Assembly: GCF_000218685.1 (NCBI RefSeq)
Contig: NW_006763290.1
Location: 2,413,855-2,477,854, forward strand
Reading direction: 5' to 3'
Length of the DNA: 64,000 bases
From: Serpula lacrymans var. lacrymans S7.9
Taxonomy: Eukaryota; Basidiomycota; Agaricomycetes; Boletales; Serpulaceae
The translations under genes and the position numbers were made by a program. The notes beneath the pieces were generated by a model. It was not told the DNA's origin. It did not search any database and worked only from the letters and a program-made list of their open reading frames with translations. Position 1 is the stretch's first letter, and each line of letters starts with the position of its first letter. Of the stretch, positions 1-64,000 are shown piece by piece.

Positions 1-3000
1 CGAGTTTTTCAAGCACAGTGTGCATCTCTGGTTCACATCTGCCTCCTGCTTGTCCATAGATGGCCTGTCCCAACTGGCAAACAAGATTGCGAGGACCCTG
101 ATGGAATCCCTCTGGCTGGTGCATGTAGACCTTGACATCCATGACTCCATTGAGGAATGCATGGGAAATGTCAATGGAGCGCAAATGGAGGTTGTGGATG
201 GCTGCAATGGCAAGGACAACTCTGATGGACGATATACGGACAGTGGGTGCAAATATTTCGAGGAAATCAAAGCCAGGACGCTGGTTATAACCTTTGGCCA
301 CATATCTGGCCTTGTAGCGCTCAACAGTGCCATCTGAGTTGCGCTTGATCTTGAAGACCCACTTGCCACCAATTGCCTTGACTCCAGGAGGTAGTTCCAC
401 TAGTGACCAAGTACCATTGCGCTCATGAGCTTGGAGCTCTTCCATGGCTGCCTCTCTCCACTTGTTAGCATCTGGGCGCCTCATAGCATCTGCAAACGAC
501 CTAGGTTCAGCAGAATCACCAAAGTGGGCTATTTGATCACCATCTGCCTCAGAATCACTGTCACTGTCAATGGCAGGAGTGGGTTCTCTGTGTTGAACCC
601 ACCACTCTCCAGGTGGTTTCTTAGCCCTAACAGGACGTCTGAGAGCAAGAGGCATATCAGGAGATGGTGAACGATGAAGAGGTTGGTCTGGGAGTACAGG
701 AGGCTGATTTACAGGAGGTTCTGGATCAAGGTCCAAATGAGGCCCATTGTCAGGCAATGGCTGAGGCTGCTGAAGCGCAGCTGGTGGGCCCATATCTCCC
801 CCTGGACCTGGTGCAGGCACATCCTCAATCAGGCCCAATGGCATGGATAGCGCAGGTGGAGTAGGAGGTGGAGCTGGAGGTGGCACATTGTCAGAAGACC
901 TCTTCAAGCCAGGGAAGTAGCGCTCATCAAAATCAGCTCTCTCAGAGATAACAGTGCGCTTGGTGGTAGGATTGTAGAATTTCCATCCCTTGTACCCCTC
1001 AGGGTAACCAATGAACACACATTTCTGCATATGAGAGCCAAAGACGCCCCTCTTGTCCTTTTGTACATGCACATAGGCAGTGCAGCCCCAAACGCGAAGG
1101 TGAGACATGTCAGGCTTGCGTCCATACCACAGCTCAAAGGGAGTGGCATGGGCCACTGCATCAGTGGGACACCTGTTCCAGACATGCACCAAAGCGGACA
1201 GACATTCACCCCAAAAGCTATTAGGCAATCCAGACTCTGATAACATGGCAGTGATACGCTCAGTCAGAAGTCTGTTTGCTCGCTCTGCCACACCATTCTG
1301 CTGAGGACAATTCCTGGTGGTATGCTGTCTGACAATCCCATGGTCATCTGTGAATTGCTCAAATTCCTTGGACATGTACTCTCCCCCTTTGTCATCGCGC
1401 AGAGCCTTGATTTTACGCTCCAATTGAGTCTCAGCATAAGCCTTGAATCTCTTGAAAGCATCAAAGACATCTGACTTGGCCTTGAGAGGCACAACAACAC
1501 GGAATCGACTGTGATTGTCAATGAAGGTGACCCAGTAGCGATAACCAGAGAATGTGGGGGAAGAGACTTGGTGTACATCAGAATGGATGAGGTCCAAAGG
1601 ATGAGCAGAGCGAGTATCAGATGAGGGGAATGGATTGGCATGCATCTTGCCAGACAAGCACGGTTCACAGACAGGATCAGGAGTAGCCTTGGATTCCAGT
1701 GTAAGCCCAGTGACCAGATCTCTCTGTATCAGTCTCTTGACATCAGCATGATGGTGGTGAGCCAATCTGCGATGCCAGAGCATCAAATCAAGTGGTATAG
1801 TCGCAGTAAAATGTCCCAATTCAACACAAGCAGCAGTAGATCCATCAAGGAATGCTGCATTGTTGTCATTGATAGTTGCAGTGAACAGGAGAGTGTTGTC
1901 ATGCATAAAGGACATGGAATGAGATGAAATAGTGACATTGAAACCACTTTGACGAGTTAAATACAAGACTGAGAGGAGATTATTCCGAAGATCTGGTACA
2001 TGGAGCACTCTAGAGAATTCCACAGCCCTAGCCACTTTGCCATTCATCACAGGATTAAACACCACAGTACCAACACCAGCTGAATAGACAACAGTGTGAT
2101 CAGCCAGCTTGATTGGCACACAATATGGGGTATAGTGGTGCACCCAATGACGATGAGGTGTCATATGAGAAGTAGTGCCTGTGTCTGCATTCCAATCAAT
2201 GTCAGCATCAAGTTGGAGAGGGCAATGAGGATCAGAGGGATGAATGGAACGAAGACTTGCATTTCCAGCTGATTCAGTGACCACAGTAGATGAATTGGCA
2301 TTGTTGGGCGAAGATTTGGGCTGCTGAGAGGTATTCTGAGAGTTGCTGGAGCCTGCCTGAGCCTTATTGCCACACTTGTAGCAATTCTTAGCACCCTCCA
2401 CTGCCTGTTGGCGACTAGCAATGTATCTGTGACATTTGACTTGGGTATGACCAAGTAAACCACAGAAATCACACTGAACGCGAGTAGAGGTGGTGGATTG
2501 GTTGCAATGATGGCAGTTAGGATGGGTGCAGGTGCTATTGGCAGTGGTAGACGAAGAATGCAAGGCAGAATTGACTTCAGCACAACAACAGTGATTGACC
2601 TCTTCAGCAAGGAAAGCATCCCTGAGCTGAGTCTTGTCCAAGGTGCCCAGAAGCAGGAGAGACGAAGTGAAGTGGGCATATTGATCAGGAAGCTCCCTAA
2701 TCGTGACCATGCATGTCAGTTCATCATCCAATTCAGACAATGAGAAGCCAGTAGGACGGAGATTTTGAATCTGATGCATGCCTTCGTCAATTCTGGTCAT
2801 GAGAGACTGCAGGGACTCGTCCTCCTTCTTTCTGATAGAGAAGAAGTCGTCATAGGCATTAAATCTTGTCCCAGGCTTCTTAGAGACGTGCACAATTGCC
2901 AGTTTCTCCCAGATCTTGACAGGATCATCAATGATGCCATCAAGATGGATGTGCTGCTCTTTGGTGACATTGAGGTATAATGCACCAGCAGCCTTTTCAG

Positions 3001-3169
3001 CTCTCAACTCCCATTTCTCTATTGCTTCAGTGTCAGTCCCAGGACACTTTTCAGCGCCAGAGACGAGCCTCCACAGTCCCTTGGTCATCAACCAAGCTTG
3101 CATTTCACCACTCCACTGGGGGTAGTTAGTGCCAGACAAGGGATGGAACTTGGGATCAGAGTCAGACAT
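1..3169 (-). CDS. Ty1/copia gag-pol polyprotein, 3' end beyond the window
   Basis: One frame stays open for 1,056 codons from the ATG at 3169 to the window edge, so the stop lies outside. Domains in order: gag; a CX2CX4HX4C zinc knuckle starting at about C233; aspartic protease with D-T-G at 329-331; an integrase zinc domain with CEPC near 501; integrase core D531, D593, E629, where the last two have the D(35)E spacing; a proline-rich linker; and the N-terminal half of reverse transcriptase (KWVFKIKRNSDGT..RYKAR). The polyprotein makes particle, protease, integrase and RT/RNase H for retrotransposition. The conserved YGLKQAG motif reads IYGQAGG here, net two codons short, followed by altered residues, which fits several small indels that cancel in frame. 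It is the best preserved element in the window, so probably a young copy; activity is doubtful because of the RT change. Confidence 0.93.
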   Translation of the reverse strand, partial: MSDSDPKFHPLSGTNYPQWSGEMQAWLMTKGLWRLVSGAEKCPGTDTEAIEKWELRAEKAAGALYLNVTKEQHIHLDGIIDDPVKIWEKLAIVHVSKKPGTRFNAYDDFFSIRKKEDESLQSLMTRIDEGMHQIQNLRPTGFSLSELDDELTCMVTIRELPDQYAHFTSSLLLLGTLDKTQLRDAFLAEEVNHCCCAEVNSALHSSSTTANSTCTHPNCHHCNQSTTSTRVQCDFCGLLGHTQVKCHRYIASRQQAVEGAKNCYKCGNKAQAGSSNSQNTSQQPKSSPNNANSSTVVTESAGNASLRSIHPSDPHCPLQLDADIDWNADTGTTSHMTPHRHWVHHYTPYCVPIKLADHTVVYSAGVGTVVFNPVMNGKVARAVEFSRVLHVPDLRNNLLSVLYLTRQSGFNVTISSHSMSFMHDNTLLFTATINDNNAAFLDGSTAACVELGHFTATIPLDLMLWHRRLAHHHHADVKRLIQRDLVTGLTLESKATPDPVCEPCLSGKMHANPFPSSDTRSAHPLDLIHSDVHQVSSPTFSGYRYWVTFIDNHSRFRVVVPLKAKSDVFDAFKRFKAYAETQLERKIKALRDDKGGEYMSKEFEQFTDDHGIVRQHTTRNCPQQNGVAERANRLLTERITAMLSESGLPNSFWGECLSALVHVWNRCPTDAVAHATPFELWYGRKPDMSHLRVWGCTAYVHVQKDKRGVFGSHMQKCVFIGYPEGYKGWKFYNPTTKRTVISERADFDERYFPGLKRSSDNVPPPAPPPTPPALSMPLGLIEDVPAPGPGGDMGPPAALQQPQPLPDNGPHLDLDPEPPVNQPPVLPDQPLHRSPSPDMPLALRRPVRAKKPPGEWWVQHREPTPAIDSDSDSEADGDQIAHFGDSAEPRSFADAMRRPDANKWREAAMEELQAHERNGTWSLVELPPGVKAIGGKWVFKIKRNSDGTVERYKARYVAKGYNQRPGFDFLEIFAPTVRISSIRVVLAIAAIHNLHLRSIDISHAFLNGVMDVKVYMHQPEGFHQGPRNLVCQLGQAIYGQAGGRCEPEMHTVLEKL

Positions 3170-3654
3170 GATGGGTGTTGTATAAGACAATAGAGCAATG
3201 ATAAATGATGTAGGAGACGGCTATAGGCGATGGAATAGTGGCAAAGACAATGGGCAACAGTAGGAGGCGAGCAGATAAGATGGTGAGGCGGTAGAGAGAG
3301 GATATGGAGAGGGTCAGAAAGCGCAAGGATAGGTCCAAATAGGGTCCAAAAAGCATCCAAAAGCAATCCAGGAGGGTGCTAAGGCTTCCTAGTGCTGCTA
3401 CAGGGTTACGCCTGTGTTCCCCTTTCAATTCCACACTGATATTAACAGAGAAATTGCCTCGAGACAGTGTTGGTTAATAGGGCTTGTATATGAGTCAACA
3501 AAGTGACTTAAGCTCCCCAAACACCGCAGACTGAGAGAGGCTCTAGGCAACAGCAAACTGAGGCAATGCAGGCAAGCTTCACAGTCTATAGGCTTGTTCT
3601 ATCTGATAATGGACAGAGTAGAGAAGATTGGAGCTTTATGCACACACCAGATAT

Positions 3655-3707
3655 GCCAAAAAGCGAAAAATAGGGCAAAAAGCGAAAAATAGGGCAAAAA
3701 GTCGAAA
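3655..3707. repeat. 19-bp tandem repeat in the leader
   Basis: The unit CAAAAAGCGAAAAATAGGG occurs about 2.5 times head to tail. It is A-rich and lies within the presumed 5' leader of the copia element. Confidence 0.85.
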
Positions 3708-3725
3708 TTGATGCAGAGACAGATA

Positions 3726-4015
3726 AGATGGATGGATTGCCACCAAATCAGAGGTATAGGGAACATTTATAGAGAGCAATAGATGGCCCAAATATCACAA
3801 GAAGTGAAGCACAGGAAGTGGAGATATGCAATAGGGGTCCAATATCGGTGAAAGTGCCAAAAATGCAAACTTCACAGAGGGTTATGGAGTGGATGGATTG
3901 CCCCCAAATTGAGGGTGTAGAGTGCGATAGTATATGGTAGTAGATGGCTCAAATAGGGCCAAGATCCGAGCACAGGATGTGGAGATATGGAATAGGGGGC
4001 CAAAAGGTGCTCAAA
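3726..4015. repeat. Diverged tandem duplication of about 165 bp
   Basis: A block beginning GGATGGATTGCCACCAAAT and ending near GAGATATGCAATAGGGGTCC is repeated from about 3890 as GGATGGATTGCCCCCAAAT to GAGATATGGAATAGGGGGCC. The copies differ by substitutions and small indels. Such repeats could be regulatory or structural leader elements of the retrotransposon; the sequence alone does not say which. Confidence 0.7.
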
Positions 4016-4342
4016 TAATGATGAAGGCTCACAGAAAGATCCAGCTGAAATCCAACCGCTCTGACAGGTCTCCTAGGGTTATTTAGGCCGTAGAAGACGA
4101 TGGTAGAAGTATGAGGACAATCAGATAAGGATTGGGCGAGATATGGTGCAGATAAGACCAAAAAAGCGTCCAAAATGGGGGTAACTTGCAACAAGGAGTT
4201 GTTGTTGGAGATCAAGATGAGATCAGAGTAATCTGAGGTGATGGATGAGATAATAAGAGTCCCAGAAGACGATGGTTATGATGGATAAGCAGTAGGACGC
4301 TTGGATGGTGAGATATGAGGTCAGGAAGATGGCTAGAGCACA

Positions 4343-4354
4343 GGGCTCATAACC
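4343..4354 (-). promoter_or_regulatory. Half-tRNA(iMet) primer binding site
   Basis: On the minus strand this reads GGTTATGAGCCC, the complement of the anticodon-stem region of initiator methionine tRNA (GGGCTCATAACC). Copia-type elements are known to prime reverse transcription from an internal half of tRNA(iMet). It sits directly after the LTR end, as a primer site must. A near-identical site (AGGTTATGAGGCC) follows LTR family B at 35.7 kb. Confidence 0.75.
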
Positions 4355-4619
4355 TATTAAAAACAAAGCTTGAAGGAAGTGTCTAGCCACTTGCTGAGAG
4401 CAATCAGGGACTGGAACTAGAGTCCAATGTGAGTAACTAGAGAATAGGAAGCATTGGACTCTGCAGTACTGTCCGAAGTTTTGTAAACAAAGGTAAAAAA
4501 AGCAGCCACAAAGTCGAAATAATAGAGAACACAATCAATAGTGAATGATAGAAGAATAGATAGAGAAAGGAATGAAAATATATAGGTAGCACAAAGGTGC
4601 AGAATCACCAAAACTAACA
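4355..4619 (-). repeat. LTR, copia family A, probable 5' LTR
   Basis: On the minus strand the unit begins TGTTAGTTTTGGTGATTCTG and runs to the primer site. The same sequence recurs at about 23753-24077 and 24127-24447 (minus) and at 35263-35488 (plus), which defines it as a dispersed LTR. This copy lacks one of two 55-60-bp internal direct repeats (AGAGTCCAATGTGAGTAAC units) seen in the 24.1-kb copy. Confidence 0.75.
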
Positions 4620-6159
4620 TAGTTTGTATTTGATCTCCACCACTATTCATTATTTAGGACTCACACTGTTCCCCAACTCCATTTACAGCTAAATTCATAA
4701 TGATAGACCAATATTTTGAAAAATTACATGCATAGGAGTTTGACTGACTTTCCACTGAGTTGATTTGAGTTGGAATATTAGACTCAATCTTAAAAAAGGC
4801 TAAACTGATGTGGTTAGACTCTGACAGAGTCATATGCTGGTGGCCAGCACTGTAAAATTATTCACACTCTGTTTTTTCTTCCTGTATGTGTGTTCTCACA
4901 TGGTGGTTTATCAATATCCATTTAGCTGTACTGTTGTTAACTGTCAGTTTGGATGAGAGGCTATTCAGATGTCACAGAGGTCACACAAGCCAAGCTGGAG
5001 CTCCGCTTGGCACTATCAGTGGTTGAACATGATTTTGAGTGTGGTGCACCTGAACTTTTTGAAATTGAGGTTGCAGTATCTTAGTAGAGTGTTACTTTCT
5101 TGAAAGTCACGCACATAGAAGGAGCTCACTCAATAATTCAGGATTTTGTGCTAGGAAAGATAGAGTAAGTGGTAAAAATACATGGGTTAAGTTGTTGAGA
5201 GGTAAAATGACAGTGGTTTTCAGAAATGTCCAAACAGCCCCCCTCCATCTGAACTGATGGTAAAAGACAGTATGGAGGAAGCTGTCACGTTAATTTGGAC
5301 ACCTGTCTACATTCTGATGTGCATACAGTTTGCCAGAAAAACAAAATAATGCCAATTAGTAAATAAATAAAGCAAAATAACAATATTAAGGTTCTGCCAC
5401 CTTCCCCAACTTCGAACTTCAAGTTTGCACTGGTGCAACTTGCATTTCAACTATACCAACAATATTCCCATATGCCACTTCCAGTGCTTGTATACTATTA
5501 CTACTGCCTGCTTTCAGCTAAGTCATTAGTTTTTTGACCAGCATTATATATAAAGAGCTCATATATGACAAACTGTTACTGTGACAAATATGCAACTTGA
5601 CCAAAAATACATTTATTTCACCATCACTTTAAACTGTAATCTGTCCTGGTCTTAATATACTGTATGGACAACAATGCAGTAGTGTTGCACACAAAGATTC
5701 TGGTTATAAAATGTTTCCTGAAGACAGATCGCCCACTAAGAAGACCTAGGCCTTGGTTGGGAGATGTTAGACTATACTTCATAATAATGGTGTGAATCTT
5801 TGTACCAGCCTAAGGGAAATGGGTGTTTTTTGGTAACATCATATCATCTTCTATCAGTATCAATACACAAACCTGTATATGCTCTTGAAAATGAAGCCGG
5901 CACAACAGTTTTCATGCACAGAGTTTTAGCATTGCCTTAACACTGTGGGAAGTAAGGTCACTGAAAGCCAGCTAGTTCATCACTGACTGATCTAAGCCCA
6001 GTGACCGCATCACTAAAACCACCATCACTAATATTCAGTGTTAACACTGATCACTGATGTTCATTGTATATTACAATAAGTCAATGATGTACAAAGTGCT
6101 AAAGTCAATTAATCATTCTGATCAATCACTGAATTTTTATCAAAGAGTTTTGAGGCAAT
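4620..6159. other. Non-coding spacer, no gene seen
   Basis: No frame of useful length or recognisable protein was found on either strand. The last 150 bp are rich in CACTGAT/ATCACTGA words resembling those at 13.1-13.3 kb, so this may be the terminal region of the CACTA element at 6.2-9.4 kb; no clean terminal inverted repeat could be fixed. Confidence 0.5.
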
Positions 6160-9100
6160 CTATTGCATAAAGTTATCATTGGAACCTGGTCCGGAGTCAT
6201 AAAACTCAGATTCCACTCCCTCTGTGTCCTGGTGTGTGAAAGCGACAGAAGCAAGACCACTTGTTCGGTCTATAATTCCCCATCTTCCTCTTGTCTTCAC
6301 TCGTCCGACAACAGCTTTGATGTTACAAATGTCCGTGGCAATGGCAGCTGCTACTCCACCATACACAGCAACTTCTAAAGCTGCATCTTTACCCTCAGTT
6401 TTACATGGTGTGATGACTGCCAATAGAAGTCCACAACCAGATAGATCCTTCCAAAAATCATCATTTCCAAGCTGGCAGACAAGTATTTGTTCGAGATGGC
6501 CATAATGAGTGGCAGTGACAGTGGTATTCCTGTGTTCTTGTACAGTGTAAGAGATCTCATACTTGACGCAAATGTAGTCAGTTTGGTTGAAATAAAATAA
6601 AATAACCATGTCGCGTACCCGCACAAAAGAATTATCACGTTGTGATAATGTGTTGCTCTTTTTCATTGCAAAAGCACTTTGAACAACATCACCACCAGCA
6701 GCAATGCGTAGTTTTCCCCAAAGGGGCATTACTCCAGGTAAGCAAAGCAATATCTGATCAATTTGACCACCAATGAGTGTGCAGATGTATATGCTGATCC
6801 TGCGTCTAGTATCACTATTGGGCTTATATTCCATACGGTAAGGGCTACACATGATATGGTTTGGATCTTGAACAGCAAATTTGGCATTGGAATACCAGGT
6901 AAACATAGATATAACACTTACAATCTGGATATATTTTCTCATTTTGCTTCAGTATACTATAGTTGCGCTGACTAGAGTGGAAATCCTTCAGTTCATCATC
7001 TAGATTATATTTTAGCTTCAGTTGACTTAGATACACTGCATGCAGAACTCGTTTATTGAGGTTACTCCAAGGGAAACGGCGTGAGTGTAAACCAGCTTGT
7101 AGGTAGCCACAGTACCGCTCCATATAGAATGTCCAACTTGTCCAGACAGGGCTGCAGAAACGAATGCCTGCTGCAATGTGCAACAGACTATGGATGGGGA
7201 GTGTACAGACAGGTAATTGGTTCTCTTCATATTGGTAGTAGTACCTATGTACCGTCAGTCTATGCATATATAATTGGGTGGTCAACTGACTTTTTGTAAT
7301 GCTCTACCCACTCAATAAGTCCCACTTCCAGCAGATCAACCTCTTTTTCACTAATCTCAAACCGCACCATCAACTTCATGAGGTCGGATAATGTGCGTGT
7401 AATACTTCTCTTTCTGGAAATGGCCCTTCAGTAGGATTGGAGCCATGTACATATACCAGAACCCCCAAGGTTCAGCTGTAAATGTTGAATGATCCTCTGC
7501 TATATTTCCAAGGACTCGGTCAAAGGATGCTGGGATGTCCTCAATGGCATTGGCTATCTCTTCACCTATTTGGTCCCATATTTGAGGTGGGATCTCATAG
7601 TCTTCACATCCAGTGTCAAGGCCTTTGAAATGGCCTGACCACATACATGTTCACTAGAGTTGGCACCACGTTCTCGAGAAACAGATGCATCCACTCCCAA
7701 GGGAATGTGTTAGCATAGTCAAGAGAGCTGACACGTTGCAATGCAGGATGGCCACAAATACCAGATTGCTTGGAAATACCTTCTCTTTGTGCCTTGGAAA
7801 GTGCTGCATCTAACATTTTGAAGGTAGCTAGGAATTCATTGTGTGTGTGTGCAAGGGAAGATTTTGGGGATTCACAGAATAAGGAGTTTGGTGTTCAACA
7901 TCTGGAGTGCCAAGTGCACTATAATAGACTGTACCCTTCCCAGTAATATTACGAACACCCTGGATGTTGCATGAGTGACATGGAAAAACAGCATTATGTC
8001 CTTTGATATTGAGCAATTTTTCAATGGCAATAATGTCTCCGTTCTCAAAAATAATGTCAGCATGGAGGTCAAAATATCCCTTTGTGAGCGCATTGAAGGT
8101 TCCTACACCATCTGCCAACAAGGCTAGTTCATCGTCCAGAGGTGTGAGGAATGTATCAAGTTCCTTAGATTAATGAGGGCCAGGTATAACACCAACACAA
8201 ATAAGGTTGTCTAGATGTGTATGTTTTTGGCAATGTATGTTGAGGTTCTGAAAGAGAACTGGGGTTGCAGATGGCCCACCATGATGGCGCTTGATTAACA
8301 AGTAGCTGTTAACCGACAGTGCCAATAAAATGTCATATTTGCCATCAGAATATTTGTGCGGTCATTCCACACCATCAATAACTACATTCTGCTGTTGCAA
8401 TGTTTGATACCATGCACAATCAAAGACATTGCAGATTTTACCAGGTTTGTGCTGGTATTGATACCTATATGAATGTGTTTGCACCGAGTCCTCATGTTGA
8501 AAGATGGCTTGGAGGCGGGGAATTAATGGGATGTATAAGAAGATACGACGGGGTTTCTGTGAAGCAGTATACCGCGGTTCAAGGCAGCGTGGGCAGTCTG
8601 TGTTATAAACATACTTCTTTGTGTAGGCAATACAGGAGTTAATACAGCAGTGAATATCCAGAGGTTGAACGCCTGAAAGCAGGGCAATGCGGTGAAGAAT
8701 AATCCAGTCAGAATTGATAGACATCTTGTGGTGAAAAGAGTATCACATTTGATCAAAAACTTATTGTGGCATATTAGACATCATCTTGAGTTTGAAGGCT
8801 CGAGCATTATCTCGATCTTCCTCAGTAGTGATTTTATTTCCTATGAGCTATCAGCTATTTTATAGATGAGACAGAGAGGATCTACTTGCGAATATTGTAT
8901 AGCTCCTCATCAATCTCAGGACCAAGCCATGAGCGTAACTGGTTTTCCATTTCCTCAAGTGTAAGATGCAGGTTCATATTGTTGTCATCTTCATTAAACT
9001 TGAGATCATTTAATACATTGTAGTTCTCCTCCAATATGTCCCCTTCTCCTGTGGTTTCTTTCAGCCCATCACCTCCTTCTGCACCATCTTCAAGTTCATT

Positions 9101-9370
9101 CTCTTCTTCTACAGTATCCTTCAGCTTGTATAATGATGTCGACAGCTTCATATCGGAACCGAGACTTGAACTGTTGCTACCATCATCTGATTCCAATGCT
9201 TCCATAGGGTCTGCTTTGGTATAGTGTTGGTCCCTGACTCCTTTGGTAAGCCATCTGTAACAACTTGGGCTGCAGCAACAGCGCTTCATTTTAGTGGTGT
9301 TGCTGCCAGTGTCTATGGGTTGACCCGTCAAGGATGCTTGAAAGGGCCTGAGTTTGATTTGCTGAAACAA
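6160..9370 (-). pseudogene. Tnp2-family (CACTA/EnSpm, Plavaka-like) transposase, decayed
   Basis: Minus-strand exons read in order as a Tnp2-type transposase. There is an acidic N-terminal region with a CCCSPSCYRW cysteine patch (about 9300-8882). Next come HCCINSCIAYT and TDCPRCLEPRY (8650-8560), then FDALTKEVF-like FNALTKGYFDLHADIIFENGD with KGHNAVFPCHSC (8100-7970). After these are HFKGLDTGCEDYEIPPQIW (7640-7570), HRYYYQYEENQLP (7240) and a C-terminal domain with GKDAALEVAVYG, VVGRVKTRGRWGIIDR (6400-6250). Such enzymes cut and paste CACTA elements. In-frame stops interrupt conserved stretches, for example after VVIDGVE near 8362 and inside PGPH*SKELD near 8170, and several segments lie in different frames joined by introns or frameshifts. 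Inactive copy; exon borders not resolved. Confidence 0.85.
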
Positions 9371-9579
9371 GGCTCATATAGGCAACCTCAGTGCTTGGGT
9401 TCAAACACATCTCTTGTCCGTCAACCTCTTATCTTTCAACCTCCAGATGTTAGACCTATATCTCAGATTAACGAGTATTCTAACAGTGGTTACAAGGCAG
9501 AATCAGAGGACTGTTATAGTCAACAACATGCATTTTCACTGCAAGACCCTACGCTATCTCAGCTTTGCAATCAGCATTG

Positions 9580-9850
9580 CCGTTTGCTGCAAAGCTCTAC
9601 TTCACTTTTTGAAGCAAGGAAAACTTATACTTGGTTATGGAGTACCTTAATAGTGGTGACTGTGCCGCACTCATAAAGACACTGGGCTTTTTACCCGAGG
9701 AATGGACGAAGAATTACATTGCCGAAGTAGTACACGGTCTCAAGTATCTACATCAATGTGGTGTTGTTCACCGGTATATTCATTTACTGATGCCAGATTA
9801 ATTTTCACTTACATTCTGTCTATACAGTGACCTCAAACCTGACTTCTTGG
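9580..9850 (+). pseudogene. Serine/threonine kinase gene fragment (AGC, Rim15-like)
   Basis: In one frame the sequence reads PFAAKLYFTF*SKENLYLVM, then EYLNSGDCAALIKTLGFLPE and GLKYLHQCGVVHR, then after a 54-bp GT..AG intron (9774-9827) DLKPD. These are kinase subdomains about IV to VIb, including the catalytic-loop HRDLKP; the MEYLNGGDC and LPEEWTKNYIAEVV wording resembles Rim15-type AGC kinases. A TGA at 9610-9612 breaks the frame, the N-lobe glycine loop is absent, and the sequence loses homology just after DLKPD where the DFG region should follow. It is a fossil fragment of a host gene lodged beside the Tnp2 transposon. Confidence 0.8.
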
Positions 9851-10058
9851 TCGTCAAACCCTTGAGGGTCAGTGTAGAGGAGTTACTGTCCAACTTCCTA
9901 CCTTGATGCAATACCCAGATGAGCAATGGTATTCCTGGCGGTCGAGCAATCATGAATTGCGCAGAAGTCTAAAACCATGGGAATATCCACGTGGTAGGTA
10001 ATCTCAGTCGCCTCCTTCCAAGTGATGTTGATTGTAACCTCACATCTTGCAGTATTCA

Positions 10059-12540
10059 ATGGCGCCAAAGAGCAAGAAAATCACCAACAAGACGAGCAAA
10101 ATCAACACTGTGGCATCCCACATCAGTGAGCTCAAATATAAAATCCACCAGCTCCAGCATAAGTACAATTTCCTCTGTTTTGATTGCTGATATCAAAATC
10201 AACTGGCATAGGTAAAGAAAATCATGGAAAGCAAGGAAGCCACAGCAATCCTCAACAAGGCAAGTATATTTGCAAACCAAAAGGTTCACCAGGAAGATCC
10301 TTTCCAAAAGGATACAACATTCAAGAAGCTATGAAATTAGGCCAGAAAAAAAGGCAGTATAACACATTTTCAGTGGGTTGTCTCAGCATATATGCATACA
10401 TCTAAACATTTTTTCTAGGCTGTTGCACGTCAGCTGTCATGGAAGTACCTTGACATTACAGCAACCTTGCAGAATCAAGATCAATTTGTCCTCAACATGG
10501 TTCTTTCGCTGGTATGTGTTGCAAATGCATTCAGATATTGGCTAACTAAGCCATATTAGGCTCAAGAAAAATACAAATATCTACAGAGGTTTCCCAGTAA
10601 CTGGCTTATGCATGACCTGAATGGGAGATTCTTATGCAACCATGTCCAATATTTGAAAAAACAAGAGATTGAGACCACTGCTAGTGACAACGGTGATGAG
10701 GTAAAATTTTGCTTTTATCATTTATTTTAATGGAATACTCAATTGCTTGTGGTATCCTTATAGTTTAATGGCTATGATCTTGATGGACTGGCTGAAGTCC
10801 TTAATAGAAATGAGGACGGAAACAGTATGGATGAAGATGAGCCCCAGGATGAAGAGATTACTAGAAAGGAAAGATCTCTGGTAAGTAGTGCGCTAGCATA
10901 CAATAGTGGCAGGTCAGCTGATGCCTGTCTGCAGGTTCCTGCAGGCAGCCAAAAACCTATGGCATATAAGGTAAAGCTGTCTAATGTTTTAGCCTTACAC
11001 CTGATTCAGCAGCCATCCCACAGGAACCAGCCACAATAGTCCAGAAATCCAAACAGAAAACTCATACTATTGGTGAGAAGCGTAAGGCTGAGAAAATAGA
11101 TAATGAACCTCCGAGTCCTGTTATTGGCAGATGGAAGTGTCACCATGTGATAGTAAGTTCATTTCTAGGCCTGTGTTCCATAACAGAACTGACTACCACT
11201 ATATATCTCTAACCAGGAATCAGATAACGAGGATGAAGACTTGGGTATCAATAATCTTGCCTCTCAGTCCTCGGTCAGAGTTCCTGATGACTTAACAGCC
11301 ACTACAGTGTCAAAAAAAAAAGTCAAAGACTCGGATGATGCTGTTCAAGTCAGTAATGGTGTTTCAGATGTATCTGAAATACCCATAGTCTGTCCACTAG
11401 ATGGATGCAAGTATATTGTACCCGCTAACCCACCTCAGGAACTGGTCAACAAATTTAGCAAGTATGGAGAGCTGAAATGTACTAGAAAGTCTAATACTAC
11501 TGGGTTTCTACAACTCAAACTAGAGCTTTGTGGGGATATCAAGCGTGCACAAGACCAGCAATATCACATTTGTCTGTGCACATATCAAAACTGGCCGCTG
11601 GTAGTTGACTGGCATGCTTTTTGTTGTCAAATCATTGCTATGAGGGATGAACTCGAACAGGTCACTCTTAGCCAAAAAAAACAGGTAGGGAATGTTGTTT
11701 ACAAGTACCTCTTGGATAACCTTGAGGCTGTAGGCCTTGGATGTGATTTTAAGAAGCTTGCATCTGTGCCTACACTTCAGGTGTGTATGAATTCACGGTC
11801 TGACTAGTAAGTAATATAAATATATATTTCCGCACTGACATCCTGCCAGCATATTGACAACTATTTCTAACACAATTATGGTGCCAAAGGCAGCTCAATA
11901 ATTGAATCAGTTCTAGTGCGGATCATAGACCTCAAAACTACTCTAATTCACAGCTTTCAGCCACTCAGTCTCTCACTGTTCACCCACTACTTTCTTGTTC
12001 CCTTTGTTGCTTGTACAGGCCAAAACATTCATCCATATGAAGGAGAGAATGATAAGCAACTAGACAAAATCTCCAGGGCCGAGTTTGACATAATGATGAA
12101 AGAACATACTGAGATTATTAGCATGCGCCGGAAGGAGCTCGAGGACATTGCTGAGGACTGTTTTTTGGAAGAGGCCACAAAGGAAAAGGTGGGTAAAAGT
12201 TTGCATTATGTCTTAAAATGAAAGACTGACGCACTGGGTCATACTATGGAGACTCGGACCACACCACAAGGCTCGGACACAGCAAAGCTGTCAAAGGTCA
12301 AACCCAAGGTGAACATAGGTTATCCATACCTGCCCTGTATACTATTTACTTATGCTTCTTGAGGCTCGGATGGTTAAAAAAGCAGAGGTTACTCTAGTGC
12401 ATCACATATTGTACAGATTGTCATCTGGCTTCATATCTCATACAAAGGAGCCTGACATCGAGGTTACAACAAGTACTAGGCCACACAGAAGTTCAACAGC
12501 AAAAATAGTTTGTGCCTGTGTTGCTTATTGTCTAAATCTA
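10059..12540 (+). CDS. Dispersed multi-exon gene with RTC4-like domain, probably decayed
   Basis: A run of exons separated by short GT..AG introns starts at MAPKSKKITNK (10059). Later exons read AVARQLSWKYLDITATLQNQ (10410), RFPSNWLMHDLNGRFLCNH (10590), an acidic linker with NRNEDGNSMDEDEPQDEE (10800), then CPLDGCKYIVPANPP (11390), H/C residues in QYHICLCTYQNWPLVVDW (11560), YGAKGSSIIESVLVRI (11880) and PLSLSLFTHYFLVPFVAC (11960). The last part resembles the RTC4-like domain found in many dispersed Agaricomycete genes; its biochemical role is not known to me. The end of the unit recurs at 53.15-53.40 kb, so it is mobile or duplicated. Exon boundaries and intactness are uncertain. Confidence 0.5.
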
Positions 12541-12629
12541 TAATTTATATACTAACCCAAACCCAAACATGTGGTACGCACAACTAGAAAGCAGAGCCAC
12601 TCACAAAGAAACCAAAAGTAAGTCTGAAT

Positions 12630-13225
12630 TCATCTCCGAGTCCATGACACAACTCACAAGACTGCAAGTTCGCATCAAAAGCCAAAACCACAAAAAAGAA
12701 AAGCAATATCCCAGGCCCTCCTATCGCTGATCCCTCAAAATTCTCTGGTGCATTGGCGGTGAGTCCCACACATATGTGTACTATCTTATGTAAAAACACC
12801 TCACGACACTCAGCTTAAATTGGCTGACGACATAATTCCACCCAAATTGCGACTACACAAGAAAATTTGAAAGACCTTCTCACTCAGACTTGCCTTTATT
12901 TTTTTGTTGTCGCATTCTTCTCAACTAGCCTGTTAATATTCCAAATTCCTACTCTTTGCTCTTTGTCCATCAATGTGGTCCCAGGTCTCATTTTTGCTTA
13001 TCAAGTTCATATTGCTATATTCATGTTGTGCTTGCTTGTGACTACATTATGTACCACACTGCTTATTTTGATACTAGTTGCTAATAAAACAGTGTATTTG
13101 GCAAGTGATTGTGATACTACTAATCAGTGAGATTCTTCAAAAGTAGTCGGTGTATAGTGCACTGAAAGTCAAAATATAATGCACTAATGCTCAGATGGGG
13201 AATAGTCGGTTTCATTGATTTATAT
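12630..13225 (+). repeat. Dispersed repeat, 3' part of the RTC4-like unit
   Basis: The stretch containing CATCAAAAGCCAAAACCACA, GGTGCATTGGCGGTGAGT and CACTAATGCTCAGATGGGG is found again, diverged, at 53150-53400. Two blocks in the same order and orientation show a duplicated unit, not chance similarity. From 12870 to 13130 there is only a T-rich frame with no recognisable protein. Confidence 0.7.
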
Positions 13226-13427
13226 CACTGAGATTTTCATTGGCAATTCGCTCATTTACAGTGCATCTGCCTCCTAAAATACAGTGATTTTGATCACTAT
13301 ATTACAGTGACAGTACTACCCACAGTGTTAAGATTTGTTTGTGTTTACCCCAGAGTCGGGGATTGGCGCTAGGCGCCGCTACGATTAGCTGTAACGCTGG
13401 TGTTGAACAAACCCGTTGTCTGAGTTT

Positions 13428-13605
13428 AAGTAAAGTGACTGACACGTCGCGTCACACTGTGGACTTATATAAGCCCAGCTTATATGCTGAAAATATTCAA
13501 TTTTAGCAGCCAATCAGAATGCAGATATCCAATATCTTCAGCATATAAGCTGAGCTCATATAAGTCGATCCCCACAGTGTCAGCCACTTTACCTAGACTC
13601 GGGAT
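13428..13605. mobile_element. MITE-like inverted repeat (hairpin)
   Basis: Left arm TAAGTAAAGTGACTGACAC..ACACTGTGGACTTATATAAGCCCAGCTTATATGC is mirrored by the right arm, whose complement reads TAGGTAAAGTGGCTGACACTGT..GACTTATATGAGCTCAGCTTATATGC. The arms are about 70-75 bp with a short unique centre holding CAGCCAATCAGAA. No reading frame fits inside. A related arm with TTCTGATTGGCT and GCATATAAGCTGGGCTTA lies at 50795-50865, so this belongs to a dispersed non-autonomous family. It sits about 630 bp upstream of the membrane-protein gene start. Confidence 0.7.
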
Positions 13606-14235
13606 AGCCAGGTGGCAGAACCATTCCAAAAGGTGTGTCGTCGTTTCGGTTTCGTTCCGCTGCCCTAACGCCTCAAATTCTTGCTTATTCTTCTACATAG
13701 ACAGCTAGAAAACTAAAAATTCTATCTACTGGTCAAGTTCCGACGGTCTCAAGCTCAACGACTGGTGAGTCATTCAACTTCTCCCCAGACCAATTGCACC
13801 TATTGTCCAACGATAGTATGTGGGGATTTTCGGGACATTGCGACGTTGCATAATCCGAATTTTTTTTGCAGTTCCAGAACTGTTTAGAGCAAGAGTAGCA
13901 TTGACCCTGGTTTTGCCTCGCGTTTTCTTTGACCACGTTCATTTTTACCCTTTTCACTCTCAGTTGAAGGATACATAGCGAAGTTCGTTTTTTCACTGTT
14001 AATTCAGGGTGCGTGCCAACATTTGACTTTTCTCTCTTTCATTATTGGCTGACTTATTTTTCCTTGTTCGTACTAACAACCGCCTCGACACTGCTCTCGT
14101 ATTTACGGCTGCCCCACTCCTTCTCCTGTCTTGCCTTTCATTCTTGTCTGTCGTCCGCGTCTCCATTTTACGAATCCAGCCCTTCTAGGTCTTCACCTCT
14201 TCGCTGATCCCGCTTTTACAGAAAAAACGGAAGCA
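13606..14235 (+). promoter_or_regulatory. Upstream region of the membrane-protein gene
   Basis: The 630 bp between the hairpin and the start codon hold no plausible gene. The last 200 bp are pyrimidine-rich (CTTTTCTCTCTTTC near 14030), as is common just upstream of basidiomycete transcription starts. An in-frame ATG at 14131 would add 35 residues but would bury the signal peptide, so it is not preferred. Confidence 0.4.
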
Positions 14236-15453
14236 ATGATCGTCGCCAAACATCGCCTCACATTCTTTTTCTCTTTTGCACTCTTTCTCGCATTCACCGT
14301 CGTTGCAGATGCCAAAACACTCGACCAATCCGCACCATTGCGTCGCGATCATACTAGGATCAACCGTATTGTCAAGAAGCGTTCCCCAGTCCCACAAGGT
14401 TTAGGCGGGCTCTTTGGGGGTGATGGTAGTGGTGTTGTTAACGCTGGAGCAAACCCCCCTACGGTGACTCCGACGAGCTCAACAGCAACTACTTCAAGCA
14501 CCATTGCGCCCTCGACCGATAAATCTACAGACACGGCATCATCTGCAACTCCTAGTAGTCCCTCCGCTTCAACAACCGCTTCCATATCCCTATCGGTATG
14601 TCTTTTTCTGATATATTCTTGTCTTATGTGCTGATCATGTTTTACTTTATTTTACAATCAGAGTTCTGCTTCTGCAACTAGTAACAACCCACTGGGAGGC
14701 TTTGTCAGTTCACTATTCTCGCCTGCTAGTAGCACTGCTTCTGCTAGCACAAATTCCCCATCGTCAGCCTCTTCCAGTCCTACAACCGCTTCCGAGTCTG
14801 AAACGTCTACCACACCAACCCCGACACCAACCACGCCGCCAGCTGTGTCTCAATCGGTCAGTAGGGATGGGTCATCGGGTGTTACAGTTGTTGTCACAGG
14901 TTCACCTACATCAAGTACCGCTTCGTCTACTTCTACTTCCACATCATCAGGCACAATAGCACATACCACGGAAGTTGCCTTGATCATCATTGGCGCCTGC
15001 ATTGTCGGTGCTGGCATCATCTGGACCATAATTCGCAAGTGGAAATTCAGACCGTCCGCGAATTTTGAAGACCGCATGCAGCCTATTGACTGGCAACCCA
15101 CCACAGACAGTGGTTTACCGGCACACCGTCGCAACTCCAACGCCTCGTCCTTCCACTCTGGACACTCCGAGACTAACTATGCTGGACGCGGCGGTGGAGG
15201 CAGTTATGGATCTGACCACGGCCATGGTGTCGCACCTCTTAACCCAATTCCCGATCATGACTTCACTGCTGGAACTGGTGGTCTTGCATCTGCTGGCGGA
15301 TATGCTGACCTTGTACGTGGTCCTAGCCCCCAGCCCCAGATGCAGGAGGCTCTTTCCCATGGCCCAAGCATGGCTAGACCTGAGTACGACCAATATGGTG
15401 TCCCCCTTCATCATGCCGGTTATAGTTCCCAGGATCCTTATGCGAGATATTAG
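14236..15453 (+). CDS. Single-pass Ser/Thr-rich membrane protein, two exons
   Basis: Exons 14236-14595 and 14662-15453 flank a 66-bp intron (GTATGT..CAG); the splice keeps phase and gives 383 residues. A hydrophobic signal peptide (HRLTFFFSFALFLAFTVVADA) starts the protein. A long extracellular region rich in Ser, Thr, Ala and Pro follows, likely O-glycosylated, then one membrane span near residues 225-245 (VALIIIGACIVGAGIIWTII), a basic stop-transfer RKWKF, and a cytoplasmic tail rich in Gly, His, Ser and Pro. The architecture matches Mid2/Wsc-type or mucin-like cell-surface sensors, but no specific family motif is visible, so the function is open. It is convergent with the Ima1-like gene and appears intact. 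Confidence 0.88.
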
Positions 15454-15911
15454 AAACAAATGCTGAGCGCTGAGGGCAGTGGAACTATTGAGTTTGAAGT
15501 CTTGGTTGTATCGTGGTAGCGTAAAGTTTCTAAACTATACAGTTTACTCACTTTTTTATTTTGTTTTTATTGGAATAAATACATTTACTTGCCGCTGGAC
15601 GATGATGCATTTTCCGAGCTTTTTGGCTACTACGTTGTTTCTTCCCCTGCGTGTGATACTAGTTCGATCTCGTTTCCCTTACCCTTGAGGAGCTCAGTGC
15701 ATTGTCAGTCACTTATCTCCCTTTGTAGATATTGACTACAATTATCTTGTAGACGCACGTCTTGTTGTATTTAAGCTATGACCTGTAATTGTGTCGAGGA
15801 TGATTGGATGAACCCGAGGTCAGCTGCCTTTATTGTATGCGTGCATAGGTTAGACAGCAATTACTACAAGTGGGTCAACTCTGTAAATAGGTCTGAACGA
15901 GGTCTTTACTA
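15454..15911. other. Intergenic region between convergent host genes
   Basis: These 458 bp lie between the two 3' ends. They contain T-rich stretches suited to 3' untranslated regions but no gene, repeat or clear terminator motif that I can support. Confidence 0.5.
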
Positions 15912-17796
15912 CTACAAGATTTGATAGCAATACCAACGATAGATAGGCACTAGCAGGGGAAGTAAACCTGCCCACCACCAAACGCGCGCATGCGACACGA
16001 TCCACTTCCGCGGCGCGAGGGATAAGCCGTCAGTTTTCTGAAACGGTATTTCGTCGACTAATTTGGTATTTGCAAACAGAGTTTCGAGGCCTGTAGGATG
16101 TTCTGGAGGGAAAAATTGTTGGGGGCGCAACCACGATCCGTCGTCCTCGTCTTGAATGACTATTTTCTTTGGCTTCATAGGTAGAGAGAAAGATGGGTTG
16201 ATAGAAGTCCAGTCCATTGCGTCTGCATCAGCCTCTTCACCGTCGTCATCCATCTTTTGGGGCGAATTTATAGGCTTGGTAGAAGAAGATAGAAGAGATG
16301 GCAGACCAAATATTGGGTTAATACTTGGCGAGAGCACTGGTTTGGAAGAAAGAGACAGGGAAGAGAAGAGATCAGGCCCACTTAAAGCAGCAGCGGCAGA
16401 AGTGTGTAGGGAGCGAGAGTGAGCGTCTCGGAAAATAGATTCCGGGGTGGCACGGGCAAAAGAGGGCTGATGGCTGGAAATATCAAGTAGTCTGATGGGA
16501 GGTGGCTTCTGGATATGCAATACGGCGAAGGAGGCGAAAAATACCTGGTCGATGTTATGGGGTAAGCACTGAAACAACATGTCAAACCATCACGTACAGA
16601 TAACTCAAATATTAATGATATCGAACAGTACAGTTGAAGTCTGGATGATGGATAGCTTGTGATATGCAAATAGTCCCAAGACGGGTAATACCATGGGATA
16701 GTGAGAAGCAGAGCTGTGATGGACCTAGAGAGCCATGCTAGTATTTGCAGCACCTAATAGGAACACGTTACAATGAATTTTCTACGGGATCTTCACTGTA
16801 CGGCTCACATTGTACTGTTTCTTTCCTTTCACACGTAGATCACGGCCTTGAATATATGCTTTCCGAAGTGAATGATAAGTCGGATCCCACACAGTCCATA
16901 GTAGAGAGAACAAAGTCAAAACCAGAAGGGCAGGTTGCAGCATTTGCACAAAAGCTGACATTTGCCAGTTCCATATACCTAACCATCAAAGAGCGGTAAG
17001 AGTCGCACGAGATCTAACTAAAGTGGATAGGACGGACCAGCAGAGTAAGAAACCCAAGTAGACATCAGCGTTATAGCCCACAGACAGCCCCGTATTTTCC
17101 ATGCCATAAATTCTATCTTCAGTTTTTCTCTTTCCTCGCCAGTTTCATATACCTGTCTCCGTTTATCTTTGCCTTTAGTTTCCTTCAGCCACCCACCTAG
17201 AGCCTGAATCCGGGCCATGTGATCCTTCTGCTTAATCTCGTCTTCAACTATAGGAAGGCAATTGGTGCAAACAGGTGGATAGCGGGCATGTAGCGAATTC
17301 CTATATTCTGGAAGCAACTCTACTCGTTTCGCGTATTCTGGGTGCTGCGAAGGTGACCCAAAAATTTACGGGAGAGAAACCTGTTGAATGAGAAAAAGAT
17401 GCAAAATAAGATAAACGCACTTCGGGTGGAGGAAGATAGTTTGACATGAGTTGTACGACGAGCGTCTGGTTGGTTCGACACGTGTGGCAGAATGGCCCTC
17501 TGTTGTATATGGAAGGTAGGCGGTCCTTGCTGGGAGAGGCTGTTCATACGTTGTGAGTCAATTGCAGGCAGGTAAAATATATTAGAACAGTTACCTCGCC
17601 TGGAAAAGGACCTTTTATTTAGGTTCTCGTCGTGCATTGCAGGCTCATCTGACATGATCTGACCACTCGCATCGTAACGATTCCAGCAGTTGCAGTGCGG
17701 ACACCGGAAGTTCTTCAGATTTGTAGGCAAAGGGTTCACTGAACTTTGGCAGAAGAAGCAGTTGACGCAACTAAGCCTACAAAAGAGAGCAGGCAT
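15912..17796 (-). CDS. ima1: Ima1/Samp1-type inner nuclear membrane protein
   Basis: Six exons join in phase: 17796-17595, 17539-17421, 17344-17038, 16978-16809, 16753-16598, 16544-15912, giving 528 residues. Introns are 53-76 bp with GT..AG ends. The N-terminus is cysteine-rich (CRLSCVNCFFCQ, FRCPHCNCWNRYDASG, FCHTCRTNQ, PPVCTNC), as in the Ima1 N-terminal domain, which probably binds zinc. About five membrane spans follow, near 190-208, 214-237, 267-285, 305-328 and 505-523; a long Ser-rich loop precedes the last. In fission yeast Ima1 sits in the inner nuclear membrane and helps connect heterochromatin and the envelope; that role is carried over by family. The start at 17796 puts the first zinc cysteines at the extreme N-terminus, as in relatives. 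No sign of damage. Confidence 0.88.
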
Positions 17797-18191
17797 GTTC
17801 AAAGTCCAGGTGGAAACACGGGCAGAGAGAAACTAGACGATGTTTTTCATGGACACAAACAAGGAAAAATCGGCACCTATTACTCCCACACTCTGGCCTT
17901 ATCATAGCGGCGCTTTGCACCAGCATAGCGCCGCATAATAAAGCCCTAAAGCCATAACCTTGTCTTATGTAAGCACGCAGAGGATGTGAACTATACCAAC
18001 ACAAACAGTTTGTGGAAACTATATATGAGCCTCTCATATAGTTCCAGGAAACCATACCAAGGTAAGTTAGTTTGTAGAAACTATATTATACTTTTCATAC
18101 AATCATGCATTAATCATGAATCATTGTGAAAAATATCTCCAAAATGTTGCTGAAAGTACTGGTGGATATCCCCCTTCAAGGGGAATCGAAC
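17797..18191. other. Upstream flank of the Ima1-like gene
   Basis: The region holds the presumed promoter of the Ima1-like gene and the border to the gypsy LTR. A pair of near repeats, CAGTTTGTGGAAACTATAT (18005) and TTAGTTTGTAGAAACTATAT (18067), is visible. No gene was recognised. Confidence 0.4.
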
Positions 18192-18605
18192 TGTTACAAT
18201 ACACAATTTTCGGACCTTTGAATTTCATTCTCCACTGTAACTTTCTTTCGTAGTTTTCACACACTGTGCTATGTGGCACTTTCCATTTTGTTCAATCTCC
18301 ACTTTCTCGCGCTATGCTGCTTTTCTTCATTCTTAGCTACAAGTCTCTCACACAGTGGAGCTGACCACACGGGCTGTGCCCTATAACATCATCAGCCACT
18401 GCCTTCATCAACTATATAGTACACATGTATAAATAGTCTGTAGATGTATATAAACCCCAATAGACCAAGGAGACTCCTCAGCGAGTCCTCCTGTTGTTTA
18501 CCCACAACTAACTTGGTCCTATCATAAGGGGTAACCACTCCCACTCACTTCAACTGTAGCTTGTCTGAGTTGTGTGCCAGAGTATACAAACTCTTGGTTG
18601 TTACA
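18192..18605 (+). repeat. LTR, gypsy family C, 5' LTR
   Basis: The 414-bp unit starts TGTTACAATACACAATTTT and ends CTCTTGGTTGTTACA, the TG..CA form of an LTR. It contains a TATATAAACCCC box near 18449. Related copies lie at 30144-30555 and 32996-33395 (minus), 55985-56224 (plus, truncated) and about 46270-46415 (minus, diverged). A gypsy gag follows downstream in the same orientation. Confidence 0.85.
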
Positions 18606-19140
18606 TTAGGACTTGCTCTTGTTACTCTCTCACACTTTTGTGCAAACCCGGACCACAGGGTTAAGTGGAGTCTTTCGAACAGTAAGACTTTGGTGCCAGA
18701 CGGTGTTGAGCATTTGCTAGCGGCGGAAACAAAGTGTGTGCCCCAATCCTGCAGGCGAGCTCCCCAGGACAAGGTATTAGAGAGAATCAAACTAAACCAT
18801 ACACGGCCCCAGTGTTAAGGGGAGTACTTGAGCAGTTGGTGTGGAACCACTGTTGATTAGATTTAGATACAAAAATTTCTTCTTTGCTTTCCTCTGACCA
18901 GGCCGGGCACTTGCCTGAGCCAGTCTGGAGAAGGGTTGACAGCTTTACAAGCGGACCACCCCCTGACAACTGTTCGTACCAGGGTTTCTTACATTTACAT
19001 TTTATATACTTTTAAATACTATAGTATGGGTAGTCAGGGATTGAGACCTGTTACTCAGCTGGGAAGAGGTAAGTCTGCAGATAGCAAGCTGGGATCCCCA
19101 CTTATGTTTTTTTTTACATTTACATAGAGAACAAGTCGAT

Positions 19141-20040
19141 ATGTCGTCGCAACCACAACCCGATGTCAACACTCTGTTGCACAACATGCATGCACAGATT
19201 TTGTTATTAATCACACAGCTTAGTGAGCTTCAGACAAACCCCCCTGAAGCAGTTGAGCAAAAATTCAACAAGAAAGTCGAGATCGTTGCTGACCGGGCTT
19301 GGTTTGCCAAATGGTGGATCAAGCTCCAGATTTGGATCAAGGTGAACTGGGACACATTCACCGATGACTTTGAGATAGCAACAGCTATGCTATCAATACT
19401 AAAAGGACCTGTGGTGAGTCGATATGCCCAAGTACAACTCCAGGAGCGCTACACTGCTAATCACTGGCTTACCTGGGACAATCTTAAGGGGGTAGGTCGA
19501 AAAATATTTCAAACCCCAAGCTGAGCATGACTGGGCGCGCTAGCAAATCTGTTCCTTCAAACAGGGAAACATGAGGACAGATGATTTTGTAACCCAGCTC
19601 CTGGCCCTCTCCATCCAAGGGGGTCTAGGTAATGGACACACAGTAGAGCTGCTAGAACACAATGTGAACTCCCACATTACAGAACAGCTTTATCTGCAGG
19701 ATATGAGAAACAAGAACCTCTCACAAGCCGCAGAAGAGGTCCGCAAGATTGGTAGGGCTGTGGAGCTCTACACTATGTAATTTGGTGGTGGGTCCACCAC
19801 TAAAAACAACTATTCCCAGAGGTGCCCTGGGTCATCAAACCAAGATAACAATCATTCTCACGGGTTCAAGCTATTCAGGCTGCAACCAGGGCAGGGAGCC
19901 CCTATGGATATTGGTGCAGTCCAAGGCGGACAGATGCGTAGATTCAAAGGGAACTGCTACAATTGCGGCCATGAGGGACACATGTCCCGAGACTGTAGAA
20001 ACAGGGTGCAGGCTGCCCAATAAAAAAATAATCAAGGGCG
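19141..20040 (+). pseudogene. Ty3/gypsy gag, frameshifted
   Basis: The capsid region reads in two frames. The first (19141-19524) begins MSSQPQPDVNTLLHNMHAQI and contains WFAKWWIKLQIWI; the second (to about 19780) contains QGNMRTDDFVTQLLALSIQG and NKNLSQAAEEVRKIGRAVEL. A third frame ends with the zinc knuckle CYNCGHEGHMSRDC near 19955. At least one stop (after DWAR near 19530) and two frame changes separate parts that are continuous in working copies. This is the nucleocapsid-forming ORF of the element that starts at 18192. Confidence 0.85.
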
Positions 20041-20419
20041 CCAGGCGCGCCAATTAGAAACAGAAAAGCCAGATAATCAGCTCAGAAATACTCAGGCCAG
20101 TTGTTTGTACAACGTAATTTGAGCCTTCTTTTACAACCAACAGGCTGCTGAAATGAAAGCTCAGGGAAAAGACTTCAGAGCTTAGGTTTCTTGGGTGCCT
20201 TCACTCCTCTTAACAATGAAGTAAACCACGACAAGGTGGCCTCTGCTCTGGGGTGTTGCACAAGCAATAAAGGAAAGGGGGTGGCTCCCCAATTTGTAAA
20301 TAAATTTCTAAATTTGTTATCTGAAGTGTATACTTGTATAAAATATTTATGACACTACCACTGCACCAGCATCCCCCTTGGAGCGTGGCCCCAGCAAGAC
20401 AACTACTAGGGTGCTTAAT

Positions 20420-20813
20420 TCTGGTAAAAATAAAAGAATTATAGAGAATCGTAAAATAGAAAAACAAGTTTCTCTTAACATTCAAGTTTCTTCTTCATTG
20501 GAGCTACTTCTCACAGAAATCCCAAGGTGTGTGTTGATGTGCACATATTTACTCCAAAAGGAGATCTGTTTAGACATTGGTGTAGAAAACCTTGCCCGGG
20601 GCATAGTACACCCAACCAGTGCACTGCTTGATTCAGGTGCTAATGGCATCTTCATAAATCAGGTCTGGGCGGAGCAAATTGGACTCCCCCTTGTAAAATT
20701 AGATATATCTATTCCTGTCTATAATGTTGACAGTACACTTAATGCTGGTGGCTACATTACGCACAAATGTTCTTTTGTTGTTGAGTACCAAGGACACAGA
20801 GAATAAGTCACTG
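20420..20813 (+). pseudogene. Ty3/gypsy aspartic protease segment
   Basis: The frame contains LLDSGANGIFINQVWAEQIG, the D-S-G active site with its FIN follow-on, then IPVYNVDSTLNAGG, as in gypsy retropepsins. A stop after YQGHRE separates it from the RT. Upstream (20041-20419) is linker sequence without recognisable domains. Confidence 0.82.
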
Positions 20814-20941
20814 CCGAAGCTACCCAACTAGGGAATATTAATTTAATCATAGGCTGGACCTGGCTATTTAAACACAATCCTAAGATCGACTGGCAGACAA
20901 GGGTTGTCACATTATCACATTGCCCTCAGGAGTGTGATAAC

Positions 20942-21706
20942 TTGGGTAAGCCGAGTCATGCCCATCAAACTGAGCTTAATGACAGGATAAACACTGGTCA
21001 CGTTTATGCCAAGCTCAGATCTTTAGATAAGATTGACAATGACAATGACAAGGTAAAACCTGAGGAAGAGATTAAGAGGCTGGTACCTCTAGAGTACCAT
21101 GACTTCTGGAAAGTCTTTTCAAAACATAAATCAGAGCACTTCCCAGAGGCTAAGCCTTGGGACCATGCTATAGATTTGAAGGACACATTTAAACCTAGAA
21201 AAGGACACATGATTCCCTTCTCTGCTCCAGAAAGAGATGAGGTTTCAAGTTTCATAGATGAACAGCTCAGGAAGGGTTACATCAGACCTTCCAAATGCCC
21301 TATGATGTCCCTGGTATTCTTCATTCCTAAAAAGGATGGTAAGATGCATATTATTATGGACTATTGTTACTTGAATGAGTACACAGTCAAAAATGCGTAT
21401 CCGCTGCCTTTGATCAGTCAGCTAGTAGACAAATTGGCTGGCACCAAGATCTTGACAAAGATGGATCTCAGATGGGGGTACAATAATGTATGCATCAAAG
21501 AAGAAGATGCTTGGAAGGCTGTATTTATGTGCCACCGAGGATCCTTCAAGCCCCTTGTCATGTTGTTTGGGTTGACCAATTCATTGGCAACCTTCCAAAG
21601 CATGATGAACGAGATATGGAAAACTGTGTCATCATTTACATTGATGATTTACTCTGTTGTTACATATCTGTCCAAGCTAATAAGGTTTGAGCCTCATGCA
21701 CTATAG
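20942..21706 (+). pseudogene. Ty3/gypsy reverse transcriptase, frameshifted
   Basis: Fingers and palm read LVPLEYHDFWKVFSKHKSEH, FIDEQLRKGYIRPSKCPM, FFIPKKDGKMHIIMDYCYLN, YPLPLISQLVDKLAGTKIL and KMDLRWGYNNVCIKEED. The catalytic YIDDLL lies in another frame near 21640, so a frameshift falls just before it. Copying of the element's RNA is its family role. Some residues differ from the usual gypsy consensus (MDYCYLN for MDYRKLN), which fits a decayed copy. From 21707 to 22090 the thumb and connection are too decayed to follow. Confidence 0.85.
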
Positions 21707-22090
21707 CTCTCTACCACCACTTCCAGTGGTGGCTGAGAGCCAATTTCCTATTTAGTTATCAGACATTTAACTACTATAGAAATTGTTGATTCACACTTTC
21801 TGGATACCTCAGTCCTCGTACAAGAGACTGAGTATCACTTTGTTACAGATACAAAAACCACATATTCATATTTACAAAGTCAGACGATGAGGCTGAGCAT
21901 GACAAGATTGTGCAACCGTTGAGCAATCTCACTAAAAAGGACATTGTCTGGCACTGAAGTGCCAAAAAACAAGGAGCTTTTGATAAGCTTAAACAGGCAT
22001 TTACAACAGTGCCCATATTAGCATTTCCCAAATTAGACAAAGAGTCCCGGCTTAGAAACCGACTCTTTTGATTTTGCTACTGGGGCTGTT

Positions 22091-22438
22091 TTGTTAATCA
22101 AATGCCCTGACAATCTTTGGAGGCCTTGTGCCTATTTATTACATAGTTTGTTGCCCACAGAGCACAACTATCAAATTTACGACAAGGAGATGCTGGCCAT
22201 CATTAGAGCTCTAGAGCACTGGCAGCACTACTTAGAAGGTGCTAGGCACCAATTTGGAATTTGGACCAATCATAAAAATCTGGAGTATTTTATGACGGCC
22301 CAAGAATTGAACCAAAGACAGGCCCACTATGTGGTATACCTATCAAGGTTTAATTATAAATTAATTCATAAGTCTGGTACTTCTATGGGAAAAGCGGATA
22401 CTTTATCTAGAAGAGGGACCAATGTGTGGAGATACTGA
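22091..22438 (+). pseudogene. Ty3/gypsy RNase H segment
   Basis: The frame contains HNYQIYDKEMLAIIRALEHW, FGIWTNHKNLEYF and GTSMGKADTLSRRG, the standard end of gypsy RNase H. The element then stops abruptly: no integrase or same-strand 3' LTR follows, and at about 22443 it joins an unrelated dispersed gene. Confidence 0.85.
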
Positions 22439-22442
22439 GGGG

Positions 22443-23017
22443 GAAGTAGTGAGTGAAACAGATGCAATAAAGGAGGGAAATAAAGCCGGGCATAACTTCC
22501 ACATCCCCTTCTTAGTGTCATCACACAGTTTGGTGGAGGAGAAAATGAGGGAGGGCCAGTTGATCCCTCCATGATTAGCTGGGAAGATGATATAGTGGAA
22601 GCATTTGTCTGGTTTGATCCCAGGAGACAGACTCCTGAGAGGAAGGAGGCCCTTGATAATAGGTGGTGGTTGCAAAGTAAATTTGTATCTTTTTATTCTT
22701 TTTCAATTACTTACTAACTTTTTCTGTTCACAGTGGTTCCATCTCATCTGTTTACCACCCATACACCCCTGGGAGGTAAGCTCCCCATTGTCATTACTCC
22801 TCAAAGTGATGGCCAGGACCTCATAGACTTCAGTTTTATGTCCCTGGTTCCCAGCCATGTACAATGGTTGTCACCGGCCCAGCAGTGGGGTCCTCCTCCT
22901 TTCTTAGAAGAAATGGTAGCAAGGATGGAGCAAAGACAGGGGATTATTGGGTATCTTTATGGCAAGCTGGAAGATAAGGTAGTAGAGTTGAAAGTGAAGG
23001 AGGGAGAATATAATTAG
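22443..23017 (+). CDS. Dispersed unknown gene family, copy 1 (truncated)
   Basis: The sequence from TGAGGGGGAAGTAGTGAGTG onward recurs at 53940 (plus) and, less closely, at 49.8-50.0 kb (minus). Coding pieces read FVWFDPRRQTPERKEALDNR then WWLQSK, a probable intron (22675-22733), then a second exon with VPSHLFTTHTPLGGK, WLSPAQQWGPPP and a C-terminal helix ending ELKVKEGEYN. In-frame stops precede the first piece. Function unknown; the 54.5-kb copy carries a cysteine cluster that this one lacks. Confidence 0.45.
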
Positions 23018-23517
23018 AGTAGATTAGTGTTGAAGGGACTTGTATTATAAATCTCAAATTTTCTTTCTTTCTTTCAACTAGATTTTATTTGTATATACTT
23101 AGTTTCTCCTCACTCACCACTCAGTGTACAATTACTTATTTGATTCATATAAATTTGGGTTACATACATTGCGATCTCAGTGTGATAATATGTGATAAGA
23201 ATAAGTCTGAGAACTCTACCCAGGGACCCATCAACATGGCCTGCTAACTTCAACTGATCAATAAGCTATCTGTAAGTGATGCCCGGAAACATGGGAACAT
23301 TGCCCAGGAATGGTCTATAGCCAAGTAATCTATGATCTGCTTGTGAGTGATGCCTGGCAACATGGGTTCTAAGATTATGTAACCCTGGATGATTATAACA
23401 CACACATCCTGGGGTATGCATTGTGAACATGGGGCCATCATATACATTTATTTTATTACTGTACAAGAGGTACCCTGAGGATTGACCCTGAGGATTGTAA
23501 CTACCTATTATTTAATG

Positions 23518-23744
23518 TTAGAATATACTCTGACATACCAATACTCCATAGGATAATACCTCTGATTTGTAAGCCAGCCCAGTATGCAGCAGCTATTCTG
23601 TGTAAGACGTCCGTGGTTGCATGTCATGTTTAAGATCCTACATTGTATAACCTTGGCCATATAGCTCAATTGGTAGAGCAGCTGGCATATATCCAGAAGG
23701 TTCCAGGTTCAATCCCTGGTCTGGTCAATATCCAATTTTATCAT
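23518..23744 (+). repeat. tRNA-like dispersed repeat, copy 1
   Basis: A unit starting TTAGAATATACTCTGACATA and ending ATATCCAATTTTATCAT recurs at 28460-28682. Its 3' third (23655-23727, 73 nt) folds like a tRNA: acceptor GGCCATA with TCTGGTC, D arm GCTC/GAGC, TPsiC arm CCAGG/CCTGG. It keeps the Pol III A box (TAGCTCAATTGG) and B box (GGTTCAATCCC), and TTTT follows at about 23736. The anticodon loop reads CATATAT, with A instead of the universal T33, so a working tRNA is unlikely. About 137 bp upstream of the tRNA part are shared too, unlike a classic SINE. Confidence 0.8.
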
Positions 23745-23752
23745 ATTCAATT

Positions 23753-24077
23753 GAGAACTTCTGGGAAGTGTCTAGCCATTTGCTGAGAGCTAACAGGGAC
23801 AGAACTAGAGTCCAGTATGAGTAACTATATTATCAGAGAGTACAGAATGTGTACAGTACCCAGAGTCCAGTATGAGTAACTAAAGAATAGAAATACTGGA
23901 CTCTGCAATACTAGTCCGAAGTTTTGTAAACAAAGGTAAAAAAATCAGCCACAAAGGCGAAATTATAGAATACTCAGTGAATACTGAACAATACAGCAAA
24001 AAGAATAAAGAGGAAAGTGATTTAGAAAGAAGGGAAAATAGATAGCACAACTAGGTGCAGAATCACCAAAACTAACA
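23753..24077 (-). repeat. LTR, copia family A, copy
   Basis: Minus-strand LTR starting TGTTAGTTTTGG at 24077. It holds the two internal AGAGTCCAGTATGAGTAACT repeats (near 23810 and 23865) and ends in the AAGTGTCTAGCCATTTGCTG block. No internal element accompanies it; it may be a solo LTR. Confidence 0.75.
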
Positions 24078-24126
24078 TTTAACACTTCCTGGGTTTCTTT
24101 ACCTTTAGCTTCTGATCTACCTTGAT

Positions 24127-24447
24127 TATTAAGAACAAAGCTTGAAGGAAGTGTCTAGCCACTTGCTGAGAGCAATCAGGGACTGGAAACTAGAGTCTAA
24201 TGTGAGTAACTTTATTATTAGAGAGTATGACAGGTATACAGTACCTAGAGTCCAATGTGAGTAACTAGAGAATAGGAAGCATTGGACTCTGCAGTACTGG
24301 CCGAAGTTTTGTAAACAAAGGTAAACAAAGGAGCCACAGAGGCGAAATAATAGAGGACACAATCACTACTGAATGATAGAGGAATAGATAAGGAAAGGAA
24401 TAGAAATATATGGGTAGCACAAAGGTGCAGAATCACCAAAACTAACA
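24127..24447 (-). repeat. LTR, copia family A, second head-to-tail copy
   Basis: Same family and orientation as the LTR about 50 bp to its left. It keeps both internal direct repeats and the CAAGCTTTGTTCTTAAT end seen before the primer site at 4.3 kb. Here no primer site or gag follows. Confidence 0.78.
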
Positions 24448-24469
24448 TTGATGTTCTTGCCTTGTTGAA

Positions 24470-26728
24470 GCTGCTTTACTGGACTATTACCTGACCTTGC
24501 CTCTGTGCAATGTTCCCAGGTTCATCATCTACCTCCTTATGTCCACACTTGGTGGGACTCTGCATTGCCCTCATCACCATCCTGGGTAGTGTTCTTGCCT
24601 TTTCAGGGAAGGTGGATTCCATGTTGTGTATTGCAGTGGTCATGTCCCTGTAGAATGGGAGGATAATGTCACCCACCATGACAAACTCAATGTATGATCA
24701 TATCAGGTTGTCATCCTTGTCAGCAAATTAGATTGTATGAAGGTCCTGGAGCAACATTCATACCACCAAACATATCAGGGCCATAGCAGTATGGCCCTTG
24801 ACACCTGTGTGGTTGTCCCAGCACCCCAGGTAATGTAAATAAGACTGCATATGGAGCCACCTCAACATTTTTTGGCTTCCATTACCTTGGTGAATTTACA
24901 ATGGAATCATGCTGTGGGCATAGCCCCATGAGGCCCATGACAGCCAGTAGTCCAAGTAATCCTCTGGCTGGCCATTACTCTGGGAGCTGGGCTTGTCCTT
25001 TGGTAGTTGGTACACTGTGTCCACCAACTTCAGGTATTCCTCCTCAGTACATAATCTGGAAAGGAACCTCCTCTGAGACTTGTGTGTAATAGAAGCATGC
25101 CAGGGACTGTCCTTGTCCACTTCTTCTACACCTACAGATTGCTGCCCCGAGATAGAAGGAGCCAGGACAGGGTTGGGCATCAGTTTGGAGGGCCTGGGCC
25201 TGATTGTTGATTCCTAGAAGGCTACCGTTTGTCACTTTACAGCTGGTTCTGCATGTCAACACTGCTTTCATCATCACTTAAAATTTTATCAAGCACCTCA
25301 ATCTCCTCTTGTTCCTTGTCGGTGGATTTGCTACTTGGTGCAACCATTCTCGCTCTGGGAAGGACTCTCTTCATTGCTGCTGTCTCTTTACCCTTTCCTT
25401 TATTGGCTACCAGGTGAAGACTAGATTTGAACCTGAAGGTAACTTTGGCATTTATATTGTTCTGCCAGTTGTACCAATGGTCCAACAGACCTCAGACCTC
25501 CTCCTTTGTCATATATGATAGTTCCCAGAACTTGTACCCTGGAGGTATGTATCCCTTTGACAAGTCAATATAGTTGTGCAGGCACTTTGCAAGGCTGGTC
25601 TAAGGTACTGAAGCCTTCATGTTTCCAGTGGAAATCTGGTAATATGTTGTCAGGAAACACCTGATGGTAGCCTGTAGGTCTGAAAAGGTTACCGGGGGTG
25701 ACAGATCCTCATCTACAAGGATGGGATATCCATTATTGTTGAGTGGAAGCTTGACCTTTTCTTTATGCTTGTCTGGTAGGCTCTCCTTTGGCACAGATCC
25801 ATCTATATCAACCACATACATTTATTAATTAAGATAGAAACTTACTAAATTGACTTTGTACATACTTACCCCAAGCCTCCCATATCTTTACATTTTGCCA
25901 GTTGGGTTGTACCTTGCTAAAAAGCTCAAACACAGCTTTGTCATTTTGCTCATGACTGCAATTAAAGCAATCAGTTTCAGTAACAACACACCCAGTTTGA
26001 GAACTGGGGTCTGTAGACTACTTACAAGGACATAGATGGTTCTATTTGTATATTTATGGGTAGTGAGCACAAAACTCAATGTTCCTAGATCCTAGCTAGC
26101 TTGCACCTGAAAGTCCTTCACTACTTTCCTACCCTTCATTTTAGCAGATCTTGAGTCACTATTTTTCTCGGGTGAGTAAAGGACATCATACTCACTTTGG
26201 TATCACTTCTTCTGATGGCCTGTCAGTATACCACTCCTTATGCTTCTCTTTGAATTTAGCCAGCTCCTCCTCACTGAGCTCAGTCAACATTACCTTCAGG
26301 ACACTCTGCAGTTTACCAATATAATCTGACTGCCCTGGCTTTACTCTGTAAAGGTCCCTTATCCTTTTCTCTATCTCCTTCTTCTTGACTATATTGAGCA
26401 CTTGGGTCAGACCTAAATACTTTCCATGTTCAGCAACCTTGTTCCCAGGCTCTTTGTTACCACTGTGGTTGTACAACCAACACCTGACCCACTGTAATTT
26501 TAATTGCAAACATGATGATATACTTTGACAGTTAAAAGTTATCATACCTCTTTTATGTCTGTTAATTCCTTGATGTTGGTTAGTACATGTTCCCCCAAAT
26601 TTTCCCTGACTTCATTGCAGGTATCATTAAGTACTTGTCCCCATTGTAGAGAATTTGCACCCCATAACTCTTCCAAATGTGTATTGTGTAATCCAATTTG
26701 GGCATCATTAAAAGTACTTCAGGCATGA
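24470..26728 (-). CDS. Unrecognised multi-exon gene
   Basis: Consecutive minus-strand exons make a plausible protein. The N-terminal exon has HLEELWGANSLQWGQVLNDT and EHVLTNIKELTDIKE, then a clear 56-bp intron (GTATGA..TTACAG). Next come WVRCWLYNHSGNKEPGN, KKKEIEKRIRDLYRVKPGQ and LTELSEEELAKFKEKHKEWY. Further exons contain LPLNNNGYPILVDEDLSPPV, KGYIPPGYKFWELSYMTKEE and WYNWQNNINAKVTFRF, then an acidic lysine-rich tail (DKILSDDESSVDMQNQL). The style fits dispersed Agaricomycete genes near transposons. In-frame stops appear, for example after KEEV near 25490, so this copy may be dead. No domain recognised. Confidence 0.5.
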
Positions 26729-27237
26729 TTAAATGTGGTACGAGTTAAAAAGTGAGGTGTGTGTTTGAAGATGAGCGCTTTTTTTCTCTTTTCTGTTCAA
26801 GTTCAGTTAATTGAATACCACATTCATCCATTCCAAGCAAATATTTGGCTCTTCAATCAGATCTGAGCAATAATATCATCAACTTAACTCCATACCGGGC
26901 CTTCAGCTAAGGCCCGGAATGTGTCAGGTACCTCCCAGCAAACATTTTCCCTAATATATTGCTTCCATATACAGAAATTTAGTGCCAGATTCATCAATTT
27001 AATTAGCTCCGTGAGGCCTGGGTGTCATAGAAGCTAACATAAATTAGAAGCATAGGCTCCATATCAATTACTGCCTTCTATCATAAATATCCTGTATGAG
27101 CAAACTCAAACTGGCATCTGGTTTAACAACGTCATCTTTTTTCCACAGAATTATTTAGCATGGGCTGCAGCTCCTCTTGGTGTTTGGCTCTAGTATTATA
27201 AAGAGTAGATTGGAAGGAGTTCAAAATAAGCAAAGGT
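26729..27237. other. Spacer, no gene seen
   Basis: No supported coding region, repeat copy or RNA gene. An imperfect short duplication of the words CCGGGCCTTCAGCTAA and GGCCCGGAAT lies near 26900. Confidence 0.4.
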
Positions 27238-29947
27238 GTGAGTACAAAACAAATAAGTATGAAAGACCACATATCCCAATCAACTTTGTCAATACCCCAT
27301 AAAACTCCTCATAAACATGATTTGTTCCCCATCCAAGACATTGACCATCCTATCCTTGAGCCATTAGTTATACCTCCAAGGAAGGCAAGTCTATTGAGTA
27401 AGTACGTCCATCATTACTTGTCTGACATTGGTTTAGTCACAAAACAATTACATGAAACAATAGCTGGACCATTGTTCAGAGTATCTGCAAGTCCTTTTGC
27501 AGGAAGAGGGGTGGTTCCCGGGACAAACTTGCAGCCTTTGTTTAGTGAGAGAAGGAACTTGGCAATGCACAGAATGTTTGGGGAAACCAGAGTATTGCAT
27601 GTTATGCTGCAGGGATGCTCACCAGAGGTTACCATCTCATAGAGTTGAGCAATGGGTGGGCACATATTTCAAGACTTCTTGGATTGATTTATAGAGCTAG
27701 CTTGGTAATTCATCTGGGCCACACTGGTAAAACATGCCCACGACACAATGATAACTATATTCTTGCAAAGAACAACTTGCCAGAGGGTGATTCCTGGGGG
27801 GACAGTACCTGCGGCAATTTTCCAGGTGCCCCATCAGGCAATGAGAAAGGAGAATTATGGGAAGATGAAGAAATAATCACAATGGGTGACATGCCCAGGA
27901 CTGGCTCCATTGACATCAATGGCAACACAATAATACTTCTTATAGACAGATCTGGTGTGTATCACTTGTCTGTGAGATGGTGTAGTTTGTTTTGGCAGTG
28001 GAAAAACTTGAAATATATGTGTTGGCATGGATTTGCACATCAACACAGCTGTCACCCTTCCCTGGGGTCTCTAGCATTGTTCTGCCCAGCTTGCCCTCAG
28101 CAGGGTATCAATGTCTCACTTGATTGGAATCAACACCCCTCAGGCAGTATCAATTGGGGACTTTTGATATGGACGGAAACTTTAATGCAGAGCACATGAA
28201 GTCAAAGAACCCCTATGATAATATCCCATTTGCTGTAGACACAGCATTGTTGACAGCAAATTGACCATATATAGAGCACCTCAAAATTTCCAAAGCAAAT
28301 AAAGTAGGGTTTACTTGTAATAGCCACAGAGTTGTAAGCCTGGCAAACAAGAACTGGCACGGAGTATTTTTCCCAGGTGCCATAGTGGATTTATGGAAAG
28401 GTGAACGGTGAGTGGTCCACAAATCTGAGATTGCGGCAATTGCTCACTCTTTATTGTTATTAGAGTATACTCTGACATACCAATGCTCCATAGGATAATA
28501 CCTCTAATTTGTAAGCCAGCCCAGCATGCAGCAGCTATACTGTATTAGATATCTGCGGTTGCATATGATGTTTCAAGATCATATATTGTATAACCTTGGC
28601 CATATAGTTCAACTGGTAGAGCAGCTGGCATGTATCCAGAAGGTTGCAGGTTCAATCCATGGTCAATATCCAATTTTATCATTCATAGCCAAACGAACAT
28701 AGACTATTTACTACGTCAGGCCGGGATTAACTCGGTCATAGTCCTCTACAATATAATGTGCCAATACAATAAACACTTCTTGAAGAGGATCCTTGAAAGT
28801 ACATATCATCAAGTCCCCAGTGGTGTATCCATGTACAAGGGCATTAGATTATTTCATGTGCATGGACATCAAGACATCTGCTTCCCAAGATACGCCCCTA
28901 ACTTCATCCTTGGGGCCGGGCAGGTTGATGGTGAGATATTAAAAATGCTTTGGGCTCCCCTCAATTAAGTCTCTCAAAGCACCCGTGCTATGAGCAAGTC
29001 ACATAGGCAAGCTTGCATTCAAAAACATTGATTCCACTGCGTCCTCTGAGGACACAGAGCCTGGATTGCACAGAAAAAAAAGGCACAGCAAAACTGGCTG
29101 CATAAAGAAGATGCTATGGATATATACAAAGTCTCTATAGCAAAATTAAAATTATCCAGCAAAGCAGAAATCCAGCTGCATTTATTGCAACAGGAATCAT
29201 GAAATGGAGTGGTCTGAGGAACCGCTATTTGGTTATCGGTGGGTCTGAAGTTGGAAGAGACTCAGTAAGTCCCCGGGATCCCAGGAATACATACCTTTTG
29301 AATACTGATTAACTCTACCAAACAGGATACAGCTGCAAATGTATGCAAAACAAATCAACAGAAAGGGAACAACCGCAGAACATCTGGAGTTAGAGGAAAG
29401 GTGTTAATGCCTGCTCTACTGTGTAGATGCTTTCAACCTCAAGGTTGAAAGGTATCTAGGCAATATTGATGTCACCAAGTTGCTTGAGGAGGTCCCGGGG
29501 TGGCAAAACTCCGATAAAGACCATGATGCAGAAGACATAAATCTGTCTGACCTCCTGGGTTCCTTTGATGGCAATGATGAGCCTATTGAGAGGAGAAAAT
29601 TGGTGTTACCCTTTAACTCAGGAAAAAGCACTTGCAAAATTGAAGGCCTACACCATCTAGTAAGTCAGAAGCTTATACTCTGGGAAGGTCAGGCCAACGA
29701 TGCCTTGCATCAGATACATATACTACTGGGTCAAAAGTCATTTCTGTTCAGGACAAAGGTGAGAGTGGCCTGGGGCTCTCAAAAGAAAAAGTTGAAGGCC
29801 TGGGCAGAGGTTACCCATGTGAAAGCCGACGTCAAAGTCCACTCAGCCATATATAAGAGAGCCTGGCATGCAATCATATCTCTTGGGAGCTGGGCAGAAA
29901 TATTACAAAAATATCAAGAGCTCAAACCAGACCACCTCAAAACATAA
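27238..29947 (+). pseudogene. KDZ-family transposase with CxC2-like zinc head, interrupted
   Basis: The head has the CxC2-like cluster CSLCLVREGTWQCTECLGKP, then EYCMLCCRDAHQRLPSHRVE (27530-27660). The next frame gives LGHTGKTCPRH and LKYMCWHGFAHQHS..LALFCPACPQQGINV (27710-28110). The core has YNIMCQYNKHFLKRI (28740), HVHGHQDICFPRYAPNFILG and GAGQVDGEILKMLWAPLN (28860-28965). The tail has GQANDALHQIHILLGQKSFL, FRTKVRVAWGSQKKKLKAWA and YKRAWHAIISLGSWAEILQK (29690-29940). These match Kyakuja-Dileera-Zisupton transposases. A tRNA-like repeat splits the gene at 28460-28682, and frameshifts and stops lie on both sides. Inactive. Confidence 0.88.
28460..28682 (+). repeat. tRNA-like dispersed repeat, copy 2, inserted in the KDZ gene
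   Basis: Diverged copy of the 23.5-kb repeat, with the same start (TTAGAGTATACTCTGACATA) and end (ATATCCAATTTTATCAT). The tRNA-like part is 28598-28665: A box TAGTTCAACTGG and B box GGTTCAATCC persist, but the 3' acceptor strand is shortened (CCATGGTCA). KDZ coding sequence continues on both sides, which shows it arrived by insertion. Confidence 0.82.
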
Positions 29948-30143
29948 GCCACAAAGCATTACAGAATAATACAGAAAAAAACAGTGACAGTAGAAAGAAT
30001 GACATGTACTAGTAAAACAAGAAACAATGTAATGGTGAACGGGTAGTATGACTCTATTGTGCTGCAGCTTCAGCCTAAAAGGATATAAAAAACAGTTAGC
30101 AGCATCAAGAGAATGATAGAATAGACCTTTACCTTTTAGCTTC

Positions 30144-30555
30144 TGTTACAACCAAGAGTTTAGTTACTCTGGCGCACAACTCAGACAACGCTGTAAAGGT
30201 AGTAAGGGGAGTGGTTACCCTTAGGATAGGACCAAGTTAGTTGTGGGTAAACAACAGGAGGACTTGCTGAGGAGTCTTCTTGATCTATTGGGTATTTATA
30301 CTAATACAGGTTGTTTGTACATGTGCACTATACAGTTGATGAAGGTAGTGGCTGATGATGTTATGGGGCACAGCCCATGTGACCAGCTCCACTGTGTGAG
30401 ATACTTGTAGCTAAAAATAAAAAAAGGCAGCGCAGTGCAAGAAGGTGGAGTTTGAATAAAATGGAAAGTGCCACCTGGCACAATGTGTGAAAACTACGAA
30501 AGAAAGTTAGAGTAGAGAATGAAATTTAAAGGTCCAAAAATTTTGTATTGTAACA
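30144..30555 (-). repeat. LTR, gypsy family C, 3' LTR of the minus-strand element
   Basis: Complement of the 18.2-kb LTR, with ends TGTTACA and TGTAACA. Directly upstream on the minus strand is a polypurine tract (GAAGGGGGGTAG) and then a chromodomain-integrase gene, so this is a 3' LTR. Confidence 0.87.
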
Positions 30556-31676
30556 CTACCCCCCTTCTAAGGCTCGACTTCCAGGCTCGACCAAATATCA
30601 GAGGTAGCAGTTGAATTTTTGGGCATAGGTTGAAAAAGGGAATTAAAAAGGTTTGAATCCATGCCTCTAAGCTTCCTAGGAGCCAAGGGATTCTTAGAAT
30701 AAAATTCACAAACAGCATTGCGGGAATTGTCCAGATGGGCTTCTGGTTCCCATGTTCTGTCCTTGTCTCCATAGCCCTTCCATAGGACTAGGAACTCTAA
30801 CTTTCCAAGCCTCAAGTGTGCATCCACCGCCCGTTCGACTTCAAATTCTTCTTCACCTTCTTGGGTGACTACAACTGGTCCAGGCCGGTCTACGCGCTGT
30901 CCCAGCAGCAGCCCTTTATAGGGTTTCACACGGCTAATATTGACTGTGGGTACTACTCATTCATTTTGGGAGTTTTACCTCCACTGCATTTGGTTTGATT
31001 TCTTTAATCTGGTAAGGGCTAATCCACTTTTTGGTCAGTTTTCTAGACTGCTGATCTTTTAATTTTAAGTGGTCGGTATCTAACCAGACCTGGTTGCCAA
31101 ACTTGTAGTTAGGGGCCTTAGAGTGTCTACACTCTGCCCTGTTTTTCATCTGCTCTGCAGTTTTGAATAATGCCTTGCTTGTTTGTCTCAGACAGATTTT
31201 ATGTGTTTGACCATAGTTCCCACAGCCTCACTTTTACTTTTTCTAGGTTCTACACCCATTCTAGGGAGGTATGATCTTGTAATCTCAAATAGTGCCTTCC
31301 CTGTAGCTGACAACTGTTTGATATTATAGGAGAACTGGGCTATCTTTAGCTACTTGGCCCTATCTGTCTGCCTATTATTTATAAATATACAGAGGTATTG
31401 GTATTGTTTCAACTCCTGCTGTTTGCAGATGGAACACTGTTGATGATTTAGGTTTGATGCCTAGTATCTGGCAAAGTTCTTTCATGAATTTGCTAGCAAA
31501 TTGAGGTGCCCTATCAGAGATAACTGTTTCTGTTAACCTGTGGATAGACCATAGAAAATCTTTAAATAAGTCTGCCGTACCAGTGGCTGTAATAATTTTA
31601 TTGATGGGAATAAATACCACTTCCTTGGAGAAGCGATCTACTACCACTATTACCGAATCATACAAGATGGATGGCC
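30556..31676 (-). pseudogene. Chromodomain gypsy integrase, 3' part of pol
   Basis: Going downstream on the minus strand: integrase core with YDSVIVVVDRFSKEVVFIP and ISDRAPQF (31665-31480). After that are degraded core sequence and the C-terminal domain with KFGNQVWLDTDHLKLKD and KWISPYQIKEIKPNAVEVKL (31130-30965). A chromodomain follows, with EEFEVERAVDAHLRLGKLEF then LVLWKGYGDKDRTWEPEAHL (30860-30740). Chromodomains on integrases are known to steer chromoviruses toward marked chromatin. The first catalytic aspartate and everything upstream are missing at about 31676; the YHPQTDGQTE motif is degraded to VFHLQTAGVET. Frame breaks separate the three parts. Confidence 0.88.
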
Positions 31677-31689
31677 ACCAAGCCAGTTG

Positions 31690-32170
31690 TTTACAGGGCC
31701 AGGCATGGGGCTGGGGATGGGAATGCTACCAACAAGTATGCTTTCAGGCCTTTCCATAGTAGTGGTATTTTCTGCGTACAAGACAGTATCTAGGCTACCA
31801 GGAATGACAGGAACTGTGGGGCTGTGAGAAGGAGGCTATGGAGGAAGTGGTCACAGTGGAACTCTGAGAAATGCAGGAGGTTTATTTTATAGGTTTTGGG
31901 CCGTTTGGAGTACAAAAAAAAATTTACCCTTTGGCCGGAATATCTTCCAGCAGAAGAGGATCACTTTGATCAAAGAGAGACAGACAATGAGAATGTAAGC
32001 AGTGGTGTATCAATCCAGCTTGTCACTGAGGAATTACTGCTTATGTTCATTAACAGCTTTTATATCTAGATAGGAGAACAAAAAGTATATTCAAGAGAAT
32101 ATCATAACACAAGAAACTTCCCACTACCACACATTATACCAGAAAAAAGCCTACCACCACAAACACCCCC
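31690..32170. other. Spacer between gypsy fragments
   Basis: No frame or family recognised. The sequence changes abruptly from integrase code at about 31676 to unrelated DNA, so a truncation junction lies here. Confidence 0.4.
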
Positions 32171-35100
32171 ACTTGCCCCAATTGAGGATGTTGAATTTTG
32201 ATTACCAAGATCAGCATGCAGAATCCAGCAGCACAGAAAGCACATTCTTGAATGAAATGATGGATACTCTTCTGAGAATAGTCACACCTCACCCAAAAGA
32301 GGAGGAAATAGAGAAATATGAAAGCAGACTGAGAAGACAGTCCAAGAAACATGCCTCATATACCAGAACCAACTTGAGAGGTACTTGAAGAAGTGAGCAT
32401 CTTATAGACAAGGCTAAAAGAAGTTATAAAAAATGCTTCACCACTTCCAGAAAAGGTGGAAAGAAGTAGAACAACTATGGAAAAACCAGAAAACTTTGAT
32501 GGAGATAAAACAAAATCAGGCTTTTAAAAAATTCCTTTTACTCCATTTTGAAGATGATCAGGTCTATTTCAAAAAAGACAGAAGAAAACCATCTTTTGTT
32601 TTATCTTTTATGAAGAAAAAAAAGCAGCAGCTTTTCATACAGATTAGCTAGAGAACAGAGTAAATACCCAGTAATTAGGGCTAGATATGAAAGGCACATA
32701 CAGGAGCTAACCTTATTTTGCAAATAAGATGGAAGAACAACTTAAGGACAGTTTTGGAAAGGAGAATGGAAAAAACAAAATTCTGACTCTCGAATAGGGA
32801 GCAAAAACAGCACAAGCTTTTTTTGAAAGGTTTGAAGAAAAAATGAGATAGACTGGTTATACCAGCAGAGGTAATGAAGAGTTCTTGGTATCTTTGTTAT
32901 AATAAAACATGAACAAACCACTTATAGGCAGGATCATCTACGGTGGGCATATCCCTTGCAATCACCAAGAATAAAAACATGAACTTGTAACAACCAAGAG
33001 TTTGTTACTCTGGCGCACAACTCAGACAAAGCTATTAAGGTAGTGAGGGGAGTGGTTACCCTTAGGATAGGACCGAGTTAGTTGTGGGTAAACAACAGGA
33101 GAACTCGCTGAGGAGTCTCCTTGATCTATTGGGGTATATATACTACTACAGTTTGTTTGTACATATGTACTGTACAGTTGATGGAGGCAGTGGCTGATGA
33201 TGTCATGGGGCACAGCCCGTGTGACCAGCTCCACTGTGTGAGAGACTTGTAGCTAAAATAAAAAAAAGGCAGTGCAGCGTGAGAATGTGGAGTTTGAACA
33301 AAATGGAAAATGCTGCATGGCAGTGTGTGAAAACTACAGAAGAAAGTTGAAGAGGAGAATGAAATTTAAAGGTCCAAAAATTTTGTATTGTAACAGAACT
33401 TATCCAGATTGACAATATCTGGAGAGAAAGGGAAAAGGAGAAGAAGGTGAGTAGATGACTGGCAAAGGAAAACAGCTGGAATGAAGTGAAAAGAGAGTTG
33501 AAGCTTGCTAGGATGGTACATGATATACCTATATTGGGAGTGGGGGAAAATGGAAGTAGATAAAGCAAAGTTTCACACTGAAGGTTAGTATTACCGGTGT
33601 GGAGAAAAAGAACACAAAAGCTTTGAATGCAAAGAAACAAGAGAAAAAAAGCCTCAATTGAAAATTAGGAAGCTTCTAGAAAAATGACAAGTGAAGAGAG
33701 AGAAGGTCTCAGAAAACCAAATTCAAAATTGTTTTTCTATTCTTCCTGTTGAAACCTCTAAATTACCAGAAGGTCATATAACAGAGAACAAAAACAATTT
33801 ACAGTTTAATAACAAAGAAAGAAAAACAAACTGAATTCAAGGATGCAAAACAAATAAGGACATATCATCCAAAGTGCAAATGGAAGGAGAATCATTGGAA
33901 ATCACAGCAAAAGCAACAAACACTGAGATACCCATACCCGATGTGGCATGCCCTATGGAGAAAAGTGCAGTAGAGATTATGGGAGACAGGTCAGGAACCC
34001 CTATACAAAACCTAGAAAAAACAACTGCCTAGACTCCAAAATTGGTAGCAGAAAGGCTTTGAGATCAAAATAAAGAACAATTGACCAGAATCTTGAATGC
34101 CTGGACACATCCCAAAAGGAGCAAAGAAGTCACAAAAGATATGATCAAAGAAATTAACGAACTGTAAATTAAAGATGTAACCCTAGTAGTTGTAGAAATA
34201 AGTTGCCCCAAAAAATACATCAGAGGAACATAACACAATCAAATGAATATCACATGTAGATGAACAACCCTAGATACTCAATAATTAACAACAATTGAAG
34301 CATTTTTGGATAGCAGATGCACAGGGAGTTTTATCAACCCCAAATTTGCGACAGATTAACAATACAAAAGGAAAAAAATACCGAGATCAATCCCTGTCTA
34401 TAATGCAGACAGAACTCTAAACAAAGACAAATCAATTAAAGAATTTGTAGAGTTACTATTAAAAATCAACAGCCATTTTGAATGAATCCACTTTTCCACC
34501 ACTAATCTAGGCAATGGAAGAATGTTCTTAGGACAGAAATGGCTAAAGAAACACAACCCAATAATTAACTAGAAGGAATCACAGATATCCATTGAAAGAT
34601 GTCCCGAAGAATATAAACCAAGGATCCAACTCTCTGACTCAGAAAGAATTGATTTATCAGAAGAAAATCAATTGATCCAAGTCAATCTGATAGACACCAT
34701 AATAAACAATCAATATTACTGCATAAAAGCCCAAGGCAAAACAGTATGATGATTAGCTAAAGCCACAAGTAAAGATAATAAAAAATGTGGATTTGAAGAA
34801 AAATTGTCCCCAGACACCTACATGAATACAAAGACATATTTGATAAAAAGGTGTTTGATATTTTACCAGAAAGAATAGAATTATGCATTTGAACTAATAC
34901 CAGGAAACCATTCCCTTGATTGCAATATTTACCTATTAGCCTTAGTTAATCAAGAATAATTAGATGCATTCCTAAAAGAGAATCTTGAATCAAGACAGAT
35001 CAGATCATCCAAAGCTCAATTTTCATCTCCATTTTTTTTCATTAAGAAGAAAGACAGAAAATTCCAACCAGTGTAGGATTACCAAAGGCTAAATAAAATC

Positions 35101-35180
35101 ATAATAAAGAACCAATACCTATTACCATTCAATGAATTAGTTGACAAACTTAGTGGAGCTAAATATGTACTTCACAAAGT
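32171..35180 (+). pseudogene. Heavily mutated Ty3/gypsy element, gag to start of RT
   Basis: A-rich DNA with gypsy parts in order. Gag-like pieces lie at 32190-32990 and 33400-33560. A damaged zinc knuckle (YYRCGEKEHKSFEC, first Cys replaced) is near 33590. The protease reads FLDSRCTGSFINPKFATD (34300) with VYNADRTLNKDK. The RT start reads LDAFLKENLESRQIRSSKAQ, FSSPFFFIKKKDRKFQPV and NQYLLPFNELVDKLSGAKY (34960-35170). Many conserved Trp or Gln codons are now stops: TGA at 34483, TAG near 34568, TGATGA at 34747, TAG near 35074. All fit C:G to T:A changes. A solo LTR interrupts gag and an LTR-A ends the RT. It is the oldest-looking element here. Confidence 0.8.
32996..33395 (-). repeat. Solo LTR, gypsy family C, with 5-bp target duplication
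   Basis: The 400-bp unit reads TGTAACAACC..TATTGTAACA on the plus strand and is flanked on both sides by GAACT (32991-32995 and 33396-33400). A perfect 5-bp duplication is the mark of integrase-mediated insertion; with no internal region left, the element has been reduced to one LTR by recombination. It lies inside the gag of an older gypsy element. Confidence 0.9.
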
Positions 35181-35262
35181 TAGATGACATCCCGACCTTC
35201 ACAAAAATATTGAATTTGGAATGTCCTAGGATAATCCTACCTTGTAATAATATGGGATATTT

Positions 35263-35488
35263 TGTTAGTTTTGGTGATTCTGCACCTAGTTGTGCTATCT
35301 ATTTTTCCTTCTTTCTAAATCACTTTCCTCTTTATTCTTTTTTCTCTATTGTTCAGTATTCACTGAGCATTCTATAATTTTGCCTTTGTGGCTGATTTGT
35401 TTACCTTTGTTTACAAAACTTCGGACTAGTATTGCAGGGTCCAGTATCCCTATTCTTTAGTTACTCATACTGGACTCTAGGTACTGTA
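35263..35488 (+). repeat. LTR, copia family A, truncated by a family-B element
   Basis: Starts TGTTAGTTTTGGTGATTCTG and runs through the ACAAAACTTCGGACTAGTAT block to GGACTCTAGGTACTGTA, where LTR-B begins exactly. The remaining LTR-A end, present at 24.1 kb, is missing. It interrupts the decayed gypsy RT. Confidence 0.83.
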
Positions 35489-35710
35489 TGACAAAACTGG
35501 ATAAACCCGGTCTCTGCCAAAGCAGCCATTGTTCTCCATGGAGCATAGCCACCACTGCATGGAGTCACCATTGTTCTCCTAGGAGCACAATTGCACTCCT
35601 AGGAGTCATTATACTGTAGCGAGTAGCACCTCCGACTATAAGTAGTAGGGGGTTTAGTATAGGAATACCTCAGTCATTTCTATAGCCTCTTGGGCAGCGG
35701 CTGAATTTCA
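35489..35710 (+). repeat. LTR, copia family B, 5' LTR
   Basis: Begins TGACAAAACTGGATAAACC and ends near GCGGCTGAATTTCA. It contains an ACTATAAGTAGTAGGGGG promoter-like box and CATGGAG/CTAGGAG repeated words. A second copy starts at 59855 after a polypurine tract, which fixes the family's left end. The primer site follows at 35723. Confidence 0.82.
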
Positions 35711-35722
35711 CTTATTTTTTTT

Positions 35723-35735
35723 AGGTTATGAGGCC
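35723..35735 (+). promoter_or_regulatory. Half-tRNA(iMet) primer binding site of the copia element
   Basis: AGGTTATGAGGCC, one base off the complement of the initiator-tRNA anticodon stem, follows LTR-B and precedes gag by about 60 bp. It matches the site at 4343-4354. Confidence 0.72.
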
Positions 35736-35793
35736 GGGTGTGCAAAAGCTATGCAGAAAATGATTCTTATTTTGAAATGGCAACCTCGGAACC

Positions 35794-36500
35794 ATGACCA
35801 CAGCACACAATACATCTGCATGTCCAGTTCTCACTGGACCCAACAATTTTCAGATATGGAAACTCCAGATCATCTCAAAGCTACGTTGGGAAAAAGTTCT
35901 CCAGGTTGTTACTGGAGAGGAGCTTAAGCCCTCACCAGGAAAACCTACCTCCTCGGAGGATCCTGAGATCACCTGGATACTTAAGGATGAGAAGGCACAT
36001 GAAATCATCCAGGACCACATCTCTGATGCCCTCCTAATAAGGACTGGAGACCTCACCAGCTCCAAAGAGTTATTTGATAAACTTGTCTCACTCCATCAGA
36101 CGTCCAACATTGCCTCAGCCTTCTATTCATTCCAGCAACTCACCAAATTGTCGTGGGATACGACATCACCTATCCAGGACCACATTGCAAAAATCTGGAC
36201 AATTGATTCACACCTCTCCGGAATGAAACTAGGAGTTGATACCAAACTCATGGCCTTTGCTCTTCTCCAATCTCTCCCATGCACTCCTGAATGGCAAATA
36301 TTTCAGTCATTGGTAATCAACACGATTGAAGAAAATAAACTTATCTTTGATGCAGTTGAGATCCGGATCACTGCAGAAGTTGCACGACAGTCAGGGAAGG
36401 CCCCTGGAAGTTCCGAATCAGCACTCAAACCTGAGGAGAAGTGATGTGACTTCCACAAAGCCAAATCACATAACACCTTGGAGTGTTGAACACTTCAGTC
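35794..36500 (+). pseudogene. Ty1/copia gag (family B)
   Basis: Frame from MTTAHNTSACPVLTGPNNFQ with the copia gag signature LTGPNNFQIWKLQIISKL. It continues through SKELFDKLVSLHQTSN, KLSWDTTSPIQDHIAKIW and LLQSLPCTPEWQIFQSLV. It stops at 36444; the expected zinc knuckle follows in frame as CDFHKAKSHNTLEC, with His in place of the second Cys and a TGA directly after, where Trp is usual. The protein would form the particle shell; here it is truncated. Confidence 0.87.
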
Positions 36501-39500
36501 AGCTGGAAAAGGTCAAAAGAAGAAGGGAAAGGAAAGACACAAGGATAAAGGAAAAGAGAAGGAAAAGGCAAATACGGCGGAGCAATCATCTGGATCTGAC
36601 TCCGAGGAGGAACAGAGTCATATTGCATTGGATCATGTACATATTTCCAAGCCCCTTGCTAAACACATTCAAGCTTACCTTGTGTTGGAACCCAATAAGA
36701 CCAAAACAACAATCATCATTGACTCCGGAGCAACATCCCACATGGTCCCTCACCGCTCCTGGTTTGAGCCAGCAACATACCATGTTCTGCATCCTCTGAG
36801 GACAATCAGTTTTGGGGATGAATCCTGTGTAAATGCCATTGGAATTGGAACAGTAATCCTACAAGCAACTGTTGGCAAAAATGACTACAGTATTGCACTT
36901 TCAAATGTCTTACTTGTGCCAAACTTTACTTTAGCAGTCGTCTCTGTCCACAAATTGTCCAAAACAGGGTTGTCAACACTTTTTCCAGCAGGGTCAAATG
37001 CTTGTGAAGTTCGGAAAAAGGAGGAACTTATCCTCACTGCCTTACACAAGCAAGGACTTTATCACATCCAAGCAAAACCCAAAATCAACCCGGAGTCAGC
37101 TTTTGCAACAGTAGATGTAAATTTATTGCACACATTGGAATAGACCACTTGCAACAAATTGTTACAAAAGGACAGCTCCAGGACATAGACACCCTTACCG
37201 GAACCCCAGAGTTTTGTGAACCTTGTGCTTTAGGAAAGATGAACTCATTTGGGAGAAGAACACTTCACACCACTGTACACAGAATTCCTCCGGAGCAATG
37301 GGGGAGGAGAATATACTGGCAATGCATTCAAAAATCAACTCCGAGAAGATGGTGTCATCCAAAAAACTACAGCTGCAGATACTCCGGAACAAAATGGCAT
37401 TGCAGAACACATGAATCAGACATTGGCTACATTAGCAACCACTATGCTCTATGATTCCAAGCTCCCAAAGTCATTTTGGGTAGATGCCATGCAAACAGCT
37501 GCATATATCACAGCACGCAGCCCAGCATCAGGACTCCATGGGAAGACCCCATATGAAGTACTGTCTAAAAGGAGAGTTGATCCAACTTTGTTTCGCCCTT
37601 TCGGATGCCAAGAATATGCCTTGATTCCGATATACAAAAGGCAAGGGAAGTTTTACTCCAAGGGGCGCAAAGCCATAATGATTGGCTACACACATGGAAA
37701 GCAAGCCTACAAACTCCTAGACACTGAAAAACGGACTGTGTTTTCCAGTCGGCATGTCATATTCAATGAATCCGGAAAGGTACAAAAAGATGACACTGCT
37801 CCCTGGAACACAGACACTAGCACAGATCAGTGGGAGGGACTCATTCCAGAGAATGCTCACTATCCAGACCAAAAAACATTGGAGGAGGATGATCCTGACC
37901 CTCTGATCCGAGATCCAAATGAATTGCAAATGGAACCACATCTCCAAGGAGATGTTCCACAAGCAATGGAACCATATCAGCATGAAGATGTTCCGAGAGC
38001 AGTGGGAGCACCTGATCAGCTAAAACACCCTCCACAACAGTCTCTACAACCAAGGCCTGAACACTGGCCATCTTCAGAACGGAAAGCCAAAGTAGAGTTA
38101 CAGTCAGTGGGAGGACAGCCCCTCAACATACAGCCAGCTGATGTGGAAAAAGTCCGAATTCAGCTAGACAGCCTGTCCATTGGATCAGCTTCTGGAAAGG
38201 CATACAACACCTCCGAGGAGTAATTCAACACCTCCGAGGAGTAATTCAACACCTTCAGGAGTGAGTGGGGCAACAAATACACAAATGCTGCTACTCCCTG
38301 GAGTACCTGCACAAGTCCCTAAAAGAGCAGTCATGCCTGCTGAAGTCCTAGGAGTACGCAGAAGCAGTCACCAGACCCGTCCTGCAGACAAAAACCAAGA
38401 TTATCAAAGGACTCTAGATGAGGAACAGTCTCGAAAAGAGCAGCATGACAACTCCATGGAGAAACCTAACACTCCTGAGGTTCATGAAGAAACATCTGAT
38501 ACAGAGGAGACATTCTTTGCTGGAATAGCAAGTACTGGTCCATCTAACACAGACCTTCCAAGGACACTAAAGGAAGCCGTATCACGTCCGGATGGTGAAT
38601 TATGGAAGTCTGCCTTGGAGGAGGAACTCCTAAGTCTCGATACTAATGCAGTATATGATACTGTTCCACTTCCGAAGGGAGTAAAACCCATCACATCAAA
38701 ACCTGTGTTCCGGATCAAGTTTGATCAAAACGGAAACATTGAGAGATACAAACTCCGGATTGTTGCACAAGGTTTTACTCAAAGGGAGGGGATTGATTAC
38801 CAGGAGGTTTTTGCTCCGGTTGCAAACTTAGAGACAATCCGAATTATTCTAGCCCTGGCAGCAAAGTACAACCTAGAACTTGATCAAATGGACATATCCA
38901 CAGCTTATCTCAATGGAGAACTTGAAGAAGAACTGTACATGCTTCCTCCAGGGGGTGTTCCTATCCAACCTGGATACCGCTGGAGATTGAAGAAATCCAT
39001 CTACGGATTAAAACAAGCTGGTCATACATGGAACAAAACCTTTGATTGCAAGCTCCAGGAGTTCGGTTTCACAAGACTAAATGCAGAAATATGTCTCTAT
39101 GTATTCCGGGACAACAAACAAATATGCTTTGTTGTTGTCTATGTAGATGACCTCCTCCTAGGAGCTTCATCCTGAAAATTCATGGATATCACAAAAGCCA
39201 AACTCGAATCCATATTCAAAATGCGGGACCTTGGAGAAGCAAAATACATCCTCAGAATAGAAATCCAACGTGATCGTTCAAACAAAACAATATTCCTGTT
39301 GCGGCGCCAATACATTGACACAGTCCTGGAGCGTACTGGAATGAAGAACTGCAAATCAGTATGGACACCAATGGCCCATGGATCAAAACTCCTTGTAAAT
39401 GCTCCAGGGGAAGATATTGTGCAACACAGGATGCATATTGAAGGGCGTCAAGTGTCATACCTCTCAATTGTAGGCTCCCTCATGTATGCCATGCTCGGAA

Positions 39501-39571
39501 CCCGCCCAGACATTGCCTACGTTGTTGGAATACTAAGCAGGCATAGCTCAGCTCCAAGGAGCCATCACTGG
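36500..39571 (+). pseudogene. Ty1/copia pol (family B), internally deleted and truncated
   Basis: Protease: IIIDSGATSHMVPHRSW (36710). Integrase zinc remnant: CEPCALGKMNSFGRR (37210). The core resumes directly with GGGEYTGNAFKNQLRED and DTPEQNGIAEHMNQTLATLA, so about 60 residues with the first catalytic Asp are deleted and the second Asp is also lost. A long acidic linker follows. RT reads FRIKFDQNGNIERYKLRIVA, EVFAPVANLETIRIILALAA, DISTAYLNGELEEELYMLPP, SIYGLKQAGHTWNKTFDCKL and the active site YVDDLLLG (39140). Frame breaks fall near 37145, 37250 and 38200, with a TGA near 39173. Coding ends at SSAPRSHHW (39571); RNase H and 3' LTR are missing. The 58.5-59.8-kb fragment holds the missing part from another copy. 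Confidence 0.88.
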
Positions 39572-39584
39572 GTGAGACCTAATT

Positions 39585-39680
39585 GTAACAGGAAAAATGT
39601 CTTCAATATTGGGGTGCCCTCCAGGAGACCTAAGACCAACCCTGGGAAAAACATTTTTGATATTGGGGTGCCATGCAAGA
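39585..39680 (+). repeat. About 50-bp minisatellite-like repeat, locus 1
   Basis: Two tandem units share the core ATATTGGGGTGCC, followed by a C/A-rich (CTCCAGGAGACCTAA or ATGCAAGAGGCCTAA) tail. The same units, three in a row, occur at 50661-50800. Here they sit exactly between a broken copia and a broken gypsy element. Confidence 0.78.
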
Positions 39681-42186
39681 GGCCTAATGGCCACCATCTT
39701 TACGAAACTGGATCTACGTTGGGGATACAACAACGTAAGGATAAAAGAAGGAGACAAATGGAAAGCTGCGTTTAAAACCAGCAAAGGAGTGTTCGAACCA
39801 ACGGTCATGTTCTTTGGCATGTGCAACTCACCGGCAACATTCCAAAGGCTGATGAACCACAAATTCAAAGACTACATCAATGAAGGTTGGATGATCATAT
39901 ACATGGATGACATCCTCATCTTTGACACCAACATCGAAAGACTCCAAATCCGAACGAAACAGGTTCTACAAAGACTACGCAATAACAACCTATTCCTAAA
40001 ACTAGAAAAATGCACCTTCGAAGCAGAAACCATTGAATACTTGGGAATGATTGTTTCCCACAATCAGGTATTGATGGATCCAGCCAAACTTGCTGGGATC
40101 CGCTATTGGCCAATCCCGAAAGACACCAAAGGCGTAAGGAAGTTCTTAGGTTATGGAAACTTCTACAGGAAGTTTATCGGTCATTACTCTGACCTTTCCA
40201 GACCCTTGAATGCCTTACTAGAAAAGGATAGGAAGTAGAACTGGACCCAAACTGAAGACAACACTTTCAAATTGATGAAACAAAAATTCCTCGAATCCCC
40301 CGTAACACAAATTCCCAACTCCTCAAAACCGTCAAAGATTGCTGCAGACGCCAGCAAACACGCCACAGGAGCTGTATTAATGCAACCCGATGACCAAGGA
40401 CAATGGCACCCATGTGCATTTTTCTCCAAAACTCCATCCCCCGCTGAAAAGAACTACCAGATCTACGACAAGGAGTTATTAGTGGTAATGAGAGCTTTAA
40501 AAGAGTGGAAACACTTACTTTTGGGAAGCCCCCACACAATCCAAATCCTGACAGATCACAAGAACCTGACGTACTGGCAAGAAGCCAGGAAACTCACACC
40601 GCGACAAAGAAAATGGCAGATGGGATTGTCACAATACAAGTACACCTTGGAGCACGTACCAGGAACCCACATGGTGGTACCCGATGCACTCTCAAGAAGA
40701 CCTGATTTATACGTCAAAACAGAAGGAGATGACAATGACACACCAATGATACCCGCTTCAGCGTTTCTGTATCACACACGAACAATTAAAAACACAATCG
40801 AGCAAGCCATGCTCACAAACAATAATTCTCCAGGAAGAACAAAAAAAGACGATTGGAGAAAAGAAGAAGGACAGTTCTTTTATCAGAATAAATTACTGAT
40901 TGACGAAGTAGAAGAACAAAAGACGATCATCAAAGATCACCACAATTCCCTGTCCGCAGGACACCCAGGAAGGCTCAAAACCTACCAGTTGATCAAAAAG
41001 GCCTATTGGTGGCCAGGAATGATGAAACAAGTGGAAGAATACGTGAAAGGATGTGCAACTTGTCAACAAGCAAAAGTAAACATGCATCCCACCACTGTAC
41101 CATTAATCCCAAACCAGACCCCAAAAACCACTGAACCGATGAAGTACCTATCCGTAGACTTCATAACTGATTTACCAGAATCTTCAGGATACGACAGTAT
41201 AATGGTCGTGGTAGACCAAGGACTTAGTAAGGGGGTAATCCTCTCACCTTGTCATAAAACCATCGACGTGCTCAAAACCGCACGAATCTTTCACAATTCC
41301 ATCTTCAAACGATTCGGATTGCACGATAAACTCATATCCGACAGGGGACCGCAGTTCACCTCTGAAGTATCCAAAGAACTCCACAAACTCCTGAACATTG
41401 AAACCGCACTCTCCTCTGCGTATCATCCCCAGACGGATGGACAAACAGAACAATCCAATCAAGAACTGGAGATCTACCTCCGCATATTTTGCCAGAACCA
41501 ACCACACAGCTGGGCAAAATACCTTACAACCGCCGAATTCTGTCACAACCAAAGACCACACTCCACAAACAACCAATCACCATTCTACCTCCTCATGGGA
41601 TATGAACCCCGAGGAATCCCGACTAAACACAGATCCACGAATATCCCATCAGTGGAAAAACAATTATCTGAACTGCTTAGGGCAAGGGAAAACACCCTAA
41701 AAGCACACAAACTTGTGAGAAAAGATGATGAAACAAAACAACGGAAAGTTCACGCGATTCTCCGAAGGACAAAAGGTGTGGTTAGAGAACACCAACCTGC
41801 GAGAAAAAGCTACCAAATACAAGAAGTTCAACATGAAACGCATTGGACCTTTTTATCCAAGAAAAGATTTCCCCAGTAAACTACCAACTATCCCTGCCTC
41901 CCCATTGGAGGATACACAACATTTTCCACACATCCCTTCTCACCCCGTATATGGAGACCAATACTCACGGCCCGAACTTTATCCGACCACCACCTGACCT
42001 TATCAACGGAGAAGAAGAATACGAAGTAGAAAGTATTCTTAAACACAAACGCTGGAAACGCGGGCACCGCTACCTGATTAAATAGCGCCATTACCCTCAT
42101 TCCAAAAACTCATGGGAACCGGAAGAACATTTAACCAATGCTGCGGAGATACTGGAAGCCTATAAAAAGGACCACAAGCTGCGTTG
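39680..42186 (+). pseudogene. Chromodomain Ty3/gypsy pol, 5' truncated
   Basis: RT starts mid-palm: KLDLRWGYNNVRIKEGDKWK, FFGMCNSPATFQRLMN, active site IIYMDDILIF (39900). RNase H: KIAADASKHATGAVLMQPDD, YDKELLVVMRALKEWKHLLL, ILTDHKNLTYW. Integrase zinc: HHNSLSAGHPGRLKTYQLI..CATCQQAK (40940-41070). Core: SVDFITDLPESSGYDS, LISDRGPQFTSEV, YHPQTDGQTEQSNQE, all three catalytic residues present. C-terminal GPF region at 41770-41860 after a frameshift. Chromodomain [20 protein letters not shown] then YLIK*RHYPHSKNSWEPEEH (42010-42120), with TGG changed to TAG. A stop also follows LLEKDRK at 40238. Otherwise well preserved. Confidence 0.92.
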
Positions 42187-42242
42187 AAGAGACAACCACC
42201 CCACTACCAACAATCTGCTCTCTCTCAACACAAAAAAAAAAC

Positions 42243-43526
42243 ATGTCTACTTCCCACTCTACCGGCTTCCCTATCACCACTTATTCCGTACCCGGCAAAG
42301 CCAACATGCTAGCCAATGAACAAGTGTCCTTTGCCCGAGGGCAACAACACAACCAAGCTGACGTCTCTGACGCTATAGAGCTAATGTCAGCCAAAAACGC
42401 CTAAGTCTATTTATTTTATGAAACAGAAAAATGCTGCCCCCATGCGTACCACGCACTCTCTTCCATGCATAACTTCCTTGCCATAGACCTTGTAGCTGAT
42501 GAACTGCTAAAAGCCATAGACTCACTACATTCATAGGAAAACGAGCATTTGCAGCTCTGCAGTCAGGACTCGAGTATTTGTCGGGTACTCCGGATGGAAA
42601 AATTAGTTTTGTAATCTTTGGAACAACACTTGAGGATGAACTCCTTGAATGGGCAGACGGACACGGCAAAGGCATATTTGGAATTAGGCGGGAGGACCTT
42701 GCTAACAGAGACGTGCATGCGGATAGAGTGAGACAGCTATATGCGTACTCCTCCACCCGGTTTGTCCCACCAGTCCCTATTGTACCCAGAACAGACCAGT
42801 GTTACCCCGGAGCGCACCTACCACATCGTCACCCAACATCCTCCGCCCACCCAGTCGGTGGAAAAATATATTCCAACCATCCCAACCAGCCTGATCTTGC
42901 AAGAGTCGAGCCCCTCCAGTCCCTGTCCCATTGGGTCAAACCCAAAACCACTGTCTCCCCCGTCATCTCCACCTCGACCAGTACCAAACACCCAAACCTG
43001 TCATCTGACGAACCGGCGAGGAGCCCGACGCGGCCAACAAGAAGTGATACTCCAGATCCCCGCCGCCAGAACTCCATCGGAACGGCAATCTCGTATGTCA
43101 AAGGGTCAGAAAGGCAGTCCGCCTGGCGCAACGCGCAGGCCTGAGACTGGTTCTCCCTCCAACCCAATCAATGTAGATGATGATGCAGCCATGATCGATC
43201 AGTTGTACGCAGGAACGTACACCTTAGGAGATGATGATCCAACCACTCCCCAATCCGACACCTCATCCAACACCCGACGAAAATACCACAAAGGTGTTCG
43301 TAACAACGCTCCATACTGCCAATACTGCGGTTGGAGCGATCATCGCACATACTATTGCGAAGCCTACTATTGCCCCGACTGTGACCGTCGTGCACCGGGA
43401 CATAGTTTTAATTGGTGTCCCATCCGCAGGGAAGACGAGGATAGGATTCTGATGGAAAGATTACATGGAGATGTCAGCTACGACAACAGTTACAATATTG
43501 ATGGCGAAGGTACTGAATTTTGGTGA
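42243..43526 (+). pseudogene. Accessory 3' ORF of the gypsy element with two zinc knuckles
   Basis: Between pol and the 3' LTR lies a third ORF that would encode roughly 430 residues, now in three frames. The start is MSTSHSTGFPITTYSVPGKA (ATG 42243) with a stop at 42404. The middle (42545-42790) has GLEYLSGTPDGKISFVIFGT and LLEWADGHGKGIFGIRREDL. After a frameshift near 42800 comes a Pro/Ser-rich basic linker, then acidic sequence, then CQYCGWSDHRTYYC (CX2CX4HX4C) and CPDCDRRAPGHSFNWC (CX2CX6HX4C) near 43320-43420. Zinc knuckles of this kind bind RNA in gag proteins. No signal peptide or membrane span is visible, so it is not env-like. Whether it is a displaced gag or a new accessory protein cannot be told, because the element's 5' end is missing. 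Confidence 0.75.
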
Positions 43527-43537
43527 AACTTGGAGCA

Positions 43538-43550
43538 AGTAAGGGGGTAA
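43538..43550 (+). promoter_or_regulatory. Polypurine tract before LTR-D
   Basis: AGTAAGGGGGTAA lies directly before the TGTTA start of the LTR, the position from which plus-strand DNA synthesis is primed in retroelements. Confidence 0.7.
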
Positions 43551-43964
43551 TGTTATGATCTCTATTGGACATTTAAGGACTACTCATTTCTTTTTACTCA
43601 TCGGTTATACCATCAGACCAAAGACTCATTTCCTTCACGTACACTTCCGTTCCTCTCGCATTTGCAGTACATATTATAGTATTTAGTCCTCAACGGATGG
43701 ACCTGCCCTAGATAGGACCTAACTCCTTTCACTGATTCATTTTCATTATAAATACCATGTAATAGCAGTAGTATTCTCTAATACAATTCTACGCAGTTTA
43801 CGCTTACAAAGCTAGACTCCTAAGATCAGACTTCTACTCAGAAGAAGACCAACTCTCGTTGGAAGAACTCCACTCAGAACTATGTTCTCGAACTTGTCTT
43901 TGGATAAGTCTCTTTACAAACCTCGACGAACCCTCAGACTTTGTTAAGCACTTTGTGCGTAACA
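43551..43964 (+). repeat. LTR, gypsy family D, 3' LTR
   Basis: A 414-bp unit with perfect inverted ends TGTTA..TAACA. It contains a TATAAATACC box near 43748 and follows the polypurine tract. No second copy is in the window, so boundaries rest on end structure alone. Confidence 0.82.
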
Positions 43965-43995
43965 CATACTCTGCAAGCCTCCTCTTGAGACAACT

Positions 43996-44757
43996 CTACC
44001 CATGTTCAATAGGATTAAGATAAGGAGACTGTGCAGGCCACACCATAGTTCTAAACTCCTCCTCATCTAGCCACTCCTTGACCTTTTTGCAGGAATGCTC
44101 GGGGTCATTGCCTTGCTGAAAGATGATTTCAGGAGGATTGAAACCATAATACTGTAGGGTGTTTAGCAGCTCATCCTTAAAAATCTGAAGGTCAAGGTCC
44201 CCATCCATCCTACCATCAATTCTAGCAGCATACCCAACTCCCTCCCAAGTCATACAGCCCCAGATTATCATGGAACCTCCTCCAGACTTGACAGTTCCCT
44301 GTACCAATCTATCACTGAGCCCCTCACCTGGCTTTTTTCCACACCCACTTGTGTCCATCTGACCCCAGGCGATTGATTTTGGTCTCATCAGACCATACAA
44401 CCTTCTTCCAATCCTTTTCCACTTGACCACAGCCTTCATGCCAGCATTTTTCAAGTGCTGGCAGACAGTGTTTGGGGAGAGAGGTTGGTTGATGATGTTG
44501 GTAAGAGCTTTGGTGATCTGGACAGTATTTTCTGCCTTGCGAGTGGAGATGAGATGCATGGCATGGCAGACATTGGCAGGAGAAAGCTTAGATGGACGAC
44601 CTCCAACAGACTTTTGGAGCTTAGAACACTCCTTGGAGCAAAGTCTAGAGATGGTAGAGACATGGACACCAGTGGTAGAGGCAAATGAGTGAGCAGTTTG
44701 ACCTGCATCAAGGAGGTTAATAATACAGTTCTTTTGAGCAGGAGAGAGGGATTTCAT
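43996..44757 (-). pseudogene. Tc1/mariner transposase, inactivated
   Basis: From MKSLSPAQKNCIINLLDAGQ: helix-turn-helix DNA-binding region with GVHVSTISRLCSKECSKL and GGRPSKLSP, then SPNTVCQHLKNAGMKAVVK. About 30 residues expected next are missing, and the WSDETKINRLGSDGHKWVW block is present only in another frame. The catalytic domain resumes at KKPGEGLSDRLVQGTVKSGG, SMIIWGCMTWEGVGYAARID and ends at SPYLNPIEH. The second catalytic Asp is Gly (FQQGNDPEH for FQQDNDPKH), and the C-terminus is cut after the third catalytic Glu by the gypsy element to its left. Cut-and-paste enzyme by family, certainly inactive here. Inverted repeats not identified. Confidence 0.9.
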
Positions 44758-45173
44758 GATGATGGTGGCTGAGAATACAGAAGCGTGCAAACTTTTTTAA
44801 ACTCAGAAACAATGGCTATACATGTATTTTTGTTTGTGGGACCAAACAAAGCCAGATATTCTATCATATTATTGTATCTCTGCTTCCAACTCAAAAGTAA
44901 AAAAACTGTTACAATGGTATTGCTCTTTTGAAATGGACATATCTTCACAGCTGCTGGGCCAAATCATATAACCTAGGAACCATTTTGTAGCCAAGACCAA
45001 GTACTTTTGTCAACCCCACCAAAGCTGAGCAAAGTTCCTACACCTGTTGGCAGTGCACTTTGCACACCACATTTAGGCCAAACATTGCAATAGTTTTTGC
45101 ACTGTACATGCTGAATACCGCCATCAAGCCCCAAAAGACTTGGGAAATCTCTTCAAGCTGGTAAATCTGACAA

Positions 45174-45458
45174 GTGCACCTAAAGTTTTTGACAAAAAAT
45201 CCCTACCAAAAGGCACACCATCAACACTCCTACCTGATCAAATTCCAAAATGATTGGGCAACCGCAGAGCTTGTCAAGCAATATTTAAGTAACCGTCACA
45301 AAAGTGAATCCTGGAAGACGAGAAATCTCCTGCCAACCAATGAATATTCCAAGAAAGCTCAGTGTATGGAGGACCTGCAAGCTGACAAGTGTGATAATGA
45401 GGACATGGGATATGATTGCAATGAAAGATATGAGGAGGATGAGGATGTAAATCACTGA
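45174..45458 (+). CDS. Unrecognised short ORF
   Basis: A 94-residue frame, basic in the first half (LVKQYLSNRHKSESWKTRNL) and acidic at the end (EDMGYDCNERYEEDEDVNH). The composition looks like a real protein tail, as in dispersed Agaricomycete genes, but no domain is recognised and no partner exon was found. It may be part of a larger decayed unit in 44.9-45.5 kb. Confidence 0.25.
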   Translation: MHLKFLTKNPYQKAHHQHSYLIKFQNDWATAELVKQYLSNRHKSESWKTRNLLPTNEYSKKAQCMEDLQADKCDNEDMGYDCNERYEEDEDVNH

Positions 45459-46269
45459 AACTAAGTACTCATAGCACGAATCATTATCCCAAGGGTGTAC
45501 AATTCATATACATCAACATGGACATAATTCTTATTTAACTCACTTCACTCATATATGTTTAGCCATTGCAATCCAGGCAACGTGGGCAAATAATAAATAA
45601 TCACATGATGCACTACAATCTCCAATTGTTAGACACAAATAAACTGACAATGAGGTTCAACAACGGTAAAAAAAATAGGTTAAATGTGAATAAGGATAGT
45701 GTGTGTCCAACAAAGATAAAATCTTAATAGCAGACAGACATGTTCAATAAACTGCTGGAAAAGAGAAGAAAATGCTTACTTCTTATTGATACATCTAGCA
45801 ACCTACACATTTCTGACTAATGCAGTCTGCATCAAGGGCCCACTAAGCATATGAGATCCAGTGTAAGGCATGTTGGAATTGTACATATTTTGTCCAGTGG
45901 GAGGCTTGCTTAATGTGTATTGTTGTCCAGCACTATGCACCATAAAGGCGGGATCTTCCCATCTTCCAGGATACAGGCACAGTGTGTGAGATGGCATAGT
46001 CTACTGACTTTACTGACCTGGTCAAGCTCCTGACAGGCTACCATCAAACAGGCCCAAAAGTTGTTGGCACAAATAAGATGGCAGCAACAGTTTCTTTCTG
46101 CACTAAGTGCAACTGCTTGCAGAGTTGTGCGTGACTGATAAGTGGCGGGTGCCAGACTTTGTTTTGTTGCACACAAAGAATTGCTATGGTCTGATGATGA
46201 GAGATGTGACCACATCAACAATACACAGTCTTGGGGCACTGGAGCATAATGAAAACAACACTCAAAAGA

Positions 46270-46415
46270 AGAGGAAGAGGTGGGAGTGGTTACCCATTTG
46301 GTAGGAGCAAGTTAGTTGTTGGTAGACAACAGGAGGACTCACTGAGTCCTTCCCCATGTATTGCTCCTGTATATATACTAAAATACATGAGGTACTGTAC
46401 AGTTTTGAATAGAGT
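46270..46415 (-). repeat. Diverged fragment of LTR family C
   Basis: Plus-strand words AGTGGTTACCCATTTGGTAG, CAAGTTAGTTGTTGGTAGAC and AACAGGAGGACTCACTGAGT align with the middle of the 30.1-kb and 33.0-kb LTRs. Both ends are lost. Confidence 0.65.
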
Positions 46416-46419
46416 TTTA

Positions 46420-47987
46420 AAGTCCAATGTTTAGCATGTGACCGGTCACATGATGAGTCTAGACATTGGTCAGGTGTTGTGTCACATGACTGGTCATGTG
46501 ACTTGGAAAATGAAAAGTCAAAGTACAAAAAGTGAAGCGTAAGTAGGTGCTGGTATGTCAATTGTAACAAGAGACAGATCTGAAGCAAATATGTTCAAGT
46601 GATGATGAACTAAAAACTCAAAAACTGAGCTTACCTTCCTCACAACATCTGTAGAGTGCCTCATTAATATAACAGAAAATGATTGATCACTTGAGGAAAA
46701 TGTGCAATTGCATGGTGAGAAAATAGAAGGTGAGGACTTATCAACTGTATGCACCCATCTGTTCATGTTGATCCTTCCAGTATCCTTGACATAAGACATG
46801 TGATGATCAGATCTAGAGTGAGTAATGGACATTCTCTTTCAGTTTGTAAACATCAGAGACTGCTAGGGTAAACTGCAATTGGTGGGATCTGTTGAGTCTG
46901 CAGGGAACTTGTCTTCTTGTATGTAAAAGTCAATATGTGGGAGTGAGCCTTGGTGGTGGGATGAGAGCTAGACAAGACCCCTTTGAACATGGTTGGGGTC
47001 CTACAGCCAGAATCCTAATTTATTACAATATGTGCACGCTACCACCACATCCATGGTATCATGGTCAATATTAATATTGTTAATGTTGATGGTTAATATT
47101 TTGATCAGTACTCCTTAGATGGCATATCAGGTTTAGGACTGGTGTTTGCATTTTCAGGCTGTAGGCAAGTAAGTGTCCATCAAATCCAACCAATTGATAA
47201 TTAATATTACCATAAACTGATAGATTATACTCTCCTATCCAGGGATTCTCTTGGGAGTGTTAATATAGCTAGCTATAGCTATAGGTTTGTCTTTGTCTTT
47301 GAATTCAGATCACTGATGGAAATACCACTCTAACTCAGTCTAAGAACTTCCTTTACGCATGTAGGTGTATGGATGTGGTAACAGACAATGAAGAAGATAA
47401 GTTTTTGGGTCATGTCCGTCATGGGTATTTTATGAACACATCAATAGGTGATGATAATCTTCTATTAATCTATTGATCATCCAGCTATAGGTTTAGAACT
47501 TTGAATTCTCAACAAAGATTATGCTGTGTGCTAAACTACATCAATTGGTATGTAAGTTTACCTCGTGCACAAGTGCTCTAAGGTAGCTCGATAAATCAAA
47601 TGACCACTCTGTATCCCTTAATCTAGGTTCAGATCTTCACGCTCTCAAAAGACATCACTCAGTGTGTCACTTTATCCTCGTCTTCGATATATAGGCTGTT
47701 AATACAATGTTAGGGGGTGCCCATTTTCCATCATCAATTACTCATTCATCTAGATTTTTCACAGCACACATGTCACTCAGTGAGCTAATATATGTTATCT
47801 GGTGACTCAATTCGCTCAAATTAGCGAAATTGAGGGACAATGGTAGGATTGTGCAGTTTGAGAGTGAGTTGTTGAGGCTGGAAATGCTGTATGCATGCTT
47901 TAGCATATATATACATATATACCAAGCGAGTAGATTATGTCTTTGGGATTGGTAGTCTCATCTTCTCAATGCTGAACTCAAAAATGC
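46420..47987. other. Spacer, no supported gene
   Basis: Short frames at 46518-46832 (minus) and 46892-47074 (plus) show no family features. From 47080 the sequence is AT-rich with many stops on both strands. Nothing further could be recognised. Confidence 0.4.
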
Positions 47988-49127
47988 TTGCCAGTGTTTG
48001 GTTGGTTTTTTTTCATGATACAGTCTTTGTTTGCTGCAAAATCATTTTGTACCTTTGGCCCTGACCAGAATCATGAATATGAAGAAATCACTCAAGCTTT
48101 GGGTGCCAGTCTGAGTGACAAAAAAATACAGGCTTCTATTCATGCCAAAAATCTACACTGGGGATTTTGTGACAACACCAGCGCTCGCATCTTATCATCC
48201 CAGCTTGTGGGTAGCATCTATGCTATACATTACTTGTTTACTAATAGTTTTTATGTACACTATGAGGAGGATCTACCTGTTGCTTCTGGTTTACAGCAAA
48301 TATGTGGCCGGAATGATGTTTTTCTTCAAAATGACCCGTATTTTAGTCATGGAGAATGGAACTTTACAGGCTTTCACCCTGAAACATTATCCCAGCCAAC
48401 TCTGATTTTGGATCACCACATATCTGGTGTTAGCGAGGGCTCCAGTTTTGATCCCAATGGCAATAATGTGTATCCAGATCATGGCTTTCACTATTCTGGC
48501 CACCATTCTGGTGAAGGTTCAGAGGCAGTTAGCCAGGGCTCTACATTTTATACTGGAAGCCATCAATCAGAACATTCCCGCTGCCAACCTCAGTGTTCTC
48601 ATCAACAATTTCAGCATTCAGGTTGACCATCTCAACAATCAGATTATTGTTCTTAATATTCAGCTGCAGATTTGAGCTCTCAAGCCAACAAGGAAATAAC
48701 TCCTGAACCACATAATGCTGACACTCACATAGATCTACCGCAGTGCTTGCATACTTTGGACTAGTACCGTACACAATTTTCTGACTACAATCACCACATC
48801 ATCAAAGACACCCTCTTGCATGCTCAGGCAGATGACTTGCTCAATATCTTCAACCCATTCGATGGAGATTTCGCAGACAATTATGTCTATGAAGCAAACA
48901 GGCAGTGGATAGAAAGGCATCCGGGTTCAAATAGCATAGGTCCATCTTCACCTTCAATATGTTCTATTATATCTACTTATGCAATTAATTTCTTAGCTCA
49001 GGACAACACCCCCCCCTCATACAATTCATTTTGGTCTGAAAATGGCAGGCATAGGGGTAATTCAAGCATTAAATTGGTATCTGCAAACCGGCCTGGAAGG
49101 GTTCAATTTTGCTCACATATTGGATGA
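47988..49127 (+). CDS. Unrecognised dispersed-type coding region
   Basis: Several plus-strand frames in sequence may be exons of one decayed gene. They are 48070-48620 (HEYEEITQALGASLSDKKIQ, KNLHWGFCDNTSARILSSQL) and 48816-49127 (HAQADDLLNIFNPFDGDFAD, YVYEANRQWIERHPGS). Composition is protein-like, but no family is recognised, no splice pattern could be proved, and it runs into the inverted copy of another dispersed gene at 49.3 kb. Confidence 0.25.
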
Positions 49128-49299
49128 ATTTGTATGTTTATTCACGTTTTTGGTCACGACACTGATTGTCTTTACGATGGGCAATATACTCATGCCTCTG
49201 CAGCATCCTGCATTTGAGGAGGCTATTCAAGTTATTGTTATCTTGTTCTCTGGCCTACCAATTTGGAGGGCTGCTAAACATGTTCCATTGGCTTTCAGG

Positions 49300-50390
49300 C
49301 CACGGGCCTCTGGGACTTGCTCCCCAGGCTTGCAGTGTTGTCCCAGATGCACTTGTACTTCTCCTAGCTGCACTTGTCACAGGATGTCCTCCACTTCTTT
49401 GTCTGCTTACTTTTGCTGATGGTGCAGGCAGGATTGTCCAGCCTGCACTGCTTGCACCCCTCCTCCATGCTCTTCCTCTGCAGATCCTCTACACCCCTGG
49501 TAATCTCTACCACCACCTTTCCCTTGGAGGTTGGAGGTGCTACAGGGTCTGGGCACTGACCACTAGATGTCCCGGGGCGTGGGCGGGTGTGCTGGGGGCG
49601 AGATGGCTTTCAGGGCCCGGGACCAGGGGGTGGGGGTGGGGAGCGCTGGGACAGAGTTGCCCTCTTTGCCCTCTTTGAACGCACCACTGTCATGCAAGCA
49701 AAGTTGCACTTTTTTTTGCCAGTGGTGGGTGCCAGGGGGCTTTCAGAACGCATGGTGGCAAAAGTACAAGGATAAGGTGGAATCATTGTGAAAAGAAACA
49801 CTCAGTAAGTAATTGAAAAAGGATGAAAAAATAAAAAACTTACTTTGCAACCACCACCTATTGTCCAGAGCCTCCCTCCTCTAAGGAGTCTGTCTCCTGG
49901 ACTCAAACCAGATTGATTCCTGCACTGTCTCATTTTCCCAGGTGATCAACAATGGATCTACTGCCCTTCTCTCATTCTCTGCTCTGCCAAACTGCATGAT
50001 GGCAGTCAAAAAGATTTGGAGCCAGGGGGCGTGGAAGTCGTGCCCAGTCCCTGTATTGGACAAAAACCAAGGGCCAGTACATCACTGCCTTCCTGACACA
50101 CTTGTTGGCCTTGTAGATCTTTTTTTGGGTGGCAGAAGACATTACAATGGTGTTGTTGGTTGGGGAGGGGTTGAAAGTCTGGTGTAAAGTGTTATGTCTG
50201 AGTGACTGAGATGTTAAAGGGTTCAGACGTGCTATACATGGATCTGGTGCCACAAATTGTGCCCATGGGAATTTTGAGAAAAATGCACATGATAAAAGCT
50301 GAACTTGGTATTTTTCACAATCAAACACCAGAAATGTTGCAAATACCAACTCCACAGTACAAATCCAGTGCCTGGGAACCATCCCCAGGT
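49300..50390 (-). pseudogene. Zn2Cys6-like dispersed gene, copy 2 (inverted)
   Basis: On the minus strand, going downstream: PWAQFVAPDPCIARLNPLTS (50270), SSATQKKIYKANKCVRKAVM then YWPLVFVQYRDW (50130-50060), WQSRENERRAVDPLLI (49990), FESRRQTP*RREALDNRWWL (49890). After a presumed intron a cysteine cluster follows: CKQCRLDNPAC..SCDKCS*EKYKC near 49470-49370. It is an inverted relative of the gene at 53.6-54.9 kb. In-frame stops, including one inside the cysteine cluster, make it a pseudogene. Function unknown; the cluster resembles fungal Zn(II)2Cys6 DNA-binding motifs. Confidence 0.65.
49626..49650 (+). other. G-quadruplex-type motif
   Basis: Four G runs, GGGGG-T-GGGGG-T-GGGG and, six bases on, GGG, lie within 25 bases in otherwise AT-richer DNA. 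This meets the usual G4 sequence pattern. It falls inside the inverted Zn2Cys6-like pseudogene, on its template side. Confidence 0.6.
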
Positions 50391-50660
50391 ATGTCCCATC
50401 ATCTCAAATATTACTCCACCACCATCTTGAAATACTTTTCTTCAGATTTACCCATGTTACCCACCATGTTACCCACTATATATGACCCAACAACCATAAA
50501 TTGTAAGTTCATACATTTAATTGTACTTAAAAGGTCTGATATACATTTCATCAGCAATTTCAAGTGAGTCAACTGGCTTGTCAGACAATTTTCCATCCCC
50601 AGGGGGGTCTGACTCATCTGAATGCTCCCTGGATTCCTCCGAATGCTCCCCAGCACCCAC

Positions 50661-50800
50661 TCTTATAAACAATATCTTTGATATTGGGGTGCCATGCAAG
50701 AGACCTAACTGTAATGGGAAAAATGTCTTTGATATTGGGGTGCCATCCAGGAGACCTAATAGTAACCCCAGGAAAAACATATTCAATATTGGGTTCTGAT
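50661..50800 (+). repeat. About 50-bp minisatellite-like repeat, locus 2
   Basis: Three tandem units with the core GATATTGGGGTGCCAT (third: CAATATTGGGTTCTG) and the tail CCAGGAGACCTAATAGTAAC. They match the two units at 39585-39680. The third unit runs directly into the MITE-like arm. Confidence 0.8.
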
Positions 50801-50870
50801 TGGCTAGAAAAAGCTAGAATTGAATATTTTCAGCATATAAGCTGGGCTTAAATAAGCCAAAGCCTGTAGT
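50795..50870 (-). mobile_element. MITE-like arm related to the 13.4-kb hairpin
   Basis: TTCTGATTGGCT, then GAATTGAATATTTTCAGCAT and ATAAGCTGGGCTTAAATAAG are the complement of the left arm and centre at 13470-13525. Only one arm is present, so it is a truncated copy. Confidence 0.72.
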
Positions 50871-51509
50871 GTGAAGCTTGTTTCTAGCAAGAAAAAAGGC
50901 TGCATTAGCCTCAAAAGCTGAGGCAGAGAAATTTGGTACATGATGTGACTCTTAAGGGCACAAAAACCAAATACCTGTTTACAGCCACATGTAAGAGAGC
51001 AGCAACAATGTGGGCTGATGAAGAAGATTCTGACAAAGACAACTTACATGACAAGGGATTAAATTTGAATGATAATGACAATGATGCTGATAATGGCAAG
51101 AATATAATAGATCATATTTTGGATTATGCAAAAAAAATTTAGTTATGCTTAGAAATAATTATGTAGTACCTCTTTTGAAACCTTTATCAGATAAGGAGGA
51201 GGACAGTCACCCAAAATGAGTTGGGGATGATAATGAGGTAAGAATATTACTGTCTTGAGAAGCCTCTGTTTCACCAAACAAAGCATATAGGTATGAGAAA
51301 TAACTATATACCTAGCTGGAAATAGCATCTCTGTGAACTCAATGGTACTGTTAGTCTTGTGACCAGAGCTAAAAGGGAACATCCTAGCATCTGGTGACTC
51401 TTGATAGGTGATGAGTGCATCGAGTCACACCTGTCGGCTGCGTTCGGCACCGTTGTTACAAGAACCGAGCAGTAGCTTACAAATCTTAGCTTATCTTATC
51501 TTTCAAACC

Positions 51510-52115
51510 ATGATCAATCCCACTGAACGTGAGAGCCTGTCTAATTGCAATAGCGGTGAGGCTTTTGAGGACGACAACAATCCATCCGCCCCCTCAGCGG
51601 TCAATAATACACACAATTCATTATCATCCACCGATACAGAGCCCAGTAGTGACCCAGAGAACTTAAATATACACCCTGTCCAGCTACAATACACATCTCA
51701 ACTCAAAACACAACTCACCGGCACTCCTGCTTCCAAAGTTTGCTTGATGCTGGAATACATGAACATGCTTGGGCTCAATCTTCCCTTATTCTTAGATTAT
51801 CTCAGCTGGGGCAACTACAACTGCATCATGGACCCCAAGGTCCGCTATGAAAGGACAGCTCTCATGGTAAGTGATGAGCTTCCAGTGATACTGGCCCGCT
51901 GGCATAAACCACCCCAGACTAAGGGCACTCACAATGCACGTGCAAGTGGGGGAAAGGATGTACTCGAGGTGTTTGCCTTCTCATGTGTTAGGGAAGCTAT
52001 TGAAAGAGAGTTAAATAGCATACAGGAGTTAGCAAAGTGCCCGCCCAAAGATGTCAGTGAAGAGGGTTTTACCAGCCTGCTAATTGACGACTTGGTCCTC
52101 AAACTTGATATGTAG
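51510..52115 (+). CDS. Conserved dispersed gene of unknown function
   Basis: A clean 201-residue frame from MINPTERESLSNCNSGEAFE. After a Ser/Asn/acidic N-terminus come SKVCLMLEYMNMLGLNLPLF, YLSWGNYNCIMDPKVRYERT, SDELPVILARWHKPPQTKG and GKDVLEVFAFSCVREAIERE. I associate this wording with high-copy hypothetical proteins of Agaricomycetes often found among transposons; no biochemical role is known to me. It ends at a TAG that abuts the RecQ fragment on the opposite strand, and its own C-terminus seems cut there. An in-frame upstream ATG at 51408 is less likely. Confidence 0.6.
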   Translation: MINPTERESLSNCNSGEAFEDDNNPSAPSAVNNTHNSLSSTDTEPSSDPENLNIHPVQLQYTSQLKTQLTGTPASKVCLMLEYMNMLGLNLPLFLDYLSWGNYNCIMDPKVRYERTALMVSDELPVILARWHKPPQTKGTHNARASGGKDVLEVFAFSCVREAIERELNSIQELAKCPPKDVSEEGFTSLLIDDLVLKLDM

Positions 52116-52116
52116 C

Positions 52117-52740
52117 TTTGACCAAACATCAGCGAGAATATTAGGAATCATTGTGGCTGAAGTTGCATATACAGGGATATTGAGTGGTAGAAAGGATCAC
52201 AATTGGTTGACCTGGGAATATGTAGGGCAGAAATCCCCTCCCCACTGTGAGACGCAGTGGGCCTCGTCAATGATATAGTCAAGCATGTGTCGCTGGAATG
52301 CAGGTGAGCATAACAAGCCTTTTAAACGAGGATTTTTTATAACTATTTCTGGCATTATATTTTTGCTCGTTGAGCTCCTTGTGTAAGTGCTCGTTATATG
52401 TGTCTTTGTTGACATCTGCAAACTGTATTCCCCACTGACGGAACTGTGCAGCCTGGATTAATATGAAGCAAAGGTAAGCGACTGAGATATGTTACAAAAA
52501 ACTCACCTGGTCTTCCTCCAGACTTTTCAAAGGCGAGATGATGACAAGTATACACTCTTGTGAAGTAACAAAGGCATAGCAAAGGCAAGTGTCTTACCCG
52601 TGCCAGTACCCGCTATTATTATACAGTCTAATCCCAGTGTAAATGCCTCAGAGGCATCCAGCTGCCATCCATAAGGTGTCCGGTTATTGCATTGTGCTCC
52701 GACAGACTGAATCAACTTTGCGCAAGTTTCCTGCGAGGAG
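52117..52740 (-). pseudogene. RecQ-type DNA helicase fragment
   Basis: Going downstream on the minus strand: YGWQLDASEAFTLGLDCIII (Q-motif region), Walker A AGTGTGKT (52615), SLEEDQ before an intron (about 52505-52455), FRQWGIQFADVNKDTYNEHL (52430). Then follow IIDEAHCVSQWGGDFCP with the DEAH box (52260) and, in another frame, YATSATMIPNILADVWSK with the SAT motif (52150). These are RecQ-family motifs I, II and III; helicase domain 2 is absent because the sequence ends at the neighbouring gene. Frames change between motifs, so this is a broken copy. RecQ-like helicases are often amplified and dispersed in these fungi. Confidence 0.85.
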
Positions 52741-53149
52741 TAGTTGGTTTTTGCCCTTTAGGCTCCAGTGAGGAGCTTGTAGGAGTGTTTTATAGCCTCA
52801 GCATGTGATGAAGGACATGACAAGGCTGGCATTGACTTGTCGTTCACTGAAAATTGTCTCTGTTGCTTATACTACAACTCAGAGTCACGGATCATATTCT
52901 ATTTGGTGTCCTAATAAGCATGATGACGAGAATCTAAAACTTCAACCCAAAAAGAGCAAAAAGCGTGACAGTGTGACTCGATGCACTCGTCCTGAGATGA
53001 AAGTCACCAGACATTTTGGGAATGCATTTGAGTTTGACTGCTTCCCAAAACACCTGGGTTTGAGACTATGGTACTGTACTCATCGGCAAACATTCAACCT
53101 AGAAGTAGAAAATGGTTGGTAATATAGACAGAAAAAAAATGAGTTCTTA

Positions 53150-53400
53150 CTGAGCATGTCACAAGACTGAAAAATCACATCAAAAGCCAAAACCACATAA
53201 AAAAAAACCAATGTCACAAGCTCACCTATTGTTAGTCCCTCAAAGTTTTAATTTTTTGGTGCATTAGGGGTGAGTTTCACACATACATGTACTATTATAT
53301 ACAAGAACACCCCACAGTACTCAGCTTAAATTTGCTAATGATATAATTCACTAATGCTCAGACAGGGAATAGTTGGTTTCATTGATTTATAATCTACAAA
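53150..53400 (+). repeat. Partial copy of the RTC4-like unit's 3' repeat
   Basis: CATCAAAAGCCAAAACCACAT, GGTGCATTAGGGGTGAGTTT and CACTAATGCTCAGACAGGG match the repeat at 12630-13225 in order and orientation, with a deletion of the T-rich middle. The preceding 52805-53122 frame (FGNAFEFDCFPKHLGLRLWY) is unrecognised. Confidence 0.72.
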
Positions 53401-53589
53401 CACACTCAACATTCATTCAAACTTTTCAGATATGGATTTTCTAGCCCAATTGTTGACAAGTCTCAGTTATGAGTGTTATATTAATGACTTAACACATATT
53501 AAAACACAAACCAAAGTAAGAGGAGCTGCTGCAGATGGCTGTTTATATATACTACTGAAAGATACATAAAAACTAATAATGGATGGTTT

Positions 53590-54893
53590 CCGGGTACTGA
53601 ATCTGCACTGGGGAGTTGGCATTTGCAACATTGCCGGTATTTAATTGTGAAAAATACAAGTCCAACTTTCATCACATGCAATCACAAGTATTTTTCTTAA
53701 AATTCCCATGGGCACAATCTGTGGCACCAGATCCATGTATAGCGTGTCTGAACCCTTTAACATCTCAGTCACTCAGGCAATACTACCTACACCACACCTT
53801 CCATCACATCCCCAACCAAAAATACCACTCCCAGTGTCTTTTGTCACCCAAGAAAAAATCTATAAAGCCAACGGGTGCAAAGGCCCTTATGCACTAGCCC
53901 CAGGTTCTTTTTCAATACAAAAACCAGTATGTGGAGATGCTGAGGGAGGAAGTAGTGAGTGGGACAGACACAATAAAGGAGGGAAATGATGCCAGACATG
54001 ACTTCCACATCCCCAAACTCCTTCTCAGTGCCATCACATAGTTTGGCAGAGGAGAGAATGAGGGAGGGGCAGTTGATCCCTCCATGATCAGCCAGGAAAA
54101 TGAGACGGTGGATGGATTTGTCTGGTTTGATCCTGGGAGGATAGAGGCTCTTGATAATAGGTGGTGATTGCAAAGTAAGTTTGTTTCTTTTTATTCTTTT
54201 TCAATTATCTACTGACTGTTTCTTTTCACAGTGATCCCATCTTGTGGGTTTACCACCCTCCCCATTGCAACAATAGCAGCATAGCCAGAGAGCCTCCTAG
54301 CACCCACCACTGGCAAAAAAAAACACAACTTTGCTTGCATAACAACAGTGTTGTTGAAGAGGGCGAAGACGGCAGCTCTGCCCTGGTGTTCCTTATCCCT
54401 ACTCCCTGTTCCCAGGCCCTCAAGGCCATCCACACCCCAGGACATCTACTGGTCAGCACCCCAACCCCCCAGCTTTGAATCCCATAGACACAGTAGCACC
54501 TCCAGCTGACAAGTGAAAGTGAAAGGTAAGGGTGGTGGTAGAGATTACCAGGGGTATAGAGGATTTAGAGAGGAAGTGTATGGAGGAGGGATGCAAGTGG
54601 TGCAAGTTGGACAAGTCCGCCTGCACCATAAGTAGGAGTAAGCAGACAAAGAAGTGGAGGATGTCCTGCAACAAGTGCAGCCATGAGAAGTACAAGTGTG
54701 TGTGGGACAACAATGCAAGCCTGGGGTGCAAGTTCTGGAAGCCAATGGCCTCAAATCCAGAAGCATCAGAGGCTCTGGTTACTGCTCCTGACCATCCCAT
54801 TAAGATTGGGCCACCACATGGAGCACACAAGCTGGTTTACCAGCCCCATGCCACAGCTGGGACCTTCACAAGCAGGATCCCCCCACCTTCATG
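53590..54893 (+). CDS. Zn2Cys6-like dispersed gene, copy 3
   Basis: Upstream half: FLKIPMGTICGTRSMYSVSE and the frame FPWAQSVAPDPCIACLNPLT, then KIYKANGCKG, then FVWFDPGRI near 54120. A 57-bp intron (54175-54231, GTAAGT..CACAG) follows. The last frame (54532-54893) has CKWCKLDKSAC, a 14-residue basic spacer (RSKQTKKWRM), then CNKCSHEKYKC and DNNASLGCKFW. Two CX2CX6C halves are the pattern of a fungal Zn(II)2Cys6 binuclear cluster, with a spacer slightly longer than the usual 5-12. The protein may bind DNA, but regulator activity is inference. Frames are broken in the upstream half; it is the best copy of three in the window. Confidence 0.55.
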
Positions 54894-54899
54894 AGCAGC

Positions 54900-55984
54900 C
54901 ATCCCAGCTCTTGCTTAAAAACCTGGGGTCCATTATACTATGTAATAGTAGTCCAGTAATCCCTGGCTTTGTAGCAATCCACTACTCCCCAGGCTTTGTA
55001 GTAATATTCCCGGGGTTTTACTCACTCCTGGTATTCAACAACAGTGTGCCAGGTTTCACCCTTTTCATTGAGCTACTACACATAGCTACAAACTTGCAAC
55101 AGTGATATACCCAGATCAAGACAGTTCTGCTACTACTCCACATTTATAACAGCATAACATATTCTCTCACCACTGCAAGACAAAACCCCATGATTCAAAA
55201 ACTTCCCACTCAATGCAGCAATAGTCCCACTATCACATTTGAAGCAAAAAACCACCCCAGTGAGCTCTAATAGCCTCATTATTGTCTCCAATGCTTGCCA
55301 ACATATTATATAAATTCAACTCTAATGGTGACTGAGCTGACAAATGACATCAAAACTAGATATATAACATAAATGCGACTATATTTACTGCCTGCTGGTG
55401 CTGTGCTGACAGGCAGCCCAACATGTTGGGTGGCGTTGATGGATGTTAAAATCTGATTTAATGCTGAGTAGTGGTGAGTGGAGGGAAAATTGTTGGCAAT
55501 ATTATTTGACTTACATCACATCACATCAACATTATCCTCCATAATAACATTATGCAAGTCTGCAGGTTCTTGGGTCCCGGGTACTGATAGGACGGCCGTG
55601 CTCACTCAGGCTCAGTATAGCATCTGTAACAAGCTTTGTAAATCACAACAAATTAGATGATGTTAGACTTACATATTTGTGGAACCTGGTCAGCAGTAAA
55701 GTTGTCCTCCATCTGAGTGAACATGATCGTTGGCAGGCCTACAAAGAAATACTCTGAGTTGCCACTGAAGTAGAAAGTGGGAAATCTGACATTCAGACAT
55801 AATTTCTGTCGGATTTTTGCAAAATACACAGAGCTGGAGAATTCCTTTGAGAAAATGACATAGTGCTGCTTTCCATGTTACTGTACTAGCAATGGGGGCA
55901 AAAAGCTTAATTAACGGCAATATTGACACTAAGTCTGTTGTATGCCAAGTCGCTGCATAAATTTTGTGAATTCTTTATTTTTAG
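54900..55984. other. Spacer, no supported gene
   Basis: No recognisable protein. A minus-strand frame at 55690-55929 has a few protein-like words (SEYFFVGLPTIMFTQMEDNF in a neighbouring frame) but no family match and no clean exon structure. 55100-55460 is AT-rich with no gene. Confidence 0.35.
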
Positions 55985-56224
55985 GTACAAGTATCTCACA
56001 CAGTGGAGCTGGTCACACGAGCCATCATTAACTGTATAGTACACAAGTACAAACAACCTGTAGTAGTATATATACCCCAATAGATCAAGGAGACTCCTCA
56101 GCGAGTCCTTTTGTTGTTTACCCACAACTAACTTGGTCCTATCTTAAGGGGTAACCACTCCCACTCACTTCACTACTGCTTGTCTGAGTTGTGCGCCAGA
56201 GTATACAAACTCTTGGTTGTTACA
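55985..56224 (+). repeat. LTR family C, 5'-truncated copy
   Basis: Matches 18340-18605 from CTCACACAGTGGAGCTG through CCACAACTAACTTGGTCCTA to the terminal CTCTTGGTTGTTACA. The first third of the LTR is absent. No gag follows. Confidence 0.85.
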
Positions 56225-56289
56225 AACACTGGTACCACATGTTATGTACACCCATTGATATCAATCCCAACACAATACTACTATGCTTG

Positions 56290-57640
56290 CAATTGCATAA
56301 TCAGATCAATATTTACTTCCCATGCAAGCATCCTGAGTAACCTGCACATTAACTTTGGCAGCTTTGAGAGCAGCTTGGTGTTCCTTGATACATGAGAGGG
56401 CATTATTGTTTGAGACAGGGTAGTCGGGCATTGCTGTTGCTTGGTAGGGAAATATTTGGCTATATAACTGTGAGTTGTGGAGAACCAAATTGTCAAAAAG
56501 TAATTCCAACACTTCTTCAATTTTGTCCGGATCATTAAAGAGATTGAGAATAAAGTTATAGAAGCTTTCAGAATCAGTTACTGTATCACTTTTCATAAAA
56601 ACAGGCAAGGAAGTGAGAGAAAATCTGACCTTCAGTCTCAAATTAACAATAGCAGTGAGTGACTAATCAGGAAGGTACTTACTTGAGTGTCCATGTAGGC
56701 AATTAAAGCAGATGTAGCTTTGATCATTCCATGAATTTTTGGGGCTCTTTTCTATCGACTGAACTTGGAGATGTGAAGATGTATTTATAAGCCTGTGATA
56801 ATCAAGCAACCATTTAACTAGAAAGCAAATGAACACCTACTGATAAAAGCAAACAACTTTGAAAAACACCGCTCCAGGGATTATCTAGATTGTAACTGTA
56901 GCCTTGATAGATAAAAACCAGCCATTGATCACCCTGCACTGTAAGTTTGCCATGTCTGAGTTTTTCTCTAGTCAAACCCCCAATCAAGCAGAATAAATTT
57001 TACTTATCATTTGACCACTCCAGTCCAGCAGGACACAGAAGAGCTCTAATATGCTCCCGGAAGAAACCTTGGTCAGTCTTGATGTTTCTCGGTAATGGTG
57101 GATTAAGTATTTGCCCACAAGGAGTTATCCAATCTAGAATAGATTACTTCAGGCCTTTCGTGTCATCTGAGTGTGCACTTAATGCACCTTGTTGGATCTG
57201 TTTGAAAAAACTATCAGCTGATGAGAAAGGAAAGTATCATATAATCTACCAAACTGGCCACTAAGTCTGTTTCCTCACTTGAACTCTGCTGCAGACAAGC
57301 CTGCAGGCCAAGCACCAATTACAGTAAATTCTTGAAGACTGCATGCTCCCTCATTTCCCTGAGAAACGGATTAGTGTTATACACACGTGTCTCATATGAA
57401 TGATACAATTTTACTTACTCAGCTGTGAGCATATTAGCATCTTGGGTATTAGTAAGTTCCTCCAAGTGTTGCATATCATTGTCAAGTAATATCAAGATGT
57501 TGTGTAAGACATGCACAGTTCTACCAAAGTGCCTCCCATGACGTACCAGAGGATTGGCAACACTGATGAGAAGAGAGGTAGGTGTCAGCTGGTTAGCAGA
57601 AAATCATGATCAGTGTTAGCCCTCACGGTCTATGTCTTGG
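56290..57640 (-). pseudogene. DUF6698-like dispersed gene
   Basis: Minus-strand exons give VANPLVRHGRHFGRTVHVLH (57560), an intron, EMREHAVFKNLL*LVLGLQA (57360), LVASLVDYMILSF, and GALSAHSDDTKGLK. They continue with ITPCGQILNPPLPRNIKTDQ and FFREHIRALLCPAGLEWSND (57110-57010). After another short intron come KLTVQGDQWLVFIYQGYSYN, KYIFTSPSSVDRK, then VRFSLTSLPVFMKSDTVTDS and FILNLFNDPDKIEEVLELLF (56640-56520). I recognise this as the family usually annotated DUF6698 in Agaricomycetes; its function is unknown. A stop in place of an expected sense codon (after FKNLL) and other breaks suggest a dead copy. Confidence 0.75.
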
Positions 57641-57649
57641 TCACAGTTA

Positions 57650-58550
57650 AAGGGCATTCTCTCTATCTTGTTGGCTTGATCTAAGCTGTGGGGGATTATG
57701 CTCAACAGGAATAGTGAGCAGACAACTGTTATAAATGTACATGCTGTACACACATGTAGGCTTTTTACTGTTATGGAATTTAAACCAAGGAGCTTGCTTG
57801 CTTACACATCATCTTTTTAAGGCAATGACCATAGATGGTCGGTCCCTACTTTGTACTTAATGTTACAATTGATCTCTATTGCACACCTCTTGATCAATGT
57901 TTGGTATCTTTGGATTCAAGATTAGTTGTGCATTTGTAGATAGTTAATTAACCACCCTGACCTTGAGCTTGATCAACCAAATTCAGTGGCTAATGCGCTA
58001 ATGCCAATGCTGTATCCAGCATATAAAACCTAGGTCAGTTTGCATGTACTAGAAATTAATTAGCCCCGATTTATTAGTCAAATGCTAGAGACCATACCCT
58101 CAAGCTCACCAAGCTGTTTAGAATTCAAAATGCTGTTCAACACCATCCTGCGGCCCTATCTTTGACAGATCTGCAAGCAAGAAGTCCTATCCAACGGACT
58201 GTTCCTTCACTTTGATGCTAAAGCAGGCAACCTGTGGCCTTGGTTGTGGTAAGTCCAACCACAGTATGGCCTAGAGCTACATCATTCAAACTCTATACCT
58301 TCTTTCCTCGGCCCATCTTACTTATGTGCCATGAACTCCACCAGTGCTTCTTTTCCAATGAGGACAGGCATGCTGACCAGTCCCATAGGCAAAGCCAAAG
58401 GTTGTACATTACCATCAAACATGGTGTACTCACTCCTGGATCAAATGGTTCCTGGTGCATCAAACAAATAAAGCCAGGACAGTGCATCAGGAAGAATGTT
58501 ATGAGTCCAGGTAAGTACTCCACTCAAAAGTCAAACTCTCTGAGCTTGGA
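57650..58550. other. Spacer ending at a copia truncation junction
   Basis: No gene recognised in 57650-58230. A plus-strand frame at 58234-58554 has no family features, and its end runs into copia RT sequence at about 58548, which marks the junction. Confidence 0.35.
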
Positions 58551-59844
58551 TTGATTACCAGGAGGTTTTTGCTCTGGTTGCAAACTTAGAGTCAATCTGA
58601 ATTATTCTAGCCCTGGCAGCAAAGTACGACCTAGAACATGATCAAATAGACATATCCACAGCTTACCTCAATGGAGAACTTGAAGAAAAACTGTACATAC
58701 TTCCTCTAGGGGGTGTTCCTATCTAACCTGGATACTGCTGGAGGTTGGTTGAAGAGATCCATCTATGCATTAAAACAAGCTGGTCATACATGGAACAAAA
58801 CTTTTGATTGCAAACTCCAGGAGCTTGGTTTCACAAGACGAAATGCAGAAACATGTCTTTATGTATTCCAGGACAACGGACAAATATGTTTTGTTGTTGT
58901 CTATGTAGATGACCTCCTCCTAGGAGCTTTATTCCCAAAATTCATGGATATCACAAAAGCCAAACTTGAATCCATATTTAAAATGTGGGACCTTGGAGAA
59001 GCAAAATACATACTTGGAATAGAAATCTGACGTGATTGTTCAAACAAAACAATCTCCCTATTGCAATATCAATATATTGACACAGTCCTGGAACATACTG
59101 TAATGAAGAACTGCAAACCAGTATGGATCAAAACTCCTCGCAAATGCTCCAGGAGAAGATATTGTAGAACACAAGATGCATATCAAAGGGTGTCAAGTAT
59201 CATACCTCTCAATTGTAGGCTCCCTCATGTATGCCATACTCGAAACCCACCCAGACATTGCCTATGTTGTTGGAATGTTAAGCAGACACAGCTCAGCTCT
59301 AAGGAGCCATCACTGGGAAGCTGCCAAACATGTTTTCCAATATCTGAAAGCAACCAGGGACATAGAACTATGTTATTATGGCACAAATATTTCCATGGAC
59401 ATGTATTTCTATGGATATTCAGATGTAGATTGGTCTGGAGACCCAGACACGTCCTAATCAACATCAGGGTTTGTTTTTATCACTATTTGAGGAGCAATCT
59501 CCTGGACAAGCAAAAGACAAAGTATGGTAGCTTTATCTTCCACGGAGTCAAAGTATGTTGTACTGAGCAATGCTGGACAACACCTTGCATGGCTTCAGAC
59601 ATTTTTTGAAGAGATTGGACATGCTCAAAATGGACCTACAACATTGTACAAGATCCGCAGTTCCGTGCTCACACAAAATATATTCAATAGAAATATCATT
59701 TTATCCAAGATGACTTAGTATCAAAGGGAGAGGCAGTAATCAGATATGTTCAATCGGGAGATATGGTTGCCAACATTCTTACTAAACTGCTCACTCACAA
59801 GAAACACTGGAAATTCTCTAAAGCTATGGTACTATGGTTACACT
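58548..59844 (+). pseudogene. Ty1/copia RT and RNase H (family B), 3' part
   Basis: Reads IDYQEVFALVANLESI, DISTAYLNGELEEKLYILPL, SIYALKQAGHTWNKTFDCKL, active site YVDDLLLG (58905), SYLSIVGSLMYAILETHPDI, then the RNase H part SKRQSMVALSSTESKYVVLS and a degraded tail (ANILTK.. near 59780). It is clearly a diverged copy of the element at 35.5-39.6 kb and shows the 3' end that copy has lost. Stops (for example TAA near 58720 and TGA near 59030) and a deletion around 59130 inactivate it. Upstream gag, protease and integrase are missing. Confidence 0.87.
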
Positions 59845-60170
59845 CAAGTGGGAGTGACAAAACCAGATAAACTTGGTTTTTGCTAAAATATCCATTGCCC
59901 TCCATGGAGCACAGCCTCCACTCCATAGAGTTGCCATTGTTCTCCTAGGAGTCATTATACCTTAGCAAGTAGCACCTCCAACTATAAGTAGTAAGGGGTT
60001 TAGTATAGAAATACCTTAGTCATTTCTATAGCCTCTTGGGCAGCGGCTGAGGAATGTTACATTACATTTATTAGAGATCACCTTAAACTGACATCTACTG
60101 TAGTCTCTCTTAGGTAAATAATAGCAGCCTCTCGGGCAGTGGCTGAGTCTCTCTTACATTTATTAGAGGT
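59845..60170 (+). repeat. Polypurine tract and 3' LTR, copia family B
   Basis: CAAGTGGGAG (59845-59854) precedes TGACAAAACCAGATAAACT, the LTR-B start. The body matches 35489-35710 (CTCCTAGGAGTCATTATACC, CTATAAGTAGTAAGGGG, CCTCTTGGGCAGCGGCTGAG). The final part contains a second GGGCAGTGGCTGAG unit, so the LTR has grown by an internal duplication or the right end is uncertain. Confidence 0.78.
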
Positions 60171-60704
60171 AGATTATATGTTATAGTACAAACCCTGAAA
60201 CACTCTGTACGCTCCGGTTACAAGAACTTAAACTCTAATTCTGGTCATGCTTTGTACATGCTGATCCAAAGTGGTTGTTGCTGTTTGGCAGTCACTGACT
60301 TAGACATATGTTTGAAATTTGAAAGAGGACATGGATTTGAAAGCACGGAGAAGAGAAATGAAGACATCTTACAAACTCTGGCAATTTTGAAGAACATCAG
60401 CCCTGATCTCATAATTAATAAATAACATTCTACTTGGTACAAGTGGTGACATCTTCAAGTTCATTGACTGTTGATTGATTGAGACTGTCAAGCAGTTGAA
60501 TTTGTTGGTGCTGTAGAGCTTGTTTAGTTGCATTGCCAGGAAACTGCCAGGAAATTGCCGACATTTGGCTAGAGTTCAAGTCACCAGGATGCCAAAAAAA
60601 GCTGCCAAAATGCCATTTTCCTCACTGGGTAGGTGTGCGTCAATAAGGAGTGAGGGGATGATGTCCAAGATAGGATTGATCCATATCTCATCTTCCCGTA
60701 CACC
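60171..60704. other. Flank of the Harbinger-type element
   Basis: No gene recognised; probably holds the left end of the PIF-Harbinger element, but no terminal inverted repeat or TTA/TAA duplication could be fixed by eye. Confidence 0.3.
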
Positions 60705-60734
60705 TTGAGGCATCCAAACTTTATGGCTCAATGC

Positions 60735-62090
60735 TCCACTCAAAGGAAGATGTCGACTAGTGGCACTGGGAAAGGTAAGAAGGCGGTAGCTACAGGGGGA
60801 AAGGAGAAAAGGGAAAAATGTGCTTGGCCTATTGAAGACACAACTGAATTCCTGAACCTCATAAAGGCCAACAAGAAGCTAGGAGGCCTGAAGATGAGCT
60901 ACAAGCCAGAATTCTGGACTATGATAGCCAAGGAAATGGAGCAGCACACAACAAAAGGTGCTTGAAAGAGTGCAAGAGCATGTAAGGATAAGTGGCATAA
61001 GGTATTGAATAAGTATAGTATTATGAGGCACTCACAATTACAACAGCTCAAAACTGATTTCAAGAACATTGGATACCTCAAATCAGTGTTTGGGTTCACT
61101 TACAGTGAGAAGAAGGGTGTTAATGTAAATGAGGCATCCCAGGTTGTTTGGAATGATACTGTTGAGGTCTTTACCTTTATTTAACTGTTGATTCACACTA
61201 ACTGTTGTCTTTTTGCCCTAGGGAAACCTAAAGAAGGACATCAACCAATTTAAAAATAGTGGATGGGTGTACTTTGACTTGATGCAGGAAATGATGCCGG
61301 AGCATGTAACAGGTGCATATGCCTTCAGGGCAAAGTCTTCAAGGGGGTGGCATTGAAAGAGGCCTAGTTAGTGATGAGGACAATAATGGTGCAATGGAAG
61401 GAGACAGTGATGAGGAAGTTGCCAATTCAATAGATATCAATTAGGCCAGTAGCAAGGACTCACCAGCGACTACTTGCAGTAATGAGTTTACCCTTGTCAC
61501 TACCCAAAAATCCAGTCCATCTGTTAAATCCAGCACAGTCCGCCCCCCCATTAGCTTAGCTTCAAATAAACTGGTGAGAAGAGAAATATTGCATCAGTGG
61601 AAGGTTTTGCAATGGCAGATTTGGTAGTTACTGACACATCTTGTTCAAAATCTGCTCGCTTATCTGGTGCAGCTGCTCTCAATGGCCTCAAGGAGCAAAT
61701 ACAACATAATAATGACATCTAGGAGTCCCAGGGCATGCAATTCATCTCGATCATCAAGCAAATGACCTCAAATAGGACCATCACTCCTGCTGCCCCCGCC
61801 GCTCCCACCCCCGGCACTCATGCCCATACGAATGACAACAACCGCCCATCTATCCAAAAGAACACATGAAGCCTCTCAACAAAGTGTGCTCAGCACCTTG
61901 AGCAATGGCTTGATGATGAGCACCTGGTAGCATTCCTTGACCTGTTGCGTCTGAAGCCAGACATTGTTAAAGGATATATGGACCTTGAGGAGGGCCCAGA
62001 GTACGAGTCATTCCTTTGTTTTTGGGTGATGGAGCGTCTTCAGGAGGAAGGGTATCCTGCAGTCAAGTTAACAATGGACTAAATTCATCT
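60735..62090 (+). pseudogene. PIF-Harbinger Myb/SANT-like DNA-binding protein
   Basis: After a basic start (MSTSGTGKGKKAVA) the trihelix of a Myb/SANT-like domain is visible: TTEFLNLIKANKKLGGL, SYKPEFWTMIAKEMEQH, ARACKDKWHKVLNKYSIMRH. Then come the usual QTD-like FKNIGYLKSVFGFTYSE and VVWNDTVE, a 55-bp intron, and SGWVYFDLMQEMMPEHVTGA. The acidic middle (ERGLVSDEDNNGAMEGDSDE) and C-terminal LVAFLDLLRLKPDIVKGYMD complete the family layout. Such proteins partner the Harbinger transposase at the element ends. Stops after TTKGA (60963) and in the acidic part show decay. It converges with the transposase. Confidence 0.82.
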
Positions 62091-62369
62091 GTAGTTGCCT
62101 CTTAACATTTATATCTGCCATGTATATCTTGTTGCTTGTGTTTTGTTCTGTATGAAATGTAGCATGTTGTATTTCATTAGCTCCCACTTGTGTGATCAAA
62201 AAAGTGAACAAAAAAAATGTTTACTGAGCCTCAAAATGATTATACATCCATGCTGTTCTCTATGCTAAAATCTAAGGTATGTAGTTCCCCCCTTATTCTT
62301 AACTCACACTGATAGCCATCCCACATATTTTCCGCTATCACCTCACATTTAGCGGCTCCTTGTTGTTGA

Positions 62370-63280
62370 TCTGATTTGTTGAGAAAAGTGGTAGCAAGTG
62401 TACCACTGGTACAGATATCTAATAAAGAGTCGTTGTCAGCAAGAAGGTTCTCAATTTTCTCTGCATTGTGGGTTCAAATAAAGTTGTGGACCATGCAGAG
62501 AGCTGCGGGGATGCAAGCTTGCACATCCAGGCTGTATTTGGGGAAACTTGAAAAAATGCAAAACTATTGCTTGAGGACACCAAAAATCTGCTCAACACAG
62601 ATTAAATAGTTCCTTTGGGTTTTGAGGCCTGTAAAATAATTAGAAATCGTAATAAATCAAATTAAAGAGCTTACCTTTGGCCCACTCTGCCCCACACTGC
62701 TAGATAGTACCAAACTCCATGGTAATAAACAAGCAACTGGCAGCAAGACCTGAATCTGGCATCAGCCAGATAATACTTCCCCTTTGGAATGTGTAAGTTG
62801 TGTTTGCGTGCATCATTGAACAGTGTGGTGCCATGTGCAGAGCCCTCCCAACCTGTGAGGACATATAAGTAATGCAGATTGAAAGAGCAGCATGCCAGGC
62901 AATTTTGCGAGACATTGCCCTTTTTATTGTGTGAGTTTTTGTGTTTGGCTGATGGCACATAGCATGCAATATGAGTACCGTCAATTGCACTGATAGTGTT
63001 AGAAAAAAAGGGGTAGAATCAGAATCTTGGGTTAGAGAGGATTTTGGGTGGCATAGCATCATCTTCTGTTGGAAGGTGGACATATTTTGGGTAGATGGGG
63101 GCTGAGGAGAGAGCAACAAGAATTTTCTTAAAGTACCTGTAATTGTGGTTAGTTTATATGTACAGTCTGCCAAGACCAAATTTTTCCTATAATAATGAGC
63201 CAAAAGCAGTATGTATGTAACGGGGTACCAAATATTGCCACTTTGGTTCAATATTTATGGTGTCTCATAGTCAACTGTGA
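62370..63280 (-). pseudogene. PIF-Harbinger DDE transposase
   Basis: Going downstream on the minus strand: SAIDGTHIACYVPSAKHKNS carries the first catalytic Asp. Next come NKKGNVSQNCLACCSFNLHY, LYVLTGWEGSAHGTTLFNDA, IPKGKYYLADARFRSC with the second Asp, and YHGVWYYLAVWG (62980-62690). After a gap VEQIFGVLKQ*FCIFSSFPK carries the usual late Glu, and LDVQACIPAALCMVHNFI ends the domain (62600-62480). The N-terminal helix-turn-helix is decayed. Stops (for example inside FGVLKQ*F) and frame changes make it inactive. With the Myb-like ORF it forms a two-gene element of the standard PIF-Harbinger type. Confidence 0.87.
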
Positions 63281-63439
63281 TGTTAGGTTCTAGGTTTGAA
63301 TGGTTTGAATCTTGATGATGTAATTCTTGACCCAGTGAAAATTTCAGAAACTGGTTCCTGCTTTTGGGGTTCAAAGTAATGAAGAAATCAAAACCATATT
63401 GATTGACTATGTACATATTTCCACCTCCAATAATGTTGT

Positions 63440-63830
63440 ACTAATCAAGTATCTTGTTGCTAGGTTTGGTCTGCTGTTGCCCAGGTTCAAGGAGAAATTG
63501 TTGCCAAAGCACGCATCATAATCAATGGTGCTTATCAAATTCCTGGTGATATAGCCCCAGTTCAAATCAAGCAGGCTGTAACGTGGCTTTTAGAGACTGG
63601 TGCATTTGCTGATGGTGATCTTGATATCAAAGTGAGCTATCATTCTCCCATGTTTATTCCCATGTTTACGCCAAATTGAACTATCTTTTCAAGGCCAGGA
63701 CATCCAACAAGCAGAAGCCATTTTATCTTCAGATTTTCAAGGACTTGATTCATAATCAATAGTATGGGTGTAAGGGTGAGGGAGTACATTATCCTGAACA
63801 TATCAAAGGCATTCATCCCTTTAGCTCTAC
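63440..63830 (+). pseudogene. DUF6532-like gene fragment
   Basis: WSAVAQVQGEIVAKARIIIN then GAYQIPG, AVTWLLETGAFADGDLDI, a probable intron, and KPFYLQIFKDLIHNQ resemble the start of DUF6532-type proteins common in Agaricomycetes. The match is by pattern only. It breaks off at about 63830, where gypsy sequence begins. Confidence 0.4.
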
Positions 63831-64000
63831 CCTTGCTTGCAAAACATGCATGCATATTGACTCAACTGACCACCAAAGCAGCTGACATTGCCTTCCCAGC
63901 TTGGTCCCCGGCCCATCAGCAGGCCTTCCAAGCAATCAAGGATCTTGTTGTTAGCCCAGCTTGTCTTACGTCGATTGGCCATGATAACCCCGGTGAGAAT
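63775..64000 (+). pseudogene. Ty3/gypsy pol fragment running off the window
   Basis: From about 63835 the frame reads HACILTQLTTKAADIAFPAW then SPAHQQAFQAIKDLVVSPAC and LTSIGHDNPG, the RT-connection and start of gypsy RNase H (compare LTTKAADVAFPAW and AFQAIKDLVVS in this clade). It belongs to a gypsy lineage different from the two chromodomain elements described above. The left border against the DUF6532-like fragment is not sharp; the right end is outside the window. Confidence 0.78.

Follow-up and report, generated by a model that had tools for sequence, protein, structure and literature searches.

Our data show that, in a retrotransposon family of the dry-rot fungus Serpula lacrymans, the middle segment of an ORF located behind pol is selected in the -1 frame. 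The copy of this ORF (hereafter ORF3) that we analyzed lies in a 64,000-nt stretch of strain S7.9 DNA (contig NW_006763290.1, positions 2,413,855 to 2,477,854; hereafter the window), and it is a decayed copy of a third gene belonging to its retrotransposon. Judging from the sequence features described below, we lean towards a third gene that is expressed from a spliced RNA and specifies a zinc-knuckle accessory protein together with an overlapping second product.

ORF3 and its host element in the window

All features of the host element lie on the forward strand. ORF3 spans 42243..43526 (427 codons plus stop in the frame of its ATG, hereafter frame 0), and the ATG at 42243, which is present in all 38 aligned copies, is located 55 nt past the pol stop position (42185-42187). 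An initial annotation of this DNA had described an ATG-led ORF of roughly 430 codons that ends in two zinc knuckles and is followed by a polypurine tract and an LTR, and each of these elements was recovered: the knuckle pair at 43317..43418, the polypurine tract at 43534..43550, directly 5' of the LTR, and the 3' LTR, with sequence ends TGTTA...GTAACA, at 43551..43964. A second copy of this LTR was not found within the window. Upstream, a pol remnant (39690..42187) carries RT from mid-domain, RNase H, integrase, a Tf2-1-like SH3 domain, and a chromodomain, all in broken frames, and the element is 5'-truncated inside RT, near 39690. A probable self-priming sequence was located at 43780..43790, near the start of R, where relatives match the complement of the primer-binding site (PBS).

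ORF3 comprises an N-terminal segment (42243..42519), which shows frame-0 constraint and is predicted, with low confidence, to be helical in part, then a P/S/T-rich linker, and finally the two knuckles within a C-terminal segment (43143..43526) that is again constrained in frame 0. The same annotation had read the ORF as running through three frames with two lesions, which did not hold up. Compared with the relative L012 over the entire ORF, the window copy contains no frame-changing indel and a single 3-nt insertion, in frame, that 10 of the 18 other compared copies also carry; its damage consists of four in-frame stops (at 42402, 42534, 42612, and 42729). The overlapping -1 frame (hereafter frame 2; 42503..43144, 213 codons open in the window without an ATG, and constrained at ~42520-42942) is native and not damage, since it is stop-free in 28/38 copies and under selection.

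Relatives form a complete mobile unit

The C-terminal piece of ORF3 has 87 matching stretches in its own genome (42.6 Mb, 29 contigs), many of them within open frames that measure about 461 codons between stops. Of the 20 loci of 10 kb each that we retrieved, 19 belong to the same family (family 1), and the remaining locus, L028, represents a diverged sister family. An LTR pair brackets ORF3 in 12 of the 19 family-1 loci; in the remaining 7, no LTR pair was found within the 10-kb stretch. The family-1 LTRs end in TGTTAC...GTAACA, and inspection of the ends of 11 elements by eye showed perfect 5-bp target duplications at 9 of them, with none at L013 and L015. The fuller relatives share the order LTR, gag with its own CCHC knuckle, slippery site, pol with chromodomain, ORF3, polypurine tract, and LTR, so that copies carry both a 5' gag and a 3' ORF3 inside the LTRs, as the initial annotation had suggested checking. 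Locations of ORF3 outside the LTRs, or in a separate insertion between pol and the LTR, were looked for and not seen. A foreign insertion was rejected because ORF3 lies between the LTRs of a unit that is itself flanked by target-site duplications.

Long open frames occur in several copies, for example 1131 codons for pol and 460 for ORF3 (counted from an in-frame ATG upstream) in L012, and 432 codons for gag and 1169 for pol in L024. Family-1 pol encodes protease, RT, RNase H, integrase, a Tf2-1-like SH3 domain, and a chromodomain. In L012, the Pfam domains follow the order RVP_2, RVT_1, RT_RNaseH, Integrase_H2C2, and rve (the last under its cut-off), with Chromo (PF00385) at residues 1077-1126 of 1131 (E=2e-14), and the best solved-structure match of pol is the Ty3 Gag-Pol polyprotein. 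Family 1 is therefore a chromovirus-type Ty3/gypsy family of S. lacrymans, having the pol order PR-RT-RH-IN, a chromodomain at the integrase C-terminus, and TG...CA LTRs with target duplication.

The 5' gag, which is separate from ORF3 and conserved among 8 aligned copies, contains a Retrotrans_gag-like region and a zf-CCHC match, both just below the Pfam cut-offs. In all five copies viewed (L024, L025, L016, L020, and L027), the slippery heptamer GGGTTTT lies immediately 5' of the gag stop (3873-3879 in L024), with pol in the -1 frame. In addition, 137 codons in the gag frame precede its first ATG (L024:2584-2994, forward strand, and equivalents), and this extension is under in-frame purifying selection in 11 copies (39/73 changes synonymous, expected 24.2, p=2.9e-4), which would imply either that translation starts at a codon other than AUG or that a 5' leader exon is spliced on.

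An 11-nt complement between the PBS region and the start of R, located 34 nt past a TATA box, was found in the LTRs of 5 of 12 family-1 elements (L012, L016, L017, L024, and L025). The complement measures 9 nt in L011, and the other six elements gave background-length matches only. L028 has a different 11-mer complement between the PBS region and R, and TATAAAT was not found there. This complementarity between the PBS region and the LTR points to self-priming, a mechanism described previously (PMC2864245).

Selection changes frame within ORF3

With the aim of locating constraint by reading frame, we classed internal-branch changes on a tree of the 38 copies in each frame and compared them with the terminal-branch mutation spectrum, including CpG; given the common ancestry of the copies and the use of an estimated spectrum, the p-values are guides and not exact. 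Four pol segments from 13 copies served as a positive control and were constrained in the pol frame only (p=4.5e-13 to 1.5e-19), and the final pol stretch 5' of ORF3 gave p=0.011 in its own frame. The 99 nt ahead of the ATG, used as a negative control, are open in many copies and lack frame-0 constraint (12/41 synonymous, expected 11.8, p=0.53), such that frame-0 constraint begins at the ORF3 ATG.

Within ORF3, nt 1-277 are constrained in frame 0 (49/99 internal changes synonymous, expected 32.3, p=3.8e-4). Constraint passes from frame 0 to frame 2 at approximately nt 270-290, and nt 278-700 show 90/148 synonymous changes in frame 2 (expected 51.8, p=1.4e-10) and 34/148 in frame 0 (expected 47.6, p=0.99). 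No clear frame was assigned to nt 701-900 (frame 0, p=0.099), and the C-terminal segment, at nt 901-1281, is strongly constrained in frame 0 (81/138 synonymous, expected 42.7, p=1.5e-11). The pattern persists when CpG-context changes are excluded (p=3.6e-7, 3.4e-8, and 6.7e-16 for nt 1-277, 278-700, and 901-1281, respectively), with nt 701-900 then giving p=0.011 in frame 0. The frame-2 segment includes a stretch, nt 421-560, with no significant signal in any frame (frame 2, p=0.29 for nt 421-490 and 0.15 for nt 491-560). When both frames were classed jointly across nt 278-700, no added frame-0 constraint emerged (observed/expected 0.58 for NN and 0.68 for SN). RNA structure is an unlikely source of the frame-2 signal because that signal has a 3-base period. 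We also observed the heptamer CCCAAAA in frame 0 at nt 699-705 (window 42941-42947) in 27/38 copies, at the place where frame-2 constraint ends.

The distribution of stops follows the same lines. Most family-1 copies keep frame 2 open over about 214 codons; the ATG frame, which is longer and was scored along its full extent, is stop-free in 14/38 copies as read in alignment columns, the same reading that gave 28/38 for frame 2. Across nt 278-900, the 35 copies without gaps together contain 35 stops in frame 0 and 10 in frame 2, compared with ~10 per copy in frame 1, and stop-free copies number 16/35 and 25/35 for frames 0 and 2, respectively. An ATG is absent from frame 2 in 11 of the 15 loci whose frame-2 ORF was listed, and occurs early in L019 and L026 and late in L022 and L024. 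Since frame 2 lacks a conserved ATG, it must be entered from elsewhere.

The length of frame 2 exceeds what frame-0 codons explain. When the frame-0 codons were shuffled synonymously, frame 2 came out at least as long as observed in 0/1000 trials for L012, 0/1000 for L009, and 2/1000 for L019, and in 36/1000 and 28/1000 trials for L023 and L016, in which frame 2 is cut short. In the converse shuffle, which kept the frame-2 protein, an open frame 0 arose with P 0.03-0.05 in four copies and with P 0.11 and 0.20 in two copies carrying one stop.

The other frame is better conserved in a sister family

The sister family has roughly 20 copies in the same genome, of which 14 were compared (one match to each query). 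In frame 0, the alignment of L028 to family 1 starts at ORF3 residue 19 and extends past nt 490; identity is about 28-33% in long stretches and, varying by copy, 33-49% over all or part of nt 262-492. In an alignment guided by frame 0, identity between L028 and L012 at the three codon positions is 0.66, 0.63, and 0.49 for nt 278-490, and 0.52, 0.57, and 0.33 for nt 1-277. Over this evolutionary distance, frame 0 has the appearance of the coding frame, and identity at third positions is raised.

For comparison among the sister copies themselves, we took a frame-0 peptide of 77 residues and a frame-2 peptide of 87 residues, encoded by overlapping, not identical, nucleotides. Identity to L028 was higher for the frame-0 peptide in 13/14 copies, eight of which gave 74-82% in frame 0 vs 60-64% in frame 2; the exception, C3 near 655.9 kb, gave 88 vs 91. 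In 11/14 copies, the match overlaps a run of >140 open codons in frame 2, matches without stops number 4/14 in frame 2 and 7/14 in frame 0, and L028 itself has two frame-2 stops close to the switch point. Frame 2 is thus shown as a coding frame in family 1 only. By eye, L028 also contains a ~0.6-kb LTR-like insert (about 7300-7950) between the ORF3 middle and its zinc knuckles.

Zinc knuckles, predicted folds, and homologs

The first knuckle fits the CCHC pattern CX2CX4HX4C and the second is CX2CX6HX4C. All eight metal ligands are intact in 34/38 copies, and L028 has the identical knuckle spacing; the Pfam zinc matches to ORF3 fall far below cut-off. The motif suggests that the ORF3 protein is probably nucleic-acid-binding, and it is the knuckle motif on which an RNA-binding role would be based. 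Structure predictions were of too low confidence to give a fold, with mean pLDDT 36.5 for frame-0 models (5 sequences) and 30.5 for frame-2 gene models (6 sequences); the frame-0 models contain predicted helices at residues 38-168, parts of which reach pLDDT of about 50-66. No membrane span was found in six ORF3 proteins, whose highest 19-residue hydropathy values are 0.82-1.54.

A search of the PDB with an ORF3 profile returned nothing at E<=10. Protein searches yielded 11, 13, and 27 Serpula proteins (three overlapping sets), and no homolog outside Serpula was listed by this word-based search (shared 5-residue words), which may miss distant relatives and which, in two of three runs, scored the best-sharing candidates only. 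Among the literature matches listed, no published account of this ORF appeared at the level of titles and the beginnings of abstracts.

A proposed route of expression

A candidate intron at 42386..42519 would, if removed, join frame 0 to frame 2. Its GTCAG donor-like site lies at ORF3 nt 144 (GT in 100% of aligned copies with letters there), and a CTGAY branch-like site is followed by a CATAG acceptor-like sequence ending at nt 277 (AG in 97% of copies). The donor, GTCAGC, is a weak match to the fungal consensus. Public gene models at these loci vary: P0005, P0012, and P0013 read as if joining the donor at nt 144 to the acceptor at nt 277, and P0013 terminates at the frame-2 stop, P0002 and P0003 keep to frame 0 throughout, and P0006 and P0010 join frames 0, 2, and 0. 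The candidate intron itself retains some frame-0 constraint (25/55 synonymous, expected 18.0, p=0.03), and therefore its removal cannot be constant. A -1 ribosomal frameshift at this first switch was rejected, as no slippery heptamer of the form X XXY YYZ in frame 0 near nt 258-300 is common to at least three copies.

We postulate that a subgenomic RNA, probably a spliced one, serves to express ORF3. If left unspliced across 42386-42519, this RNA would yield the 427-residue zinc-knuckle protein, and splicing there would yield a second product with the same N-terminus that continues into the overlapping frame. Alternative splicing is favored because of the splice-like sites at the switch, the spliced-looking gene models, and the lack of a shared slippery heptamer there. 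The knuckle protein may bind the element's own RNA (or cDNA) and, given its knuckles and the analogy with the CERV protein of Cer1, which serves RNA export, it could act as an accessory factor in export, packaging, or chaperoning. The initial idea of an accessory nucleic-acid-binding protein is supported to the extent that sequence allows, ORF3 being conserved, selected, placed inside the LTRs, and equipped with two knuckles.

This preferred reading has evidence against it: within family 1, nt 278-700 lack frame-0 constraint, the sister family conserves the ATG frame better in 13 of its 14 copies, and L028 has frame-2 stops near the switch. The first of these would fit a single protein read 0-2-0, through two introns or through -1 and +1 frameshifts, with the full-length frame-0 ORF being accidental. 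The selected path across ORF3 does run 0-2-0, P0006 and P0010 are models of just such a protein, and for its pol the element does possess a -1 slippery heptamer. We nevertheless regard a single 0-2-0 protein as unlikely: the switch from 0 to 2 has no such heptamer in frame 0, many weak donor-acceptor pairs fit the second intron and no single convincing one was found, the frame-2 protein predicts an open frame 0 in the middle somewhat less often than is observed, and the sister family conserves frame 0 across nt 262-492. Less probable again are two separate overlapping genes, namely the frame-0 ORF3 and a frame-2 gene that takes its start from a remote 5' exon joined by splicing to the 42519 acceptor, in the manner of retroviral subgenomic RNAs. 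A 5' donor for such an exon was not found; the arrangement would nonetheless suit a frame 2 that has no conserved ATG and terminates at its own stop, and the selected, ATG-less gag extension of 137 codons hints at a 5' leader exon.

The two remaining alternatives concern the identity of the protein. The initial annotation had offered a displaced gag as one possibility, and a displaced or duplicated gag would share the order of a helical segment followed by knuckles, but we reject it as very improbable, since fuller copies hold a separate 5' gag with its own zf-CCHC region and ORF3 gave no gag-domain match. Moreover, the ORF3 knuckles are tandem and include CX2CX6HX4C, as against the single gag knuckle. 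An env-like protein, for which position alone speaks, has almost no probability and was likewise rejected: none of the six proteins has a membrane-span-like stretch, their hydropathy peaking at 1.54, which bears out the membrane-span part of the earlier argument against env.

Comparison with known systems

Tf1/Tf2-type fungal chromoviruses have a chromodomain integrase and an LTR-derived self-priming sequence. Family 1 resembles them in its chromodomain integrase with Tf2-1-like SH3 and in the LTR-derived self-priming sequence. To our knowledge, Tf1/Tf2 encode gag-pol as a single ORF and lack a third gene, whereas family 1 has gag and pol in separate frames with GGGTTTT, and ORF3 added.

A close counterpart by description is CERV of Cer1, a Ty3-family element of Caenorhabditis elegans; CERV is encoded in part behind pol, by a spliced mRNA, and is required for gRNA export (PMC10309623). 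Like ORF3, it is an extra non-env ORF between pol and the 3' LTR, it has no obvious homology outside the host genus, it neighbors a gag with CCHC fingers of its own, and it contains a Cys-rich loop, possibly a zinc finger that binds RNA (PMC10309623). The two differ in that the possible finger of CERV is C4 and those of ORF3 are CCHC, and in that the spliced mRNA and export need of CERV are known whereas ORF3 is known from sequence; the portion of that account available to us makes no mention of an overlapping selected frame (PMC10309623).

Additional ORFs in plant LTR retrotransposons likewise form a conserved extra coding region between pol and the 3' LTR (PMC7264820), with a suspected regulatory or nucleic-acid-binding role, as for TRP28 of Retand (PMC7264820, PMC11963269). 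Retand differs in its plant host, its antisense ORFs, its other domain type, and in not being a chromovirus (PMC11963269). Bdelloid rotifer LTR elements have family-specific ORF3s said to be expressed from spliced messages, but these are of env, GDSL, DEDDy, coiled-coil, or transmembrane types, and the word "zinc" is absent from the text consulted on them (PMC5408684). Among fungi, Boty-like LTR retrotransposons have an additional gene, brtn, but in antisense (cited in PMC7264820).

A third ORF behind pol is thus already known as a kind; a zinc-knuckle third ORF with a selected overlapping frame in a fungal chromovirus appears to be new. Our findings suggest that fungal retrotransposons can carry retrovirus-like accessory genes. 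Accessory genes are regarded as a mark of complex retroviruses. More tentatively, and with somewhat less confidence than we place in a spliced third gene, we propose that this fungal LTR retrotransposon may carry an accessory module in a tat/rev-style layout of two overlapping frames, without env. One frame would specify an RNA-binding factor with zinc knuckles and the other an overprinted product in the -1 frame, and the two sister families would differ in which frame is selected. Equally tentative is the proposal that the overprinted product, having no conserved start, would be made via alternative splicing or recoding. If true, retrovirus-like gene layouts arise in env-less, purely intracellular elements too, and dozens of natural copies within the single 42.6-Mb genome of a wood-decay fungus would provide a testable case. 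There is also a practical warning, in that public gene models at these loci disagree on the frame, and a second frame that resembles damage can be native.

Other repeats in the window

The TE content of Serpula is surprisingly high for its genome size, mainly Gypsy and Copia (PMC4905642), and several further repeats were observed around the element. A degraded copia-type element with a Retrotran_gag_2 match (35776-39775) abuts the truncated gypsy copy, and its 38790-39572 portion is repeated at 58548-59317 with 88% identity. Just 3' of the LTR, a 266-codon open frame on the reverse strand (43996-44796) has, by eye, the look of a Tc1/mariner-type transposase. Other gypsy pol remnants, with RT/RNase H and integrase, lie at 21449-22414 and 31414-31662. 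Finally, a dispersed repeat of ~410 nt, with copies 81-90% identical, occurs at 30144-30555, 32986-33396, 18191-18605 (inverted), and 55971-56225, and perhaps represents solo LTRs of another family.
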